From positions 90,526-154,525 of the forward strand of contig NZ_QWJJ01000012.1 in NCBI RefSeq assembly GCF_003575965.1: a stretch of 64,000 nucleotides of DNA, given 5' to 3'. The translations under genes were made by a program, and so were the position numbers. Below the pieces are notes generated by a model. It was given only the letters and a program-made list of their open reading frames with translations, ran no database searches and was not told the DNA's origin. Positions 1 to 64,000 of this stretch are shown piece by piece (position 1 is the first letter of the stretch; each line of letters begins with the position of its first letter). This DNA is from Pseudooceanicola sediminis. GTDB lineage: Bacteria; Pseudomonadota; Alphaproteobacteria; Rhodobacterales; Rhodobacteraceae.

Positions 1-2
1 AA

Positions 3-284
3 ATCCAGGCACCCACCGTGCAGCCCCCCGGCCCCACGCGCGCCTCGGTCGCGCAGCAGGCGACGGCAAAGCGGGCGATCCGGCTGAACGACATCAACCT
101 GATCGGCGTCATGGGCAAACCCTCGGACCGGTCCGCACTGGTCCGCCTGTCGAATGGACGGATTGAAAAGGTGAAGGTCGGCGACGCTCTTGACGGCGGT
201 CGCGTCGCGGCCATCGGAGAGGACGAGTTGCGTTACGTGAAATCCAACCGGAACCTGACGCTGCGCATGCCCAAGGACGGCTGA
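3..284 (+). CDS. C-terminal end of a PilP-like / hypothetical protein (5' truncated by window)
   Basis: The frame is open from the left edge and stops at 284, so only the last ~93 residues of a longer protein are visible. The visible part has a Pro-rich stretch followed by a compact C-terminal domain (NLIGVMGKPSDRSALVRLSNG, then KVKVGDALDGG). This pattern of short beta strands with a KVGD..DGG turn resembles the C-terminal domain of type IV pilus PilP-like or secretion-clamp proteins. That is inference from pattern only. Nothing can be said of its start, signal peptide or operon. It ends about 300 bases before the antiporter gene on the same strand. Confidence 0.5.
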   Translation: MQAPTVQPPGPTRASVAQQATAKRAIRLNDINLIGVMGKPSDRSALVRLSNGRIEKVKVGDALDGGRVAAIGEDELRYVKSNRNLTLRMPKDG

Positions 285-585
285 AACACCGCCCGGATAC
301 CGACGCGATACCGACATCTTTCCCGATGTGCGCGGCTGAGCTGCCTTTCGGCTGTTGCCTGATCGCGACGGATATCTATCATCGCCAAAGCGACCGCCCT
401 GCGCCGGGCGCGCGCCCCGGTCCGTGCCCGTTGCCGGGTGCCAGGGCCACCGGGTGTCACACGTTATTTTCAACACGATGCCAAACGGGGCACATCCGTT
501 CGGCAGGGTGCCGCCCGGCTAAGGTGATTTGTCCAGGCCACCAGCATCCGGGCGACCAGCATCCGGGCCACAAGTAGGAGACGAC
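285..585. other. Intergenic region upstream of the antiporter
   Basis: No gene is supported in these 301 bases. Short open frames exist on both strands but lack ribosome-binding sites and recognisable composition. The right end carries a duplicated 15-base unit (540-569), and a TAGGAG ribosome-binding site at 575-580 serves the next gene. The antiporter promoter presumably lies here, but I cannot point to clear -35/-10 boxes. Confidence 0.5.
540..569. repeat. Two tandem 15-bp units before the antiporter gene
   Basis: ACCAGCATCCGGGCG at 540-554 is followed directly by the same 15-mer with one final-base change at 555-569. The pair lies just 5' of the ribosome-binding site of the antiporter gene. 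It may be a simple slippage duplication in the leader. Confidence 0.7.
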
Positions 586-2454
586 ATGGAAGGCTTTCTG
601 TACCAGGCCACGATCTATCTTACGGCTGCGGTGATCGCTGTTCCGATCGCCGCGCGCCTTGGCCTGGGGTCGGTGCTCGGGTACCTCGCTGCCGGTATCC
701 TGATCGGGCCGGTGCTGCACCTTGTCGGCCACGAAACCCATAGCCTTCAACACTTTGCCGAATTCGGCGTGGTGATGATGCTGTTCCTGATCGGTCTTGA
801 GCTGGAACCCAGGGCGCTGTGGGACATGCGCGGCAAGCTGCTCGGACTGGGCGGTTTGCAGGTGTTGCTGACAATGTTCGCCGTCATGGGCGCAGGCATG
901 GCCTTCGGGCTGAACTGGAACAGCGCCCTCGCGATCGGGATGATCCTGGCCCTGTCCTCGACCGCGATCGTCCTGCAATCGCTGTCGGAAAAGGGCCTTA
1001 TGCAGACCCAGGGCGGGCGTTCCGCCTTTGCGGTCCTGCTGACGCAGGATATCGCGGTCATTCCGATGATCGCCTTCCTGCCCCTGCTCGCCATCTCGGC
1101 ACTGGCCACCGCGCAGCCCGACGGTTCGCTGGTCGTGGCCGCCCCCGACACCGCGCGAGAGGCCGCCTCGCTGGTCGACGGCCTGCCGGGATGGGGGGTG
1201 ACACTTGTCACGCTTGGGGCTGTCGCGGTGATCATCCTGGCCGGTATCTACCTGATCGGACCCGTTTTTCGTTTCATCCATTCGGCGCACCTGCCAGAAA
1301 TGTACACGGCGCTGTCGCTTGCCATCGTCATCGGGATTGCCTCGTTGATGAACCTTGTCGGCCTTTCCCCCGCGCTTGGCACCTTCCTGGCTGGGGTCGT
1401 CCTGGCCAACAGTGAATTCAGGCATGAACTGGAAAGCGATATCCAGCCGTTCAAGGGCCTCCTCCTTGGCCTGTTCTTCATCACCGTCGGGGCCGGCATC
1501 GATTTTGACAGCTTTCTCGGTGATCCCTTCACGATTGTCGGTATCGCGGTCGGCCTCATGGCGCTCAAGGGTGTGATCCTGTTCGGCCTCGGCCTGATCT
1601 TCAAGCTGCGGCGGCGCAACCTGATGCTGTTCACCCTCAGCCTCGCGCAGGCCGGAGAGTTCGGCTTCGTGCTGATCTCGTTCTCCAGCCAGCTCGAGGT
1701 TCTGCCGACGGCCCTGGCGGACAAGGTGTTGCTGGCAATCACACTGACGATGCTGCTCACACCGCTGTTCTTCATCTTTTTCGACATCATCTCCCGCAAG
1801 ATGATCGAGGCCGGGGATGACCGCGAGGCCGAGGCCTTCGAGGATGAAGGCCCGGTGATCATCGCCGGCGTCGGGCGGTTCGGACAGATCGTCAACCGTA
1901 TGGTTCAGAACTCGGGGTTCAAGACCGTCATTCTGGATCATGACATGGAAATGATCGAGGTGATGCGCCGGTTCGGCTTCAAGGGCTATTTCGGTGATCC
2001 GACCCGGCCCGACATCCTGCACGCGGCCGGTCTGGATAAGGCGCGCGTCCTTGTCGCGGCCATGGACAACCCCGAAGCGGTCACCAAGCTGGTCACCTAT
2101 GCGCGGGCGCAACGGCCCGAGCTGCACATCATTGCCCGGGCTTATGATCGCACACACGTTTATCGACTGTATCAGGCAGGTGCAGACGACATCGTGCGCG
2201 AAACGTTCGACAGCTCGTTGCGGGCGGGGCGATATGTGCTGGAAAACGTCGGCCTCAGCGAATTCGAAGCGGCAGAAGCGCAAAAGATCTTTTTCCACCA
2301 CGACCGGATGACCGTGCGTGAACTGGCCGAGCTGTGGGACCCTGCCATCCCGACCTCGCGTAACGCAGACTATATCGCCCGTGCAAAGGAACTGGAAAAG
2401 GATCTGGAAACGGCCTTGCTGGCCCGGCTGGGCGACACACCGCACGACAGCTGA
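586..2454 (+). CDS. Monovalent cation:proton antiporter, KefB/KefC type (CPA2 family)
   Basis: This is predicted to be an inner-membrane K+/H+ antiporter of the CPA2 family, related to glutathione-gated potassium efflux systems. The 622-residue length is close to E. coli KefB/KefC (about 600-620). About twelve hydrophobic segments occupy residues 1-400. A cytoplasmic Rossmann (TrkA-N/RCK) domain follows, with the nucleotide-binding motif GVGRFG near residue 428 and an acidic strand end (ILDHD) after it. The start at 586 was chosen because it has TAGGAG five bases upstream and begins directly with the first membrane segment. The gene stands alone and converges on cobT. The ligand of the RCK domain (NAD(H) or a glutathione adduct) cannot be told from sequence. 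Confidence 0.92.
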   Translation: MEGFLYQATIYLTAAVIAVPIAARLGLGSVLGYLAAGILIGPVLHLVGHETHSLQHFAEFGVVMMLFLIGLELEPRALWDMRGKLLGLGGLQVLLTMFAVMGAGMAFGLNWNSALAIGMILALSSTAIVLQSLSEKGLMQTQGGRSAFAVLLTQDIAVIPMIAFLPLLAISALATAQPDGSLVVAAPDTAREAASLVDGLPGWGVTLVTLGAVAVIILAGIYLIGPVFRFIHSAHLPEMYTALSLAIVIGIASLMNLVGLSPALGTFLAGVVLANSEFRHELESDIQPFKGLLLGLFFITVGAGIDFDSFLGDPFTIVGIAVGLMALKGVILFGLGLIFKLRRRNLMLFTLSLAQAGEFGFVLISFSSQLEVLPTALADKVLLAITLTMLLTPLFFIFFDIISRKMIEAGDDREAEAFEDEGPVIIAGVGRFGQIVNRMVQNSGFKTVILDHDMEMIEVMRRFGFKGYFGDPTRPDILHAAGLDKARVLVAAMDNPEAVTKLVTYARAQRPELHIIARAYDRTHVYRLYQAGADDIVRETFDSSLRAGRYVLENVGLSEFEAAEAQKIFFHHDRMTVRELAELWDPAIPTSRNADYIARAKELEKDLETALLARLGDTPHDS

Positions 2455-2464
2455 CGACGTGAAA

Positions 2465-2488
2465 AGGCGCCCCTCTGACAGGGCGCCT
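2465..2488 (-). terminator. Intrinsic terminator between the antiporter gene and cobT
   Basis: AGGCGCCC and GGGCGCCT form a perfect 8-bp stem with an 8-base loop. On the minus strand the stem is followed by TTTT, so it fits the end of cobT. It lies between two convergent genes and may stop transcription from both sides. Confidence 0.7.
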
Positions 2489-2520
2489 CATGCGCACCCG
2501 TTCCCGATCCGCACCGGGGA

Positions 2521-3531
2521 TCAGCCGGCAGAGACGCCCGCCTCTGCAAACGTCGACATCCCGGAATGACAGGCAATCGCCCCCTTCAGGATGTTGATCG
2601 CCAAGGCGGCGCCTGAACCCTCGCCAAGCCGCAGGCCAAGGCGCAGCAACGGTTCCTTGTCCAGGCGAGCCAACAGTTTCGGATGCGCCGCCTCGGCGCT
2701 GGCGTGACCCGCGATGGCATGATCAAGCGCCGTCTCGCTTTCTGCCAGCAGGCAGGCCGCAGCCGCACAGCAGATAAAACCATCCAGGATCACAGGTATC
2801 CGCAGCACCCGCGCGCGCGCGATCGCGCCTGCCATGGCCGCGATTTCGCGCCCGCCCACCGTCCGCAACACGTCCAGCCCGGTCTTTGGTTGATGCAACG
2901 CCACGGCCTGCGCCACGACACCTGCCTTCAGCGACACCCCCTGATCGTCCAGCCCGGTGCCGCGACCTGTCCACTCGGCCGCATCGCCACCATAGAGTGC
3001 CAGGGCAATGGCTGCCGCCGAAGTGGTATTTCCGATGCCCATCTCTCCGGTGACAAGCAGATCGCACCGCTCATTTACCGACGTCCAACCGACGTTTATG
3101 GCCGCCAGAAGTTCGGCCTCATCCATGGCAGCTTCGTCGCAGAAATCCCGTGTCGGCCGATCAAGATCGATCGCATGTACATCCATCTGAGCCCCGGCCG
3201 CCTTGGACAACTGGTTGATGGCTGCACCGCCGTGTTGGAAGTTCAGAACCATCTGTTCCGTCACTTCGGGCGGAAAGGCCGAAATGCCACGCGCCGTAAC
3301 CCCATGGTTTCCTGCAAAAACGATGACTTGCGGCGCTGAGATCTCGGGCCGCGCGGTGCCGCGCCAACCGGCATACCAAATGGCCAGATCTTCCAGCCGT
3401 CCCAATGCGCCGGGCGGTTTCGTCAGCATCCCATTGCGTTCGGCAGCGCCAGCCAAGGATGTCGCATCCGCAGCGGGTGCGGCTGCCAACACCGCCCGAA
3501 ATTCAGTAAGTGAAGTCAGTGAATCTGTCAT
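2521..3531 (-). CDS. cobT: Nicotinate-nucleotide--dimethylbenzimidazole phosphoribosyltransferase (CobT)
   Basis: CobT transfers the phosphoribosyl group of nicotinate mononucleotide to 5,6-dimethylbenzimidazole, giving alpha-ribazole phosphate for the lower loop of cobalamin. The protein is 336 residues, typical for the family (about 340-355). Recognisable parts are the GNHGVTARG region, the [11 protein letters not shown] segment and the C-terminal LGEGSGA motif, which contains the conserved catalytic glutamate (about residue 304). The start at 3531 has GGAAG upstream (GGAAGCAAAATG); an upstream in-frame start would add 25 unlikely residues. It is divergent from cobS with a 67-bp gap, so the two cobalamin genes share one promoter region. 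Confidence 0.95.
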
Positions 3532-3598
3532 TTTGCTTCCGTTGCATTTTCCCGCCCTCCCGTGTCTAACGACCCCGAGAGTTGGAGCAACCACAAAG

Positions 3599-4336
3599 AT
3601 GACCATGTCCCGCGCCTGGCACGATCTGTTGTCTGCCCTCGGCCTGCTCAGCAGATTGCCGCTGCCAGCACATAGTGGCCGTGGCGCCGAGGCCGCCTGG
3701 GCTTATCCGCTGGCCGGTGCCGTGCTGGGTGCCTTGGCAGGTCTGACCGGCATGATTGCCTTGGGCATTGGTCTGGGGGCAGAGGCGGCGGCAGTCATCA
3801 CGCTGGGCGTCAGCGTCATGCTGACAGGCGCCCTGCACGAGGATGGCCTGGCGGACTGTGCGGATGGGCTATGGGGCAGTCACCTGCGCGAACGGCGCCT
3901 TGAAATCATGAAGGACAGCCGCACCGGGGCCTATGGCGTCATCGCGCTGGTGCTGGGTCTGCTTGCGCGCTGGATCGGTTTGTCGGCCTTGCTGGCCGGG
4001 GATCACGCCTGGTTGGCCATTGTCGGTATCGCGGCGGTATCGCGGGGGACAATGCCCGCCCTGATGGCGACCCTGCCCCATGCGAGGAGCACCGGATTGT
4101 CACACGCAATCGGCAAGGCGCCCCCGATCTGCGCCGCGCTTGCCGCCCTGATCGGGGGCTGTATTGCCGTCTTGTGCCTGGGAGTGAGCGGCATCATCGC
4201 GATTTTCATCGCGGCCCTGGCTGCACTGATCATCGCGCGTATCGCGATCGCCAAAATCGGCGGGCAGACCGGTGATGTACTGGGGGCCACGCAGCAGATC
4301 AGCGAAATCGCCTTGTTGCTCGCCCTCACGGCCTGA
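3599..4336 (+). CDS. cobS: Cobalamin synthase, adenosylcobinamide-GDP ribazoletransferase (CobS)
   Basis: CobS joins adenosylcobinamide-GDP and alpha-ribazole (phosphate), the last step of cobalamin nucleotide-loop assembly, in the inner membrane. The 245-residue protein is largely hydrophobic with about six membrane segments and carries the hallmark acidic motif [11 protein letters not shown] starting near residue 80. The start at 3599 is the first of two close ATGs (the second is at 3605); either could be used. It is transcribed divergently from cobT, whose product supplies its substrate. No cobalamin riboswitch fits in the short intergenic space. Confidence 0.95.
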
Positions 4337-4344
4337 CACAAAAA

Positions 4345-4368
4345 AGGCCGCAGCTTTCGCTACGGCCT
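4345..4368 (-). terminator. Intrinsic terminator of carD
   Basis: AGGCCG.AGC and GCT.CGGCCT form a stem with a short TTTC/GAAA loop. Read on the minus strand it is followed by TTTTTT. It sits just beyond the carD stop codon and just after the convergent cobS stop. Confidence 0.85.
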
Positions 4369-4391
4369 GATAGGTTTGCGTGACGAAAATG

Positions 4392-4901
4392 TCAGGCGGC
4401 GCGGCTGACGAGAACTTCGTCAACCTGCTTGGCGGCGGCAACTTCGTCACCGCCAGCAACGGCTGCAACTTCGCGCGTCAGGCGTTCCAGCGCAGCCTCG
4501 TAAAGCTGACGCTCGGAATAGCTCTGTTCGCGCTGGTCATCGCTGCGGTGAAGATCGCGGACGACCTCTGCAATCGCGATGAGATCGCCGGAGTTGATCT
4601 TTTGTTCGTATTCCTGGGCGCGGCGCGACCACATGGCCCGCTTGACCTTTGCCTTGCCCTTGAGCGTGGACATGGCGCGCGAAACGACATCGGGGCTGGA
4701 AAGAGAGCGCATGCCGATTTCAGTCGCCTTGTGCGTCGGAACGCGCAGGGTCATCTTGTCCTTCTCAAACGAGATCACGAACAATTCGAGGGGTATGCCC
4801 GCGATTTCCTGGCTTTCGATGGACACGATCTGGCCCACGCCATGGGCAGGGTAGACGACGTATTCGTTGGGGCGGAACTCAGCTTTTTTAGTCTTGGTCA
4901 T
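4392..4901 (-). CDS. carD: CarD/CdnL-family RNA polymerase-binding transcription regulator
   Basis: CarD-type proteins bind the RNA polymerase beta subunit and stabilise open complexes at many promoters, rRNA promoters included. The 169-residue protein has the N-terminal Tudor-like RNAP interaction domain (residues ~8-65, with VYPAHGVGQI and a KMTLRVP segment), followed by a basic helical C-terminal domain with KAKVKRAMWSRR. Length and layout match alphaproteobacterial homologues. GAGGAAG lies upstream of the chosen start. It is transcribed in the same direction as fdxA but with a 220-bp gap, so it probably has its own promoter there. Confidence 0.93.
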   Translation of the reverse strand: MTKTKKAEFRPNEYVVYPAHGVGQIVSIESQEIAGIPLELFVISFEKDKMTLRVPTHKATEIGMRSLSSPDVVSRAMSTLKGKAKVKRAMWSRRAQEYEQKINSGDLIAIAEVVRDLHRSDDQREQSYSERQLYEAALERLTREVAAVAGGDEVAAAKQVDEVLVSRAA

Positions 4902-5121
4902 ACAGGTTCTTCCTCACTCACCCATCTCGTCAGAGGGCACGAAAGCGTCCGGCGCCGACGAGCGACACCAAACGCGATGGACTCTCTTCAGATATTGGTC
5001 CGGCGGTCAGCAGCGCCCACGGACCGGAAAGGGGCGGTCATTGTCATATGTAAAGACGATCAATACCACAGAATCACCCCTTTTCATAGGGTGTGACGCG
5101 TCAGGGCTGCAGATGCGGCGT

Positions 5122-5460
5122 TCAGCCGCCTTCGCCGGGCGCCTCAGAGAAGTATTTCTCCATCTTGCCCTCTTCGCCATCACGGTCTTCGGCGTCGGGC
5201 AGCTGGTCTTTCTTGGTGATGATCACCGGCCAGAGTTCCGCGTACTTGCGGTTGAACTCCACCCATTTTTCCATGTCCGGCTCGGTGTCGGGACGGATCG
5301 CATCGGCCGGGCATTCCGGTTCGCATACGCCACAATCGATACATTCGTCAGGGTGAATCACCAACGTGTTCTCGCCCTCGTAGAAACAGTCCACCGGGCA
5401 GACTTCGACGCAATCGGTGTATTTGCAGGCGATACAGTTTTCAGTGACGACGTAGGTCAT
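5122..5460 (-). CDS. fdxA: 7Fe ferredoxin FdxA (3Fe-4S/4Fe-4S)
   Basis: This is a small cytoplasmic electron carrier with two iron-sulfur clusters. The 112-residue protein starts [17 protein letters not shown] and shows CVEVCPVDC followed by [16 protein letters not shown]. The first set of cysteines is spaced for a 3Fe-4S cluster, the second for a 4Fe-4S cluster. The C-terminal half ([17 protein letters not shown]) is the helix typical of FdxA. It follows the S4 and helicase genes on the same strand, an order commonly conserved in Rhodobacterales. A perfect 14-bp palindrome lies just upstream of its start. Confidence 0.95.
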
Positions 5461-5485
5461 GGCTTACTCTCGAAGATCGAACAGG

Positions 5486-5499
5486 GGTCTAGCTAGACC
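5486..5499. promoter_or_regulatory. Perfect 14-bp palindrome upstream of fdxA
   Basis: GGTCTAGCTAGACC is fully self-complementary and lies in the 50-bp gap between the S4 gene stop and the fdxA start, about 26 bp before the fdxA ATG. It has no T-run, so an operator is more likely than a terminator. The regulator is unknown. Confidence 0.45.
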
Positions 5500-5510
5500 A
5501 CTGAACAGGA

Positions 5511-5897
5511 TCATTCAAGCGCCCCTCGGCGATCAAGATCGAGTTTCCTGCGGTCGCGCTTGGTCGGACGAGAATTGCCTTCGATCCGGGCAATCGGCGG
5601 AACGTGTTTCTCGGCCTCATCGGTCGGGGTCAGATCCTCGTAGAGGGTCTGCGCCTCTGCTGCTGGGCCCCTGCGCGTGCCCAGGGCCGCGATCCGCACA
5701 ACGCGGACATGATCCGCCTGCGTGAAGGTCAGCACATCGCCGACCGCGACATTGGCAGACGGTTTGGACACATGGTTGCCATTTATGCGCATATGGCCGC
5801 CCGAAACGCAGGCGGCGGACAGGCTACGGCTTTTGAAAAACCGTGCCTGCCACAGCCATTTATCCACGCGCAAACGCGGCTGAGAGGCCCCGACCAA
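5511..5897 (-). CDS. S4-domain RNA-binding protein, Hsp15 (HslR)-like
   Basis: This 128-residue protein has an N-terminal S4 RNA-binding domain at residues ~8-65 (RLRVDKWLWQARFFKSRS, then GGHMRINGN). It also has a basic C-terminal tail (PTKRDRRKLD) typical of the heat-shock protein Hsp15, which binds free 50S subunits carrying nascent chains. It starts three bases after the helicase stop, so the two are almost certainly co-transcribed. The assignment rests on the WLWQARFFK motif, which is strongly conserved in this family. Confidence 0.88.
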   Translation of the reverse strand: MVGASQPRLRVDKWLWQARFFKSRSLSAACVSGGHMRINGNHVSKPSANVAVGDVLTFTQADHVRVVRIAALGTRRGPAAEAQTLYEDLTPTDEAEKHVPPIARIEGNSRPTKRDRRKLDLDRRGALE

Positions 5898-5900
5898 GGA

Positions 5901-8807
5901 TCAATCCTTGGTTTTCAGCCCCATCAGCGCGGCGGCGAAGGGGTTGTCGGGATCGATACGATCCTTCTTTTTCGGCGGTGTCGCCTCAAAGGTCTTGGCC
6001 TTGTTGTCGCGCTGCGGCTTGCCGCCCTGCCCTGGCTTTCCACGCGGCTTGCCGGTGTTGCCCTTGGGACGCTCCCCACGATTGTGCTGAGTGCGCGGCT
6101 TCTGACCATCGCGTTTGTCGCCGTCGCGCCCACGGGCGTTCTGGCGTGCCGCGCGACCGGCCCAGGTGAAGGTAAAGAACTCTTCCACTTCCGGCGTGGC
6201 CTCGGCGGTTGCGCCTTCTTCGGCAGCAGCAGGATCAGCCGTACTGGTGGCCGCTGCCTTCTCGACATCCTCTGACGGCGTCTGCGCCGGATCGACAGTG
6301 GGGTCGACAGCGGGGGGCGCGTCGCTCTCTGCTGCAGGCGGCTCTTCGGCGGCAGTCGCATCGGTTTCGGGTGCCGCGCCGCCGTCACCGTCTGCTTGGA
6401 CAGGCTTGTCGGCGGCGGCAGGCTCGGCCTTGACCTTCGCCCGTTCGCCCTTTTCGGCCTTGTATCCCAGCCCCTGCATCAGATCCGCGAACTGTTCCAA
6501 CGTCATGCCCGAGATCGAGAGCATGTCGGCTTTCGCCTCGAACCCGCCACGACTGTCTTCGCCGCGCAGCATGTCCGCCAAACGTTCCAGCATGTCGATA
6601 CGGATGGCCCGTTCACCGGCCGCGCGATAGCCGGCCATGGCATAATAGCCCTGCGGCATGTCCTTTTGCGCGGGTACAGTTACCAGGCCCGGCGGCGGCG
6701 CTTCGGGAAATTCGTCCAGGTTGCCGGCCAGAGCCCACAACAGAAGACGCAGCCGAGTCGGCGCCGGTTTCAGCAAAAGCGGCATGAACACAGTGTATTG
6801 GCCAAAACGCACACCGTGCTTACGCAGGGCACCACGGGCGTCCTGATCCAGGGATTTGACCTCTTCCGCGACATCGCCACGCGGCAGGATGCCAAGCGAC
6901 TCGACCAGCCGGAAGGCAAAGCCGCGCGCCAGACCCGACAGGGCCTCGTCGCGCTGCAGGTTCATCAGCGGTTCGAACAATGCCGCGATCTTGCGGTCAA
7001 TGAAGTGCTGAAGACGACGTTCCACCTTTTGCGCCACGTCCGGGCCCGCTTCGTCGTCGACAAAGGCGACGATTTGCGGCTTCATCGGCTCGGAACCCGC
7101 AGCCAGTTTACCGATTGCCAGTTCGCCCCACATGAGGCCACCCTGTTCGGTAAAGTCAATTTCGGTATCGGGCGCGTTATAGAAACGATCCGCCCTCAGG
7201 TTGAAATGCGGAACCAGCGCCTGCAGGCTTGCCTGCCGCAACGTCTTGGCTTCCTGCCCAGAGGCGTCCTTGTCCTGACGGAAACGGAAGCCTTCAAGAC
7301 GTCCTACGAATTCGCCTTCGACGGTCACTTCGCCGGTATCGCTCACTTCGGCCAAGAGGGCCTCCTTCTGCTTGAGCCGCCGTAGCAAGACACTTGTACG
7401 GCGGTCCACAAATCTTTGGGTCAAACGTGCGTGCAGCGCATCCGACAAGCGGTCTTCTACAGCGCGCGTTTCGTCACGCCAATGACTTTCGTCACTTACC
7501 CACCCATTGCGTTGTGCGACATAGGTCCATGTGCGGATAAATGCGAGCCTTTTCGAGAGCGCGTCGATATCGCCCTCGGTTCGGTCGATCCTGTGTACCT
7601 GTGTTGCCAGCCATTCATCCGGGACACGTCCCTTTTCGTGCAGAAACCCGAAGATCTGCGTCAGCAGGCCTGCGTGTTCATTATGACTGATACCACGAAA
7701 ATCGGGAATGCGGCAGACATCCCAAAGCAACCGAACAGAGGCCGTATCGGAGGCTCTTGCGCTTACTTCGCCGTCCGCTGCCATGGTTTTCAGCGCAATA
7801 AGATCATCCGCATCGCGCGAACGCACCAATCGCTCGTCCGCTGGCGACATCTCGAGCGAATGGATCAGCGGATCGATTCCCCCGAACCTCAGGTCGTGAT
7901 TGCGCCAGTTCAACTTGCGGATCGGGGTAAAGCGATGCTCCATGATCGCCTCGACCACCTCGGGGTGAAGGGGCCCCGCTTCGCCCGTTACGCCGAAGGT
8001 GCCGTCTGACATCCCGCGCCCCGCCCGACCGGCGATCTGGGCCAGTTCGTTCGGCGCAAGGTCGCGCATGCGCCGACCGTCAAATTTCGTGACAGAGGAA
8101 AACGCGACGTGATTCACGTCGAGGTTCAGCCCCATCCCGATGGCATCCGTCGCGATCAGATAGTCCACATCGCCGTTCTGGTAGAGTTCGACCTGCGCAT
8201 TCCGCGTGCGCGGGCTGAGCGCGCCCATGACAACCGCAGCGCCACCCTTCTGGCGGCGCACGAGCTCGGCCATCGCGTAGATGTTATCGACCGAAAATCC
8301 CACGATCGCACTGCGCGACGGGATACGGCTGATCTTGCGCGAGCCGGAATAAGACAGCTGCGACAGGCGGTCCCTGCGCACGAATTGCGCAGTAGGCACC
8401 AGATCGGCAATCGCGCTGCGCATCGTGTCAGCCCCGAGAAACAGCGTCTCGTGCAGTCCGCGTGCACGTAGCAGGCGGTCGGTAAAGACATGTCCACGCT
8501 CCGGATCAGCGCAAAGCTGGATTTCGTCAATGGCAAGAAAATCACAGCCCATGCCCTCGGGCATCGCCTCGACCGTGCAGACCCAGTACTGGGTGCGCGG
8601 AGGCACGATACGTTCTTCGCCCGTGACAAGGGCCACGACGGAGGGCCCGCGGACAGCGACGATCCGGTCATAGACCTCGCGCGCCAGCAGGCGCAGCGGT
8701 AAACCGATCACCCCTGTGCGATAGCCCAGCATCCGTTCGATGGCATAATGCGTCTTGCCCGTGTTCGTCGGCCCGAGGACCGCCGTAATCCTGCCCTGAC
8801 CGGACAT
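5901..8807 (-). CDS. SUV3/MgpS-type superfamily 2 RNA helicase
   Basis: This is predicted to be an ATP-dependent nucleic-acid helicase related to mitochondrial SUV3. The 968-residue protein has a Walker A motif GPTNTGKT at residues 12-19, the motif II variant DEIQ at 94-97 and the motif VI region QIAGRAGR at 257-264. A long middle domain follows, then a C-terminal tail rich in Ala, Pro and Glu (about residues 780-890), ending in a Lys/Arg/Gly-rich segment that may bind RNA. The start at 8807 has AGAGGTG upstream; the frame could extend 18 codons further but without a ribosome-binding site. It leads the helicase-S4-fdxA set. RNA turnover is the best guess for its role. Confidence 0.88.
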   Translation of the reverse strand: MSGQGRITAVLGPTNTGKTHYAIERMLGYRTGVIGLPLRLLAREVYDRIVAVRGPSVVALVTGEERIVPPRTQYWVCTVEAMPEGMGCDFLAIDEIQLCADPERGHVFTDRLLRARGLHETLFLGADTMRSAIADLVPTAQFVRRDRLSQLSYSGSRKISRIPSRSAIVGFSVDNIYAMAELVRRQKGGAAVVMGALSPRTRNAQVELYQNGDVDYLIATDAIGMGLNLDVNHVAFSSVTKFDGRRMRDLAPNELAQIAGRAGRGMSDGTFGVTGEAGPLHPEVVEAIMEHRFTPIRKLNWRNHDLRFGGIDPLIHSLEMSPADERLVRSRDADDLIALKTMAADGEVSARASDTASVRLLWDVCRIPDFRGISHNEHAGLLTQIFGFLHEKGRVPDEWLATQVHRIDRTEGDIDALSKRLAFIRTWTYVAQRNGWVSDESHWRDETRAVEDRLSDALHARLTQRFVDRRTSVLLRRLKQKEALLAEVSDTGEVTVEGEFVGRLEGFRFRQDKDASGQEAKTLRQASLQALVPHFNLRADRFYNAPDTEIDFTEQGGLMWGELAIGKLAAGSEPMKPQIVAFVDDEAGPDVAQKVERRLQHFIDRKIAALFEPLMNLQRDEALSGLARGFAFRLVESLGILPRGDVAEEVKSLDQDARGALRKHGVRFGQYTVFMPLLLKPAPTRLRLLLWALAGNLDEFPEAPPPGLVTVPAQKDMPQGYYAMAGYRAAGERAIRIDMLERLADMLRGEDSRGGFEAKADMLSISGMTLEQFADLMQGLGYKAEKGERAKVKAEPAAADKPVQADGDGGAAPETDATAAEEPPAAESDAPPAVDPTVDPAQTPSEDVEKAAATSTADPAAAEEGATAEATPEVEEFFTFTWAGRAARQNARGRDGDKRDGQKPRTQHNRGERPKGNTGKPRGKPGQGGKPQRDNKAKTFEATPPKKKDRIDPDNPFAAALMGLKTKD

Positions 8808-8873
8808 CGCCTGCACCTCTTTTGGATGTACGAATTGATGTGCACCTTCGACGTGCGTCACATGATCTGGGGA

Positions 8874-9425
8874 CTAGATATCGCTTTCTCCGACCTGACG
8901 TGCAAGTCGATCACGCCCGGCCTGAGCCTCTTCGTGTGCGGGAAAGACGGATAGCACCGCCTGATAGCCCCGCAACGCATCCTGAATACGGCCCGTCTGC
9001 TCCAGGATCAGGGCCATGCCATACACTGCCTGGAAATTATAGGGATTCAAGGCGACGGCCTGTTCGAGATCGGCAAGAGCCAGGCCGAACTCTTCCTCGC
9101 GAAAGAACGCCTGTGCCCGCAGATGCCAGCCTTCTGCAAAATCAGGCGCGTGATCGGTGAGGGCCGATAGATGACCGACTGCGACGTCGAACTCCCCCGC
9201 CGCAAGTGCATCGCGGCCCCGGCGCAACAAAAGGTCCATGGCAGGCGATTGCGAACGCGACCAGATCAGATCCAGCTCCCGCTCGATCTTCTTTCCTTCG
9301 ACAGCATCGGCACTTTTCAAGTCCTCCAGAAGCGACGTGACCGAGGTTTCGGCCACCCCCAGCTGCGGAAGGAGCGAAAGTGACGCTGCGGCAAATGCCG
9401 CGATGGCAAGTTTGCGATATGACAT
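8874..9425 (-). CDS. Periplasmic TPR-repeat protein
   Basis: The 183-residue protein begins with a typical Sec signal peptide (SYRKLAIAAFAAASLSLLP, then VAET), so it is probably exported. Residues ~70-175 form about three tetratricopeptide repeats (for example AEGWHLRAQAFFREEEFGLA and PYNFQAVYGMALILEQTGR). Such proteins usually scaffold protein complexes; no enzymatic function is suggested. An in-frame ATG 12 bases upstream (9437) is an equally possible start, and neither has a strong ribosome-binding site. It is upstream of the helicase on the same strand and divergent from the SCP2 gene. Confidence 0.75.
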   Translation of the reverse strand: MSYRKLAIAAFAAASLSLLPQLGVAETSVTSLLEDLKSADAVEGKKIERELDLIWSRSQSPAMDLLLRRGRDALAAGEFDVAVGHLSALTDHAPDFAEGWHLRAQAFFREEEFGLALADLEQAVALNPYNFQAVYGMALILEQTGRIQDALRGYQAVLSVFPAHEEAQAGRDRLARQVGESDI

Positions 9426-9509
9426 TGAGGCGCCCATAACTGAAACTAGTGTATCGTGAGTCACCGGGATTGTTAGCCCAGATTACTTAAATTTGATGGA
9501 AGGCGCAAA

Positions 9510-9806
9510 ATGAGCGACGTGATTACAGCAGCCGTGGCCGCTTTGAATGACAAGTTGGACGGCGAAGGCATTGATGGCACCGCGAAATTCGTGATCGAGG
9601 GCGAAGGCGATATCATCGTCGACGGCAACGGCGCCCGCCCTGCGGATGCGGATGAAGAGGCCGAAGTCACCCTGACCGCGGCACCTGATACATTTCAGGA
9701 CATACTTTCAGGCGACCTTAACCCTACATCTGCATTCATGACCGGCAAACTCAGCGTTGACGGCGACATGGGCAAGGCGATGCAGCTCGCGTCCGCATTG
9801 TCCTGA
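9510..9806 (+). CDS. SCP2 sterol-transfer family protein
   Basis: This is a small soluble 98-residue protein of the SCP-2 family, which forms a lipid-binding fold. Diagnostic features are the central FVIEGEGDIIVDG strand, the acidic linker and the C-terminal FQDILSGDLNPTSAFMTGK motif followed by VDGDMGKAMQLA. Homologues bind acyl chains or other hydrophobic ligands; the ligand here is unknown. It is followed 49 bases later by an alpha/beta hydrolase gene on the same strand, so a joint role in lipid handling is possible. Confidence 0.9.
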   Translation: MSDVITAAVAALNDKLDGEGIDGTAKFVIEGEGDIIVDGNGARPADADEEAEVTLTAAPDTFQDILSGDLNPTSAFMTGKLSVDGDMGKAMQLASALS

Positions 9807-9855
9807 CATCGCCGCACCCGATCGGGACCGGCCTCCACAGTTTCAGGAGCATTTC

Positions 9856-10821
9856 ATGGATCAGGCCCCGTTTTATTCCGACGTCGACGACGGGCCTCCC
9901 GGCGGGCGGGCCTTTTGGCTGACTGCATCGGACGGTGTCAGGTTCAGGCTGGGCGACTGGCCCGTGAGCGGGGCAAAGGGCACCGTCTTGCTGTTTCCGG
10001 GTCGCACGGAATATATTGAAAAATACGGACGTGCCGCGCGTGATTTCGCGGCGCGCGGGTATCGTACGGTTGCGATAGACTGGCGCGGCCAGGGCCTCGC
10101 GGATCGTGTCTCTGGCAATCCCGCGCTCGGCCATGTCGGGCATTTCAGCGATTACCAGAAAGATGTCGACGCCGTGATGGCGGCCCTGCCCGACCTCGGG
10201 ATCACCGGCCCATACGTCTTGCTGGCCCATTCGATGGGCGGCGCAATCGGGCTGCGCGCCCTGTATCGCAGCCTGCCCGTGCGGGCGGCGGTCTTTACCG
10301 CCCCGATGTGGGGGATCGAGCTTCCCCTGTTGGTGCGTCCTCTGGCGTGGGTGCTGAGCAGCGCATCGAACGCCATCGGTCGTGGCGAGATCCTTTCCCC
10401 CGGCACCACAGCCGAAGCCTATGTGCTGAATGAGCTGTTTGCCGCAAACAAGCTGACCAGCGACTCCGACATGTACGAATACATGCAGGCCCAGGCGCGC
10501 GCGCATCCAGACCTGAACATCGGTGGTCCGACGATGAGATGGCTTCACGAATCGCTGATGGAAATGCGCCGCCTCGCTCAGCGGCCATCGCCCAACGTGC
10601 CCTGCCTCACATTTCTGGGCGGTGACGAGGCAATCGTGTCCGCCCAAAGGATCCGGGCTCGCATGGCGCAATGGCCCGGCGGGCAGCTGGAGGTCGTGAC
10701 CGGCGCACGTCATGAAATCATGATGGAAAACGCCGAAACACGCGCCTTTTGCTTTGACGCATGCGCCGCGCATTTCGACGCCCATCTTGGCAAACAGCCG
10801 AGCGCTTGCTCGGCAAGGTGA
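9856..10821 (+). CDS. Alpha/beta hydrolase, lysophospholipase (PldB)-like
   Basis: This 321-residue serine hydrolase resembles monoglyceride lipases and lysophospholipases. The oxyanion region is LLFPGRTEYIEKYG, the nucleophile elbow is AHSMGG, and a conserved IDWRGQGLADR strand-loop follows the first beta sheet. The acid is likely in FLGGDEAIV and the histidine in GARHEIMME near the C-terminus. CAGGAG precedes the chosen ATG. It is downstream of the SCP2 gene and probably co-transcribed. The substrate is not defined by sequence, but lysophospholipids or monoacylglycerols fit the family. Confidence 0.85.
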   Translation: MDQAPFYSDVDDGPPGGRAFWLTASDGVRFRLGDWPVSGAKGTVLLFPGRTEYIEKYGRAARDFAARGYRTVAIDWRGQGLADRVSGNPALGHVGHFSDYQKDVDAVMAALPDLGITGPYVLLAHSMGGAIGLRALYRSLPVRAAVFTAPMWGIELPLLVRPLAWVLSSASNAIGRGEILSPGTTAEAYVLNELFAANKLTSDSDMYEYMQAQARAHPDLNIGGPTMRWLHESLMEMRRLAQRPSPNVPCLTFLGGDEAIVSAQRIRARMAQWPGGQLEVVTGARHEIMMENAETRAFCFDACAAHFDAHLGKQPSACSAR

Positions 10822-10927
10822 AATCCGCCGGGCTAAAGTCGAACCCGCCGGACGGAAGCGGGACGCCGGGGCCACGGCATCACCGCGCGCCCCGATTTGC
10901 CCCCGGTGCGTATCGCGGAGATAGCCA

Positions 10928-11755
10928 TCAGTCCTGCAGGACTTCCTGTCGTTGATGGCCCAGCCCCACGATGCTCAGCTCCATCACATCCCCGGCCTTC
11001 AGAAACCGTTGCGGGCGCATCCCCATACCCACGCCGGGCGGCGTGCCGGTGGCAATCACGTCACCTGGCTGCAAACTCATCATCTGGCTGAGGTAGGAAA
11101 TGATCTGCGCGACCGAGAATATCATGGACGACGTGGAACCGGTCTGCGCCCTGACCCCGTTCAGATCCAGGCCAAGATCGAGCGCCTGTGGGTCCGCGAT
11201 CTCATCAGGAGTTACGAGCCAGGGACCGATGGGGCCGAACGTGTCGCTGCTTTTCCCCTTTGTCCACTGGCCGCCACGCTCGGTCTGAAAGGCGCGCTCG
11301 GACACATCGTTGACGATGGTATACCCGGCGACATGGTCCAGCGCCTGCGCCTCGCTGACGTATTTGGCGGGCTTGCCGATAACCACGCCCAGCTCGACCT
11401 CCCAATCGCCTTTTTCAGCGCCGCGCGGCAGGCGCACCGGGTCATAGGGGCCGGAAAGGGCAGATGTCGCCTTCATGAACACGATGGGTTCTTCGGGTTC
11501 CGCCATGCCGGATTCGGCCGCGTGATCCGAATAGTTCAGACCGATGCAGACGATCTTGCCGGTCCCCGCGACCGGCACACCGATACGCGGCGTGCCGGGA
11601 ACAAGGGGCAGATTTTCCGGATCAACTGCCGGCAAAGCCCCGAGGGTCGGCCCCACGAGATCGCCAATGACGCCGGACAGGTCGCGAATCCGACCTTCAG
11701 CATCCAGAACACCCGGTTTTTCGGCTCCGATCTCTCCGTATCGCAGATAGCGCAT
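10928..11755 (-). CDS. Fumarylacetoacetate hydrolase (FAH) family protein
   Basis: This 275-residue enzyme of the FAH superfamily is typically a metal-dependent hydrolase, isomerase or lyase acting on 2-oxo/enol acids or ureidoglycolate. The family core is clear: GLNYSDHAAESG, then EPIVFMK, the metal-binding WEVELGVVIGK, NDVSERAFQ, and C-terminal DVIATGTPPGVGMGM. The start at 11755 is preceded by GAGGAGG. It is divergent from the oligoendopeptidase gene. The exact reaction is not predictable; acylpyruvase, 2-hydroxyhepta-2,4-diene-1,7-dioate isomerase and ureidoglycolate lyase share this signature. Confidence 0.88.
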   Translation of the reverse strand: MRYLRYGEIGAEKPGVLDAEGRIRDLSGVIGDLVGPTLGALPAVDPENLPLVPGTPRIGVPVAGTGKIVCIGLNYSDHAAESGMAEPEEPIVFMKATSALSGPYDPVRLPRGAEKGDWEVELGVVIGKPAKYVSEAQALDHVAGYTIVNDVSERAFQTERGGQWTKGKSSDTFGPIGPWLVTPDEIADPQALDLGLDLNGVRAQTGSTSSMIFSVAQIISYLSQMMSLQPGDVIATGTPPGVGMGMRPQRFLKAGDVMELSIVGLGHQRQEVLQD

Positions 11756-11882
11756 GGTATCCTCCTCGTTCCAATTCAGGGCAAACTCGGCCATGGTCGG
11801 GCTAAAGGCAAGCCGCAAACCTTGTTGAAGGGCCTCCTGCGGCCTATGTCCAGAAGCCGGAACGAAATCCCCTGGAGGATCC

Positions 11883-13724
11883 ATGCGACCCATGCAAACG
11901 CCACTGTCCCTGCCCTTTCCCGTACGGGATGCCAACGCGACGTCCGAAGATGGCACGCCTCTTGGGAAACTACCGGAGTGGGACCTCAGCGATCTTTACC
12001 CCGCCCCCGACGCCCCCGAGCTCAAGCGGGACCTGGATTGGCTGGAAGAGGCATGCCGCAGCTTTGCCAGCGATTTTGAAGGTCAGCTCGCCGATCTCGA
12101 CGCGGAAGGTTTCCTTGACTGCGTCATGCGAAATGAACGCATCCAGTCTGTCGCGGGGCGGATCATGTCGTATGCCGGTCTGCGCTACTACCAGCTGACC
12201 ACCGCCGGCGACCGGGCGAAGTTCATGTCCGACATGCAGGACAAGGTGACCACCTATACGACTCCGCTGGTGTTCTTCACGCTGGAGCTGAACCGCCTGC
12301 CGGACGACCACCTCGATACCCTTTTTGCCGAAAACGCGGCGCTGGCCCGTTACAAGCCGGTCTTCGATCGCATTCGGGCCATGAAACCCTATCAGCTGTC
12401 GGATGAACTTGAACGCTTTCTGCATGACCTAGGCGTGGTGGGCGATGCCTGGGAAAAGCTGTTCGACGAAACGATTGCTGGCCTGCGCTTTTACGTCGGC
12501 GACGAAGAACTGAACATCGAAAGCACCCTGACCCTGCTGACGGATTACAACCGCGACACGCGCGAGGCGGCGTCCCGGGAAATCGCCCGCGTACTGTCGG
12601 ACAACCTGCGCACCTTCGCCCGCGTTCACAACACGCAAGCCAAGGAGAAGGAGGTCATGGACCGCTGGCGTGGCATGCCGAACCCGCAAATGGGCCGCCA
12701 CCTGTCCAACCATGTCGAGCCCGAGGTCGTGGAAGCCCTGCGCAATGCCGTGGTGAACGCCTATCCTCGGCTGAGCCATCGCTATTACGAGCTCAAACGC
12801 AAATGGCTGGGCCTGGACCGCATGCAGGTTTGGGACCGTAATGCCCCGCTGCCAAGCGAAGATCAGCGCATTGTCGGCTGGGACGAAGCGCGCGAGACGG
12901 TGATGGGCGCCTATGGGGGCTTTTCCCCGAAGATGGCCGACATTGCCGAACCCTTCTTTGACAACGGTTGGATCGACGCCGCCGTGAAACCGGGAAAGGC
13001 ACCCGGCGCCTTTGCGCATCCGACGGTGACCGAAGTGCACCCCTACGTCATGCTGAACTACCTGGGCAAGCCGCGCGACGTGATGACGCTGGCACACGAA
13101 CTCGGGCACGGCGTGCACCAGGTTCTAGCTGCCGGACAGGGCGAGATGCTGTCCTCGACCCCGCTGACTCTGGCCGAAACCGCAAGTGTCTTTGGCGAGA
13201 TGCTGACCTTCCGTGCGATGCTCGACAAGGCCAAGACCAAGGCCGAGCGCAAGACGATGCTGGCCGGCAAGGTCGAGGACATGATCAATACCGTGGTGCG
13301 GCAGATCGCGTTTTACGACTTTGAGTGCAAGCTGCATGATGCCCGCCGCGGGGGGGAGTTGACACCAGAAGATATCAACGACCTCTGGATGTCCGTCCAG
13401 GCCGAGAGCCTCGGGCCGTCGTTCGATTTCATGGAGGGATACGAAACCTTCTGGGCCTATATCCCGCACTTCATCCACTCGCCGTTCTACGTCTATGCCT
13501 ATGCGTTTGGCGATGGCCTGGTGAACGCCCTTTATGCCGTCTACGAAGAACAGCCAGAAGGGTTTCAGGAAAAATACTTCGACATGCTGAAGGCCGGTGG
13601 CTCCAAGCACCACAAGGAGCTTTTGGCCCCCTTTGGCCTTGATGCGTCGGACCCAGCGTTCTGGGACAAGGGCCTGTCGATGATCGAAGGGTTCATTGAT
13701 GAACTGGAGGCCATGGAGGACTGA
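11883..13724 (+). CDS. pepF: M3-family oligoendopeptidase (PepF-type)
   Basis: This is a cytoplasmic zinc metallopeptidase that degrades short peptides. The 613-residue length is typical for PepF. The zinc-binding HELGH lies at residues 405-409 and the third ligand in LAETASVFGE about 25 residues later. The C-terminal part (FIHSPFYVYAYAFGDGL) is also characteristic of the family. GGAGG lies four bases before the chosen start; a second ATG nine bases further is possible. The gene overlaps the start of the next small gene. Confidence 0.93.
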   Translation: MRPMQTPLSLPFPVRDANATSEDGTPLGKLPEWDLSDLYPAPDAPELKRDLDWLEEACRSFASDFEGQLADLDAEGFLDCVMRNERIQSVAGRIMSYAGLRYYQLTTAGDRAKFMSDMQDKVTTYTTPLVFFTLELNRLPDDHLDTLFAENAALARYKPVFDRIRAMKPYQLSDELERFLHDLGVVGDAWEKLFDETIAGLRFYVGDEELNIESTLTLLTDYNRDTREAASREIARVLSDNLRTFARVHNTQAKEKEVMDRWRGMPNPQMGRHLSNHVEPEVVEALRNAVVNAYPRLSHRYYELKRKWLGLDRMQVWDRNAPLPSEDQRIVGWDEARETVMGAYGGFSPKMADIAEPFFDNGWIDAAVKPGKAPGAFAHPTVTEVHPYVMLNYLGKPRDVMTLAHELGHGVHQVLAAGQGEMLSSTPLTLAETASVFGEMLTFRAMLDKAKTKAERKTMLAGKVEDMINTVVRQIAFYDFECKLHDARRGGELTPEDINDLWMSVQAESLGPSFDFMEGYETFWAYIPHFIHSPFYVYAYAFGDGLVNALYAVYEEQPEGFQEKYFDMLKAGGSKHHKELLAPFGLDASDPAFWDKGLSMIEGFIDELEAMED

Positions 13725-13992
13725 GGCACGCACTGCGCCTTTGGTCAGCCACACGATACGGGTTCGTCTGCGGCGGATGCTTGTTCGCATCCGCCGCAGC
13801 GTGCCGAACGGATTGCGCCTGCCCCTGGGCATAGGGCTGTGCGTGGGCGGCGTGCTGGGATTTCTACCGATCCTCGGGTTCTGGATGCTTCCCTTGGGCT
13901 TTGCCCTCATCGCGATGGACGTGCGTTGGCTGCGACACAGGATGCAGCGCAAATCGCCGCCAGCCATGACGCAGGCCCCCGAAGATCATTGA
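13699..13992 (+). CDS. Small membrane protein of unknown function
   Basis: The protein of about 97 residues has an Arg-rich N-terminus, two closely spaced hydrophobic segments separated by a short turn (GLRLPLGIGLCVGGVLGFLPILG, written in part, and WMLPLGFALIAMD), then a basic tail. This is a helical hairpin membrane protein with the positive-inside pattern. It overlaps the last 26 bases of pepF, with GAAGGG before the ATG at 13699; an alternative ATG at 13777 would remove the basic leader. I recognise the general type (short PGPGW-like proteins of alphaproteobacteria) but no function. Confidence 0.6.
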   Translation: MNWRPWRTEARTAPLVSHTIRVRLRRMLVRIRRSVPNGLRLPLGIGLCVGGVLGFLPILGFWMLPLGFALIAMDVRWLRHRMQRKSPPAMTQAPEDH

Positions 13993-13995
13993 CGG

Positions 13996-14967
13996 CTATT
14001 CGCCGGCAAGGGCGCTGTCGATCATCGCTTGTGTGCCGCGCGCATCTTCCAGAGACCAGGGCCAGTCAGCTTCGCCGCGCAGGGCGGCGCCAAACGCCTC
14101 AACCTGCAGGACATATTGATTGATGCCGGTGAAGCGTTCGGTCACAACGGTCTGATTGGGATAGGAAATTCGAATTTCCGCTTGATCGAACACGTTCGCA
14201 TTGAATGGACAGGTGACAGAGATCACCGCATCGCTGCCATGAAAGTGCACCTCCTGGCGATTGGCCATACGGATGCCGGTCATGGACTGGAACGTGAAAC
14301 CGGGAAATTCGAATCCGACTTCGGCAAACACGTCGACATCGTTTTCAAGCCTCAGGTGCGCATGAGTCATCGCCAGTGGATCACCGCCGGTGGCATAGCG
14401 CACCGACCCAAAGGTATAGACGCCGATGTCACGCAGGCCCCCGCCGCCCGTTTCGGGATTGTTGCGGATATTGGCCATGTCCGGATTGTTATAGGAAAAT
14501 GCCGCGTTGACGTGCCACAATTCGCCAGCCACCCCCTGCGCCAGCAGCGCCTTGACCCGACGCCATTGCGGATGATGCACGATCATGAAGGCCTCGGAAA
14601 TCAGTCCACCCGTATCCGCCCGCGCAGCAATCAGGCTATCGAACTCGGTGGCTGACAGCGCAAGGGGCTTTTCGCACAAGACTGCCTTGCCCGCGCGAAG
14701 GGCCCGTTCGCTCCATTCGACATGCATGTGGTTGGGCAGCGGAATATAGACCGCGTCGATGTCCGGGTCGTCCAGCAGGGCCTGGTAGCTGGTGTGGTGC
14801 CGCAGACCTGGGGTCAGATCATGAAATGGGGAAACCTTGTCGACAGAGCTTGAGGCGATCGCAAGAAGATCGGAATTGCGCGCGGACACGATGGCAGGCG
14901 CCATATGCCTGAGCGCAAAGTTCGATGCCCCCAGTACACCCCAGCGAATTGTCTTTGTACCACTCAT
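13996..14967 (-). CDS. Gfo/Idh/MocA-family NAD(P)-dependent oxidoreductase
   Basis: This 323-residue sugar-type dehydrogenase has an N-terminal Rossmann fold (IRWGVLGASNFA) and the family motif CEKPLALSA around residue 95, whose Lys takes part in catalysis. A C-terminal alpha/beta substrate domain carries GGGGLRDIGVY. GGGGAGAG precedes the chosen start. The family oxidises or reduces sugars, inositols or similar polyols; the substrate is unknown and there is no sugar transporter beside it. It converges with the small membrane protein gene, three bases apart. Confidence 0.88.
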   Translation of the reverse strand: MSGTKTIRWGVLGASNFALRHMAPAIVSARNSDLLAIASSSVDKVSPFHDLTPGLRHHTSYQALLDDPDIDAVYIPLPNHMHVEWSERALRAGKAVLCEKPLALSATEFDSLIAARADTGGLISEAFMIVHHPQWRRVKALLAQGVAGELWHVNAAFSYNNPDMANIRNNPETGGGGLRDIGVYTFGSVRYATGGDPLAMTHAHLRLENDVDVFAEVGFEFPGFTFQSMTGIRMANRQEVHFHGSDAVISVTCPFNANVFDQAEIRISYPNQTVVTERFTGINQYVLQVEAFGAALRGEADWPWSLEDARGTQAMIDSALAGE

Positions 14968-15054
14968 GGTTGCTCTCCCCTTTTCAGGGAAGCCTAGCCA
15001 AGGTCTTGGGGAAAGAAAACCCGCCGAAAGTGTGTTGCGCCTTTGACGCAAAAA

Positions 15055-15087
15055 GGCTCCGACCCATCATAGCCGAGGGTCGGAGCC
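15055..15087 (-). terminator. Intrinsic terminator of rpoH
   Basis: GGCTCCGACCC and GGGTCGGAGCC form a perfect 11-bp stem around an 11-base loop. On the minus strand a TTTTT run follows. It lies 37 bases past the rpoH stop codon. Confidence 0.92.
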
Positions 15088-15123
15088 GCAATCATCTCAT
15101 CGCATGGTGGTCAGGCCATAGCG

Positions 15124-16020
15124 TCAGGCCGACGCCATCATGCCCTTGTCCTGCGCCAGTTCCCGCATCCGGGTCTGTAGTTTTTCAAAGGCTCGCACTT
15201 CGATCTGACGAATACGTTCCCGGCTGACGTCATAGGTCGCGCTCAGGTCTTCCAACGTGACGGTTTCCTCGGTCAGGCGGCGCTGTGTCAGGATATCCTT
15301 TTCGCGGTCATTCAGAACATCCATCGCCTCGGCCAGCAACTCTCGGCGCGCTGTCATCTCGTCGCGCGCCTCATAGTCGGCGGCCTGATCGGCGTCTTCA
15401 TCCTCGAGCCAGTCTTGCCACTGCATCGTGCTGTCGCCATCGCTGCCCACCGTAGCATTCAGCGATGCGTCCCCGCCCGACATCCGGCGGTTCATCGAGA
15501 TGACCTCGGCCTCGGTCACGCCAAGATCATTGGCGATCTGCTTGACGTTCTCGGGCCGCAGGTCGCCTTCTTCAAGCGCGCCGATCCGCGACTTCGCCTT
15601 GCGAAGGTTAAAGAACAGCTTCTTTTGCGCCGATGTGGTGCCCAGTTTGACCAGGGACCACGACCGCAGGATATATTCCTGGATCGAGGCGCGGATCCAC
15701 CACATCGCATAGGTCGACAAGCGGAACCCCTTTTCAGGATCAAACCGTTTGACGGCCTGCATCAGGCCCACGTTCGCCTCGGAAATCACTTCGGCCTGCG
15801 GCAGGCCGTATCCGCGATATCCCATGGCGATCTTGGCAGCCAGGCGAAGGTGCGACGTCACCAGCTTGTGCGCGGCGACCGTATCCTGATCCTCGACCCA
15901 ACGCTTGGCCAGCATGTATTCCTGCTCGGGCTCGAGCATCGGAAACTTACGAATTTCCTGCATGTACCGGTTGAGACCGCCCTCGGGAGTCGGTGCCGGG
16001 AGTGTGGAATAATTACTCAA
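15124..16020 (-). CDS. rpoH: RNA polymerase sigma-32 factor RpoH
   Basis: This is an alternative sigma factor for heat-shock and stress genes. The 298-residue protein has sigma region 2 (MWWIRASIQEYILRSWSLVK), the RpoH box (QKKLFFNLRK) that distinguishes RpoH from other sigma-70 proteins, and region 4 (YDVSRERIRQIEVRAFEKL). The frame has no suitable ATG: TTG at 16018-16020 begins a SNYSTLPAPTPEGG leader that matches the usual N-terminus, with GAAGGA seven bases upstream. A TTG start suggests weak or regulated translation. A 17-bp tandem duplication lies in the leader. Rhodobacterales often carry two rpoH genes; which paralogue this is cannot be told. Confidence 0.95.
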   Translation of the reverse strand: MSNYSTLPAPTPEGGLNRYMQEIRKFPMLEPEQEYMLAKRWVEDQDTVAAHKLVTSHLRLAAKIAMGYRGYGLPQAEVISEANVGLMQAVKRFDPEKGFRLSTYAMWWIRASIQEYILRSWSLVKLGTTSAQKKLFFNLRKAKSRIGALEEGDLRPENVKQIANDLGVTEAEVISMNRRMSGGDASLNATVGSDGDSTMQWQDWLEDEDADQAADYEARDEMTARRELLAEAMDVLNDREKDILTQRRLTEETVTLEDLSATYDVSRERIRQIEVRAFEKLQTRMRELAQDKGMMASA

Positions 16021-16346
16021 GTCCTCGTCCTTCCCCTGCTTTCAAAGCTCATGTAAATGCAAAGCTCATGTAAATGAACTTAACATTCAGATAGGAGTAT
16101 TGCATGATGCATTCAAGCATCTGGCACAGTTACTTTAACGAATGGCTTACGTTTTCCGTTTCAAAAAGATCAGAAAATTTCAGCGCCTCACGTTGGTTTG
16201 TTCAACGCCGGGATATCGCGACATGTTCGGCATCGGCAAGAGGATCCACCTACGCACCAGCGCACATGAGTCAGTTCATTTTTGCCAAAACCTGCAATTG
16301 CGCAGAACCCTGACCCATTCCGGATGTCTTGGCGATGCGCGTACTG
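16021..16346. other. Intergenic region between rpoH and rluD
   Basis: These 326 bases lie upstream of rpoH and downstream of rluD, both on the minus strand. The stretch is more AT-rich than its neighbours. It holds the rpoH leader with a 17-bp tandem repeat and presumably the rpoH promoter. I see no gene: short open frames on the plus strand lack ribosome-binding sites. Confidence 0.5.
16043..16076. repeat. 17-bp tandem duplication in the rpoH leader
   Basis: CAAAGCTCATGTAAATG occurs twice without a gap (16043-16059 and 16060-16076), about 25-55 bases upstream of the rpoH TTG start. It may affect leader folding or promoter spacing. Confidence 0.85.
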
Positions 16347-17393
16347 CTAGAGGTCCAGTTCGTTGCCACCGGGCAGGGCCCGGATCAATGCGACCATGTC
16401 GTCGGGCAAAGGGGCAGAAAAGCTAAGCCATTCTTCGGTGGTCGGATGCACGAACCCCAGGGTCGCCGCATGCAGCGCCTGCCGCCTGAAGCCATCGACG
16501 GCCGCAGCGGCAGGTGCGCCAAGTGCGCTGGCAGAGGCGCGGCGGCGACCGCCGCCATAGACCGGATCGCCCACCAGCCCGTGGCCGGCATGTGCCATGT
16601 GAACGCGGATCTGGTGAGTTCGGCCTGTTTCCAGCCGACACTCGATCAGCCCCAGCGACGGAGGCGTCCCGAAGCTGTGCAGAAGGCGCGCACGGGTGAT
16701 GGCGTGTCGGCCGCTGTCAAAACTGACCGCCTGCTTTTGCCGATCCGTGCGATGACGCCCAAGCTGTGTCGTGATCTTCAAAACGTTGCCCGGTTCGAAC
16801 GACGTCCCCTTGATGCCGCGCAGGCGGGGATCACCAGCATCGGGCACGCCATAGCACAGGGCAAGATAGGCACGTTCCGCTGTATGTGCCTCAAATTGGG
16901 CGGCCAATGCATGATGCGCCCGATCCGTCTTTGCGACGACCAGAAGACCCGAGGTTTCCTTGTCGATGCGATGGACAATGCCTGGGCGCTTCTCGCCGCC
17001 GATCCCCGACAGGCTGTCTCCACAATGGGCCAGCAGGGCATTGACCAGCGTGCCCGAAGGCGATCCAGGTGCCGGGTGCACCACCATGCCAGCGGGCTTG
17101 TCCACGACGATCAGCTGGTCATCCTCGTAAATGACGCTGAGCGGAATGACTTCGGCCACCGTCTCTACCTCGGCGGCCTCGGGAACCTCGATTTCGATCA
17201 GATCGCCTTCGGCGACCTTAGCCTTCGGATCGGTCAGCGAAGTGCCGTCGCGGTGCACCTGACCATCCGCGATCAGCCGGGCCAGGCGCGTGCGCGACAG
17301 CGCCGCCTCCTCTGGAACATCGCGGGAAAGCGCCTTATCAAGACGCGCAGGGGGATCAGCGGAGATCCTGACAACAAGGCGATGTTCGCTCAT
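16347..17393 (-). CDS. rluD: 23S rRNA pseudouridine synthase RluD-type
   Basis: This is predicted to convert uridines in 23S rRNA helix 69 to pseudouridine. The 348-residue protein has an N-terminal S4 RNA-binding domain (residues ~17-70) and a RluA-family catalytic domain, with the catalytic Asp in HRIDKETSGLL at about residue 144. The C-terminal LETGRTHQIRVHMA motif is typical. The start at 17393 gives MSEHR; three extra codons with TTG are possible. It is divergent from the DUF6476 gene with a 31-bp gap and lies upstream of rpoH on the same strand. Confidence 0.92.
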   Translation of the reverse strand: MSEHRLVVRISADPPARLDKALSRDVPEEAALSRTRLARLIADGQVHRDGTSLTDPKAKVAEGDLIEIEVPEAAEVETVAEVIPLSVIYEDDQLIVVDKPAGMVVHPAPGSPSGTLVNALLAHCGDSLSGIGGEKRPGIVHRIDKETSGLLVVAKTDRAHHALAAQFEAHTAERAYLALCYGVPDAGDPRLRGIKGTSFEPGNVLKITTQLGRHRTDRQKQAVSFDSGRHAITRARLLHSFGTPPSLGLIECRLETGRTHQIRVHMAHAGHGLVGDPVYGGGRRRASASALGAPAAAAVDGFRRQALHAATLGFVHPTTEEWLSFSAPLPDDMVALIRALPGGNELDL

Positions 17394-17424
17394 GCGGGGC
17401 AACTCGGGTTCGGATCAGGAAGTC

Positions 17425-17727
17425 ATGGCAACAAACGACATCGCGGAACCGGCAAACTTGCGGCTGCTGCGGCGGCTCGTCACCGCCCTGATGGTGGTGA
17501 TGATTTTGGGCCTTCTAAGCCTGGTCGGTCTGATTGTCATCCGTTTTGCCACGGCACCCCAAATTCAGATCCCCGATACGCTGACGTTGCCCGGTGGCAC
17601 CGTCGTTCAGGCCTTTACGCGCGGCCAAGGCTGGTATGCCGTGGTAACCGAGGATCAGCACATCCTGATTTTTGACGCCGCGACCGGAAAGATGCGCCAG
17701 GACATCCCCATCGACACCGGCAAATAG
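17425..17727 (+). CDS. DUF6476-type single-pass membrane protein
   Basis: The protein is 100 residues with one N-terminal membrane anchor (residues ~18-42, TALMVVMILGLLSLVGLIVI) and a periplasmic domain containing IPDTLTLPGG and GWYAVVTEDQHILIFDAATG. The second part looks like one blade of a beta-propeller. Homologues of this form sit beside rluD in many Rhodobacterales, which is the basis for the DUF6476 name (from memory, not searched). CAGGAAG precedes the start. Function is unknown. Confidence 0.75.
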   Translation: MATNDIAEPANLRLLRRLVTALMVVMILGLLSLVGLIVIRFATAPQIQIPDTLTLPGGTVVQAFTRGQGWYAVVTEDQHILIFDAATGKMRQDIPIDTGK

Positions 17728-17739
17728 AATGGGCGGCAG

Positions 17740-18606
17740 TCAGAGACGGGACAATAGTTCGGTCTTCTTGTCGGTGAATTCGGCCTCGCTCAGGATGCCG
17801 CGATCCCGCAAATCCGCTAATCGTTCGATGCGCGAAAAAATCTGTTCGTCCATGTCATCGGTCCCTTGAGCCGGGCGGTCAGTTTTGGGAGCGGTGCGTT
17901 GTGCGTCGGACCGCCGAGTATCGGCGGGCTGGGCCCTTGCATCCGGGATCATTGAGGACTGACTGACCTCGGTGGGCACATCGTCGGTTCGCGGCGGCGC
18001 GCTGCCCTCTGCGGCTCCGTCATCGAGGTCCAGCATCGGTACAACTTGCAGGTCGGTCACGTTGATCTGGCCGAACTGGCTGGTAAATGTCAGCGATTGC
18101 CATCCGCTCTGGGCCTGGCCGAAACCATAGATCTGATGGTCGCCGGTATCATATATCATCACCGAACCGCCATGCGCGATGCCAAGACGCCGCGTCTGCG
18201 GGAAATAGGCATAACGCATATCGTTCTGTGACCCTTGTGACGTGGGTGATCCAAGTTCCGCGGGCCAGCCGGTGCTGCCGTGCTGGGCATTGCAGGACGC
18301 GCCGCCCTGCACGGACGAAGGGGTATTCGGCTGGAAAAGGCTGCCGTGCGCCAGCAAAGAGGACAGCTCGGCGCAAAGCGCATCGACGCGGGCCTTCAGG
18401 CCGTTGTTGAACATGTCGCCGATCATCGTCATGCCGCCACGCGACCACTGCCCCATGCCGCCGAATTCGGGATGCGAAAACTGGGCTTGCGTGCCCTGCC
18501 CTGCCGCGACGGATCGCAACATCTGCTCGACCGCATCGTGGCTGAAGCCGTGACGTTGCGCGACCTCGTTCACCAATCGTTTGCCGTCTTCGTTCAGATT
18601 GCTCAT
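17740..18606 (-). CDS. SHOCT-domain protein of unknown function
   Basis: The 288-residue soluble protein has three parts. An N-terminal conserved region (residues ~1-100) carries EFGGMGQWSRGGM and GDMFNNGLKARVDALC. A central region has beta-strand-like sequence (RRLGIAHGGSVMIYD, GQAQSGWQSL). A disordered Pro/Thr/Ala linker is followed by a C-terminal SHOCT motif (RIERLADLRDRGILSEAEF). SHOCT segments usually mediate oligomerisation. No catalytic residues are evident. It converges with DUF6476 and lies downstream of the TetR gene with a 144-bp gap. Confidence 0.75.
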   Translation of the reverse strand: MSNLNEDGKRLVNEVAQRHGFSHDAVEQMLRSVAAGQGTQAQFSHPEFGGMGQWSRGGMTMIGDMFNNGLKARVDALCAELSSLLAHGSLFQPNTPSSVQGGASCNAQHGSTGWPAELGSPTSQGSQNDMRYAYFPQTRRLGIAHGGSVMIYDTGDHQIYGFGQAQSGWQSLTFTSQFGQINVTDLQVVPMLDLDDGAAEGSAPPRTDDVPTEVSQSSMIPDARAQPADTRRSDAQRTAPKTDRPAQGTDDMDEQIFSRIERLADLRDRGILSEAEFTDKKTELLSRL

Positions 18607-18750
18607 GTCTTGCCCTCTCGTGGCTGCGGCGCGCGGATCGCAGGGGTTGAGCCTTGCGCGCCGCCCGTCTGCACGTCAAGGCGATTGCTGCGCAATACCG
18701 GCACCCGGGGATCCGACGCGGCACTTGCTGAACGCGCAGCGGCCAAAGCC

Positions 18751-19437
18751 TCAGCGTCGGCTGGCCAATCCATCGACGAAGACATCCAGCAACAGGATTG
18801 TGCGGGCCTGCCAGCCGTCGTCCTGCTTTGCATAGCAGATCCCAAGGACCGCACGCATCATGTCCTCGCCTGACACGTCGTCCCGGATCATGCCGTCGGC
18901 CACGCCACGTTGCAGCAGCACCCCCGCCGCCTGAAGCAACCTTGCCGTGGAATTGGAAAACAGCGGCTGAGATGACTCGAGTGCGGGCTCCAACGCCGTC
19001 AACATGCCGCGCTTGGTGGCCACCATGCGCACAAGGCCGTGCAACCAGCGCCGCATTGCCGTCACCGCGTCCACGCCCTCGCTGATCGTTTCCGCCAGCG
19101 TCACCAGCTCATCGACCTCGCGCTCGTAGACCGCCTGGAACAGCGCCTCACGCGTCGGGAAATGTCGGTAGAGCGTGCCGATGCCAACCCCTGCCCCCTT
19201 TGCAACGGCCTCAAGACTGGCGCCAGACCCGCCCGCGGCAAAGACCTGACGCGCGGTATCCAGCAACCGTTCACGATTTCGCACCGAATCCGCCCGGGGT
19301 TTGCGGGTCGGCGCCTTGCGGCCCTCGGGCCCAGGCTCAGTTGTGTCCAAGCTGGTTTCTTTTCTTGCCTTTTTCGCCTGTGCGACCATCTGAAACTGTG
19401 CTGCGGGACGGCACCGCGATGACGGTGCGATGCCCAT
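18751..19437 (-). CDS. TetR/AcrR-family transcriptional regulator
   Basis: This 228-residue repressor-type protein has a TetR helix-turn-helix at residues ~55-100 (RLLDTARQVFAAGG, GVGIGTLYRHFPTREALF) and a helical ligand-binding domain. The ATG at 19437 has AAGGAG 11 bases upstream; a later ATG at 19389 would give a more typical length but has no ribosome-binding site. It is divergent from the molybdenum oxidoreductase operon. A perfect 15-bp palindrome lies in the shared promoter region, which suggests control of both its own gene and the operon. Confidence 0.9.
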   Translation of the reverse strand: MGIAPSSRCRPAAQFQMVAQAKKARKETSLDTTEPGPEGRKAPTRKPRADSVRNRERLLDTARQVFAAGGSGASLEAVAKGAGVGIGTLYRHFPTREALFQAVYEREVDELVTLAETISEGVDAVTAMRRWLHGLVRMVATKRGMLTALEPALESSQPLFSNSTARLLQAAGVLLQRGVADGMIRDDVSGEDMMRAVLGICYAKQDDGWQARTILLLDVFVDGLASRR

Positions 19438-19460
19438 GCGACAGCAAACTCCTTGCTAAA

Positions 19461-19475
19461 CGGAGGGACCCTCCG
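19461..19475. promoter_or_regulatory. Palindromic operator candidate between the TetR gene and the oxidoreductase operon
   Basis: CGGAGGGACCCTCCG is a perfect inverted repeat of 7-bp arms around one base. It lies 24 bp upstream of the TetR start and 110 bp upstream of the first oxidoreductase gene. Position and symmetry are as expected for a TetR-dimer operator. Confidence 0.6.
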
Positions 19476-19584
19476 TATATTACGACCACTGAACGGCCCT
19501 TTCGTGGCCTTTTCGACAGCCTACCACGACAGGCACACCCGTGCCCACAGTTTCCAAAACAGCCAAACATTCAATGGAGGGACC

Positions 19585-20079
19585 ATGCCCCTTTCCATCA
19601 GCCTCATTGTAAACGGTGAGCAAAAGGACATCGCGTTGGAAGATCCGCGCGCCACGCTCCTTGACGTACTGCGCGACAGAATCGGCCTGACAGGCACCAA
19701 AAAGGGATGTGACCGCGGCCAATGCGGGGCTTGCACCGTGCTGATCGACGGTCGCCGGATCAACAGCTGCCTGTCCCTGGCCGCCAGCCAGGACGGTGCC
19801 GAAATCACCACCATCGAAGGTCTCGCCGCTGGCGACGACCTGCATCCCGTGCAAGCCGCCTTTATCGAAACCGACGGTTTCCAGTGCGGATATTGTACGC
19901 CCGGCCAGATCATGAGCGCCCTCGGCCTGATCCGCGAAGGTATCGCCGATGATGATCCCGAACGCATCCGCGAAGCGATGAGCGGCAATATCTGCCGTTG
20001 CGCGGCCTACCAGGGCATCACGGAGGCCGTGATAAAAGCCAATGCCCGGATGCGCGACACGCAGGAGAGCCAATCATGA
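19585..20079 (+). CDS. Aldehyde/xanthine oxidoreductase 2Fe-2S subunit (PaoA/YagT-like)
   Basis: This is the small iron-sulfur subunit of a molybdenum hydroxylase. It carries electrons from the molybdenum centre to FAD. The 164-residue protein has a plant-type 2Fe-2S domain (Cys42, Cys47, Cys50, Cys62) and a helical 2Fe-2S domain (Cys101, Cys104, Cys137, Cys139). It lacks the Tat leader of E. coli PaoA, so this enzyme is probably cytoplasmic. GGAGGG precedes the start. It overlaps the FAD subunit gene by four bases (ATGA), so the operon is translationally coupled. Confidence 0.93.
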   Translation: MPLSISLIVNGEQKDIALEDPRATLLDVLRDRIGLTGTKKGCDRGQCGACTVLIDGRRINSCLSLAASQDGAEITTIEGLAAGDDLHPVQAAFIETDGFQCGYCTPGQIMSALGLIREGIADDDPERIREAMSGNICRCAAYQGITEAVIKANARMRDTQESQS

Positions 20080-21143
20080 ACCTGTTCGAGTATCTGCGCC
20101 CCGCCTCGCTGGACGAAGCGATCGCGGCGGCCCGTGCGCCAGGCGCAACCTATCTTGCCGGTGGCACCAACCTGCTGGACCTGATGAAGATCGGCGTACA
20201 GACACCGCGCACGATCATCGACATCTCACGCCTGCCCGGGTTGGACCGGATTGAACGGCTGGCGGATGGCGCGACCCGCGTCGGGGCCATGGTGCGCAAT
20301 GCCGACCTGGCAAGGGATGCGGATTTTGCCGCAAACTACCCCGCCGTGGCAGAGGCCCTGCTGTCGGGTGCATCTGCGCAATTGCGCAACGCTGCCAGCC
20401 TTGGCGGAAACCTGATGCAGCAGACGCGCTGTTCCTATTTCCAGGATCCGCACAGCGCCTGCAATCGTCGCGAACCGGGATCGGGGTGTGCCGCGCTTGA
20501 CGGCGAAACCCGCAACCACGCGGTGATCGGATGGTCGGATCAGTGCATCGCAACCCACCCTTCGGATTTTTGCGTGCCGCTTGCCGCGCTTGGTGCGGTG
20601 GTCGAGGTGGCAGGCCCGGGCGGCACCCGAGACCTGCCGATCGCCCAACTGCACATGCTGCCCGACGCCACGTCGCCCGGCGGCACAACGCTCGCTCCCG
20701 GTGAGATGATCACCGGATTGCGCCTGCCCCCCGAAGCAGCCGCCTTTCGCGACAACGCCCGCTATCTCAAGCTGCGCGAAAGGACCTCGTTCGCCTTCGC
20801 GGTTGTCTCGGTGGCTGCGATGCTGCGCATGGAGGGTGACGTGATTGCCGAAGCGCGCCTTGCCCTGGGTGGTGTCGCGGCGCAGCCGTGGCGCCGCGCC
20901 GAGGCCGAAGCCGTGCTGGCCGGTGCCAAACCGGGTGACGACGCGATTGCGGCTGCCGCCGAAGCCCTCATGGCCGGCGCCCGTCCCTCAGGCGACAACG
21001 CCCACAAGATCACCTTGGCCAAGCGCCTGATCCAAAAGGCGCTGCACCTGGCAGCGGCGGGTACGCCCGCGGTGATGCCGGCCCTGCCCGCCTCTGTCTT
21101 TACCTCCGAACCCGCAGAACGGGGAGAACCTGCCGATGTCTGA
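20076..21143 (+). CDS. Aldehyde/xanthine oxidoreductase FAD subunit (PaoB/YagS-like)
   Basis: This is the FAD-binding middle subunit of the molybdenum hydroxylase (355 residues). The FAD-binding LAGGTNLLDLMKIG motif is at residues 27-40 and the SLGGNLMQQTRC segment ends at Cys119. Between ~119 and 157 it has four cysteines (Cys119, 129, 138, 157), the pattern that binds an extra 4Fe-4S cluster in PaoB and in 4-hydroxybenzoyl-CoA reductase. Ordinary xanthine dehydrogenase FAD subunits lack it. It overlaps both neighbours by 4-8 bases. The substrate is not determined; aromatic aldehydes fit the PaoABC relationship. Confidence 0.9.
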   Translation: MNLFEYLRPASLDEAIAAARAPGATYLAGGTNLLDLMKIGVQTPRTIIDISRLPGLDRIERLADGATRVGAMVRNADLARDADFAANYPAVAEALLSGASAQLRNAASLGGNLMQQTRCSYFQDPHSACNRREPGSGCAALDGETRNHAVIGWSDQCIATHPSDFCVPLAALGAVVEVAGPGGTRDLPIAQLHMLPDATSPGGTTLAPGEMITGLRLPPEAAAFRDNARYLKLRERTSFAFAVVSVAAMLRMEGDVIAEARLALGGVAAQPWRRAEAEAVLAGAKPGDDAIAAAAEALMAGARPSGDNAHKITLAKRLIQKALHLAAAGTPAVMPALPASVFTSEPAERGEPADV

Positions 21144-23391
21144 TACTCTCACCACTCCCGGCGCCCATACCCGCATGGGGTCGAATTCGGGCCAGCCGAT
21201 GACCCGGCGCGACGGCATCGCAAAGGTCACTGGAACCGCCACCTATGCCGCAGACAACCGCCCCGAGGGGCTGTTGCATGCGGTCTATGCCATGAGCAGC
21301 GTGGCACGGGGGCGCGTCACCGCCCTCGACGTGGCGGCAGCCCTGGCGCATCCCGGTGTCGTACATGTCATGACACCCGAAAACCGTCCCCCCCTGGCGC
21401 AGGATCCCGACGACAAACCCGAGGGGAGCATGGCGCTACGCATAGAAGCTTTGCAAAACAGTTCAGTGCGTTACGTTGGCCAGCCGATTGCGCTGGTGGT
21501 TGCGGAAACGCTGGAGGCCGCAACTGAAGGCGCCCGCCTGCTGGCGCCCGTCTACGCCGTCGAACCCGCGCGGATCGGCTTCGATGCCGGAGAGGCTTTC
21601 GAACCTGAAAGCACCGGGTTTGGCGGGCAGCCGAACATCGATATCGGCGATATCGCAGCCGGTCGCGCCGCGGGCACGCGGCATCTGGATCAGACCTATG
21701 AAACGCCCCTGCAATACCACAATGCGATGGAGCCGCATGCGATTGTTGCGCAGTGGCAGGACGATCACCTGACCATCGACACACCCAACCAGGCGATTGT
21801 CATGGCGCGGGCGGCCTTTGCCGCGTTCTTCGACATCCCGGCCGAGAATGTCCTGCTGCGCAGTCCCTACCTGGGTGGCGGCTTCGGATCGAAGGCGCTG
21901 CCGATCGGACCGCAGATCCTGGCCATACTGGCGGCGCGCGAATTGCAGCGCCCCGTCAAGCTGGCCTTGCGCCGCGATCAGATGTTCGGCCCGGTGCAAC
22001 ACCGGGGCGCCACGCGCCAGCGGATGCAGCTGGACATGGACGACACGGGGCGGCTGACCCTGCTGGACCACCACACGACCGCGACCACCAGCAGCTTTGA
22101 CACCTTCATCGAAGGCGCCTCGGCAGCGTCGCGCAACACCTATGCCAGCCCGGCCATCGCAACCAGCCACAGCGGCGTGCGCGTGGACACCGGCACCCCC
22201 GGTGCCGTGCGGGCCCCTGGCGAGGCGTCGGGTTCTGCCGCGCTGGAATGTGCAATGGACGAAGCGGCCGAGCTGATGGGCCTGGACCCGTTGGATTTCC
22301 GCCTGCGCAACTACGCTGAAACCGATCCGCAGACGGGAAAGCCCTTCTCCTCCAAAGCGTTGCGGGAATGCTATGAGGCCGGTGCCAAGGCGTTCGGATG
22401 GCAGAACCGCCCCTTGGCGCCACGCCAGATGCGTGATGACCAGGGCCATCTGGTCGGCTGGGGCATGGGCACGTCGCTGTTCGGCGCGCACATGAACAAG
22501 GCGCAGGCGCGCGCGGTGCTGCGGGCAGACGGGTCTGCAATGATCGCCACCGCGGGCGCTGACATGGGCCAGGGGGCATGGACCGCGCTGGCGCAGATTG
22601 CCGCCGACGGCCTGGGACTGGACATCGACAAGATCGATTTCCGGTCGGGCGAGTCGAGCCTGCCGAATGGCGGGATCGCCGGCGGATCGGGCCATACGGC
22701 CACGGCGGGCAGCGCGCTGTTCGCGGCGGGCGAGGACGTGATCCGGCAGCTGGCGGATCTGGCGACGGCCGATCCTGCATCCCCCCTGTTCGGGGCTGGC
22801 AATGCCGGTGTCGTCGCCCGGCAGGGCCGCCTGCATCGCGCGGACGACGAAAGCCGCAGCGAAAGCTACAATGAAATCATGGCGAAAGCCGGCATTTCCG
22901 AGCTGGAGGGCAAAGGCGAAGGCGCGCGCGACCCTGGGCACGCAGAGAGCAGGGCGATGTTTTCGCATGGGGCGGTGTTTGCCGAGGTGCGGGTCGACCC
23001 CGACTTGGGGCAGGTCCGGGTCAGCCGGCTGATCGGGGCCTTTGCCGCTGGACGGATCATCAACCCGCATCTGGCGCGCAGCCAGCTGCTGGGCGGGATG
23101 ATCTGGGGTCTTGGCTTTGCCCTGATGGAAGAGGGCATTCACGACAAGCGCACCGGGCGGCCCGTCAACGGCGACCTGGCCGGATACCACGTGCCGGTCA
23201 ACGCCGATGCCCCGATGGTCGAGGCACTGATGATCCACGAAGACGACGCATTCGTGAACCCGCTGGGGGTGAAGGGTGTCGGGGAACTGGGCATCACAGG
23301 CACCGTCGGCGCCATCGCGAATGCCGTCTGGCATGCCACCGGAGTGCGCCCCAGATCGTTCCCGATCCACATGGAAACATTGATCGGCTAA
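21136..23391 (+). CDS. Aldehyde/xanthine oxidoreductase molybdenum subunit (PaoC/YagR-like)
   Basis: This is the catalytic subunit of the enzyme (751 residues), binding molybdopterin cytosine dinucleotide or a related cofactor. Family motifs are GGGFGSK in the middle, PGEASGSAALECAMDEAAE, the GADMGQG loop, and near the C-terminus GVGELGITG, whose Glu is the catalytic base of molybdenum hydroxylases. Length fits PaoC (about 730) better than the longer XDH large subunit. It overlaps the FAD subunit gene by eight bases and is followed by a strong terminator. Cofactor insertion chaperones (XdhC/PaoD) are not in the window. Confidence 0.92.
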   Translation: MSDTLTTPGAHTRMGSNSGQPMTRRDGIAKVTGTATYAADNRPEGLLHAVYAMSSVARGRVTALDVAAALAHPGVVHVMTPENRPPLAQDPDDKPEGSMALRIEALQNSSVRYVGQPIALVVAETLEAATEGARLLAPVYAVEPARIGFDAGEAFEPESTGFGGQPNIDIGDIAAGRAAGTRHLDQTYETPLQYHNAMEPHAIVAQWQDDHLTIDTPNQAIVMARAAFAAFFDIPAENVLLRSPYLGGGFGSKALPIGPQILAILAARELQRPVKLALRRDQMFGPVQHRGATRQRMQLDMDDTGRLTLLDHHTTATTSSFDTFIEGASAASRNTYASPAIATSHSGVRVDTGTPGAVRAPGEASGSAALECAMDEAAELMGLDPLDFRLRNYAETDPQTGKPFSSKALRECYEAGAKAFGWQNRPLAPRQMRDDQGHLVGWGMGTSLFGAHMNKAQARAVLRADGSAMIATAGADMGQGAWTALAQIAADGLGLDIDKIDFRSGESSLPNGGIAGGSGHTATAGSALFAAGEDVIRQLADLATADPASPLFGAGNAGVVARQGRLHRADDESRSESYNEIMAKAGISELEGKGEGARDPGHAESRAMFSHGAVFAEVRVDPDLGQVRVSRLIGAFAAGRIINPHLARSQLLGGMIWGLGFALMEEGIHDKRTGRPVNGDLAGYHVPVNADAPMVEALMIHEDDAFVNPLGVKGVGELGITGTVGAIANAVWHATGVRPRSFPIHMETLIG

Positions 23392-23418
23392 CGCCGGGAC
23401 CAGCACCCTGAACACTGA

Positions 23419-23447
23419 AACAGCCGCCCCCCGGGCGGCTGTTTTTT
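23419..23447 (+). terminator. Intrinsic terminator of the molybdenum oxidoreductase operon
   Basis: AACAGCCGCCC and GGGCGGCTGTT form an 11-bp stem with a CCC loop followed by a run of six T. It begins 28 bases after the stop of the molybdenum subunit gene. Confidence 0.93.
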
Positions 23448-23549
23448 GGGCCGCTTTCTGCCGGGGACGTACCGACAGATGGCCCGGCCGCGTGCCCGTA
23501 AGACGTTAAGGCAAAGCTTTAACTAAGACACGCAAGCCTCTGAAAAATA

Positions 23550-23951
23550 TCACTTGAAACCAAGGTAGTCGGTATCCGAAACCGGCTCAGCCCAGTCGAC
23601 GCGGCTGCCATCCTGCTCCTCTGCGATGGCAAGGTGGCTCATCGCGCAGGTGTCGCTGGCGCCGTGCCAATGACGTTCACCGGGGGCGAACCAGACGATG
23701 TCGCCGGGACGGATTTCCTCGACCTCGCCGCCGTCGCGCTGCGCCCAGCCGAGACCCGACAGCACGAAGAGGGTCTGCCCCAGCGGATGCGTGTGCCAGT
23801 TCGTGCGCGCACCCGGTTCGAACGTCACCGTCAGGCCGCTGACCCGCGCGGGCGCGGTGCCGCTGAAGGGCGCGTCCATGCGGACGGTGCCCGTGAAATA
23901 ATCGCTGGGCGCGGTCTTGGAGGGCTGGGAGCCGCTGCGTGTGATCTCCAT
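23550..23951 (-). CDS. Cupin-domain protein
   Basis: This is a 133-residue single-domain cupin. Motif 1 is visible as TNWHTHPLGQTLFVLSG, with two His and a Gln in place of the usual Glu at one site. Motif 2 follows as GDIVWFAPGERHWHGAS. The N-terminal FTGTVRMDAPFSG is typical of the small cupins annotated as (R)-mandelonitrile lyase-like or carboxymuconolactone-associated. It is probably metal-binding. AGGAAAGGA precedes the start. It stands alone, convergent with the oxidoreductase operon; no function beyond the fold is claimed. Confidence 0.85.
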   Translation of the reverse strand: MEITRSGSQPSKTAPSDYFTGTVRMDAPFSGTAPARVSGLTVTFEPGARTNWHTHPLGQTLFVLSGLGWAQRDGGEVEEIRPGDIVWFAPGERHWHGASDTCAMSHLAIAEEQDGSRVDWAEPVSDTDYLGFK

Positions 23952-24492
23952 GATCTTGTCCTTTCCTGGTACCGCAAGAGGCGGCGTTCACGTCCCGGAT
24001 CATAGGGCATCGGGGCGCAGATACGAGGGGGCTTTCGCCGCCGAACCGGCCAGATCGGCACGTCGGTGCCTGCGTCGGTATTTGGGCGGTATCCGGGCGG
24101 TGCGACAGCGCCCGGGCGCAGTAGCGGCCCTGCGCAATGGGCCAGATCGGCACGTCGGTGCCTACGTCGGTATTTGGGCGGTATCCGGGCGGTGCGGATG
24201 CGGTGTGGGTCGTGCGGAGGGGGATGTTCGCTTGAGCGCCCCGCGCCGGGAACCGGGTCGGGCCTGACCGGCGCGGACAGGTTCGAGTGCGCGCGCGGGG
24301 AGGCAGGGAGAGGTCGGGCGCAGCGGGTGACGCCACCTGCACGCCCGGCATCAGGTTATGGGGTTGAGATCATCGGAGTGAGGCCATGGGATTGGGACCT
24401 TTAGAGTTGGACCGTGGGAGTTGGATCGCGGGATTTAGCCCCCCCCGTTTCTGTCCCCGGTTCAGCTCCTCCTCCCCCTTTCGGGCCTCTTT
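23952..24492. other. Gene-poor GC-rich region with direct repeats
   Basis: These 541 bases separate the cupin start from the ABC ATPase stop. They contain two near-identical 57-bp direct repeats (24048-24104 and 24140-24196) and a short tandem 14-mer (24404-24431, GAGTTGG plus seven variable bases). Long open frames cross the region on both strands, but they result from high GC and lack start signals and family motifs. I see no supported gene. Confidence 0.5.
24048..24196. repeat. Two 57-bp direct repeats, 35 bp apart
   Basis: The copies at 24048-24104 and 24140-24196 differ at one base (GCCTGCG against GCCTACG). Each begins GGCCAGATCGGCACGTCGG and ends CCGGGCGGTGCG. The period is 92 bp. Two copies only, so this is not a CRISPR array; a duplicated noncoding segment is more likely. 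Confidence 0.85.
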
Positions 24493-25266
24493 TCAGGCCG
24501 CGCCCACGACGGGCAATTGCAGGTCCTGCCAGATGCTGACGAAGTAGTCGTTGTAACGCTGATCCGAACGCAGGGCGACGGGATCGCGGGCATCGCGCGG
24601 GATCTGGATATCCATGGTGCGGATCACGGTCGAGGGGCGGTTCGACAGGACCAGGATGCGGTCGGCCATGGTGATCGCCTCGCCTATGTCATGGGTGATC
24701 AGGATCGCGCTCTTGCGCCGCTCGGAGATGATGCGGGCGACGTCCTGTTGCAGCAGGGTGCGCGTCTGGAAATCGAGCGCCGAGAAGGGTTCGTCCAGCA
24801 GCACGACCGCCGGGTCGAAGGCGAGCGTGCGCATGATCGCGACGCGCTGGCGCATCCCGCCCGACAGTGTGCCGGGGCGGGCATCCTCGAACCCCTTCAG
24901 GCCGTAGGCCTCGATCAGGTCGCGGGCGATGGCACGGGCCTTGTCACGGGCCATGCCACGGACCTCGAGCCCGAGGATCACGTTGTCGATGACCGAGCGC
25001 CAGGGCAGCAGCAGGTCCTTTTGCAGCATGTAGCCGACATCCTGCCCGGCGCGATCCGAGGCGATGGTGATGCCGCCCCGGCTGGGGGCCAGCAGGCCGG
25101 TGATGATGTTGAACAGCGTGGTCTTGCCACAGCCCGAGGGGCCGACGAGGGCGAGGATCTCGCCCTCGCGCAGATCGAAGCTGACGTTGCCGATGGCCTC
25201 GACCGGGCCGGAGGCGGATTCGAAGGTCATGCCGATGCCGGCGGCGGAAAGGATGGGCGTGTTCAT
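24493..25266 (-). CDS. ABC transporter ATP-binding protein, NitT/TauT type
   Basis: This is the ATPase of an importer (257 residues). It shows Walker A GPSGCGKTT, Q-loop MLQKDLLLPW, signature LSGGMRQRV and Walker B VVLLDEPFSALD. The LPWRSVIDNV segment after the Q-loop is typical of nitrate/sulfonate/taurine/pyrimidine-precursor ATPases. It is the last gene of a minus-strand operon that also encodes a permease, a substrate-binding protein and RutB, RutC and RutD homologues. It overlaps rutD by four bases. The substrate is inferred from the operon: a ureido or pyrimidine-derived compound. Confidence 0.92.
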   Translation of the reverse strand: MNTPILSAAGIGMTFESASGPVEAIGNVSFDLREGEILALVGPSGCGKTTLFNIITGLLAPSRGGITIASDRAGQDVGYMLQKDLLLPWRSVIDNVILGLEVRGMARDKARAIARDLIEAYGLKGFEDARPGTLSGGMRQRVAIMRTLAFDPAVVLLDEPFSALDFQTRTLLQQDVARIISERRKSAILITHDIGEAITMADRILVLSNRPSTVIRTMDIQIPRDARDPVALRSDQRYNDYFVSIWQDLQLPVVGAA

Positions 25267-26072
25267 GCGACGACGTCTCCTGTCAGGTCATGGTAGAATT
25301 CGCGCAACAGGTCGTGAAAGACCTCTGGCACCGCCTGGGTAAAGGCGTGCCCCCCCCATTCGGTCAGCGCGAGGCGGGCGTCGGGCAGACGCCGCGCCAG
25401 GGTTTTCGACATGTGCCAGGGCACCAGCATGTCATCGCGCGAGGCGACGCAGAGGGTGCGCACGGCCATCGTGGCCAGGGCGCTGCCGGGGTCATAGGCG
25501 GTGAAGGCATCAATGCGCGCCAGCAGGTCGGTGTCGGAGGGCATGGTGGTCAGCGCCGCGTCGGCGTGGGCCTCCATCTCGGCGGCATGGCGCGAGATCC
25601 AGGTCGCGGGATAGAGGAAAAGCGGCTGCGCGCGCAGATAGGCGGCGCGGCCCGAGGCGCGCAGGATTTCGCGGCGGATGGCGAAGCAGCGGTCGATATG
25701 GGCATCCGGGCCGACCCAGCCGTTGACGATGACCAGGCTGCGCAGGCGGCCGGGGTCCTGCAGGCCGGCCTGCAGGCCGATGGTGCCGCCGATGGCGTGA
25801 CCGACGACATGGGCGCGGTCCGCGCCTGCCGCATCGAGCACGGCAAGCAGGTCAGAGGCCATTTCCGCGACGCTGCGCGGGCCGACATCGCGGCTGCTGC
25901 GCCCTGCCCCCGCGTGGTCGTAGGTGATGACGCGGTAGCGCTGCGACAGCGCGTCGAGCTGGGGTTGCCAGAACCCGCCCGAGCCACCGAGGCCGCTGGA
26001 CAGGATCAGCGGTTCGCCGCGCCCGTAGGTGTCGTAATGGAGCGATACGGCCCCGTTCTGTGCGATTGGCAT
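25263..26072 (-). CDS. rutD: RutD-like aminoacrylate hydrolase (alpha/beta hydrolase fold)
   Basis: RutD speeds hydrolysis of 3-aminoacrylate to malonic semialdehyde in uracil breakdown by the Rut pathway. The 269-residue protein matches RutD beyond the general fold: NGWVGPDAHIDRCFAIR and AQPLFLYPATW segments are hallmarks. The nucleophile elbow reads GHAIGG (residues 91-96), with Ala in place of the usual Ser, as also seen in E. coli RutD (GHALG). The start at 26072 leaves an 89-base gap to the permease stop, filled partly by a 16-bp tandem repeat. It overlaps the ATPase gene by four bases. Confidence 0.85.
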   Translation of the reverse strand: MPIAQNGAVSLHYDTYGRGEPLILSSGLGGSGGFWQPQLDALSQRYRVITYDHAGAGRSSRDVGPRSVAEMASDLLAVLDAAGADRAHVVGHAIGGTIGLQAGLQDPGRLRSLVIVNGWVGPDAHIDRCFAIRREILRASGRAAYLRAQPLFLYPATWISRHAAEMEAHADAALTTMPSDTDLLARIDAFTAYDPGSALATMAVRTLCVASRDDMLVPWHMSKTLARRLPDARLALTEWGGHAFTQAVPEVFHDLLREFYHDLTGDVVA

Positions 26073-26114
26073 AAGTGGTGCCGTCCTTGTTGGGGTCGTC
26101 AGTCTTGCGGGCGT

Positions 26115-26160
26115 TTGCCGTGCGGGGCGGGTGCCGTGCGGGGCGGGTGCCGTGCGGGGT
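26115..26160. repeat. 16-bp tandem repeat (about 2.9 copies) between permease and rutD
   Basis: The unit GTGCCGTGCGGGGCGG occurs at 26131-26146, with near copies at 26115-26130 and 26147-26160. It fills the only sizeable gap inside the operon, just past the permease stop codon. Confidence 0.8.
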
Positions 26161-26161
26161 G

Positions 26162-26989
26162 TCAGGCGCGGATCAGGCGGCGTTCGCACCAGTCGATCGC
26201 GCCATACATCAGCAGGGCGACGACCATCAGCGCGGCAATGCCGACCCAGACCGCATCGAGGTCATAGAGCGTGCCCGCGTAGGCGATCATGTAGCCAAGC
26301 CCCTGGTTCGAGGCGATGTATTCCCCGACGACCGCGCCGATCAGGGCAAAGCCGACGTTGAGGCGAAAGGCCGAGACGATCCAGGGCATGGCACCGGGCA
26401 CGATCACCGTGCGCCACGTGCGCAGCCGCGACGCCCCGAGCGAGCGCATCAGCTTGACCAGGTCGCTGTCGACCTCTCGGGCGCCCTGCTGGGCCGCGAT
26501 CAGGGCGACGATGAAGGTGATCAGGGCCGCCAGCGCGACCTTGGAGCCGAGGCCGATGCCGAACCAGATGATGATCAGCGGCCCGAGGGCGATCTTTGGC
26601 AGCCCGTTCAGCGCGATCATGTAGGGCCGCAGGATGGCCGAGCCGGTGGGCGTCAGCCAGAGCGCGAGGCCGATCACGCTGCCCGATATGGTGCCGATGA
26701 GGAAGCCGCTGACCGCCTCGAACGCGGTCAGGCCCATGTCGCGGAACAGCGTGCCGGAGCGCATCATCTCCCACCCCGTGACGAAGATGCCGATGGGCTT
26801 GCCATAGAGGTAGGCCTCGATCCAGCCGAGCGAGATGGCGATCTGCCAGAGGCCGAGGATGGCGACCAGCAGGATGACCTGGCCCGCCAGGATCATGCGC
26901 GGCGGTGGCAGGCGGACCTCCCAACGCTTGGCGGGCGCGGCGGGCGCGCGCGCGGGCGCGTCCCTTTCTGTCGTCGCCACGTGGGTCAT
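26162..26989 (-). CDS. ABC transporter permease, NitT/TauT type
   Basis: This is an inner-membrane permease of a binding-protein-dependent importer (275 residues, about six membrane segments). The binding-protein-dependent transport motif is present around residues 180-200 ([21 protein letters not shown], the EAA-loop type GAS..R....VPGA). A charged N-terminal cytoplasmic tail precedes the first membrane helix. The start at 26989 overlaps the RutC stop by four bases. It forms the transporter with the ATPase at 24.5 kb and the binding protein at 28.1 kb in the same operon. Confidence 0.92.
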
Positions 26990-27378
26990 TGCGCGGGCCG
27001 CAGGTGCGCGATGGAGGCGATCTCGATCAGGGCCTCGGGTTTGACGAGGCCGACCTGCACGCAGTAGCGGGCCGGTTTGGCGTTCGGGAAGTAGGAGGCA
27101 TAGACCTCGTTGATGGCCTTGTAATCGGCCCAGTCCTTGAGGAAGACGTGGTTGAAGACGATGTCGTCCATGCTGGCGCCAGCGGCGGCCAGGATGCCCT
27201 TGATCGTGTCGAGCACGTGGCGGGTTTGCGCGGCGGCGTCGCGGGGAAACACCACGTCGTTGTTTTCGTCGAACGCCAGGATCCCGGCGGTATAGACGGC
27301 GTTGTCGGCGCTCATCGCCGGGGAAAACGGGCCGAGGGGGGCCGGGGTGCCGGCGGGCAGGATGACGCGGTCGTTCAT
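26986..27378 (-). CDS. rutC: RutC-like 3-aminoacrylate deaminase (RidA/YjgF family)
   Basis: RutC deaminates 3-aminoacrylate in the uracil Rut pathway. The 130-residue length matches RutC. The family signature is present: [19 protein letters not shown] near the start and the conserved arginine in [10 protein letters not shown] (Arg104), equivalent to the ligand-binding Arg of RidA. The other residues around the pocket ([12 protein letters not shown]) also fit RutC. It overlaps rutB upstream and the permease downstream by four bases each. A general RidA imine deaminase remains possible, but the neighbours favour RutC. Confidence 0.85.
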
Positions 27379-28091
27379 GGGGCGGTTCCTTGTGCGGGGG
27401 TGGCGAGGTGGCTGGTGAAAGCGGCGGTGTCGGAGACCCAGCCGAAGAAGGTTTCGGTGTTGTAGACGGCGGCATCATGCAGGGCGCGCGGCCCGGCCTG
27501 ATGGCAGGCGTCCTCAAGCAGCACGGCGAAGAATTCCAGGTGGAAGCCATCGCGCAGGGTGCTTTCGACGCAGACGTTGGTGGCGACGCCGCAAAGCACG
27601 ATATGGGTGATGCCGCGCGCCCGCAGGATCGAGTTGAGGGCTGTGTTGTGAAAACCTGAGTAGCGGACCTTGGGCACGACGATGTCGCTGTCCTGCGGGG
27701 TCAGGTCGTCGACCAGCGCGTAATCCCAGCCGCCCTTGGCCAGCAGCTTGCCCGCCAGCTCGGGGCGTTTGCGCATCAGTTTCAGGGCGTTGGACTTGGT
27801 CCAGTTGGGCGAGCCGGGGCCGCCGGCCTCTTTCAGGGCGGGATCCCAGCCATTTTGCAGGAAGATCACCGGCATGCCTGCGGCGCGGGCGGCGCGCGCG
27901 GCCTCGCCCACCCGCGCGATCACGTCGCGGGTGCCGGAGATGTCGAAGCCCGCGAGGTCGAGGTAGCCCTCGGGCGAGGCATAGGCGTTCTGCATGTCGA
28001 CGATGATCAGCGCGGATCTTGCCGGATCCAGCGGGATCGCCTCGGGGCGGGCGGGCAGCATTTCGCTGCCCGTTGAGGTGTCTGCCACCAT
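27375..28091 (-). CDS. rutB: RutB-like ureidoacrylate amidohydrolase (isochorismatase family)
   Basis: RutB hydrolyses (peroxy)ureidoacrylate to aminoacrylate and carbamate. The 238-residue protein has the cysteine-hydrolase triad: Asp32 in VDMQNAY, Lys141 in [10 protein letters not shown] and Cys174 in [10 protein letters not shown]. The segments [11 protein letters not shown] and [13 protein letters not shown] match RutB rather than generic nicotinamidases. It lies two bases after the binding-protein gene and overlaps rutC. No RutA monooxygenase is near, so its ureidoacrylate-type substrate must come from elsewhere in the genome or from outside the cell. Confidence 0.87.
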
Positions 28092-28093
28092 GA

Positions 28094-29101
28094 TCAGGCG
28101 CCGAACTGTTCAGCCGCGCGCGTGGCGAAGCTGTTGTCGACCATCTTGGCGTAGGGCATCGGATCCTTGATCGCGCCGCCGCCGTTTTCCAGCTTCATGG
28201 CGTTTTCCCACTCGGCTTCGGAAATCGTCGGGGCGGTCGGAAAGGCGGTGGAGGAGCCGAAGAAGTTTTCCGACGCGGCGGTGATCACCTCCTGCGAGAC
28301 CTGGGGAAAGTATTTCGGCCCGAGATCGGTGAACACCGAATGATCGGCGTGCATCGCGGTCATGCCTTCGGCCAGCGCATCGCAGAAAGCCTGCACGGTT
28401 TCGGGTGCCTCCTCGATCACCTTGCCGGTGGTCATGGCGGTGGTGAAGGCGAGCGGGCCGATCATGTCGGCGAAGGACAGAACAGGCTCAAGCCCGAATT
28501 CGGAGGCCCCGACGGAAATGTCCCATTCAAACGCGGTCGCCACATCGGCGCGGCCATCGCGCACGGCGGTGGCCTGCGCGCCAGAGGGCAGTTCGAGGAA
28601 GGTGACGTTGCCCTCTTCTGCCGAGAAACCGCCGACTTCGTTGATCAGGTAGGTCGGCACCTGGATGGTCGAGGAGGGGAATTTCAGCGTCGCGATCGTC
28701 TTGCCGCGCAGGTCATCCACCGTCTTGATGCCGCTGCCGGGTTTGGCCATGGCCCACATCGACACGCCGCCGACGATCTTGGCGATGTTCCTGACGTCGC
28801 CGCCTTCGCGCACCGCATTGACCGACATGCCCGGGCTGGTCACGCCGAACTGGCTGCGCCCCGAGAGCAGGAGCGGCACCGGCAGGGCGATGCCGCCAGC
28901 GGTCGATACCTCGGCGTCGAGCCCGTGCTTCGCGAACAGGCCAAGGTTGTCGGCCACGTAGAGCGGGGCATACATCGCAAGGCGAAGCGCGTCGGAAATC
29001 AGCACCTTGGTGCCGGCGGCATAGGCCGGTGCGGCAAGGCCCGAGGCGGAGAGTGCTGCCCCGGCGGAAGCGGTCTGGAGGAATTGGCGTCTGTTGAACA
29101 T
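28094..29101 (-). CDS. ABC transporter substrate-binding protein, NMT1/THI5-like
   Basis: This 335-residue periplasmic binding protein belongs to the NitT/TauT class. It begins with a twin-arginine-type leader ([19 protein letters not shown], then APAYA), so it may be exported folded. The body has the NMT1/THI5 pattern: [38 protein letters not shown] and [13 protein letters not shown]. It leads the ABC/rut operon and is divergent from a LysR gene. Family members bind nitrate, sulfonates, pyrimidine precursors or riboflavin. With rutBCD next to it, a pyrimidine-derived ligand is the natural inference. Confidence 0.9.
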
Positions 29102-29210
29102 CTCGTATCATCCCGTGTTGGCTTCGACGTCTCGACCCTGGGCAGGAGGAGCGGCGCAGGTGGCGTCGATGGGGACAGGTTACGAAAATCGGGACAGATA
29201 TTGTCAATTA

Positions 29211-29221
29211 CGGATAATCCG
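29211..29221. promoter_or_regulatory. Candidate LysR-type operator between the ABC/rut operon and its regulator
   Basis: CGGATAATCCG is a perfect inverted repeat (5-bp arms around one A) within an AT-rich stretch, 16 bp before the LysR start and 110 bp before the binding-protein start. Location and dyad form fit a LysR-type autoregulatory site, though the classic T-N11-A consensus is only loosely met. Confidence 0.45.
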
Positions 29222-29236
29222 ATAAATATATCACCC

Positions 29237-30169
29237 ATGACGATAGAAAACGTGGAATTGCGCCATTTACGGGTATTTGCAGCGGTTGCGCGCACCCAGA
29301 ACTTCAGCCATGCGGCCCGCGCCTGCGGATTGTCGCAATCGTCGGTCAGCACAATCATTCAGCAGTTGGAAGCCTCTCTGGGCGTTCAGCTGATCGACCG
29401 CACAACCAGAAAGGTGGTGCTGAGCCAGATCGGAGAAGATTTCCTGCCGGGCGTGAAGCGGATTCTGGACGATGTGGACCGCCAGTTGCAGGGGCTGGAG
29501 GACCTGCGCAATTTCCAGAGCGGACAGGTGCATCTGGCCTGTGTTCCGTCCGTCGCGATGCGGCTGCTTCCGCGCGTGATCGACCGGTTCCGGCAGGAGT
29601 TTCCGCGCATCAGCGTCAAGCTGTCGGAGGTGCCGCGCGGCACGACCATGGCGATGGTGAGGAATGGCGAGGCCGATTTCGCCATCGCGAACGAGCCGGG
29701 CGATGCGTCGGACGTCGAGAGCACGCGCCTGATGGAGGACGTGTTCGCGCTGGTGATGCGGCGCGATCATCCGCTGGCAACGCGGGCCGAGGTGACATGG
29801 GCGCAGGCGCAGGCGGCGGGTCTGGTGATGATGGGCGCGCAGACCGGTATCCGGCTGGAGATCCGCCACGGGTTGCCGGAGGGCACGCCGGACGTGACGG
29901 CGCTGTACGAAGCCGAGCACCCGGTCAGCCTGCTGGCGATGGTGGAGCGGGGCCTGGGCGTGGCCCCCCTGCCCAGCCTGGCCTGGCCACCGCCGGAAAA
30001 CCGGATGCTGACGATCCGGCCGCTGACGCGCCCGCGCGTGACGCGGACGCTGCACCTGATCCAGCGGGCCGGGCGGTCGCTGTCGCCCGGGGCCTGGCAT
30101 TTCCGGCGCACGATCATCACCGAAGCGACGCGCGAGGCGATTGAGCTGGAAGAATTGCCGCGCGCGTGA
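29237..30169 (+). CDS. LysR-family transcriptional regulator
   Basis: This is a 310-residue LysR-type regulator. The N-terminal winged HTH covers residues ~5-65 (LRHLRVFAAVARTQNFSHAA, LSQSSVSTIIQQLEASLGVQL), followed by a linker helix and a periplasmic-binding-like effector domain (QVHLACVPSVAMRLLP, then GEADFAIANEPG). The start at 29237 begins the HTH directly. It is divergent from the ABC/rut operon with a 135-bp gap carrying a palindrome. By the usual LysR arrangement it most likely activates that operon in response to the imported compound or a breakdown product. Confidence 0.92.
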   Translation: MTIENVELRHLRVFAAVARTQNFSHAARACGLSQSSVSTIIQQLEASLGVQLIDRTTRKVVLSQIGEDFLPGVKRILDDVDRQLQGLEDLRNFQSGQVHLACVPSVAMRLLPRVIDRFRQEFPRISVKLSEVPRGTTMAMVRNGEADFAIANEPGDASDVESTRLMEDVFALVMRRDHPLATRAEVTWAQAQAAGLVMMGAQTGIRLEIRHGLPEGTPDVTALYEAEHPVSLLAMVERGLGVAPLPSLAWPPPENRMLTIRPLTRPRVTRTLHLIQRAGRSLSPGAWHFRRTIITEATREAIELEELPRA

Positions 30170-30259
30170 TGGCGCGCAGCACCCCTGCCCGGCTGGCGCC
30201 CCCTTTTGCGGCGGGGATGCCTGCGGGACCAGTGGTGGCCGCCGCCAGGGCGAGCGGCC

Positions 30260-31750
30260 TCAGCCGTTTTCGGGGCCGGTGGCCGTGGCGGCGTCCAGGC
30301 GGCGGTTGCGTTCCTTGCCGGCGTAGAAGACGCGCTTTGTCTCGTACATCTTCATGTCGGCGCGCTGTACCAGCGTTTCCATCGGTTCCTCGTCCAGGCG
30401 GGTGGCCCAGCCGATCGAGGAGGACAGTTCCTGTTCCGAATAGAAGCGGTTGTTCAGCGTGATCAGCTTTTCGATGCTTTCCACCAGTGCGCGCGCGTCC
30501 TCCTCCTTGGCGTTCGGCATCAGGATCGCAAACTCGTCCCCGCCGATGCGCGCCGCCTTGCCGCTGCCTGCGGTGGCTTCCTTGAGCACCTCGCCCGCGC
30601 GGCGCAACAGCTGGTCGCCCGCGTCGTGGCCGCGCTTGTCGTTGGCCTCCTTGAGGCCGTTGAGGTCGAGGACGATGACCGAGGTGGGATAGACCCGAAG
30701 CCGTTCGATCCGGTGCAGTTCATCGGCAAAGAACGACCGGTTGTGCAGGCCGGTCAGAACATCGTGCTTGCCGAGGTATTCCAGGTAAGCCTCGGCCTTT
30801 TTGCGCGCCGAGATATCGGTAAGCGCGACAAGCACGCGCGACCAGTCGTCTTCGTACCCCGGCAGCACCGAGAACTGCATGATCAGGTGGCGTTCGGTGC
30901 CATCCAGCGCGTAATTCACAACTTCGCGGGAATGGAAGGTATTGCCGTTGAACAGGTCGATCAGCTGTTCGCGAAAGTGGTATTCCATGCCGTCGCGAAA
31001 CACGGAGGACAGATTGGACAGCAGGTGCTGCTTGTCGCGGGCCTTGAACAGGGACAGCGTGGCGTTGTTGACGTCGAGCACGCGGATTGCGGACATGCAC
31101 TGGAGGACGAATTCGGAATGCACGTCGATGAAGGTGCGCAGGTCGCTGATGCCGCGCATCCGCATGTCTTCAAGCTTTTCCCGGATGCGGCTGAAATCCT
31201 CGACCCAGAGCGAGACAGGCGAATTTTCGAACACGCCTTCGGCATAGGCGCGGCTGGTCTCGGCGGCGCGGCGGGCGTCTTCGCGGGCCGTCACGTCCTC
31301 AAGCGTGAGGAGGACCTGCGCAAGGTCGTCTTCGTGACCCGGCAATACCACCGCGTTGAGCTGGATATCGAGGCGTCGGCCCGAAAGCGTGTAGTTGATG
31401 GCAGAGCTGCAGAACTTGGACTTGCCGCTCCAGAGTTCGGCCAGTTCGAGGACGTGACTGTCGAGCATGTCGTCGCGAAACACCTGGTCGAGGTTGGCAA
31501 TCAGGTGCGCCTCGCTCTCGGCCTCGAACATCTCGACCGTGCGGGCATTGACGCGCAGCACCCGGATGCTGTGTGCACAGGCGGCCACGCGCGCAGGGTC
31601 CGCGCGCAGGAACGTCTCGATGTCGGTCACGCCCTCCGCGCGCCATTTGCGAAAAATCTCCGCAACGCCGCTGAAATCTTCGAGCCACAGGGACATCGGG
31701 GCCAGTTCGAAGGTGGCAGACAAATCAAACCTGTCAGGACTGTTGTTCAT
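30260..31750 (-). CDS. Tandem-PAS diguanylate cyclase (PAS-PAS-GGDEF)
   Basis: This is a predicted cytoplasmic c-di-GMP synthase of 496 residues. Two homologous sensory modules occupy residues ~11-155 and ~172-315; each starts with a matching (A/S)P(M/V)SLW(L/V)EDFS segment and contains VL.VN...(V/L).(M/L)F, so the sensor arose by duplication. The GGDEF domain follows, with the intact active site GGDEF at 403-407. The inhibitory RxxD site expected five residues before it is replaced by Gly/Ser residues, so product inhibition may be absent. The ATG at 31750 has AAGG nine bases upstream. It is convergent with the LysR gene and lies just downstream of the cellulose operon. Confidence 0.9.
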   Translation of the reverse strand: MNNSPDRFDLSATFELAPMSLWLEDFSGVAEIFRKWRAEGVTDIETFLRADPARVAACAHSIRVLRVNARTVEMFEAESEAHLIANLDQVFRDDMLDSHVLELAELWSGKSKFCSSAINYTLSGRRLDIQLNAVVLPGHEDDLAQVLLTLEDVTAREDARRAAETSRAYAEGVFENSPVSLWVEDFSRIREKLEDMRMRGISDLRTFIDVHSEFVLQCMSAIRVLDVNNATLSLFKARDKQHLLSNLSSVFRDGMEYHFREQLIDLFNGNTFHSREVVNYALDGTERHLIMQFSVLPGYEDDWSRVLVALTDISARKKAEAYLEYLGKHDVLTGLHNRSFFADELHRIERLRVYPTSVIVLDLNGLKEANDKRGHDAGDQLLRRAGEVLKEATAGSGKAARIGGDEFAILMPNAKEEDARALVESIEKLITLNNRFYSEQELSSSIGWATRLDEEPMETLVQRADMKMYETKRVFYAGKERNRRLDAATATGPENG

Positions 31751-32084
31751 CACTAAAGCCTTGGATCAATCGCAACCGCGCCCACAGATCGCCGCAGGTC
31801 GTGGAACAGTGTCATTTCCGACGTAACATAGTCGACATAAACTATCCTGTTCAGGTTAGGCAACTTGCAGTTTCCTGCATACCCCGTGGCCGGTCCGGCG
31901 CCGTCAGCGGGGCTTTTTCGTGCAGCCGCGCCTGCCTGCGCGCCACCAGCGCACGATCTTTGCATCCGGCCCGGATCAGCGGCCCGGCCAGACGCGAAGA
32001 TGCCCGCGGGGGCGAATGACGGTGTCGCGCCTTGCCTTGTCATCCCTTCCCCTGCTGTCCTGGCCCCGGGCATGGTCATTGCCC
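31751..32084. other. Intergenic region between the GGDEF gene and the cellulose operon
   Basis: These 334 bases follow the last cellulose gene and precede the PAS-GGDEF gene. I find no supported gene and no clear terminator. The promoter of the PAS-GGDEF gene should lie in the AT-rich part near 31810-31870. Confidence 0.4.
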
Positions 32085-33281
32085 TCAGCGAAGCTTGGTC
32101 GAGATATTGAACTGTATCGCGTGCTGGTCGAAGAAATCGACCGAGGATTTCACCTGCGATACACCGACCGAAAGCACCAGGTTGTCCTTGATCTGGTACA
32201 GCGCCGTGACGCCGAGGCCTTGGTCCTGACGGCGTTCGCCAAAGAAGGTCGAGCGGGCGGATTGCGATGCCTGTAGCCCGAGGCCGACCACATGGCCCGC
32301 CGCCAGCCAGCGCACCTCGGCCCGCAGGGCCAGGTCGGTGCCGGTGGCGCCGTAGATCAGCGGTTCGGCCAGATCCAGCGACAGGCGGGTCGCGACGCGG
32401 CCGCCGACGCTGTCGAGGCTGATCGTGGCATGGGTCTGGTCAAGATCGCCATAGGTCGAATGACCCAGGGCAAAGCCGACCTCATGCCGGTTGCGCCCGA
32501 CTTCGAACAGGTGGCTGAAGGCAAGCTCGACATCGTCCTGTGCCTGATCGGCCAGGTCGCGGCGCACCTCGATGTGGCTGTAGCACAGATCGAGGAAATT
32601 CCAGTTGACGAGCTGATTGCGGGCGCAGAGCGAAATCTGCCCGACGGTGCGGGTCAGGTCGGGTTCGGGGGCGTAGAGGACGCCGAGTTCGGCGCGGGCC
32701 TCAAGATAATGCCCCTGCGCCCAGCCGAGGCGCACGCGCCCGTCGTAGGACAGCCCGAAGGCCGCACCGCCACGCGCCACGAGGTCTTCGCGCAGGCGAA
32801 AGACGTAGCCCTGGATGACCAGCTGATCGTTTTCCGAACCGCCGTTCATGTTGGGCACGTAGGCCAGCGCGGGATAAACGCCCTGTTCTGCTTCGAGCAG
32901 GGTAAATCCCGCCCCTTCCATGTAGTAGCCCTGCGCGGCCAGCAGCGCCTTGAGATCGCGGGCGGTGCCGATCGCCCCTTCGCCGCGCGCCAGCCCACGG
33001 GCCAGCGCATAGGTGCGCAGACGTTCGGAAACGACAAGCTGAGCCGTGTCGCGGAGGCGTTCGGAGGAGGATGCGGTGACGGTTTCGGCTTCGGTTCCGG
33101 TCGCGCTTGCCGTGGATTGCGGCGTGGCGGGGACCTGGGGCCCGGAAACGTTTGAAGACACGTTTGAAGGCACGCCCTGGGCGCAGGCACCGGCGGGGGC
33201 AAGGGTCGCGCCCCCCACCCCGGCCGCCACGATCAAAGCGAGGGCCCTGAACGCCGGTCGCAGGCTGTTATTTTTCGCCAT
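32085..33281 (-). CDS. Outer-membrane beta-barrel-type protein of the cellulose operon (BcsC C-terminal-like)
   Basis: The 398-residue protein has a signal peptide (LRPAFRALALIVAAGVGG..., cleaved near ACAQG), a low-complexity Ser/Thr/Ala stretch, then from ~residue 140 alternating amphipathic strands with Gly/aromatic turns (YVFRLREDLVARGGAAFGL, RVRLGWAQGHYLEARAELG) to the end, finishing in a strand (QFNISTKL). This looks like an outer-membrane barrel. It is the last gene of the bcs operon and overlaps the lipoprotein gene by 14 bases. I infer that it forms the export pore which in other bacteria is the C-terminal barrel of BcsC. That role is inference from position and fold. Confidence 0.6.
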   Translation of the reverse strand: MAKNNSLRPAFRALALIVAAGVGGATLAPAGACAQGVPSNVSSNVSGPQVPATPQSTASATGTEAETVTASSSERLRDTAQLVVSERLRTYALARGLARGEGAIGTARDLKALLAAQGYYMEGAGFTLLEAEQGVYPALAYVPNMNGGSENDQLVIQGYVFRLREDLVARGGAAFGLSYDGRVRLGWAQGHYLEARAELGVLYAPEPDLTRTVGQISLCARNQLVNWNFLDLCYSHIEVRRDLADQAQDDVELAFSHLFEVGRNRHEVGFALGHSTYGDLDQTHATISLDSVGGRVATRLSLDLAEPLIYGATGTDLALRAEVRWLAAGHVVGLGLQASQSARSTFFGERRQDQGLGVTALYQIKDNLVLSVGVSQVKSSVDFFDQHAIQFNISTKLR

Positions 33282-34200
33282 AGTGCAGTTGGGTGCCCCA
33301 GAACAGCCCCTCGGCCGTCATGCGGTCGCCCGATACGGAAAACACACCGGAGGTCGCCATGTTTTCGTCGAGGCGCGCGACGCTGTCTTCGTCGCCGCTG
33401 AGGTTGCCGCGCAGGGTGCCGGACGACACGATGCTGACAGACTGGTCGTCGAGATCGCGGGTCGACAGCGTGACGGCACCGCCAAACGCGCCGGTGACAA
33501 CGTTCAGCGGGATATTGTCGACGACCATGGTGGTTTCGATCTGCGAACCGCCAGCGGGGTTGTTGGCCGTGCGCAGGTCGATCAGCACCGACTGGGTGTC
33601 AAAGTCGACGACCATGTTTTCCAGCGTGCCGGTGCCGCGTTGCAGTGCCCCGCCATCGACCGAGGCGTAGACCTCGGCCTGACCACGGAAGTAATACTTG
33701 CCCGAGGCGATCAGGTTGCCCTTTCGGTCGACGTTGTCGAAGGGGGCCTGGTCGGCGGTGACGCGCAGCACGCGGACAATCTCTTCGCCGCCTTCGGTGC
33801 TCTTGACCTCTGCGATCACCTCAAGCTGCATGTTGTCGAAATAGCGCGCTTCGGTCAGGGCGATGAGGTTCTTGTAGCCTGCGGGATTGGCGGGATCGGG
33901 GTCTTCGAACTGGGCGATGGTGCTGGCATCCGCCGCGCCATAGCTGTCGATGCGCGCGCGGCTATAGCCGTTGTGATTGGTCACGTAGCCTTGGATCCCC
34001 GCGGTTTCGATCGGCGTGCCGACCAGCGGAACCTTTTCCGCACCGCCGCCCATGCAGGCCGACAGCAGGGTCAGACAGGCGAGGCTGCCCCCTGCCCTGG
34101 CCATCCCGAGGCGCCGCCGCGCCCGGCCCCGAAGGGCGGACCCTGCGGGCGTGCCGGGTTGGTGGGCGGAGGCGTGATGCGGAACAATATCGCAGGTCAT
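33268..34200 (-). CDS. Lipoprotein of the cellulose operon, unknown function
   Basis: The protein is about 310 residues from the chosen start. A lipobox (LTLLSAC) is followed by MGGG, so it should be lipidated. The start is uncertain: ATG at 34200 has a weak AAGG but gives an unusually long basic leader, while ATG at 34104 gives a normal lipoprotein signal but no ribosome-binding site. The mature part is beta-rich with repeated VDFDTQSVLIDL- and GDRMTAEGLFWGTQ-like strands, weakly reminiscent of transferrin-binding-protein-type barrels. It lies between the TPR and barrel genes of the operon. I do not recognise the family. Confidence 0.65.
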   Translation of the reverse strand: MTCDIVPHHASAHQPGTPAGSALRGRARRRLGMARAGGSLACLTLLSACMGGGAEKVPLVGTPIETAGIQGYVTNHNGYSRARIDSYGAADASTIAQFEDPDPANPAGYKNLIALTEARYFDNMQLEVIAEVKSTEGGEEIVRVLRVTADQAPFDNVDRKGNLIASGKYYFRGQAEVYASVDGGALQRGTGTLENMVVDFDTQSVLIDLRTANNPAGGSQIETTMVVDNIPLNVVTGAFGGAVTLSTRDLDDQSVSIVSSGTLRGNLSGDEDSVARLDENMATSGVFSVSGDRMTAEGLFWGTQLHYGEK

Positions 34201-34231
34201 GTGATGGATAACCTTGGTAAGTTTCTTGAGA

Positions 34232-35701
34232 TCAGTAGGTCGCGGAAATCGCCGTGCGGGTTTCATCCGTGGCAAGCTGGTTGTGGAGCTGTTCAAAGAT
34301 GGCGCGGGCCTTGGTCGCGTCGCCCCGGTTCAGGTAGGCATAGCCCCGGATGATCGCGAGGTCGCGCGGCAAGGTGCCGTCGATCGCTTCGAGCGCGTTG
34401 AAATAGTTGATCGTCGCGGTGAAATCCTTGTTCGCATAGGCGCGCACGCCACGCTGGTTCAGGATGGTGCCTTCGACTTCGCGGCGCTGGTCCAGCGTCA
34501 GGTCGGTGTTGGCGGCGATACGCGACGCCTCTTCGGTCATGTTGCGTTTCAGCAGGGCCAGGGTGATGCCAAAGCGCGCATCACGCGTGACACTGGCACC
34601 AAGCCCGCCATTCGCGGCCATGGAGAAATAGGCCAGTGCTTCGAGCGGGCGTTCGAGGTTGTAGACGCACCAGGCGCGTTCATAGGCGATGTCGAGCGAG
34701 CGCGGGTGGCTGGACTGTGCCGCGCATTCGCGGAAATTGCCGGCGCGGGCTGCGGCAGCGGTGCGCGACAGGCGGCCATCCCCGCTGCGTGGCAGGCTGG
34801 TGGGGTTGCGCGACGAGGAGGCACGGGCGGTGCTGCGCGGCGCGGGTGCCGGGGCGGCGGCCTGTGGTGCGGCAGTGGCGCGCGGCGCAGGCGCCGTCGT
34901 GGTGGCTGTCGTGCGGGGGGTCCTTGTGGTCGTGGTGGTCGTGGCGGCGGGTTCATCGTCTTCGCGCACCACGCCGCGCCCGGCCATCAGCCGATTGCCA
35001 AGCGCATCGAAGGTGGCGCTTTGCGTCACGAAACGGGATTTGGCAGCGTCGACCAGGCTTTCGAGCTGGTCATTGGTGGTGACCGCTTCGGATTTTTCGA
35101 TGGTGGCGACCAGATCGGGGATTTCGTTGCAGGTGTTGACGATCTGGCGATAGGCGACATAGGCGCCCGCCTTGTTGCCCGTACCGGCCTGAAGGCTGGC
35201 CAGGTTCCAGGTGTTGTTGATCCGGTCGCAGCGCAGCAGTGACGGCGTTGCCGTCACGGTCTGGATCGCGGTGTTGACGTCGCGCGAGGCGACCGCGCGG
35301 TCAAAGGCGGCCTGCGCCTCGGCCAGCTCCATCTGTTCGCTGAGATCGGAAGGCACGACCCACGAGGGATAGCGTGCCTGGGCCTGTTCCATGATGCGGC
35401 GGGCCCCGGCGACATCGCCGCGCGACAGGCGGTTGTACATGTCGGCGATTTCGGTGGTCGGCCCGGTCTTGAGCAGCGCGGTCAGATCCTCGGGCGGGGT
35501 CCAGCCGGGATATTCGGCTTGCAGGCGGCGGATCTCGGCGTCGCGCGCGGTTGTTTCGTTCTGCTCGATATAGAACCGAAGGGCGCGCAGATCCTCGGTC
35601 GAGGGGGCATCCTGCGCCAGTGCGGGGACCGACACGGACAGCCCGCTGGCCAGCAGGCCGGCAAACAGGGCAAGGCGAAGGGGGGTACGGTACATCATCA
35701 T
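34232..35701 (-). CDS. Periplasmic TPR protein of the cellulose operon (BcsC N-terminal-like)
   Basis: The 489-residue protein has a signal peptide (RLALFAGLLASGLSVSVPALAQ), TPR-like helical repeats at ~residues 60-240 and ~360-480 (for example NQRGVRAYANKDFTATINYF and AYLNRGDATKARAIFEQLH), and a Thr/Pro/Ala-rich linker between them (~270-320). It has no barrel of its own. The ATG at 35701 overlaps the bcsZ stop by four bases. In other bacteria BcsC joins periplasmic TPRs to an outer-membrane barrel. Here the two parts seem to be separate genes, with a lipoprotein gene in between. That equivalence is an inference. Confidence 0.7.
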   Translation of the reverse strand: MMMYRTPLRLALFAGLLASGLSVSVPALAQDAPSTEDLRALRFYIEQNETTARDAEIRRLQAEYPGWTPPEDLTALLKTGPTTEIADMYNRLSRGDVAGARRIMEQAQARYPSWVVPSDLSEQMELAEAQAAFDRAVASRDVNTAIQTVTATPSLLRCDRINNTWNLASLQAGTGNKAGAYVAYRQIVNTCNEIPDLVATIEKSEAVTTNDQLESLVDAAKSRFVTQSATFDALGNRLMAGRGVVREDDEPAATTTTTTRTPRTTATTTAPAPRATAAPQAAAPAPAPRSTARASSSRNPTSLPRSGDGRLSRTAAAARAGNFRECAAQSSHPRSLDIAYERAWCVYNLERPLEALAYFSMAANGGLGASVTRDARFGITLALLKRNMTEEASRIAANTDLTLDQRREVEGTILNQRGVRAYANKDFTATINYFNALEAIDGTLPRDLAIIRGYAYLNRGDATKARAIFEQLHNQLATDETRTAISATY

Positions 35702-36816
35702 ATCGGCTCGCAGGTGGAAGCGGTCTGGATTTGTGAGATCAGGGTCATCAAATGCAGCGTCGCCGGATAATAGGGTTGATCGACGGTCTGAAAGAACGGA
35801 ATGGGCGCGCCGAACTGCGTCGTGACAGAGCAATTGACGTAGGCCGCAATGGCACCATAGCCGACATGGCGGCTGGTTTCGATGACATTGCCGGACAGGC
35901 GGTCGAACACTGTCACATATTCGCCCTGCCCCAGGCGGCCCGAATTCGCGGCGCGCTGATACGCCAGCGCCTGCGACGTCACCGCAACCTGGTTGGCGTT
36001 GCCCGACCAGATCATGAACAATGCGACGCGCAAGGCATCATAGCCATTGCGCGCGGACATGCCCTCGACCGTGGAGAGGCCATCCGGGCCGACGCGGATC
36101 CAGTCGGGAACAAGGCCACCGCCCGCCAGCTGGGCCAGCAGGGTTTCCCCATCCGACGCGCAGGTGGCCAGATCGCCCTGCCCGGTGACCTGGGCCACGG
36201 CGCGCAGCGCGCGGGGCATGTAGTACGACGGGTTGATGATCACGCCATCCCCCCGGTCGAACCCCTGCGCCGCCGGGGTGAACAGCAGGCGGCCCGATCC
36301 ATCGGGCGCCTCGATCACGCATTTCGCCACCAGGTCACGGGCCATTGCACTGGCCCGTTCCAGCAATTGCGGCATCGCATCGCGCTGACCGCGTATCACC
36401 AGCCCCCAGGCATAGAACAGGTCGCCGTCACTCGCGTTGTTCTTGTCGGGGACGCGGTTCACCGAATCCGGCAGCCAGCGCCACGCCAGCAAGGCGTCGG
36501 ACCGCACGGCAAGGTTCGCCTCGGTCCAGCGGTAGATGCTGTCGAAGGCGGAATTGTCGCCCAGAAGAGCCGCCAGAAGCAATCCGTAGCCCTGGCTTTC
36601 GGAATGGCTCGCGCCCTGCTGGAGCGCGTCGACGACGCGCCCGTCCTCCGCAAGGAAGGCGGCCTTCCACGCCGCCCACGGGGCCGCCAGCGGGCCGTTC
36701 GGTTCGCTGAGTTCGCCGCCGAAATACTGTGCCTTGGCCTGCGATCCCAGCAACCCAGGGGCGAATACGCCGCCTGCGGCACTTACCATCGAGTAGAGCA
36801 TGGTTCTACGCTTCAT
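35698..36816 (-). CDS. bcsZ: Endo-1,4-beta-glucanase, glycoside hydrolase family 8 (BcsZ)
   Basis: BcsZ is a periplasmic cellulase needed for proper cellulose export. The 372-residue protein begins with a signal peptide (MKRRTMLYSMVSAAGG, then QAKAQ). The GH8 active-site segments are present: the general acid Glu74 in SHSESQGYGLLLA and the conserved Asp130 in NNASDGDLFYAWGL. The rest of the (alpha/alpha)6 barrel is suggested by INPSYYMPRALRA. It overlaps bcsB upstream and the TPR gene downstream by four bases each. Confidence 0.93.
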   Translation of the reverse strand: MKRRTMLYSMVSAAGGVFAPGLLGSQAKAQYFGGELSEPNGPLAAPWAAWKAAFLAEDGRVVDALQQGASHSESQGYGLLLAALLGDNSAFDSIYRWTEANLAVRSDALLAWRWLPDSVNRVPDKNNASDGDLFYAWGLVIRGQRDAMPQLLERASAMARDLVAKCVIEAPDGSGRLLFTPAAQGFDRGDGVIINPSYYMPRALRAVAQVTGQGDLATCASDGETLLAQLAGGGLVPDWIRVGPDGLSTVEGMSARNGYDALRVALFMIWSGNANQVAVTSQALAYQRAANSGRLGQGEYVTVFDRLSGNVIETSRHVGYGAIAAYVNCSVTTQFGAPIPFFQTVDQPYYPATLHLMTLISQIQTASTCEPI

Positions 36817-39029
36817 CGCTTGCGCCTTCCTCTTGTGGTCACAACAAATGCCAGGGCCAGACAAACGGAAATAATCGTCAATCCGAACAGGACGAGTACA
36901 AAGTAAAGTGGTGACCACGAAGCATAGTTCCCTGCTACCTCGCGAAAGTTCTTTAAAGTTAACGGCTCTTTAAGCCCAGGTGGACTGCTGGAATCATGCC
37001 AGCTTTCCCACTGGTCATCGTTGGTGAGAAGCGCGAAACGCCCCGATGGTCCATTCGGATCAAGGCGCGCCTGCGCAAGTTTGGCTGCAATTTCAGCCGG
37101 GTCGGTTTCAGGCCGCACAATCAGCCAGAGCGAGAGCGGATCATCCGCCTGCGGGATCGTGACCACGGCCTTGCCGTTGCGGTCCGACAGCCAATCTCTG
37201 AGGTCACCGTCGCCCGGCGAGGCGAGGTCGCGCACGTTGCGCCCGACGGCCGCGAGGATGTCGGAAAACGCCGGCATCACCCATGTCCGTGTCGAGGGAT
37301 CTTCGATCGGTTGCGTCATCGGCGCCGGACGCCGATTGAGGAACACCGCCTCAAGCTCTCTCCGGCTCAGGTTCAGACCGCCGAGGCTGATCTGGTCCAG
37401 GCTGTCGGATTCGATCACGTTCAGGCTGGCGCCGTCCTGTTGCGTATGACCTTCGAGGGTGCGCATCGCCGTCTTCAGCGCCATTTCGATATCGCTCTCT
37501 CCTTCTTCGGAGCCGGAGCGATAGAAGATCTGGTCGGGGGTGATCCCGGCAAGGGTGTCCGACACGTTGACGAACGCCATTTTCGGAACCTCGGGCACCA
37601 GCAAGGTCGAGGTCGCGTCGATCGTCATCAGCGGGCTGTCGAAGGCCGGGCACGGAAGATCGGGCGGATCGCCCGGCACCAGCGACACGAAGGTCAGCTG
37701 GTTGACGCCGGGGTGCAGTAGACGCGCCGGAAAGCCGATGTCGAGCAAGGGAATCGTACTGCCCCCGCCCTGATCGAGCGGCAGCAGGCGCACGGTCGTG
37801 CCGTTGATCTTGACCAGCATCAGCGCGTTCTCGGGCAGCCCGTCGGCAAAGCTGTAGAGCAGCTTGAGCATGGCGTTCTGTGACGACAGCACCAGCCAGT
37901 CGCCCGGCAGGCGGAAGTTGGCGTTCTGTTCGGAATAGCGGTTATAAGCCGAGACATCGCTGAACTTGAGGTCTTCGAGGCTGGTCCGCTGGCCGGGCAC
38001 AAGGATGCCGACGTCGGGCACCGGGGGCGGCGCGGGCAGCAGCATATCGAGGTTCGGCAGCTTGTTGTCGGCGGTCAGCGACATCACCAGGACCTGCGCG
38101 CCATCGGCCCCCTGCCGGATTTCGGCAAAGTCGCGGTTGTCGGGCAGGATGGTGATGCGGGCCACCGGCGGAATGATGCTGGGGCTGGCATAGATGCCCT
38201 GTGGGCGCAGCATGACCGGCGCGCCGTTGCGCAGCCCGGCCAGGCGTTCGGTGAGCGCCGGCATGATCGCCGTCAGCGTCTCGTCGTCGGCGCGCACCGG
38301 GATGACATTCTGCGACACGAGCTGGGCCAGGAGCGCCGACATGAAACCGTCGGTGTCGCCGGCAAGGTCCTTGCTCTCGTACTCCACGCCGCTGGCGCCG
38401 AGATCGAGTTCGGTCCAGATTTCGAACGTCGCCTCGGGACCGCAGAAGATCCGGTGCGATTCCTGCACAACGACGTTGATTTCATTGCGCCCGGGCACCA
38501 GCATTTCGGCCGGCAGTTCGATATCTTCGAAGCCGGAAAACGCGGTCGGCTGTATCGGATCCAGCGTCTTGCCGTTGACCGAGATCAGAATTTGCGACCG
38601 CGCGGGCAGCACGTTGATGCTGATGCGGTAGGACAGCTTGAACGATTTCACAGGTGCCAGCGCGGGCAGGTCGACGAACAGCGAGGCGACCGCCCGTTCG
38701 CCGGTCAGGCGCACCACGCGGTCGTGGCCGGTCGCGGTCATACCCGCCATGCGCAGCGGCAGCAGAACCTTGTTCGATGTCACCGCCTGGGGTTTGCCGT
38801 CGTCGCCACCCCGATCGTATTCGGGGATCGAGAACGTGCCCTCATCCCCGCCTTCGGGCGACGCGTCTTCGGTCTGGAACATCCTGAGCACGGGCGCCAG
38901 ATCGATGGTCGGAACGTCGCCGTCCTGTTGTTGCTGCGCCTGGGCCGTGGAAGAGAGCGCCGCCCCCGAGAGCAGGCAGGCCAGGCAGATCGAGCGGAAT
39001 GCCGTCGTACGTTTGAACGCCTGTGTCAT
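36813..39029 (-). CDS. bcsB: Cellulose synthase periplasmic subunit BcsB
   Basis: BcsB caps the BcsA channel on the periplasmic side and guides the glucan chain. The 738-residue protein has a signal peptide (RSICLACLLSGAALSSTAQA), two carbohydrate-binding/flavodoxin-like domain pairs, and a C-terminal membrane anchor (YFVLVLFGLTIISVCLALAF) ending in a basic RGRRKR tail. A FRLPGDWLVL segment and a PDLPCPAFDSPL segment fit BcsB. It overlaps bcsA and bcsZ by four bases on each side, so the three are translationally coupled. Confidence 0.93.
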   Translation of the reverse strand: MTQAFKRTTAFRSICLACLLSGAALSSTAQAQQQQDGDVPTIDLAPVLRMFQTEDASPEGGDEGTFSIPEYDRGGDDGKPQAVTSNKVLLPLRMAGMTATGHDRVVRLTGERAVASLFVDLPALAPVKSFKLSYRISINVLPARSQILISVNGKTLDPIQPTAFSGFEDIELPAEMLVPGRNEINVVVQESHRIFCGPEATFEIWTELDLGASGVEYESKDLAGDTDGFMSALLAQLVSQNVIPVRADDETLTAIMPALTERLAGLRNGAPVMLRPQGIYASPSIIPPVARITILPDNRDFAEIRQGADGAQVLVMSLTADNKLPNLDMLLPAPPPVPDVGILVPGQRTSLEDLKFSDVSAYNRYSEQNANFRLPGDWLVLSSQNAMLKLLYSFADGLPENALMLVKINGTTVRLLPLDQGGGSTIPLLDIGFPARLLHPGVNQLTFVSLVPGDPPDLPCPAFDSPLMTIDATSTLLVPEVPKMAFVNVSDTLAGITPDQIFYRSGSEEGESDIEMALKTAMRTLEGHTQQDGASLNVIESDSLDQISLGGLNLSRRELEAVFLNRRPAPMTQPIEDPSTRTWVMPAFSDILAAVGRNVRDLASPGDGDLRDWLSDRNGKAVVTIPQADDPLSLWLIVRPETDPAEIAAKLAQARLDPNGPSGRFALLTNDDQWESWHDSSSPPGLKEPLTLKNFREVAGNYASWSPLYFVLVLFGLTIISVCLALAFVVTTRGRRKR

Positions 39030-41368
39030 GCGGCACCACCGATACTTGTGTCGCGCACCGGGTCGGGCGGAGGCGCATCGACCGGGTCTTCGAGGTTGAC
39101 ACCGAAGGCCAGAAGGTGCGCCGATTTCTTGTCGGTGGGCGCGGCGTTCTGGGCCGCCGCGAGACGGGCAGGTTCTTTTGCCAGGTCGGACATGAGCGCC
39201 GGGAAACCGCGCACGAAGAGCATGAGCGCATAGCCGAAGCCCGCCAACATGCCCTTGCCACCCTCGGTCGAGCCCCGGATGCGGCGCCAGTTTTCGCTGT
39301 CGCCAAAGATCAGGTAGGCAACGGTTTCCTGTACCTTGAGGTTCTGGTCGGCTTCCAGCAGCAGGCCGAGGATCTGGCCGCGGGGCGAGGATTGCACCGA
39401 CCGGACCTGTGCCCGCACCTTGGTTTCCAGGTGGGGAGATTCGCTGAACTGCGGGCGGAAATAGATCTTGGTGCCCTTGAGGTGCTGCGCCGACACGGCC
39501 TTCTTGCTGGTCTCCTCGATCAGCAGACGGGCGCCACGGGTCGAGGCATCGAGGATGCGGATGGGGGCGGCAACGGCCTCTTCCCCTTCACCGACCCACA
39601 TGGTGCCGGGGGCGTTCATCTCGACGCGCGGCGAGGAGCGGCGCTGTTGTTTTTCGGCGACGGCACGGTAGGACACGGATACCAGCATGAAGTTGAACAC
39701 CGCCCAGCCACCGACGACGGCCAGGACGACCCGGTCACCGGGAAACATCAGCCAGCGCGCGATCAGCGCAAGGACGCCGGACAGCATGAGCAGCCAAAGT
39801 GCCGTCAGAGGCCAGTGAATCTGCGAGATGTAATCCTGTTCGAGGGTTTCATCCTTGGCGGTCACCACGAACTTGGCGGCACGCGGGCGCAACACGGTCT
39901 TGAGCACGGCACGGAACAGGTAGGGCGCCTGGGCAATTTCGTAGATTTCCGAAATCAGCGGCCAGCGATACCGCGAATAGAGCGCGTTCTGAACCAGGAA
40001 GGACACGGCCAGATAGCTGAGCATGTAGGCCATGACGTCCGGGAAGGTGGCAACGAAGATCTCGATCCCGAAGAACAGGTAGACCAGCGGCACGACGAGG
40101 TAGGTCAGCCGGATGAGCGGAAACAGCCAGAAGCTCATCGAATTGATGTAGCACAGGCGCTGTGGCAGGCGCAGACCCTTGCGGAACAACGGGTTCTTGA
40201 GCAGCAGCATCTGCATCATGCCAGTGGCCCAGCGGCCCCGCTGCTGGATGAAGGACGCGAAGGTTTCCGGCTGAAGCCCGGCGATCATGGCACGGTTCAG
40301 GTACAGGCTTTTCCAGCCGCGCGAGTGGATTTCCAGCGCGGTTTCGGCATCTTCGGTGATGGTTTCACCGGCAAAGCCGCCAACGCTGTCCAGCGCGGTA
40401 CGCCGCAGCAGGGCCGCCGAGCCGCAGAAGAACGCCCCACCCCACCGGTCCAGGCCACGGTGGATCTGGGAATAGAACATCTCGTTCTCGGGGGGGCATT
40501 CGCGCGACAGGCCAAGGTTCCGCTGAATCGGATCCTGGTTGATGAAGAAGTGCGGCGTCTGCACGAGGAACAGTTTGGGGTCGTCCACGAAATAGCCGAC
40601 GGTGCGCGCCAGGAAATCGCGCGAGGGGACGTGGTCGGCGTCGAACACCACCACGATATCGCCGGTCAGGTCCTCAAGCGCGGCACTCATGTTGCCGGCC
40701 TTGGCATTTTCGTTGCGCGCCCGGGTCGAATACTTGACCCCGAGTTGACGGCAGAGACGTTGCAGATCGGCGCGGCGTTTCCGCGATGCCGCTGCCAGTT
40801 CGGGGTCGGAGGATTCACAACGCTGGTCGGTGCCGCCGTCGTCGCACAGGACAACGGTGCGCTTTTCGACCGGGTAGATCATGTTCTTGGCCGCCGCCAA
40901 GGTGATGCTGAGCATCTCGATCGGTTCGTTGTAGGACGGGATCAGGATGTCGACGGTGGGCAGGTCTTCGGGCGGAACCTGCGGCGGAAAACGCCGCTGC
41001 GTCGGGTCCGCGGAAATGAACGCGTTCAGCATGAAGACAAGGATCGAATAGGTTTCGACCATGAACAGCAAGACCGCGATGATGAACGACAACGAGATCG
41101 CCGCGTCGGGCAATGTTTCGAGCAGGCGCCACAGCCAGTACCGCATCACCAGCACGGTCGACACCGCCAGCAGCAGAAAGCGCGGCACCATGTAGCGCGA
41201 AAACGGTTTGAGCAGCGCCACGAGGATGACCGCGATGATGCCGAGGAAGGCCTGCCCACTGGTCGATGTCGGGACACTGACGAGCACGGCGATCGGGATC
41301 ATCATCAGACACCACAACACCATCAGCGGTGTGTTGCGGGTCTTTCCAAAAAGGAAGTTACCTTTCAT
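39026..41368 (-). CDS. bcsA: Cellulose synthase catalytic subunit BcsA, c-di-GMP-activated (GT2 with PilZ)
   Basis: BcsA polymerises UDP-glucose into cellulose and threads it through the inner membrane. The 780-residue protein has membrane segments flanking a GT2 domain with the complete active site: DDG at 176-178, DAD at 243-245, FFCGS at 313-317, TED at 338-340 and QRGRW at 376-380. A C-terminal PilZ domain carries RxxxR (Arg577-Arg581) and DxSxxG (Asp607, Ser609, Gly612), the residues that bind c-di-GMP. The start at 41368 begins MKGNFLFGK. It follows the BcsN-like gene by 34 bases and overlaps bcsB. Four c-di-GMP metabolism genes lie close by. Confidence 0.97.
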   Translation of the reverse strand: MKGNFLFGKTRNTPLMVLWCLMMIPIAVLVSVPTSTSGQAFLGIIAVILVALLKPFSRYMVPRFLLLAVSTVLVMRYWLWRLLETLPDAAISLSFIIAVLLFMVETYSILVFMLNAFISADPTQRRFPPQVPPEDLPTVDILIPSYNEPIEMLSITLAAAKNMIYPVEKRTVVLCDDGGTDQRCESSDPELAAASRKRRADLQRLCRQLGVKYSTRARNENAKAGNMSAALEDLTGDIVVVFDADHVPSRDFLARTVGYFVDDPKLFLVQTPHFFINQDPIQRNLGLSRECPPENEMFYSQIHRGLDRWGGAFFCGSAALLRRTALDSVGGFAGETITEDAETALEIHSRGWKSLYLNRAMIAGLQPETFASFIQQRGRWATGMMQMLLLKNPLFRKGLRLPQRLCYINSMSFWLFPLIRLTYLVVPLVYLFFGIEIFVATFPDVMAYMLSYLAVSFLVQNALYSRYRWPLISEIYEIAQAPYLFRAVLKTVLRPRAAKFVVTAKDETLEQDYISQIHWPLTALWLLMLSGVLALIARWLMFPGDRVVLAVVGGWAVFNFMLVSVSYRAVAEKQQRRSSPRVEMNAPGTMWVGEGEEAVAAPIRILDASTRGARLLIEETSKKAVSAQHLKGTKIYFRPQFSESPHLETKVRAQVRSVQSSPRGQILGLLLEADQNLKVQETVAYLIFGDSENWRRIRGSTEGGKGMLAGFGYALMLFVRGFPALMSDLAKEPARLAAAQNAAPTDKKSAHLLAFGVNLEDPVDAPPPDPVRDTSIGGAA

Positions 41369-41402
41369 CGCGCTCTCACTGTCTGCGGACTCATCAACTG
41401 CG

Positions 41403-42083
41403 TCACTGTCTTGGGGCCGCCAGGGGCGACAGCATCCGATTGCCACCCTGACGTTCGGCGGGCGTCGTGATGACGCCAAAGCCGATCTGACCGTCACGGA
41501 TGGGCGACAGCGCCTCTTCAACCGTGCCGTACACGCAATTGCGCATCAGGACTTCCATGTTGCTGGCCCGGCCAGGCAGGACACGCGCACCACCGGACAG
41601 GCGGCGAAATGCCAGAACGCAGATGGTCTGCGTGCCGGTGCGGTATTCCTTCCAGAAATACGGCCCCAGCTGATCCTGTCCGTTCTGCAGGTTCTGGTTG
41701 CTGACCGAGGTGAAGGGCGAGGGAACCTCGCCGAAATCCTTGACCAGGTTTTCCAGTTGGAAGCGGCCCGTGCCGAAACCGTTTGCACCCTTGGTGCGCA
41801 GCCACATGAAGTTGTCGCCTTCAAGCGTGGTATCGTTGCGCAGGCCGATCAGCTGTTCTTCTTCCTGCCCAAGCTTGCGATTGATCATGATCATCGCGTT
41901 GCCCGGGGCCACCCACATCTTGTCGAGGCGCCCAATGGTATACTGGACCGTGGATTGCAGGGCATCCATCGTCACCATTCGCAGGGATGGCGAAGTGGTG
42001 CAGGCCGCAACAGCCAGGGCGCAGGCCAGAACCAGGCGCCGGGACACAGAACGAACGCGAATCGAGGAGAGTGCAGGAGTCAT
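41403..42083 (-). CDS. BcsN-like cellulose biosynthesis lipoprotein
   Basis: This is a 226-residue predicted lipoprotein. The signal ends in the lipobox LAVAAC. The body has TVQYTIGRLDKMWVAPGNAM near the N-terminus and YRTGTQTICVLAFRRLSGG with two conserved cysteines (one here, one in RNCVYGT). These features fit BcsN, a protein found at the head of alphaproteobacterial bcs operons. The ATG at 42083 has AAGG eight bases upstream. It is the first gene of the seven-gene cellulose operon. The exact role of BcsN is not known. Confidence 0.7.
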   Translation of the reverse strand: MTPALSSIRVRSVSRRLVLACALAVAACTTSPSLRMVTMDALQSTVQYTIGRLDKMWVAPGNAMIMINRKLGQEEEQLIGLRNDTTLEGDNFMWLRTKGANGFGTGRFQLENLVKDFGEVPSPFTSVSNQNLQNGQDQLGPYFWKEYRTGTQTICVLAFRRLSGGARVLPGRASNMEVLMRNCVYGTVEEALSPIRDGQIGFGVITTPAERQGGNRMLSPLAAPRQ

Positions 42084-43251
42084 ATGAAAGCCTTTTGAAC
42101 CCACGACATGTTAACCAACCAGGCCAGACAGGTAGCCAATCTTAATGTTAACCTACTGGAAAGAGTCTTGAAATTCGGGGGGTTCAGAGGCCATCGAAAA
42201 CCGGGCACCGTTGCGCAAATACCGCGTGGGATGCCTGGGGTTTACGGCTCGGATCGGCCCCAAGGGGCCGAATAATGCGTGCAAGATCATCGTGTTCCCT
42301 ATCTCATACCGCCCTTGGACGTATAATTTACGCCGCAGGCGCTCCTCCACCTGACCCGAAAAAGGCCAAGGCAGGAGTCGTCAAAATTTTTTCAGTCTTA
42401 GTCTACCCTATGCACCCTGAGCTGCCGTTGGCCGACATGCCCGGATACTTTTTGTTAGGTATAAATGAATAGAAAATTTCAGATATTGGAAGCCCTGAAT
42501 TCAAAAACATTAAAAAACCTTCGACGATGTGCAGATTCGCTACAGTTCCGTTAGGTCACTTTTTCACGCCTGTCGCCCGCCCACCCCGAGCCGCAAGTCG
42601 TGGGCAGAACGGCGCGGTCCGACGGCAGGTCACGGCCAGCCAGGATCGAGCCCCGCGCGAGGCGGAATGATCGCGGCCCTGCCCGCCAGACATCGACGGA
42701 GAACAACCTATACGAGAACAATCTCGGCGAGAATCGACGCTGAAGTCTCCGCAACCTCCGGCACCGAAAAATTGCGGGACGGTATTCAAAGCAGTTTGGA
42801 AAAGCCCTCTGGTCTGCATGCGTCAGGATAGGCGGCAAACGCTACCGCAACCTTTGCGCGCAATGAGTGCGCCAAGAGGTGCCTGGACGGTGAACATGCC
42901 CACCGCCACGTGTTCGAAACAGGCGTTTTGAAAGGCATTTGCTGACAACAGCATCTGCACAAATGTTTCAGAGGAGAAAACTTTCCCCCCAACCCTTGCA
43001 TCGCGGGTAAAACATGGGTTTACCTCGACCAAGGTGCCGGGAAGACCGCGAATTATCGCCGCGTTTTCCAGAATATTTCAATTGGGTAAACGATACACTT
43101 GTTTTGAAACATGGTAGGTTACCAGTCGCCAGAACAATCAATAGTGTAGGGTCCGACGCACTGACATGCGGTATTGGCGCATGTTGCCGAGGGCAAGCCA
43201 CCCTGCGTTCCATCGAAAGCCGCGATCGTGCAGAAAGCCGTGCCTGAAAAC
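42084..43251. other. Long gene-free region upstream of the cellulose operon
   Basis: About 1.17 kb lies between the divergent BcsN-like and EAL-protein starts. Parts are clearly AT-rich (around 42360-42540), unlike the rest of the window. I find no convincing gene on either strand. The region holds a perfect dyad at 42254-42271 and two copies of ATGTTAACC near the operon start (around 42106 and 42144). It probably contains the promoters and regulatory sites for both directions, and may encode an untranslated RNA; neither is proven. Confidence 0.5.
42254..42271. promoter_or_regulatory. Perfect dyad in the region upstream of the cellulose operon
   Basis: TCGGCCCC and GGGGCCGA are exact inverted repeats around an AA centre. 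It lies about 170 bp upstream of the BcsN-like start. There is no T-run. An operator is possible, and a very short-loop hairpin is unlikely to form in RNA. Confidence 0.4.
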
Positions 43252-46200
43252 ATGATAATGGCGCGAGAAAGCCTTCTTGGGCGGCTCATGCGACTCGCCC
43301 TTAGCGCGACCAGCGACAGCATGGATCGGTCTGCGGGATCCGCCCTGAGGCTGCTGTGCGATTTCTATGATGCCGAGGGTGCCGTGCTGTATGATTGCAC
43401 CGCCGACGGCGGGCTGAGCCGCGCGCATGAATGGCTGGCGCAGGATCGTGCACCCGCCGATGGCTATCCCAAACGCATCGACGCTGCCGAAGCGTCTGAG
43501 GTGATCGCGGCCATTTCCGACGGTCGGAGCCAGCGGATTTTGACCCGATCATCAACCGAATCGGCCCGCGCGCCGGGTGCCGAAACCACGTTGGTGGTGC
43601 CGATTCTGGGCAAGGACAGCCTTTCAGGTGTGCTGAACATCGTCGCGCCGCGACGCGATCTGACCCCGGAAGAGGACGAGCCGGGGCTGCTGGCCATCGC
43701 GTCGGACCTGTTGCTGACGATGACGCAGCAATCCATGCCGCGTGCGCCCGCCCCCGGCAACGGCGACACAGATGTGCCGGATGAAATCCGCAATGCCGCG
43801 CTGTGGGCCATGCCCGACCTGATCTTTGAGCTGGACAGCGAGGGGCGCTTCTGCCGGATCATTTCGCCGGACACCCCGAAGGGACAGGATGCGCCCGCGA
43901 ACACCATCGGGGTGATGCCGGAGGATGTGCTGCCGGCCGACGTGGCGCGGGACCTGCGCGGATACATGAAGGACATCGACGCCCACGACCGCGTGCAGGG
44001 CCGCATCCAGCGCGTGTCGGGACGCAAGAAAAACCTGTGGTACGAAGTTTCGGGGACGCATTGTGCCCCCCGCCACCGCGGCGAGGCCCTGGGATATCTG
44101 CTGGTCATGCGCGACATCACGGCGCGGATCGAGGGCGAGGCCGAGCTGAAGCGGCTGGGGCGGATTGTCGAGCTGATCACCAACCTCGTGATCATCGTCG
44201 ACACCGGCGGCAGTGTGGTGTGGACCAACGAAGCCTTTGAGCGCCACACCGGGCACGACATCGACAGCATTCGCGGCCACGATTTCGGCCAGCTGGTGAC
44301 CGGCCCGGACTCCGACGCGGCAATCAGTACCAGGCTGAGCGAGGCGATGAGCGACGCACGCGGATGCGAGGGTGAAGACGTCAATTACGCCAGGGACGGC
44401 ACCCCCTATTGGGTGACGTTCAACATGCAGCCGCTGAACGATTCCCGCGGAAAGCTGTCGGGGTTCGTCTATGTCGAGACCGTCATCACGCGTCAGCGCA
44501 AGCTGGAGATCGCCCTGCGCAAGGAGCGTGACTTTCTGTCGACCCTGACCGAGACCAGCGTGTCCGCGATCATCGTTTGCAACGCGCAAGGCAAGTGCAT
44601 CTTTGCCAACAGCGAAGCCAAGCACATGCTGGCGACCTTTCCCCCGGAGGCACGCGACGATGTCGCGGCCTGGCCCCTGCAACAGGTCTATCCCGACCCT
44701 GTCCTGGGCGCGGTCCTGCCGTTTTCGCGGGTCGCCCGCAGCACACAAGCGGTCCGCAACCTGACCTATTCCATGCGGGTGCCCGGCAGGCCGCGCCGGA
44801 TCTATTCTGTGAATGCCGCGCCGCTGGATTCTGCCAGCCGGTATTCCGACGCGACGGCCACCGACGCGCGCGACGGCGAGCCGGGTGACCCCAGGGCGCA
44901 GGTCGTGGTCACGTTGACGGACGTCACGGCGCAGTTCGAGGCCGACGAGGCCAAGAGGCAGACCGCCGCAAAGGTCTTGCATGACGCCAACCACGACCTG
45001 CTGACCGATCTGCCGAACCGGCGCAATTTCAATACCAAGCTGGCGCGCGCGCTGGCCTCCACGTCGGTCGATGTTGGCGACATTCACGTGCTGGTCATCG
45101 ACATGGACAACTTCAAGCGTATCCGCACCGTGCTGGGCCAATCGGTGGGCGATGCGATGATCCGCCTGATCGCCGATCGCATCCACGATGCCCTGGGCGG
45201 CAGCGACCGTCTGGCGCGGACCGACAGTGATTGTTTCGTGGCCTTCGTCATCTCAGAAGATCCACGGCGCGCGGCGGAGCTGGCGACGCGGATCTGCCAG
45301 GCCATTTCAGAGCCATGCGACCTGCAGCAGATGACGGTATATGCCACCGCAAGTATCGGTATCAGCCGGATGAAGGAGCGCGCCGTCTCGGCCGAGGTGC
45401 TGGTCCGCCAGGCGGAGCTGGCCATCGAGACGGCCAAGGCCGCAGGTGGCAACCGATACGCGCATTATTCGCCGGGCATGGAAATCCGCATCTCGCGCAG
45501 CAGCGAGATCGTTCAGGCGTTGCGTCTGGCGCTGCGCAAGGATCAGTTCGAACTGGCCTTTCAGCCGAAATTCTCGCTCGAGGACGGCTATCGCCTTGTC
45601 GGGGCCGAAGCCCTGCTGCGCCTGCATTCGTCGCGGTTGGGCTGGGTCGGGCCGGACGAATTCATTCTGGTCGCGGAAACGGCGGGCATGATCTCGGAGA
45701 TCGACTTTCATGTCATGGCGCTGTTTGCGCGCCAGATGGGCGACTGGCGGCGGCGCGGGCACCGGTTTCCCGCCAGCCTGAACCTGTCACCGCGCAGTTT
45801 CGAGAACCCCACGCTGGCGCAGCGGTTTTTGCAGATGCTGGCCGAAGAAGGTGTGGCGCCCGGCGATGTGACCGTCGAGATCACCGAAACGTCGCTGGTG
45901 TCCACCTCGGGCAACGCCTTGGCCAATATCGACGATTTTCGGCGCGGTGGCATCCACATCTCGGTCGACGACTTTGGCACGGGCTATTCATCGCTGAGCT
46001 ATCTTCAGCGCCTGATTGCCACCGAGGTCAAGATCGACAAGAGCTTTATCCAGCCGCTGACCGGCCCCGTCCCCACCCCAGAAACCGAAGTTCTGCTGCG
46101 CGCGATCCTGACGCTGGCGCAGTCCTTCGGGCTGAAGACCGTGGCGGAAGGTGTCGAGACATTGGACCAGATGCAATGGTTGAAAAAAGCCGGATGCGCG

Positions 46201-46290
46201 ATGATCCAGGGATACCTGGGCGGGCGGGCCGTGCCGCCGGAGGTGTTCGAACAGACCCACCTTGTACGTGGTGCGATGCTGCTGCCCTGA
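43252..46290 (+). CDS. GAF-PAS-(degenerate GGDEF)-EAL protein, predicted c-di-GMP phosphodiesterase
   Basis: The 1012-residue soluble sensor-effector has a GAF-like domain (~20-165), three PAS-type domains (~183-295, ~300-420, ~423-565), a GGDEF-fold domain (~570-740) and a C-terminal EAL domain. The GGDEF signature is lost: it reads TDSDC at 657-661, so no cyclase activity is expected. The EAL domain keeps its catalytic set: EALLR from 786, LNLSPRSF, EITETS, DDFGTGYSSL, KIDKSF and EGVET. It should therefore hydrolyse c-di-GMP. The start is uncertain (ATG at 43252; upstream GTG/TTG codons are possible). It is divergent from the cellulose operon. Confidence 0.88.
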   Translation: MIMARESLLGRLMRLALSATSDSMDRSAGSALRLLCDFYDAEGAVLYDCTADGGLSRAHEWLAQDRAPADGYPKRIDAAEASEVIAAISDGRSQRILTRSSTESARAPGAETTLVVPILGKDSLSGVLNIVAPRRDLTPEEDEPGLLAIASDLLLTMTQQSMPRAPAPGNGDTDVPDEIRNAALWAMPDLIFELDSEGRFCRIISPDTPKGQDAPANTIGVMPEDVLPADVARDLRGYMKDIDAHDRVQGRIQRVSGRKKNLWYEVSGTHCAPRHRGEALGYLLVMRDITARIEGEAELKRLGRIVELITNLVIIVDTGGSVVWTNEAFERHTGHDIDSIRGHDFGQLVTGPDSDAAISTRLSEAMSDARGCEGEDVNYARDGTPYWVTFNMQPLNDSRGKLSGFVYVETVITRQRKLEIALRKERDFLSTLTETSVSAIIVCNAQGKCIFANSEAKHMLATFPPEARDDVAAWPLQQVYPDPVLGAVLPFSRVARSTQAVRNLTYSMRVPGRPRRIYSVNAAPLDSASRYSDATATDARDGEPGDPRAQVVVTLTDVTAQFEADEAKRQTAAKVLHDANHDLLTDLPNRRNFNTKLARALASTSVDVGDIHVLVIDMDNFKRIRTVLGQSVGDAMIRLIADRIHDALGGSDRLARTDSDCFVAFVISEDPRRAAELATRICQAISEPCDLQQMTVYATASIGISRMKERAVSAEVLVRQAELAIETAKAAGGNRYAHYSPGMEIRISRSSEIVQALRLALRKDQFELAFQPKFSLEDGYRLVGAEALLRLHSSRLGWVGPDEFILVAETAGMISEIDFHVMALFARQMGDWRRRGHRFPASLNLSPRSFENPTLAQRFLQMLAEEGVAPGDVTVEITETSLVSTSGNALANIDDFRRGGIHISVDDFGTGYSSLSYLQRLIATEVKIDKSFIQPLTGPVPTPETEVLLRAILTLAQSFGLKTVAEGVETLDQMQWLKKAGCAMIQGYLGGRAVPPEVFEQTHLVRGAMLLP

Positions 46291-46515
46291 AGGCTTGGCG
46301 CCTCTGCCGGTGTTTTTTCCGCCGGGTCGCGGGGCCGAAAGGCGCGGGTGACATTGGCATCGCCATCCCGACATGGCATGAACGGGCCAAGACGTCGTTC
46401 ACCGTCGGGCGCCATGCGTTACGCTTGTCGCCGGTCGATTTACGTAGAATATTCGCGGCAGAGTAAGCGGCATCAACCCCGAACGGAGTGCCGCGTTTCC
46501 CGGAGGAGAGGTGCC

Positions 46516-47598
46516 ATGCAAAGCGCACTGCTGGTCGTTCAGGGCCTTGGACTTATGGCGCTGCTGACGATCGCATTCAGTGTCGTGCACGGGCAGAGCT
46601 GGCCGCGCGGTTTGCGCCATGCGGTTCTGGGGCTGTGTTTCGGGCTGGGCGCGATCCTGTCGATGATGCAGCCGATTCCCGTTGCACCGGGCATGCTGGT
46701 GGATACGCGGAACCTGTTCATCGGATTCGCCGGCGCCTTTATCGGGCCTGTCGGGGCCATCGTGGCGCTGGCGGCGGCGGCCATTGCGCGGATCACCATT
46801 GGTGGGGCGGGCCTGGGCCTGGGCCTGATTTCGATGACCACGGTGGCCTGTGTCGGGACGCTGTGGGGGCTGCGCCGGCTGCGCCCGCCGATCATGACAC
46901 TGATGCACTGCGTGCTGATGGGGGTCAGTTTCTCGATCACGCTGGTGATCGGGCTGATCGCGCTGCGGGGCGAGGCATTGCAGAACTTCCTGCCGATCAT
47001 CCCCTTTATCCTGATGTTCAACGTGGGCGGATCGGTCGTTTTCGGGATGCTGTTCGAACGGGAGCGGCGCAGCGCGCGTCGGGAACGGCAGTTGCAGAAT
47101 GACGCCCAGCTGGATCCGCTGACGGCCGCCTACAATCGTCGCGGGCTGGACCGTCTGTATTCCGATGTCATGTACATGAATGAAAACTTCGGGCGCGGTC
47201 TGTTGCTGATCGATCTGGATCATTTCAAGAAGATCAACGACACCTGCGGCCATGCCTTTGGCGACGAGGTGCTGCGCGCCTCGACAAAGGCGATCCAGTC
47301 GTCGGTGCGGGGGGGCGACGTCGTCGCGCGGATCGGTGGCGAGGAATTCGTGGTGCTGCTGCCCGACGTGACGCAAGAAAACGCCCGCCGCATCGGCGAG
47401 CGCATCCGCAGCGCCATCCGCAAGGCTGCAGGGGTTGACGGTGTGACGATCACGGCCAGCGTCGGGGCGTCCTACTGGCAACATGGCGGCAGGTCCTTGG
47501 ATGCCGCGCTGAAGGCGGCAGATGGCTCGATGTACGAGGCGAAACGCCAGGGACGGGATCGCATGGTGTTCCCCGAAAGCGATCTGCACCCGCGATGA
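46516..47598 (+). CDS. Membrane diguanylate cyclase with 5TMR-LYT sensor
   Basis: The 360-residue protein has an N-terminal membrane domain of about six helices, resembling the 5TMR-LYT type (NLFIGFAGAFIGPVGAIVAL, then GGAGLGLGLIS). A C-terminal GGDEF domain has an intact GGEEF active site at 274-278 and an inhibitory RxxD motif (RGGD) five residues before it. It is thus a likely active, product-inhibited c-di-GMP synthase at the membrane. GGAGAGG precedes the start. It follows the EAL-protein gene by 225 bp on the same strand. Confidence 0.92.
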   Translation: MQSALLVVQGLGLMALLTIAFSVVHGQSWPRGLRHAVLGLCFGLGAILSMMQPIPVAPGMLVDTRNLFIGFAGAFIGPVGAIVALAAAAIARITIGGAGLGLGLISMTTVACVGTLWGLRRLRPPIMTLMHCVLMGVSFSITLVIGLIALRGEALQNFLPIIPFILMFNVGGSVVFGMLFERERRSARRERQLQNDAQLDPLTAAYNRRGLDRLYSDVMYMNENFGRGLLLIDLDHFKKINDTCGHAFGDEVLRASTKAIQSSVRGGDVVARIGGEEFVVLLPDVTQENARRIGERIRSAIRKAAGVDGVTITASVGASYWQHGGRSLDAALKAADGSMYEAKRQGRDRMVFPESDLHPR

Positions 47599-47948
47599 GC
47601 GGTGACGCCTGGCCGGTCCCTGCCCGCGTGTCCGCATGTTTCGGGCACGGGCTGAGCACGTCCTGGGCAAGGGCTGGGCATTGCGCAAGCGTTTCCAGCG
47701 GCCCGGCCCTGTTGCGGCTTTTCATTCCTGTGCGGTCTGGTCAGTGTTGATCTGAGCGGTGCCGCGATGCGGCGCGGATCTTTGCCCGTCCTATGGCAAT
47801 CCTTCGCCGGTCGTTCACCGATCGAAATCGCGCGCAATGCGGTCGGGCGGTGCCATTCGAACCCGTCCGAATGGCCCATCCGCCCGACGTATCACGGCAG
47901 TTTGTTGCAGAGTTTTTTCGTTTTTAGCCAGTGCAAGAGTAGTCGCCC
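47599..47948. other. Intergenic region with a long imperfect hairpin
   Basis: These 350 bases separate two diguanylate cyclase genes. No gene is supported. The region contains a strong 17-pair hairpin (47842-47888) about 60 bp upstream of the next start, then a T-rich stretch. Confidence 0.5.
47842..47888. promoter_or_regulatory. Long imperfect inverted repeat upstream of a diguanylate cyclase gene
   Basis: GTCGGGCGG pairs with CCGCCCGAC and GCCATTCG pairs with CGAATGGC, with a 1-versus-4-base internal bulge and an 8-base loop. No T-run follows directly, though T-rich sequence lies ~25 bases on. It could be a leader structure, an operator pair or a terminator of the upstream gene. Confidence 0.55.
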
Positions 47949-49097
47949 ATGCCCCTAGACATCACGTCCGATCGCCAATTGGCCCGCCGTCTGACATTCG
48001 GTTACACTGCGGGGTTGTTCATCATCGCCCTGCTGTCGATTTCCGTGCATTTCCTGCTGGATTCCGTCATCGCGCAGCAACGCGACTTTGGCACGGTGGT
48101 CAATGTCGCCGGACGCCAGCGGATGCTGAGCCAGCGCGTGGCCCTGTTGGCCGGGGCACAGCAGATTGCCGGGTCAGGGGACAAGGCCGCGCTGGAAAGC
48201 GCCATCGACCTGATGGAGCGGTCCCAGGATGCCCTGCTGCGAGGCGGCGACATGAACATCAATCACACGCTGTCCGACCGGGCGCGCGCCTATTACCTCG
48301 ACGGTCCCGAAGCGCTGGACCCGCAGGTCCGCCGATACATCGCCGCCGCACGCACGCTGCTGGCCGCAGACACCAACGCAGACGACGCATCGGCGGCCCG
48401 CGACCTCATCCAGCGCACGGCCCGCGCGGAGCTGCTGAGCGCGCTGGATGGCGCCGTGACAATTTTCGAGCAGGAGGCCAACGCCCGTGTCGAGGGACTG
48501 CGCAACGCCCAGCGCACCGTTCTGCTGATCCTGCTGTTCGCCGTCGTGCTGGAGGCGCTGTTCATTTTTCGCCCGATGGTGCGGCTGGTCAGCAGGTACA
48601 CGAGGAACCTGTACGAAATGGCGACGCGGGACGGTCTGACGGGTCTGTCGAACCGTCGCCATTTCATGGAAAACGCGGATCGGCAGTTCAAGATCGCGAA
48701 GCGCGACGAAGCGCCCCTGGCGGCAATGATTCTGGACCTGGATCATTTCAAGCAGATCAACGACGTGCACGGCCACCACGCCGGGGATGACATCCTGAGG
48801 TTCTTTTCACGGCAGGTCCGGGTTGTCCTGCGCAGCGGTGATATATGCGGACGTACCGGCGGAGAAGAATTTGCCGTCGTCGTCCCGAATGTCACGGATA
48901 CCATGGCCCAGGACATCGCAGAACGGATCTGCGCCGTCACCGCATCGGCCGAGGTCGAAGGCCAGCCCCCCGTCACCGTCAGCATCGGCGTCGCCATGTT
49001 GGACGAGATGGACCGTAGCCTGGAAGATTTGCTGCGCCGGGCCGATGCCGCCCTCTATCGGGCCAAGCAAGCCGGGCGCAATCGCGCCGCCGTCTAA
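47949..49097 (+). CDS. Membrane diguanylate cyclase with PilJ-type sensor domain
   Basis: The 382-residue protein has two membrane helices (residues ~15-37 and ~195-215) around a periplasmic helical sensor of the PilJ/NIT-like kind (VNVAGRQRMLSQRVALLAG). The cytoplasmic GGDEF domain has an intact GGEEF at 304-308 and an RxxD inhibitory site (RSGD) five residues before. It should be an active, feedback-inhibited c-di-GMP synthase responding to a periplasmic signal. It is the third cyclase in this region. Confidence 0.92.
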   Translation: MPLDITSDRQLARRLTFGYTAGLFIIALLSISVHFLLDSVIAQQRDFGTVVNVAGRQRMLSQRVALLAGAQQIAGSGDKAALESAIDLMERSQDALLRGGDMNINHTLSDRARAYYLDGPEALDPQVRRYIAAARTLLAADTNADDASAARDLIQRTARAELLSALDGAVTIFEQEANARVEGLRNAQRTVLLILLFAVVLEALFIFRPMVRLVSRYTRNLYEMATRDGLTGLSNRRHFMENADRQFKIAKRDEAPLAAMILDLDHFKQINDVHGHHAGDDILRFFSRQVRVVLRSGDICGRTGGEEFAVVVPNVTDTMAQDIAERICAVTASAEVEGQPPVTVSIGVAMLDEMDRSLEDLLRRADAALYRAKQAGRNRAAV

Positions 49098-49397
49098 GCC
49101 TGGCATGGCCCGCACGCCCTGCCCAGCCTGGCGGCTCAAGCTGCGTTTGTCCGGCGAGATGCGCGCGGGGTGCGATGGAGTGCACGGCTTCACCAGCGTT
49201 ACGGATGCGGCGCCGGATAACCGGACGGGGCGCGGAGCCATACGCGCAACGCATATCCGGCATGAATGCCCCGTGGCTTACTGTCATGTTCCGACCGGCA
49301 GGCGTATAGCCGAATATAAGGGGCATATTACAGCTTTTCCTTGAAAAACTGTCGCCTAGCAGCCCCCTTTAGTTGAAAACACATGGAGTACCCCGGA

Positions 49398-51830
49398 ATG
49401 TTAGCACAGCTTGGCGGACTTATTTCCGCACTGCTGGGGGCCGCAATCCTCTATTATGGTGGGCAGCTTGCCCTGGCCGGAGGAAGCCTCTTTTACGTCA
49501 TCATGGCAGTGGGCCTGCTGATCGCCGGCCTGCAATTGATGCGCCGGCGTCAGAACGGTCTGTGGATCTATGCCCTGACCCTTGTCCTGTCGTTCATCTG
49601 GACCCTTTACGAAGTCGGCTTCGACAAATGGCAGTGGATCCCGAGGGGGGCGCTGATCGTCTTTCTTGGCCTGCTCCTGTGTCTGCCGCCGGTCGTCAAG
49701 AGCCTGCGCGATCTGCCTGCCCGCACCTGGAAACCCGCCGCCACCAGCGGCCCGTTCGTGCTGCGCGCCGTTGTTGCGGTGATCGTGGTGCTGGGCGTCG
49801 TGTCGTGGTTCATCGACCCCATCGTCAAGGACGGAACGCTGGTCGCTGCCGGTGACGCGGCGGACACCGAGGTTGACCCGAGTGGCGTGCCCTACCCGGC
49901 CGACGACTGGGTCGCCTATGGCGGCACCAACCTGGGTCAGCGCTATTCGGCGCTGAAGGACATCAACACCGACAACGTGTCGGGGCTGAAGGTCGCGTGG
50001 GAACACCACACCGGCGACCTGCGTGTCGCGGATGAGGATTCCGGCGAATACACCTTCGAGGCGACACCGATCAAGGTGAACGACCTGCTGTATTTCTGCA
50101 CGCCGCACAACATCATCCAGGCGTTGAACCCGGAAACCGGTGAAATGGTCTGGTCGTTCAACCCGAACATGGAACGCGACCCGCAGTACCAGCACCAGAC
50201 CTGCCGCGGCGTATCCTACAGCGACAGTTCCGCCTATGCCGCGCCTGCCGACACCGATCCGGCCAAGGCACAAGCCATTGCGGATGCCGTGGCCGAATGC
50301 CCGCGTCGCATCGTCGCCTCGTCGGTTGATGCACGTCTGTATACGGTCAATGCCGATACCGGCGAACTTTGCACCAGCTTTGGCGACAACGGCTATGTCG
50401 ACCTGAAGGCGCAGATGCCCAACCTTGAGCGCGCCACATATCAGCAAACCTCGGCCCCGCTGGTGACGCAGGATCTGATCATCCTGGGCAGCGCGATCGC
50501 GGACAACTACTATGAGAACAACCCCTCGGGTGTGATCCGTGCCTATGACGTGCGCACCGGCGAAGTTGTCTGGAAATTCGACGCCAAGAAACCGGACGAG
50601 ACCGACCCGCTGCAACCCGGAGAGCTGTACGAGCCGAACTCGGCCGTGGCCTGGACGCAACTGTCGGCCGATGAAGGCCTGGGCATGGTCTACGTGCCCT
50701 TCGGCAACGCCTCGCCCGACCAGGTCGGCATCAGCCGCACCCCTATCGAGGAGGAAATGGTCGACTCGCTTGCCGCGCTGGACATCAAGACCGGCCGGAT
50801 GATCTGGCACTTCCAGACCACCAAGCACGATCTGTGGGATCGCGATATCCCGTCGCAGCCGGTCCTGCTGAGCCTGCCCAAGGGCGGCGAAGACGTGCCA
50901 GCGATCCTGATTCCGACCAAGATCGGCAACGTCTGGGTTTTGGACCGCCGCACTGGCGACCCGATCCTGCCCGTGACCGAGATGAAGGTTTCGACCGACA
51001 CCGATATTCCGGGCGAGGACCTGTCCCCCGTGCAACCGATGTCGTCGTTAACCTTTACCCCGGCGCCGCTGACCGAAGCCGACATGTGGGGCGCAACACC
51101 GTTCGACCAGATCCAGTGCCGCCTGGATTATCGTTCGATCCGCTATGACGGCAACCCGTTCACCCCGCCGACCTTGGATGGGTCTCTGGTCTGGCCGGGC
51201 AACATCGGTGTGTTCAACTGGGGATCCGTCGCGGTTGATCCGGTCAATCACTGGATGATCGCGACGCCGCAATATCTTGGCTACCGTTACCAGCTGTTCC
51301 CCCGTCCCGAAGGCGAATATGACAAGCGCATGTTTTCCAAGGGCGGCGTGTCGGGTGAATCCAAGCCGGGCAACGAAAACCTTGGCGGGCCCTACGCCGT
51401 GTCGATCAAGCACCTGCGTTCGGGCCTGCAGGCCCCCTGTAACGCCCCGCCATGGGGTGTGCGAGTGGGTGTCGACCTGACCGATGGCAGCACCGCATGG
51501 AAGTATCGCAACGGCACTGTCGCAGGTCAGAAGTTCGCGGGCATCAAGTTTCCGCTTCCGCTGGAAATGGGGATGCTGGCACATGGTGGCCAATTGACGA
51601 CCGCCGGCGGCCTGGCCTTCAGCGGCGCAGCCCTGGATGACACGATCCGCGGCTATGACATGACGTCGGGCGCGGTCCTGTGGAAACACCATCTGCCAGC
51701 CGGCGGACAGGCGACGCCGATGACCTACCGTGACAAGAACGGCAAGCAATACATCGTCATTGCTGCCGGTGGGCACGGATCGCTTGGCACGACGCCGGGT
51801 GACTCGGTCATCGCCTATGCGCTCGACTAA
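49398..51830 (+). CDS. gcd: Membrane-bound PQQ-dependent glucose dehydrogenase
   Basis: This enzyme oxidises glucose (or other aldoses) to gluconolactone in the periplasm and passes electrons to ubiquinone. The 810-residue length is close to E. coli Gcd (796). Five N-terminal membrane helices (residues 1-140) precede an eight-blade PQQ propeller with quinoprotein repeats such as GGTNLGQRYSALKDI, CTPHNIIQALNPETGEMVWSF and the C-terminal AAGGHGSLGTTPGD. The ATG at 49398 has GGAG nine bases upstream; an ATG at 49383 is possible. A strong terminator follows. PQQ biosynthesis genes are not in the window. Confidence 0.94.
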   Translation: MLAQLGGLISALLGAAILYYGGQLALAGGSLFYVIMAVGLLIAGLQLMRRRQNGLWIYALTLVLSFIWTLYEVGFDKWQWIPRGALIVFLGLLLCLPPVVKSLRDLPARTWKPAATSGPFVLRAVVAVIVVLGVVSWFIDPIVKDGTLVAAGDAADTEVDPSGVPYPADDWVAYGGTNLGQRYSALKDINTDNVSGLKVAWEHHTGDLRVADEDSGEYTFEATPIKVNDLLYFCTPHNIIQALNPETGEMVWSFNPNMERDPQYQHQTCRGVSYSDSSAYAAPADTDPAKAQAIADAVAECPRRIVASSVDARLYTVNADTGELCTSFGDNGYVDLKAQMPNLERATYQQTSAPLVTQDLIILGSAIADNYYENNPSGVIRAYDVRTGEVVWKFDAKKPDETDPLQPGELYEPNSAVAWTQLSADEGLGMVYVPFGNASPDQVGISRTPIEEEMVDSLAALDIKTGRMIWHFQTTKHDLWDRDIPSQPVLLSLPKGGEDVPAILIPTKIGNVWVLDRRTGDPILPVTEMKVSTDTDIPGEDLSPVQPMSSLTFTPAPLTEADMWGATPFDQIQCRLDYRSIRYDGNPFTPPTLDGSLVWPGNIGVFNWGSVAVDPVNHWMIATPQYLGYRYQLFPRPEGEYDKRMFSKGGVSGESKPGNENLGGPYAVSIKHLRSGLQAPCNAPPWGVRVGVDLTDGSTAWKYRNGTVAGQKFAGIKFPLPLEMGMLAHGGQLTTAGGLAFSGAALDDTIRGYDMTSGAVLWKHHLPAGGQATPMTYRDKNGKQYIVIAAGGHGSLGTTPGDSVIAYALD

Positions 51831-51855
51831 CCTCGGGCCGGATGTGTGAAATGAG

Positions 51856-51885
51856 AAACGGCGCGCAAAGTTCTGCGCGCCGTTT
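51856..51885 (+). terminator. Intrinsic terminator of gcd
   Basis: AACGGCGCGCA and TGCGCGCCGTT form an 11-bp stem with a 6-base loop and a TTTT tail. The A-rich 5' side lets it also work for the convergent ABC operon on the minus strand. Confidence 0.9.
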
Positions 51886-51908
51886 TCGTTTGCAACAAGG
51901 TCGTCCTG

Positions 51909-52655
51909 TCAGGGTGCGGCGGCGCGGTGCAAAGCCTCGGAAATAGTGGCAAGGGTCGGGTAGAACGCGGCATCCTTGCGTCGCGCGCTGCCCTGGCTCG
52001 GCAGCTCAGGCAAAAATTCCTGCCAGATCCGCCCCGGCTGCGCCTGCATCAGCAGGATGCGGTCCCCGAGGATCAGTGCCTCGTCAACGGAGTGGGTCAC
52101 GGCAATCAGCGCGCTGCCCTCTTCGCTGGCTTGGGCGAGGACAACATCCTGCATCTGTTCCCGCGCCAGCGGATCGAGGTTTGCGAAGGGTTCGTCCAGC
52201 AGCAGCAAGGGCGCCTGCATCGCCAGTGCCCTGGCCAGGGCCAACCTTTGCCGCTGACCGCCCGAGAGGTCATCGGGCCAGTCACCAGCCCGTTCCGCGA
52301 TGCCCATGCGCGCTAGCAGCGCCGCGACGCGGGCCGCGCGGGCCGACCGTGGCAGATGCGCCAGAACGATCGAAATATTCTCTTCCACCCGCCGCCAGGG
52401 CAGCAGGCGCGGTGACTGGAAGATCACCGCGCTGTTCGTGCCGGGGGCGGGGTTTGCGCCTAGCAGCGTGATCTGCCCCGTCTGCACGGGGATGAGCCCC
52501 GCAATCAGGCGCAGCAGCGTGGTCTTGCCACAGCCCGATGGGCCGAGGATCGCAACACGCTCGCCTCGGTTCAGCGCAAAGGAGACGTCCTGCAACGCCG
52601 GGCGCGCGTCAAAGCCATGACCCAGGCCGGAAACAGAGAGCAGAATATCGTTCAA
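51909..52655 (-). CDS. ABC transporter ATP-binding protein (second NitT/TauT-type system)
   Basis: This is the ATPase subunit of an importer (248 residues). Walker A is GPSGCGKTT, the Q-loop is VIFQSPRLLPW, the signature LSGGQRQRL and Walker B LLLLDEPFANLD. The LLPWRRVEENI segment is typical of nitrate/sulfonate-type ATPases. It is the last gene of a three-gene minus-strand operon and overlaps the binding-protein gene by four bases. The substrate is not known. Confidence 0.92.
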   Translation of the reverse strand: MNDILLSVSGLGHGFDARPALQDVSFALNRGERVAILGPSGCGKTTLLRLIAGLIPVQTGQITLLGANPAPGTNSAVIFQSPRLLPWRRVEENISIVLAHLPRSARAARVAALLARMGIAERAGDWPDDLSGGQRQRLALARALAMQAPLLLLDEPFANLDPLAREQMQDVVLAQASEEGSALIAVTHSVDEALILGDRILLMQAQPGRIWQEFLPELPSQGSARRKDAAFYPTLATISEALHRAAAP

Positions 52656-53677
52656 CGGCTGACCTTGTCACCCAGCTGGGAGGTGCCGATTTTCGCCAGA
52701 ACGGCATCCATCGGTGCGAAGTCTGCCCAATCCTCGATCTCGACCCGGAATGGCGTGTCCTCTCCGTTCTCGCGTTTGTAGGTGTGTTGCGTGCTGCGCG
52801 CTGAATACAACAGTTCGTCGAACTGGAACCCGCCATTCACCGTCCAGCTTTCCTTGTAGGTCTGCGCCAGGGTTTGCAGAGTTTCGCGTGACACGTCGGG
52901 ACGGGCCGCTGCCATGTCGTCGACCCATTTTTCAGGATGCGCGGCGTAGTCGCGTGCGGCCACTGTCAGTGCCTCCAGCACCTTTTTCACATCGTCGCCG
53001 CGTGTTTCAAGCGTTTCGCGATTTACCACGTCGACCTTGCTGACCAGGGGTACCTGCTTGAAAAAGCCCGCGACATCCACAAGCAACGTGAAGCGGTCAT
53101 GATCCGGCATCGCCAGAAAGCTGCCGATCGACATGGTCGTCGCGTCGATGCGCCCTGCCATCAGCGCCTGCGCCCGCGTCGATGGGCCGCCCAGCGGCAC
53201 CAGCTTGAGCGTGTCGACATTGACCCCGAGGTTTTCAAGCACCCGGCTGGACAGGTCGTGATCCAGGCTGCGCAAACGGCCGATGCCGTAGACCGCGCCG
53301 GGCAGGTCGGCAAGCGTCAGATCCTTGCGACCCGCGATGACAAAGGGAATTGCCTTGTCGGTGGAATGGACGGCGATCACGTCTTCGACCCCTTCGCGAT
53401 GCAGCGAAATGACACTGTCGAGAGATATGTTCGCCATGTCGCCCTGCCCGGCCCGCAGCGCCGCAACCGCCATCGGTGTCTGGGCCGCCGGGACCAGCGT
53501 GACCTGCACACCGGCCCGATCGAAATACCCCTCTCTGGCACTGAGGTAGAGCAGCGAGTTCGGCACCAGAGGGGTTTCGGTGCTGGTCACGATAATGCGA
53601 AACGGGTCGGCCTGCCCGGCCGTTGCAAGTACGGCAAGGCCAAGGCCAAGGGACAGTTTCCTGAGGAGAGAGAGCAT
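52652..53677 (-). CDS. ABC transporter substrate-binding protein (second NitT/TauT-type system)
   Basis: This 341-residue periplasmic binding protein has a signal peptide (LRKLSLGLGLAVLATAGQA). The NMT1/THI5-like fold is suggested by SLLYLSAREGYFDRAGVQVTL, AVAALRAGQGDMANIS, KDLTLADLPGAVYGI and LMAGRIDATTMS. The protein is unusual in having a long C-terminal extension rich in charged residues. Family ligands include nitrate, alkane sulfonates, taurine and thiamine precursors. A decayed CysB/LysR-like gene nearby hints at a sulfur or nitrogen source, but this is weak. It lies between the permease and ATPase genes. Confidence 0.88.
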   Translation of the reverse strand: MLSLLRKLSLGLGLAVLATAGQADPFRIIVTSTETPLVPNSLLYLSAREGYFDRAGVQVTLVPAAQTPMAVAALRAGQGDMANISLDSVISLHREGVEDVIAVHSTDKAIPFVIAGRKDLTLADLPGAVYGIGRLRSLDHDLSSRVLENLGVNVDTLKLVPLGGPSTRAQALMAGRIDATTMSIGSFLAMPDHDRFTLLVDVAGFFKQVPLVSKVDVVNRETLETRGDDVKKVLEALTVAARDYAAHPEKWVDDMAAARPDVSRETLQTLAQTYKESWTVNGGFQFDELLYSARSTQHTYKRENGEDTPFRVEIEDWADFAPMDAVLAKIGTSQLGDKVSR

Positions 53678-53701
53678 GGAATTCCTTTTGAGGTGAAGCG
53701 G

Positions 53702-54565
53702 CTAATACGTCAGCCGTTGTCTGTGCGCGGGTGGGATGAGGCGACGCTCGGCCCAAGTCAGAAAGCCTGTCGTCAGGGCCCCGATCGCGGAATAGGTCAG
53801 GACCACGGCAAAATAGCTGTCCATCCGGTAACTGTTGCCGAAGCCCTGCAATAGCGCCCCGAGGCCGGTCATCGCCGTATAAAGGTCCGCGATGGCGGAT
53901 GCGACCAAGCCGGCCATTGCCGCCAGCCGCAGCCCCGCCATGACCGAAGGCAGCGCCGAGGGCGCATAGACATGCCGCAACCGCGCGCCGCGCGTCAGCG
54001 CGTAGGCGCGGGCCATTTCCAGCAAGTCTGGATCTGTTGCCTGAACACCGGCCTGCGTATTGATTGTGACCGGCATCACGGCGGCCAGGAACACGATCAG
54101 AACCTTTGCCTGGCAATCAAGACCCACGAGCAGGATGATCAACGGGATCAGCGCCACCACCGGGGTCGCCGCCAGCCCGTGCAGGTAAGGCGCGCTGGTG
54201 CGGCCCAGGGTGCGAAACCGGCCCAGCAGATACCCAAGGGGGATTCCGACCAACGCAGCAAGGCCCAACCCGCCGAAGTAGACCGACACCGTGGACCAGA
54301 TCGCCAGCGGGAAATCCTGTCTGTCATCCATCAGCAGCAGGAAAAAAGCGCGGATCGTCAGGTATGGGCCGGCGACAAAACCAGCCGGTGCAAGCCCGGC
54401 CAGCGCGGACCAGCCCCACAGCAGCGCCGGCAGCAAGGCAAGACGCAGCCAGATGTAGGCCGGGATGCGCGCGATCCAGTCGAGGTCGGCGGCGGCCCGG
54501 CGTATTTCCCCCCTCGCCCTGGCAAGCCAGCCGGGGCGGCGCGATTTCTGGATCTTGCGTGTCAT
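53702..54565 (-). CDS. ABC transporter permease (second NitT/TauT-type system)
   Basis: This is an inner-membrane permease of 287 residues with about six membrane helices. The cytoplasmic coupling loop is visible (YALTRGARLRHVYAPSALPSVMAG), in the place of the EAA motif. The N-terminal leader is strongly basic. The ATG at 54565 is preferred over the upstream start, which lies in a poorly coding stretch. It is the first gene of the operon, 24 bases before the binding-protein gene. The upstream promoter region merges with decayed coding sequence. Confidence 0.9.
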   Translation of the reverse strand: MTRKIQKSRRPGWLARARGEIRRAAADLDWIARIPAYIWLRLALLPALLWGWSALAGLAPAGFVAGPYLTIRAFFLLLMDDRQDFPLAIWSTVSVYFGGLGLAALVGIPLGYLLGRFRTLGRTSAPYLHGLAATPVVALIPLIILLVGLDCQAKVLIVFLAAVMPVTINTQAGVQATDPDLLEMARAYALTRGARLRHVYAPSALPSVMAGLRLAAMAGLVASAIADLYTAMTGLGALLQGFGNSYRMDSYFAVVLTYSAIGALTTGFLTWAERRLIPPAHRQRLTY

Positions 54566-54959
54566 GCTGCGTATATGTCCGCGACGGTGGCACGACAGGG
54601 GTGCCATCAAATGCTGTGCCAGCGCTTAGCAGCAATGAAAATCAGGGAAAAGCCCCAGACCCGCGAATGTGATCACAACCGGGTGCGCGGGGCGATACCC
54701 ACCGTAGTTTCCGGGGCGCGCCGGCGCCTCGGGATGCCGAGGATCACGTGACCAGGCGCCGAGGCCTGCGGCAAGACCGGGCATTGTCAGAGTGATGGGC
54801 GCCAGCCTGCGATCTGTCGACGGTGCCATTTGTCGCGCGATGCGCTCATGAGAGTGAACTTGCCCCTCCCGCGCGGATCGTTGCCATGGTCGGCAGGCGC
54901 GACGAGGCGTTCCGGCGTGGGGATCGATCAACAGGGAGGAGCCGCCGCCCCGGCCCGAG

Positions 54960-55145
54960 CTTGAAAACCTGCACCAAATCCAGATCGCTCTTGGGCACGA
55001 CGCGCAGGCTTGAGAAAATGCCGGTCATCACCGAAGAGTGCGTGACGACGGCGATGTCGATCACGCCATATTCGACCAGCGTGTCGGCACGATGGCGCGG
55101 GTGGCCGCCACTTGCAGTTGGATATGACCCAGGCTGAGACTGGCT
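54960..55145 (-). pseudogene. Possible remnant of a LysR/CysB-type regulator
   Basis: On the minus strand one frame encodes SLSLGHIQLQVAATRAIVP and a second, shifted frame encodes LVEYGVIDIAVVTHSS followed by SLRVVPKSDLDLV. Joined, these recall the start of a LysR effector domain of the CysB kind (a THTQAR-like strand, then GVADIAIATE-like). The HTH is not found and stops break the frames. Such a regulator beside a NitT/TauT-type transporter would make sense. The identification is weak. Confidence 0.3.
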
Positions 55146-55235
55146 TTTCAGCGCGACTTGCTGTTGCAGAGAATTCCGGCTGTCGGGCGGGGAGACGGCA
55201 ATGGTCTTGCCCTGACACGGCAACGTCGAATGCCA

Positions 55236-55388
55236 TCAGATCCCCCGCATCCCAGCAGTCACCGGAAAGCGAAGGTTGTCGCGCCCCGACTTCGCCCGCA
55301 ACGGCCCCGCATCCTGAAAGACCAATCCGACAGGCAGAGACATGTTGATGGCAGCAAGCCAGGTTGATCCGCCCAAGACGTCGTGCAC
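55236..55388 (-). pseudogene. Possible remnant of an ABC transporter ATPase
   Basis: A minus-strand frame between stops reads SLPVGLVFQDAGPLR followed by GRDNLRF, which resembles the Q-loop region of importer ATPases (VFQD...L...V..NLRF), including ModC-type proteins. No Walker A or B motif is found in frame around it. It is read as a decayed fragment with low confidence. Confidence 0.25.
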
Positions 55389-55709
55389 GGCGGTAAACAG
55401 GCAATATTCTCACTTATTAGACAATGCGCTAATGTATGTAGAGAATCCTGCAAAAACTGCACATTTTTTCCGCGATCCGTCGACGCGCCCGAAAATCCCC
55501 GACGCGCAAAATCGCCAATTCCCTCTTTAAATAAATCAGAATCAGCACGTAGCGCCTTGTTTTCTGGATATCTCTGGATTGCGGTTGTTGCTGACGCGTG
55601 ATTGGATCAATCCTGAGACGAGGCGAATTTGCCGCAAAACGCACAACCGGGCGCAGCACGAAAGATCCGGATGCCTCGCCCGGCGGGGTGACAGCAGAAA
55701 GAGGTTGCG

Positions 55710-56591
55710 GTGACGCAAGACAGCAAGGTGAATTTTGTCGAGGTCGGCGCGCGGCTGAGGGCACACCGATTGGGGCGCTCGATCTCTCCCGAAGATCTGG
55801 CGAAGCGGCTCAGCATCTCGCGTGCAGCGCTTTATCGTGCAGAAAAGGGCGAGATCGCCAAGATCGAGATGCTGACCGCCATCGCCGAGGAACTGCACGT
55901 CTCCCTGCCGACATTGCTGGGGGTGGGGATCGAATACGTCTCGAATGCGATCAGCTTTTTCGAACGCATGCGCCAGCTGGAAGAGGACAGCGAACAGATT
56001 ATCGGCCTCTTCAGCCCGATTTCCTACCTCGTCACAACCGGGCAATACGACATCGTCCTGGCAGATGTCCTGCGAGAGTCGACGGGCGACGCCCCGTCTG
56101 CCGACATTGATATGGTCCTGTCGATACTGGCCAAACGCAAAGCCCGCTTTGCGCAACGCCGTCCTCTCCTCGCCTCGATCATCTCGGATTCCGATCTGGA
56201 GAAGTTCCTGCGTGATGGTTTGGAGGGGCGCATGGACCTGGACGAAGACACCAGATCACAGCGTCGCCGATTGGCCCTGGCAGAAGTCCGGCATATCGTG
56301 TCGATGCTGCGCGCGCCCGACATCGGCATCCAGATCGGTGTTGCACGCGAACCGATTCCATCCACCTCGTTTCAGATCATCCGCAAGGGCGCGACCTCGA
56401 CCCTGACGATCAGCCCGTTCAGGCTGGGCCATAACCCGAACATCCGCGTCGGGGTCGGCCTGATCACCGCCGCCCCCGAGGCACTGGAGCTGCACGAAGA
56501 GATCGCGCAACGTCTTTGGGCGACCTCGCTCAAGGATATGGAAGCGGCCGAGCACGTCGAATCACTGATTGCCCGGCACGGTATTGTCTGA
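55710..56591 (+). CDS. XRE-family transcriptional regulator with long effector domain
   Basis: The 293-residue regulator has an N-terminal helix-turn-helix of XRE type at residues ~9-65 (VGARLRAHRLGRSISPEDLAKRL, ISRAALYRAEKGEI). A C-terminal domain of about 200 residues has no motif I can name; it ends with RLGHNPNIRVGVGLI and a helical segment. It starts with GTG at 55710, with GAAAGAGG upstream. It precedes the TRAP/pyrKD operon on the same strand with a 151-bp gap carrying a dyad, so it most likely controls that operon. Confidence 0.82.
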   Translation: MTQDSKVNFVEVGARLRAHRLGRSISPEDLAKRLSISRAALYRAEKGEIAKIEMLTAIAEELHVSLPTLLGVGIEYVSNAISFFERMRQLEEDSEQIIGLFSPISYLVTTGQYDIVLADVLRESTGDAPSADIDMVLSILAKRKARFAQRRPLLASIISDSDLEKFLRDGLEGRMDLDEDTRSQRRRLALAEVRHIVSMLRAPDIGIQIGVAREPIPSTSFQIIRKGATSTLTISPFRLGHNPNIRVGVGLITAAPEALELHEEIAQRLWATSLKDMEAAEHVESLIARHGIV

Positions 56592-56652
56592 CATCACTTG
56601 CGCACAAATAATCATCGCAGCGGCCCGCGCGGAAAAGCAATTTCGGCAAAAG

Positions 56653-56666
56653 TCTCATTTTTGAGA
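56653..56666. promoter_or_regulatory. Dyad upstream of the TRAP operon
   Basis: TCTCA and TGAGA are inverted repeats around TTTT, about 77 bp before the DctP start. It lies before a possible -35 element (TTGACC near 56685). It may be the operator of the upstream XRE regulator, or the end of that gene's transcript (T-rich). Confidence 0.4.
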
Positions 56667-56742
56667 TTATTCCATTGACCCCACGGCCGAGGCAGGAAAC
56701 CTTACTCCCATCACATCAAAAAAGTGACTCAGGGAGCATTTC

Positions 56743-57750
56743 ATGAAATCCAACTTCATCCTCGCAGCTTTGACCGCCATGGGCCTAGGTGCAGCGGCAC
56801 CTGCGATGGCAGCAGAATACGTCGCCAAGATCGGACACCTGGAAAGCACGCAGCAAAGCCGCCACGTCTTTCTGGAAAAGGTCGGTGACCTGGTTGCCGA
56901 ACGCACGGGTGGCGAAGTCACCTTCCAGATTTTCCCGCAAGGCCAGCTGGGCGACCAGCGCCAGATGAACGAAGGTGTACAGCTTGGCACGCTTGAGGCG
57001 ACCGTCGCACCTGCGGCTTTCCTCGGCGGTTTCAATCCGATGGTTTCGATCCTCGACATTCCCTACCTGATCCCCGAAGACGCGGATGCCGCCGCAGAAC
57101 TGCGCGATGGCCCCTTCGGCCAGGCGTTGCTCGACAGCTTTTCCGACAAGGGCATGATCGCGATCGACCTCTGGCCCAACGGCAAGAAGCAGTTCACCTC
57201 GAACGATCCGATCGACACTCTGGCCGATTTCAAGGGTCAGAAGTTCCGCGTCATGGACAGCTCGATCCTGATCGAACAGTTCAATGCCCTCGGCGCCTCG
57301 GCCATCGCCCTGCCCTTTGGTGAGCTCTACACCTCGTTGCAGACCGGCGTTGTCGATGGCGAGGAAAACCCGCTCGACACCATCAAGGCGATGAAATTCT
57401 ACGAAGTTCAGAAGAACCTTGTCGTGTCGGACCACGGCGCGATGGAAGACGTGATCCTGTTCAACCCGACATTCTGGAACAGCCTGCCGGAAAAGGATCA
57501 GACAATCATCAAGGATGCCTTTGCAGAAGTCATCCCCGAGCTGACAGCCCACAAGGCCGCAGCCGTCGAGGCCGCGCTGGAAACCATCAAGGAGTCCGGC
57601 ACCAACGTGCGGGTCGCGGATGAGGCAGAGCGTGCCGAACTGCGTGACGTGATGTTCGGCCCGGCCTCGGACGCCTACGTCAAGAAAACCGGCGATGCCG
57701 GCCAGGCCCTGCTGGACACCTACCAGCAAGCCTACGACGCGCTGAAGTAA
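56743..57750 (+). CDS. dctP: TRAP transporter substrate-binding protein (DctP family)
   Basis: This is the periplasmic receptor of a TRAP importer (335 residues). The signal peptide is MKSNFILAALTAMGLGAAAP ending in MAAE. DctP features are VFLEKVGDLVAERTGGEVTF, IFPQGQLGDQRQMNEGVQLG and the ligand-contact region LGASAIALPFGELYTSLQTGV with GVVDGEENPLDT; the Arg in KFRVMDSS may bind a carboxylate. It begins a tightly packed operon that continues with DctQ, DctM and pyrimidine enzymes. By context the ligand may be an orotate- or carbamoyl-amino-acid-type carboxylate. That is an inference. Confidence 0.94.
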   Translation: MKSNFILAALTAMGLGAAAPAMAAEYVAKIGHLESTQQSRHVFLEKVGDLVAERTGGEVTFQIFPQGQLGDQRQMNEGVQLGTLEATVAPAAFLGGFNPMVSILDIPYLIPEDADAAAELRDGPFGQALLDSFSDKGMIAIDLWPNGKKQFTSNDPIDTLADFKGQKFRVMDSSILIEQFNALGASAIALPFGELYTSLQTGVVDGEENPLDTIKAMKFYEVQKNLVVSDHGAMEDVILFNPTFWNSLPEKDQTIIKDAFAEVIPELTAHKAAAVEAALETIKESGTNVRVADEAERAELRDVMFGPASDAYVKKTGDAGQALLDTYQQAYDALK

Positions 57751-57832
57751 ACGACGATTGGGCCTGCCCCCCGGCGGGCGGGCCCTGCCCCGGCTGACAC
57801 CGGGCGACGAAACCCGTGAAGGATTCCACCCG

Positions 57833-58330
57833 ATGAAAGCCCTCCACCTGTTGCGGACGATCGAGCGTTGCGTGCTTGTCGCTCTCTTCCTGACCATGGT
57901 GCTGCTCTATTGCGGCTCGGTCCTGACGCGCGAAATCGGCGGCACGTTTGCCAGCCAGTTCGCCTGGATCGAAGAAGCCGTTCGGCTGATGAACCTGTTC
58001 CTCGTCTTCCTGGCCCTTGGTCTGGCGCTGGAACGCGGCAAACATGTCGGGATCACCAATTTCCGGGACCGCCTGCCACCCCGCCTGATGCGGCTGGTGT
58101 GCGCCCTGATCGATATCGTGGGGGTGTGCTTCAGCCTCTACCTGGCCTGGCTCGCGGTCGAACTGGTTCAATTCGTTCTGAAAAGCGGGCAGCGTTCGCC
58201 CACCCTCGATGTGCCGATGGGCCTGATCTACCTCGCGCCCGTCATCGGCTTTGTCCTGCTGGCGCTGCGCTATGGCCTGAGCCTTTTTGGCGTCTTTGAC
58301 CGATTTGTCACCCCGGAGGCCGCAGAATGA
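57833..58330 (+). CDS. dctQ: TRAP transporter small membrane subunit (DctQ family)
   Basis: This 165-residue four-helix membrane protein pairs with DctM. Family features are VLYCGSVLTREIGGTF near the first helix, WIEEAVRLMNLFLVFLALGLAL and the basic loop ERGKHVGITNFRDRLP. The ATG at 57833 has GAAGGA about ten bases upstream. It overlaps the dctM start by four bases. Confidence 0.93.
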   Translation: MKALHLLRTIERCVLVALFLTMVLLYCGSVLTREIGGTFASQFAWIEEAVRLMNLFLVFLALGLALERGKHVGITNFRDRLPPRLMRLVCALIDIVGVCFSLYLAWLAVELVQFVLKSGQRSPTLDVPMGLIYLAPVIGFVLLALRYGLSLFGVFDRFVTPEAAE

Positions 58331-59610
58331 TCGTTGCGCTTATCGTCCTGCTCGCGGTTGTGCTGCTGGCCACGGGGTTTGAGATGCTGTTGGTGTTGGG
58401 CCTGCCGGCCCTGGCCTACAAACAGGCGTTCTGGGCACAGCTGCCCGATGCCGCCGTGGTGCAAAAAATCGTCGGCGGCATCGACCATACGACGCTGCTG
58501 GCCATTCCCTTCTTTATCTTTGCCGCCAACCTGATGGGGTCCGGCCAGATCGCCCGCCAGCTGGTCGGCGTGATCAAGGCGTTGCTGGGTCACACCCGTG
58601 GTGGCATGGGTCACGTCGTGGTCGGTGGCAGCATGGCCTTCGGATCAGTCTCAGGGTCTGCGCCTGCGACCGTCGCCGCCCTGGGCCGCATGGTCTATCC
58701 CGAGATGCGCGCCGCAGGCTATTCCGAGAGGTTCAGCCTGGGCCTGCTGGTCGCCTCTGCCGAGACCGCACTGCTGATCCCGCCCTCGATCACGCTGATC
58801 GTCTATGGCTGGATCACCGGCACGTCGATTTCCAAGCTGTTTGCGGGCGGCCTTGCCGTCGGTATCGTGTTGGCCATCGCGTTTTCGATCTTCGTCCATT
58901 TCCAGGCCCGCCGCGACGGGGTGGTGCCCAGCCCCCGCATGGGTTGGGCCGCCCGCCTGCGCGCGATGTGGGAGGCGAAATGGGCCCTCGGGATGCCCGT
59001 CATCATCCTTGGCGGCATCTATTCCGGCGTCATCACCCCGACCGAGGCCGCCGCTGTCAGCGTGCTTTACGCGATCATCGTCGAAATGGTGGTGTTTCGC
59101 AGCCTCAGCTGGTCCGGCCTGTTTCGCATCACCGAGGACAGCGCGATCAACACCGCAATCATCTTCGTACTGCTGGCAATGGGCGGGCTGATCTCGTTCT
59201 TCGTCACGCTGGCGCAGGTGCCCAACGAGATCATCAGCCTGCTGGGACACCTCGACGCCGGGCGCATCACCTTTCTGATCGTCGTGAACATCTGCTTCTT
59301 CATCGCAGGCATGTTCGTCGATCCGAACTCGACCCTCCTGGTGCTGGTGCCGCCGCTCTACCCTGTCGCGCTCAGCTTTGGCATTGATCCTGTGCACTTT
59401 GGCATGATCGTCACGCTGAACGTCTGCCTGGGGATGATCACGCCTCCCTTCGGCCTCGACATCTTTGTCGCCTCCTCGACGCTGGGCAAGCCTGTCGCCG
59501 CGATCATCCGAGGCGTGTGGCCCTTTGTGCTGCTGAACCTGATCGTGCTGCTGCTGATCACCTACATTCCCCAGATTTCACTTTTCGTGCCTCGGCTGAT
59601 CTTCGGCTGA
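58327..59610 (+). CDS. dctM: TRAP transporter large permease subunit (DctM family)
   Basis: This is the ion-coupled permease of the TRAP system (427 residues, about 11-12 membrane helices). DctM signatures include IPFFIFAANLMGSGQIARQL, GGSMAFGSVSGSAPATVAAL and the C-terminal GMITPPFGLDIFV. It overlaps dctQ by four bases and ends 14 bases before the pyrK-like gene, so uptake and metabolism genes form one transcript. Confidence 0.95.
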   Translation: MIVALIVLLAVVLLATGFEMLLVLGLPALAYKQAFWAQLPDAAVVQKIVGGIDHTTLLAIPFFIFAANLMGSGQIARQLVGVIKALLGHTRGGMGHVVVGGSMAFGSVSGSAPATVAALGRMVYPEMRAAGYSERFSLGLLVASAETALLIPPSITLIVYGWITGTSISKLFAGGLAVGIVLAIAFSIFVHFQARRDGVVPSPRMGWAARLRAMWEAKWALGMPVIILGGIYSGVITPTEAAAVSVLYAIIVEMVVFRSLSWSGLFRITEDSAINTAIIFVLLAMGGLISFFVTLAQVPNEIISLLGHLDAGRITFLIVVNICFFIAGMFVDPNSTLLVLVPPLYPVALSFGIDPVHFGMIVTLNVCLGMITPPFGLDIFVASSTLGKPVAAIIRGVWPFVLLNLIVLLLITYIPQISLFVPRLIFG

Positions 59611-59624
59611 GAAAGGCTTCTTCC

Positions 59625-60470
59625 ATGACTGTGCATCCAACCGTCCTGTCCGTCCCGGCGCCGCCGGGTGTCATACCCCGTTGCGCCGAGGCACGGACCC
59701 GCGTCGTTTCAAATACGCCCGTCAACGGCGAATATCGCCTGTTGACCCTCGACGCCCCGGCCGAGGTTCTGGCCTGTCATCCCGGCCAGTTCTTTCAGTT
59801 GCTGTGCCCGGAACCCGACGGCGAACACCCCTTTCTGCGACGCCCGATGAGCATCTACGGCTATGATGCCGACGCAGGACAGTTGCAGTTTCTCTATAAG
59901 GTCACGGGTGCTGGCACGCGCGGTCTCGCGACGCTGAAGCCCGACGACGGACTGAATGTGCTGGGCCCGCTTGGTCAGGGCTTTACCATGCCCGAAAACC
60001 GCCAGAATCTGCTTTTGCTGGCGCGTGGCGTCGGCTTGGCCACGCTGGCTCCGCTGGCGCGGATGGCGCAGCGGAAGGGGCGTAGCCTGACCGCGATCTG
60101 TTCGGCCCGCCGACCAGAGCTGGCGATGTCGGTCGACCTGTTTCGCAGCTATGGCGCCGAGGTGATCGTCGTGCATGACGCGGACGAAAGCGCCACGCCC
60201 GAAGCCCTGCGCATCCTGATCGAGGCACAGATTGCAAAGCGTCGCATCGATGCCTTCTATACGTGCGGATCGGCGCGGCTTCTCCGCCTTCTGCAGGATA
60301 TCGGTGCCCGACATGGCATCCCCGGCGAAGTGGCGATGGAACAGCAGATGGCCTGCGGCATCGGCATGTGCCAGGCCTGCGTGCGCAGTTTCCACGATGG
60401 CGATCAGGTCGTGCACCGCCGTGTCTGCCGCGAAGGCCCTGTGTTCCCGATTTCGGAGGCGATTGCGTGA
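59625..60470 (+). CDS. pyrK: Dihydroorotate dehydrogenase electron-transfer subunit (PyrK)
   Basis: PyrK passes electrons between NAD(H) and the PyrD subunit of class 1B dihydroorotate dehydrogenase. The 281-residue protein has an FAD-binding ferredoxin-reductase domain (PFLRRPMSIYGYD at ~75-87, ARGVGLATLAPLA in the NAD domain). A C-terminal 2Fe-2S cluster site has cysteines at 244, 249, 252 and 268 (MACGIGMCQACV ... RRVCREGPVF). It is followed directly (one-base overlap, TGATG) by pyrD, which confirms the pairing. The ATG at 59625 lies 14 bases after dctM. Confidence 0.93.
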   Translation: MTVHPTVLSVPAPPGVIPRCAEARTRVVSNTPVNGEYRLLTLDAPAEVLACHPGQFFQLLCPEPDGEHPFLRRPMSIYGYDADAGQLQFLYKVTGAGTRGLATLKPDDGLNVLGPLGQGFTMPENRQNLLLLARGVGLATLAPLARMAQRKGRSLTAICSARRPELAMSVDLFRSYGAEVIVVHDADESATPEALRILIEAQIAKRRIDAFYTCGSARLLRLLQDIGARHGIPGEVAMEQQMACGIGMCQACVRSFHDGDQVVHRRVCREGPVFPISEAIA

Positions 60471-61414
60471 TGAAAGATATCCCCCATCCCCCGGTATGCG
60501 ACATGGGCGTCCAGATTGGCGGCCTGCGTCTGGCGAACCCGATCATGCCCGCCTCGGGGACGTTCTCCGAAGATCTGTCGGACGTCTTCGACCTTGATAT
60601 CCTTGGCGCGCATGTCTTGAAAACCATCATGCGGGATGCGCGCGCGGGCAATCCGACCCCGAGGGTCTGCGACCTTCAGGGCGGCATGTTGAATGCCATC
60701 GGGATCCCGTCAAAGGGCATCGATGATTTCCGCGACCGGATGCTGCCTTATTGGGCCGGCTACAAGGCCCCCCTGATCGTGTCGATTTCGGCCCATACCG
60801 TGGATGAATTCGCGCAGCTTTGCCGAGAGGTTACCCTGCCGGGTGTGGCCGCGATCGAAGCCAATATCTCCTGCCCGAACATCGAGGCCGATGGGCGCGC
60901 CTTTGCGATGCGCCCCGACACCACCGAGCAGGTTGTACAGCGCCTGCGGGCCGAGACGGACCTGCCTCTCTGGGCCAAGCTGACACCGAATACCGGAGAG
61001 CCGGTCGACGTCGCGCTTGCGGCCGAAGCGGCGGGTGCCGATGCACTGGTGGTGGCGAATACCGCGCTTGGAATGTCGATCGACGTGACGACCCGCCAGC
61101 CGCGTCTGGGCAATATCATGGGCGGGATCTCGGGGCCCGCGATAAAGCCGATTGCCTTGCGCATGACCTATCAGATTGCCCGTGCCTGCCGGATCCCCGT
61201 CATCGGCTGCGGCGGTATCGCGACGCGCGACGACGCGCTTGAATTCATGATCGCAGGGGCCCGCGCGGTACAGGTCGGCACCGCAACGTTCCAATCCCCC
61301 ACTGTCATGGCACGCCTTGTTGCCGAGCTGTCCGAGTGGGCCAGTGCAGAGGGGCTGACCTCGATCGAGGAGATCATCGGGTCCGTCGGCACGCCCCGGG
61401 GGGACATGTCATGA
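60470..61414 (+). CDS. pyrD: Dihydroorotate dehydrogenase catalytic subunit, class 1B (PyrD)
   Basis: This is the FMN enzyme that interconverts dihydroorotate and orotate, NAD-linked through PyrK. The 314-residue protein shows the class 1 features: NPIMPASGTF, LNAIGIPSKG, the active-site base Cys135 in EANISCPN, NTALGMSIDV and GGISGPAIKPIALRM, ending with GTATFQ. Class 1B uses Cys rather than Ser as base, as here. It has no ferredoxin extension, so it is not the dihydropyrimidine dehydrogenase subunit PreA. Most alphaproteobacteria use a membrane class 2 PyrD for synthesis, so this second type next to a transporter suggests another role, perhaps reduction of orotate. Confidence 0.93.
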   Translation: MKDIPHPPVCDMGVQIGGLRLANPIMPASGTFSEDLSDVFDLDILGAHVLKTIMRDARAGNPTPRVCDLQGGMLNAIGIPSKGIDDFRDRMLPYWAGYKAPLIVSISAHTVDEFAQLCREVTLPGVAAIEANISCPNIEADGRAFAMRPDTTEQVVQRLRAETDLPLWAKLTPNTGEPVDVALAAEAAGADALVVANTALGMSIDVTTRQPRLGNIMGGISGPAIKPIALRMTYQIARACRIPVIGCGGIATRDDALEFMIAGARAVQVGTATFQSPTVMARLVAELSEWASAEGLTSIEEIIGSVGTPRGDMS

Positions 61415-62676
61415 AGGATCTGGATACGGATACCCTGGGCGGGCTGGCGCAACAGATTTTCGACGGGGTTCGCGCCCTGTCCAGGGACACGGCAGGCGTC
61501 AGCCGCCCGGCCTTTTCATCGGTCGAAACCGAAACGCTTGCCTGGTTGGCCGATTTCGCCCGCCAGAATGGCCTTCACGTCACCGAGGACGCGGGCCGGA
61601 ACCTGCTGTTCAGCCTGCCTCAGGATGCAAATGCAACGCGATGGACCCTGATCGGCAGCCATGTCGATTCGGTGCCGATGGGGGGCAACTACGACGGCCT
61701 GGCCGGCGTCGCCGCAGGTCTGATCGTATTGATCCGTGCTGCCCGATCGGGGCGCCGATTTCGCAAACCTGTCAAGTGCATCGCCATGCGTGGGGAAGAA
61801 AGCGCCTGGTTCGGGGCGTGCTATCTGGGGTCCAAGATGTTGACGGGGCAGTTGCCAGCCGACGAACTGGCCGCAACGCACAAGGGCGATGACCGTCCGC
61901 TCTCGGCACACCTGCAAGACCTCGGCATCGACACCGCGCCGCTTGCCGCGCATCTGCCGATCTGCGACCTGTCGCGGATCGACGAATACCTTGAGTTGCA
62001 TATCGAGCAAGGCCCCCTCCTGGTCGAACGTGATATTCCTGCCGCTGTCGTTTCCGGCATCCGCGGCAATTTCCGCCATCGCAAGATCCGATGTATCGGT
62101 CAGGCCGGGCACTCAGGTGCCGTACCACGCGCTTACCGGCATGATCCGGTATTGGCCTTTGCGGAACTTATGCACCGCCTTGATTCCACCTGGAGCCACC
62201 TGCAACAGACTGGAGATGACCTGGTTCTGACCTCGGGCATCGTCGGCACGGACCCTGCCAGTCATGCGATTGCCCGCATCCCGGACGAGCTGATGTTCTC
62301 GCTCGATATCCGGTCCCAGGATGCGGAGGTGCTGAACCAGATGCGACGCTATCTGCGTGCGCAGATGGACGACATTTCCCGCAGCCGGGGCGTGCGCTTC
62401 GACACCGGGTCCGAGGTTGCCGTGGCCCCTGCCCTGATGGATGCCACGATCATCGCAGGACTTCAGGACGCCATGCAGCAGGCGACTGGTGACACGTTCA
62501 CCATGGCGTCCGGTGGCGGCCATGACGCTGCCATCTTTGCCCAGGCGGGCATTCCCGCCGGCATGGTCTTCGTGAGGAACCGAAATGGCAGCCATAACCC
62601 CGACGAAGCGATGGAAATCGACGATTTTCTGGTAGGCACCGCCGTCTTATCGACCTATCTGGAGGAGGCACCATGA
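61411..62676 (+). CDS. M20-family Zn-dependent amidohydrolase (N-carbamoyl-L-amino acid hydrolase / allantoate amidohydrolase type)
   Basis: This enzyme hydrolyses N-carbamoyl compounds, releasing CO2 and ammonia. The 421-residue protein has the M20 metal site: His84 in GSHVDSV, Asp95 in GGNYDGLAGV, Glu129/130 in RGEESAWFG, a His in ELHIEQGP and the C-terminal His in SHNPDE. The dimer lid domain (GQAGHSGAVPRAYRHD) is typical of the carbamoylase subgroup. It overlaps pyrD by four bases and pyrE by four bases. In this setting N-carbamoyl-L-aspartate (from dihydroorotate) is a natural substrate, but allantoate and ureidopropionate fit the same family. Confidence 0.88.
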   Translation: MKDLDTDTLGGLAQQIFDGVRALSRDTAGVSRPAFSSVETETLAWLADFARQNGLHVTEDAGRNLLFSLPQDANATRWTLIGSHVDSVPMGGNYDGLAGVAAGLIVLIRAARSGRRFRKPVKCIAMRGEESAWFGACYLGSKMLTGQLPADELAATHKGDDRPLSAHLQDLGIDTAPLAAHLPICDLSRIDEYLELHIEQGPLLVERDIPAAVVSGIRGNFRHRKIRCIGQAGHSGAVPRAYRHDPVLAFAELMHRLDSTWSHLQQTGDDLVLTSGIVGTDPASHAIARIPDELMFSLDIRSQDAEVLNQMRRYLRAQMDDISRSRGVRFDTGSEVAVAPALMDATIIAGLQDAMQQATGDTFTMASGGGHDAAIFAQAGIPAGMVFVRNRNGSHNPDEAMEIDDFLVGTAVLSTYLEEAP

Positions 62677-63383
62677 AAGCCCCCCTCACCATGCCCCTGA
62701 CCGCTGACACCCGCGCCGACTATGCACGCCGGACTGCACTGGCGCTGTTGGACATCGGTGCGGTTGAACTGGCCACGGCACGACCGTTCATCCTGTCGTC
62801 CGGCGTGGCCAGTCCAGTCTACATAAACGTCCGCAAGGTCATCTCGTATCCGGCGATCCGCGACATGCTGATGGGGTTTGCCACCGATATCATCGATCAG
62901 GACATCGGGCGCGACGGAGTCGATGCCATTGCCGGCGCAGAAACCGCCGGAATCCCATTTGCCGCGTGGATCGCGACGCTGACGGGCCTGCCCATGCAAT
63001 ACGTCCGAAAGCGGGCGCAGGGTTTTGGCCCCGGCGCGCATATCGAAGGCGTCTCCTACCCCGGCCAGCGGGTGCTGCTGGTCGAGGATCTGACAACCGA
63101 TGGCGCCTCCAAGATCCGCTTTTGCGAGGCACTGCGACAGGCCGGGACCGAGGTGCGCGATGTGCTGATGCTGTTTCAGTATGATATCTTTGCGCAGACC
63201 CGCAGCGCGCTGAGTGACCACGGATTGCGGCTCCACGCGCTGGCGAATTGGGGGGATATTCTTTCAGCTGCAAAGGATACCAGCCATTTTTCCCACACCG
63301 ACCTGGACCGGATCGAAAGCTTTCTGAATGCGCCGCTCGACTGGTCCGCGGCTAACGGCGGTTCGCGCCGCCTCATTTTCTGA
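62673..63383 (+). CDS. pyrE: Orotate phosphoribosyltransferase (PyrE)
   Basis: PyrE converts orotate and PRPP to orotidine 5'-phosphate. The 236-residue protein has the substrate region FILSSGVASPVYINVRKVIS, the YVRKRAQGFG loop and the PRPP-binding motif LLVEDLTTDGAS at ~135-146. It overlaps the amidohydrolase gene by four bases. The genome probably has a housekeeping pyrE elsewhere (not visible here), so this copy may serve salvage of imported orotate. Confidence 0.92.
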   Translation: MKAPLTMPLTADTRADYARRTALALLDIGAVELATARPFILSSGVASPVYINVRKVISYPAIRDMLMGFATDIIDQDIGRDGVDAIAGAETAGIPFAAWIATLTGLPMQYVRKRAQGFGPGAHIEGVSYPGQRVLLVEDLTTDGASKIRFCEALRQAGTEVRDVLMLFQYDIFAQTRSALSDHGLRLHALANWGDILSAAKDTSHFSHTDLDRIESFLNAPLDWSAANGGSRRLIF

Positions 63384-63398
63384 TTGAAGGATATCCCC

Positions 63399-63719
63399 AT
63401 GTTCACGTTCATCCTTGAAACCCTGAAAGACCAGGGTCGCGGCATTCACGCCTATCGCTCCGCCGCCAAGAGCCTGTTCGAAAAGGCCGCCGAAAGCCCG
63501 GATAACGCCGCCGCCTTTTATATTCTCGCCACCAGCGCGGACACATTTGTCGACCGTCATGAACGGATGCCGATGTCCGCACATGAGCTGGAGCAGACCT
63601 TCGATGCCTTCCAGGCAGATATCATGGCCCTGCAATCAGCGCACGACAGCGACGATGCACAGGCCATCCTCGCAACGCTCAACCGCATTGCAAACGCGCG
63701 GGCCGTGGCCGACGTCTGA
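63399..63719 (+). CDS. Small helical protein of unknown function at the end of the TRAP/pyr operon
   Basis: The 106-residue acidic protein appears wholly helical, with no signal peptide, membrane helix or metal motif that I recognise. Its N-terminus is FTFILETLKDQGRGIHAYRS. GAAGGA precedes the ATG by about ten bases, 15 bases after pyrE, so it belongs to the same operon. It could bind or regulate one of the operon enzymes; there is no direct evidence. Confidence 0.65.
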   Translation: MFTFILETLKDQGRGIHAYRSAAKSLFEKAAESPDNAAAFYILATSADTFVDRHERMPMSAHELEQTFDAFQADIMALQSAHDSDDAQAILATLNRIANARAVADV

Positions 63720-63732
63720 GTGATCGACCTTC

Positions 63733-63756
63733 CATGCGGCGCCCCGGCCCCGCATG
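63733..63756. repeat. Inverted repeat after the TRAP/pyr operon
   Basis: CATGCGG and CCGCATG are exact inverted repeats with a 10-base GC-rich loop, 14 bases after the last stop codon of the operon. There is no T-run after it. It may be a rho-dependent termination aid. Confidence 0.35.
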
Positions 63757-63980
63757 CAAAGACCGCCACCGAACTGTCGCCTTCCCTGCATGTTCCGCGC
63801 CATCTGATGGCCCTGGACCCGGGATTTGAAGTTGCTCCGCTGCCGCACTTCGAATGCGCGTCATGGGTCTTTTTCAGATGACGCGAGGGCATGTGGATCG
63901 GCTTGAAAAGGGCTATGATTTTGGGTTGCGCCTGATTGTATTGGGGGTTAGATCGGGGCTCCACTGCTTAGTGGTTTTGT

Positions 63981-64000
63981 CGCGGGGTGGAGCAGCCCGG
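63981..64000 (+). tRNA. Initiator tRNA-Met (fMet), 5' end only
   Basis: CGCGGGGTGGAGCAGCCCGG matches the acceptor stem and D-arm start of bacterial initiator tRNA-Met: the 5' base C that mispairs with position 72, the GCGGGGU stem and the GAGCAG D-arm. The rest lies beyond the window edge. A small CCACT/AGTGG hairpin with TTTT (63961-63978) sits immediately before it and may end transcription coming from the left. Confidence 0.8.

Follow-up and report, generated by a model that had tools for sequence, protein, structure and literature searches.

Predicted orotate uptake and use by a TRAP-linked PyrK-PyrD-M20-PyrE operon of Pseudooceanicola sediminis

An operon of Pseudooceanicola sediminis that joins a TRAP transporter to enzymes of pyrimidine metabolism is very probably a module for the uptake and use of orotate. 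It lies at the end of the window, the whole 64,000-nucleotide stretch of contig NZ_QWJJ01000012.1 that was analysed, in which an earlier note, made from the letters of the sequence, had recognised eight genes running in one direction. All eight, from DctP to a small protein, are indeed present on the + strand between positions 56743 and 63719 (Table 1), and four neighbouring pairs overlap (DctQ/DctM, PyrK/PyrD, PyrD/M20 and M20/PyrE). The unit also includes the HTH regulator gene upstream, which has the same orientation, while the end of the contig coincides with that of the window, so that the downstream side lies beyond view. Computation from sequence supports the reading as orotate uptake and use, with the direction of PyrKD, the specificity of the M20 enzyme and the regulation being what we infer.

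In the proposed pathway, the periplasmic DctP would capture orotate and DctQM would carry it into the cell, with an ion gradient as the presumed driving force, as for other TRAP systems. Imported orotate would then have two fates. In salvage, PyrE would combine it with PRPP to give OMP, from which PyrF, encoded elsewhere, would make UMP. In breakdown, PyrKD would reduce it with NADH to dihydroorotate, a dihydroorotase would open the ring to yield N-carbamoyl-L-aspartate (in this genome a separate PyrC at C3:148569, the window having none), and the M20 enzyme would split this product into L-aspartate, CO2 and NH3, providing a supply of carbon and nitrogen.

Table 1. Genes and operator-like elements of the operon and its upstream region (window positions; scores in bits)
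Feature	Position	Strand	Basis or remark
Second operator-like palindrome TCTCACTTATTAGA	55408..55421	.	302 bp before regulator gene
HTH (Cro/C1-type) transcriptional regulator, likely operon control	55710-56591	+	PF01381/PF13560
Operator-like palindrome TCTCATTTTTGAGA	56653..56666	.	pattern in upstream regions
TTGACC, -35-like box	56675..56680	+	8 bp after palindrome 56653..56666
DctP, TRAP solute-binding protein	56743-57750	+	PF03480 275; predicted orotate binder
DctQ, TRAP small permease	57833-58330	+	PF04290 100
DctM, TRAP large permease	58327-59610	+	TIGR00786 388, cut-off 268
PyrK, FAD/[2Fe-2S] electron-transfer subunit	59625-60470	+	PF10418 49.7, cut-off 23.9
PyrD class 1B, dihydroorotate dehydrogenase catalytic subunit	60470-61414	+	NF005574 340.5, cut-off 269
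M20 carbamoylase, predicted N-carbamoyl-L-aspartate amidohydrolase (ureidosuccinase)	61411-62676	+	TIGR01879 267, cut-off 204
PyrE, orotate phosphoribosyltransferase, second copy	62673-63383	+	NF001729 285.7, cut-off 245
Small five-helix protein, role unassigned	63399-63719 (from its ATG)	+	no family match

The catalytic subunit PyrD also exceeds the cut-off of TIGR01037 (308.8 versus 270), and carries the NISCPN motif, which holds the catalytic Cys. The name PyrK rests on domain and position rather than on equivalog status, its best score against the NCBIfam equivalogs being 125 bits, below the cut-off of 314. PyrE falls just under the cut-off of TIGR00336 (105.7 versus 106.8) and is 47.5% identical to the genome's other PyrE, at C3. 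A uracil-type (Pre/Pyd) pathway was considered and rejected, as the window's PyrD passes dihydroorotate dehydrogenase models and reaches 136 bits against a PreA cut-off of 335; a true PreA (713 bits over the same cut-off) is found elsewhere in the genome, at C48, with an M20 neighbour of its own. The small protein that closes the operon is conserved as the last gene of many clusters of the TRAP type (24 sequences in alignment A1); its AF2 model shows five helices with a pLDDT of 91.4, and no Pfam family scores over cut-off.

The substrate is suggested by DctP, whose closest solved relative is the TRAP binding protein 4NN3 of Maridesulfovibrio salexigens, crystallised with orotic acid (PMC11668362); this speaks in favour of the orotate uptake proposed in the earlier note. 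The two proteins share 200 of 323 residues (62%; phmmer E 6e-128), the next best PDB match having an E of 1e-48, and the other 41 cluster DctPs are 58-64% identical to 4NN3. In that paper, 4NN3 is marked by a Lys in place of Arg at position 152 of 4P47 and by an Asn in place of an acid at position 76 (PMC11668362). The aligned Lys (K149) is present in all 42 cluster DctPs, including that of the window, although 4mx6 has a Lys there too. At the Asn position the window's protein has D71; of the remaining 41, 27 carry N, 10 carry Q and 4 carry D. The Arg for the carboxylate (R169) and the Asn N209 are conserved across the aligned sequences. The window's DctP, a predicted orotate binder, sits in an enzyme-bearing operon; the text consulted on 4NN3 presents that protein solely as a binding protein.

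The M20 enzyme conserves the metal and catalytic residues of its family (H84, D95, E130 and H395), and scores below cut-off against the known equivalogs: 251 under 520 for ErtE, with the listed allantoate amidohydrolase equivalogs below theirs as well. Arg127, Arg218 and Arg289 occur in 58/58 cluster M20s and Arg240 in 57/58; these arginines are missing from two or three solved relatives and from this genome's two other M20s. Among the solved proteins, the L-carbamoylase 3N5F and the allantoate amidohydrolase 1Z2L belong to the same family and share the metal and catalytic positions, but they lack all four arginines, and where their N-V-(I/V)-P motif has Asn, the cluster M20s displayed carry Ala, Ser or Thr instead. 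Against four outgroups, the 58 cluster enzymes group together in a tree with moderate support (0.68). By their context and subfamily arginines, the cluster M20s are candidate N-carbamoyl-aspartate hydrolases. Such an activity is that of ureidosuccinase (EC 3.5.1.7), an enzyme of classical biochemistry for which we know of no gene.

The earlier note had asked whether this gene order recurs and whether a dihydroorotase joins it in relatives; both turn out to be so. Among 66 loci fetched through PyrK and mapped, PyrK and PyrD are paired in 63. An M20 gene occurs in 54 of the 63, and in every one of them it comes after PyrD in the same orientation. The nine others lack M20, some of them on short contigs, and related PyrKD pairs therefore occur in other settings too. 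The same order is found in many genera, with identities to the window's proteins of 45-88% for M20 and 49-88% for PyrK, so the arrangement is not due to chance. The enzyme set remains constant while the importer varies among the 54 M20 loci between unrelated types (TRAP in 42, MFS in 10). PyrE is near in 47 of them, 17 include PyrC (which passes TIGR00856) in the cluster, at least one of the two is present in 50, and pyrF adjoins the module on an Agrobacterium plasmid: the two fates that had been put forward for imported orotate, salvage through PyrE and breakdown, fit this gene content. The module is not carried by the phylum-level PyrK matches L079-L081 (37-40% identity), the weaker L064-L067 having been left out of the mapping.

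Could the same genes serve another purpose? The imported compound might be one related to orotate, whether dihydroorotate, N-carbamoyl-aspartate or a substituted orotate, and be processed by the same enzymes, since TRAP proteins can bind close analogues and, for dihydroorotate, M20 plus PyrC alone would suffice. Such a reading is unlikely: breakdown of dihydroorotate would not need PyrKD, yet in the PyrK-fetched loci and three annotated plasmids M20 stands beside PyrKD only, and the ligand of the closest solved DctP relative is orotic acid itself. Salvage of orotate or dihydroorotate as the sole function, with PyrKD supplying PyrE with orotate by oxidation of imported dihydroorotate and M20 having a side role, appears less likely still. 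It would agree with the frequency of PyrE near M20 and with the salvage of orotate through DctA and PyrE in E. coli and Salmonella (PMC13328217). However, PyrKD-M20 is retained without a visible PyrE in seven of the 54 M20 loci (L112, among these seven, is on a 6-kb contig), a Klebsiella stretch has PyrC and lacks PyrE, and a side role leaves unexplained why M20 should invariably follow PyrD on the same strand.

It is highly improbable that the operon is an ordinary duplicate, or a displaced part, of the biosynthetic pyrimidine genes, a candidate that was rejected. PyrK, PyrD, PyrE and PyrC do belong to the biosynthetic pathway, and no PyrE other than that of the cluster was found in G408 and G496, where it presumably also serves biosynthesis; likewise, the cluster PyrC is the sole one of its type found in G152, G331, G408, G496 and G696. 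In such genomes the cluster enzymes may therefore share a biosynthetic role, or a dihydroorotase of another type may be present. Against a biosynthetic cluster, a class 2 PyrD is found in 20/20 genomes tested and confirmed in this one, which also has pyrE and pyrC elsewhere, and the cluster has a built-in importer and a carbamoylase that would undo synthesis. The earlier note, which saw an arrangement other than the biosynthetic one, was right in this respect, and the case it had set against its own reading, that PyrKD and PyrE be the genome's sole biosynthetic copies, does not apply, given the class 2 PyrD and the second PyrE. Uptake and use of orotate remains the preferred reading.

An HTH homolog is near PyrK in 56 of the 63 PyrK-PyrD loci, and a palindrome pattern is found in 42 of 60 upstream regions versus 0.06 expected from shuffles, a count made on the same sequences from which the pattern was derived. 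The sequence TTGAC follows the palindrome by 2-9 bp in 30 of 31 palindrome-bearing dctP upstream regions (6-9 bp in 29), and the spacing between the distal palindrome and the regulator gene is the same in L082 (5782 versus 6084). The upstream HTH protein is likely the regulator, acting at TCTCA-N4-TGAGA beside the promoter; the intergenic region of the Klebsiella form showed no such pattern. Regulator, operator-like palindrome, MFS variants and plasmid forms were absent from the earlier note and are added here.

Milk contains orotate, from which the building blocks of DNA and RNA are made. On a Klebsiella plasmid, the order MFS/PyrK-PyrD-M20-PyrC-HTH adjoins lacYZ, giving a complete enzyme route with its own importer. 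At least 80% of this stretch is present in 49 plasmid records (the best 49 of 5000 matches listed), whose sources include, as a raw tally among these 49, 9 from milk and 27 from people; one further milk plasmid (H78) has the lac part only, and the Klebsiella module has no match in the E. coli collection. On balance, albeit with clear reservations, we favour the view that the M20 gene encodes ureidosuccinase and is the hallmark of an orotate-use operon that is widespread and horizontally mobile in Proteobacteria, in which the importer is swapped (TRAP or MFS) and which, on Klebsiella plasmids, forms with the lactose operon an island for the use of milk.

Clostridium (Zymobacterium) oroticum ferments orotate by NAD-linked reduction, ring opening and ureidosuccinase action to give aspartate, the same order of reactions as proposed for the operon. 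To our knowledge, no dedicated transporter has been described from that organism, nor the gene of its final enzyme, whereas here, in Proteobacteria, the genes share an operon with a regulator and an importer of the TRAP or MFS type. The three-step logic is also shared with reductive pyrimidine catabolism (PreA/PydA, hydantoinase and beta-ureidopropionase), which reduces the ring, opens it and removes the carbamoyl group, but which has its own genes at C48 and acts on uracil and thymine, without the carboxylate. DctA imports orotate for PyrE in E. coli and Salmonella (PMC13328217); unlike the present importer it is a C4-dicarboxylate carrier, and breakdown genes are not mentioned alongside it in the passage concerned. 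A search of the open-access literature, where absence is weak evidence, found no gene-level description of such an orotate-use operon: as far as searches showed, the pathway is classical and its genes in these bacteria are apparently undescribed. If the reading is correct, it would provide genes for a biochemically known pathway and a candidate gene for ureidosuccinase, an enzyme with no gene known to us, give a physiological role to the orotate-bound type of TRAP protein, and reveal a dedicated route by which a pyrimidine precursor would supply carbon and nitrogen to marine, soil and plasmid-bearing enteric bacteria.

The window closes with a compact plus-strand operon encoding DctP, DctQ, DctM, PyrK, class 1B PyrD, a carbamoylase of the M20 family, PyrE and a protein of 106 residues, thus confirming the gene order (TRAP transporter, PyrKD, M20, PyrE, small protein) described in the earlier note. 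The contig terminates where the window does, and the view of the operon covers the genes up to the small protein. The closest solved relative of DctP is the TRAP binding protein 4NN3 (E 6e-128, the next structure standing at 1e-48), with 200 identical residues out of 323 aligned; the other 41 DctPs from clusters share 58-64% identity with it. According to a 2024 paper, 4NN3 comes from Maridesulfovibrio salexigens and has orotic acid bound (PMC11668362), and a 2018 review places orotic acid among the newly found ligands of TRAP proteins (PMC5812351). The former marks out 4NN3 by one lysine and also names an asparagine. This lysine is K149 in our DctP and is present in all 41 others, but 4mx6 has it too, while the asparagine position is D71 here and N, Q or D elsewhere, so the two positions do not by themselves decide the ligand.

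Features in the window and elsewhere in the genome
Feature	Location	Strand	Remark
NMT1-type ABC transporter	window 51909-54610	-	upstream of HTH regulator gene
Second palindrome	window 55408		302 bp ahead of regulator gene; spacing as in locus L082
HTH regulator gene	window 55710-56591	+	ahead of operon, strand shared
Palindrome	window 56653-56666		upstream of operon; pattern match
Small protein	window 63399-63719	+	end of operon
PyrC, TIGR00856 type	contig C3:148569		genome search
Second PyrE	contig C3:149776		adjoins PyrC
M20 enzyme	contig C48:45209		same contig as PreA
PreA	contig C48:48329		713 bits (cut-off 335)
Class 2 PyrD	contig C48:186673		genome search

Could the operon simply be the biosynthetic set of this 4.44-Mb, 99.6% complete genome? 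That reading is rejected, given the separate class 2 PyrD, PyrC and second PyrE, the last sharing 47.5% identity with the operon PyrE. By the earlier note, PyrKD and PyrE being the sole biosynthetic copies would refute orotate use; given the other PyrD and PyrE, these are not sole copies. PreA and its neighboring M20 enzyme look like ordinary uracil breakdown. A further PreA-like enzyme (G000:C3:77436-80990) reaches 282 bits, short of the 335 required for PreA.

PyrK matches, this genome counted each time, were obtained in 10 of 394 family genomes, 11 of 385 class genomes and 8 of 398 phylum genomes, the seven other phylum matches being weak (31-42% identity); scanning named genome contigs gave 42 loci. 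The 66 loci mapped comprise the window, nine family loci, 14 class or phylum loci and the 42 named; four weaker phylum matches were omitted. All but phylum loci L079-L081 pair an ortholog of PyrK with one of PyrD, which makes 63 loci, and 56 of these 63 have a regulator homolog nearby. In 54 of them PyrD is succeeded by an M20 gene on the same strand, with at most 160 bp between aligned parts; these 54 are a subset of the 63. These 54 carry TRAP (42) or MFS (10) importers, with both in one locus and neither in three; PyrE is present in 47, PyrC in 17, and one or the other in 50. Named taxa include Celeribacter, Pseudooceanicola, Maritimibacter, Pacificibacter, Thalassospira, Stappia, Nitratireductor, Devosia, Pelagibacterium and Pigmentiphaga. 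Two family loci (L041, L042) are plasmid-borne, matching plasmids of Pacificitalea manganoxidans and Roseicitreum antarcticum. L071, which lacks this type's TRAP and MFS importers, has a nucleoside hydrolase (PF01156) and genes for an ABC transporter beside its module (10554-14374).

M20 is absent from the other nine loci with paired PyrK and PyrD. In four of them (L072, L074, L076, L078), which are also devoid of PyrC and PyrE, nearby genes encode a regulator homolog, a TPR-containing protein and the large subunit of a molybdenum hydroxylase; related PyrKD pairs therefore also act in other settings, here possibly a different orotate-related route. L073 (3443-7033, on a 10.9-kb contig) has two PyrE genes either side of PyrC, M20 being absent.

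For the route through N-carbamoyl-aspartate, the relatives are informative. Many have an extra gene of about 350 codons between M20 and PyrE, and this is a dihydroorotase (426 bits in L100 against the TIGR00856 cut-off of 293), so that the predicted route orotate to dihydroorotate to N-carbamoyl-aspartate to aspartate is completed in a single cluster. In a genome search, six genomes (G089, G152, G331, G408, G496, G696) have an in-cluster PyrC above this cut-off, the sole copy of its type in five. The M20 enzyme conserves metal and catalytic residues and scores under the equivalog cut-offs displayed for known substrates. All 58 aligned cluster enzymes keep Arg127, Arg218 and Arg289, and 57 keep Arg240, the exception being an Agrobacterium plasmid; none of the four occurs in 3N5F (L-carbamoylase), 1Z2L (allantoate amidohydrolase) or the two further M20 enzymes found in this genome. 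Where other members have the N-V-(I/V)-P motif, its Asn is replaced as well. We infer that the added arginines would read the second carboxylate of N-carbamoyl-aspartate. Ureidosuccinase (EC 3.5.1.7) has no gene known to us, and the term had no match in the open-access literature searched. The small protein, a conserved last member of many TRAP-type clusters (alignment of 24), forms five helices in a confident structure model; family and fold searches gave no recognisable family and no convincing fold match.

The palindrome TCT(C/A)A-N4-T(G/T)AGA occurs in 42 of 60 upstream regions (from 54 loci, some giving two or three) against 0.06 expected from mononucleotide shuffles, a descriptive count because the pattern was picked from these very sequences. 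It is found in 31 of 42 dctP upstream regions, 30 of the 31 having a TTGAC box 2-9 bp past it. The whole window has two matches, with 0.06 expected from dinucleotide shuffles, two being reached in 1 of 100. In Thalassospira and others, matches with one change lie ahead of TTGAC; the intergenic region of Klebsiella gave none. The position adjoining a -35 box suggests that the palindrome may serve activation.

Plasmids carry further forms. A protein search found M20 relatives at E ≤1e-40 in 103 plasmid records, 53 of them from Klebsiella. On a Klebsiella milk plasmid (L179; NZ_CP050823.1, 5537-18531), a divergent MFS gene, its product 68% identical to that of Pigmentiphaga, is followed, in this order, by PyrK, PyrD, M20, PyrC and HTH genes; lacY begins 1.8 kb past the last, followed by lacZ, with copper genes near. 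At least 80% of this 13.1-kb stretch is present in the best 49 of 5000 plasmid records, whose source notes give milk or bovine mastitis milk for 9 and people for 27, the rest being wastewater, seawater, plant, bivalve or without a source note. The Klebsiella module had no match in a collection of 5,426 E. coli genomes. Milk naturally contains orotic acid (PMC12111157), and a tie between this module and milk is suggestive, the source counts being descriptive. Agrobacterium and Paracoccus plasmids bear other forms; Agrobacterium plasmid L180 has pyrF (4906-5763) beside PyrK-PyrD-M20, with no PyrE in the stretch.

The ligand-bound homolog, the second gene copies, the recurrence, the dihydroorotase in relatives, the importer exchange and the plasmid forms thus support what the earlier note had proposed, namely that this operon would serve orotate uptake and use.
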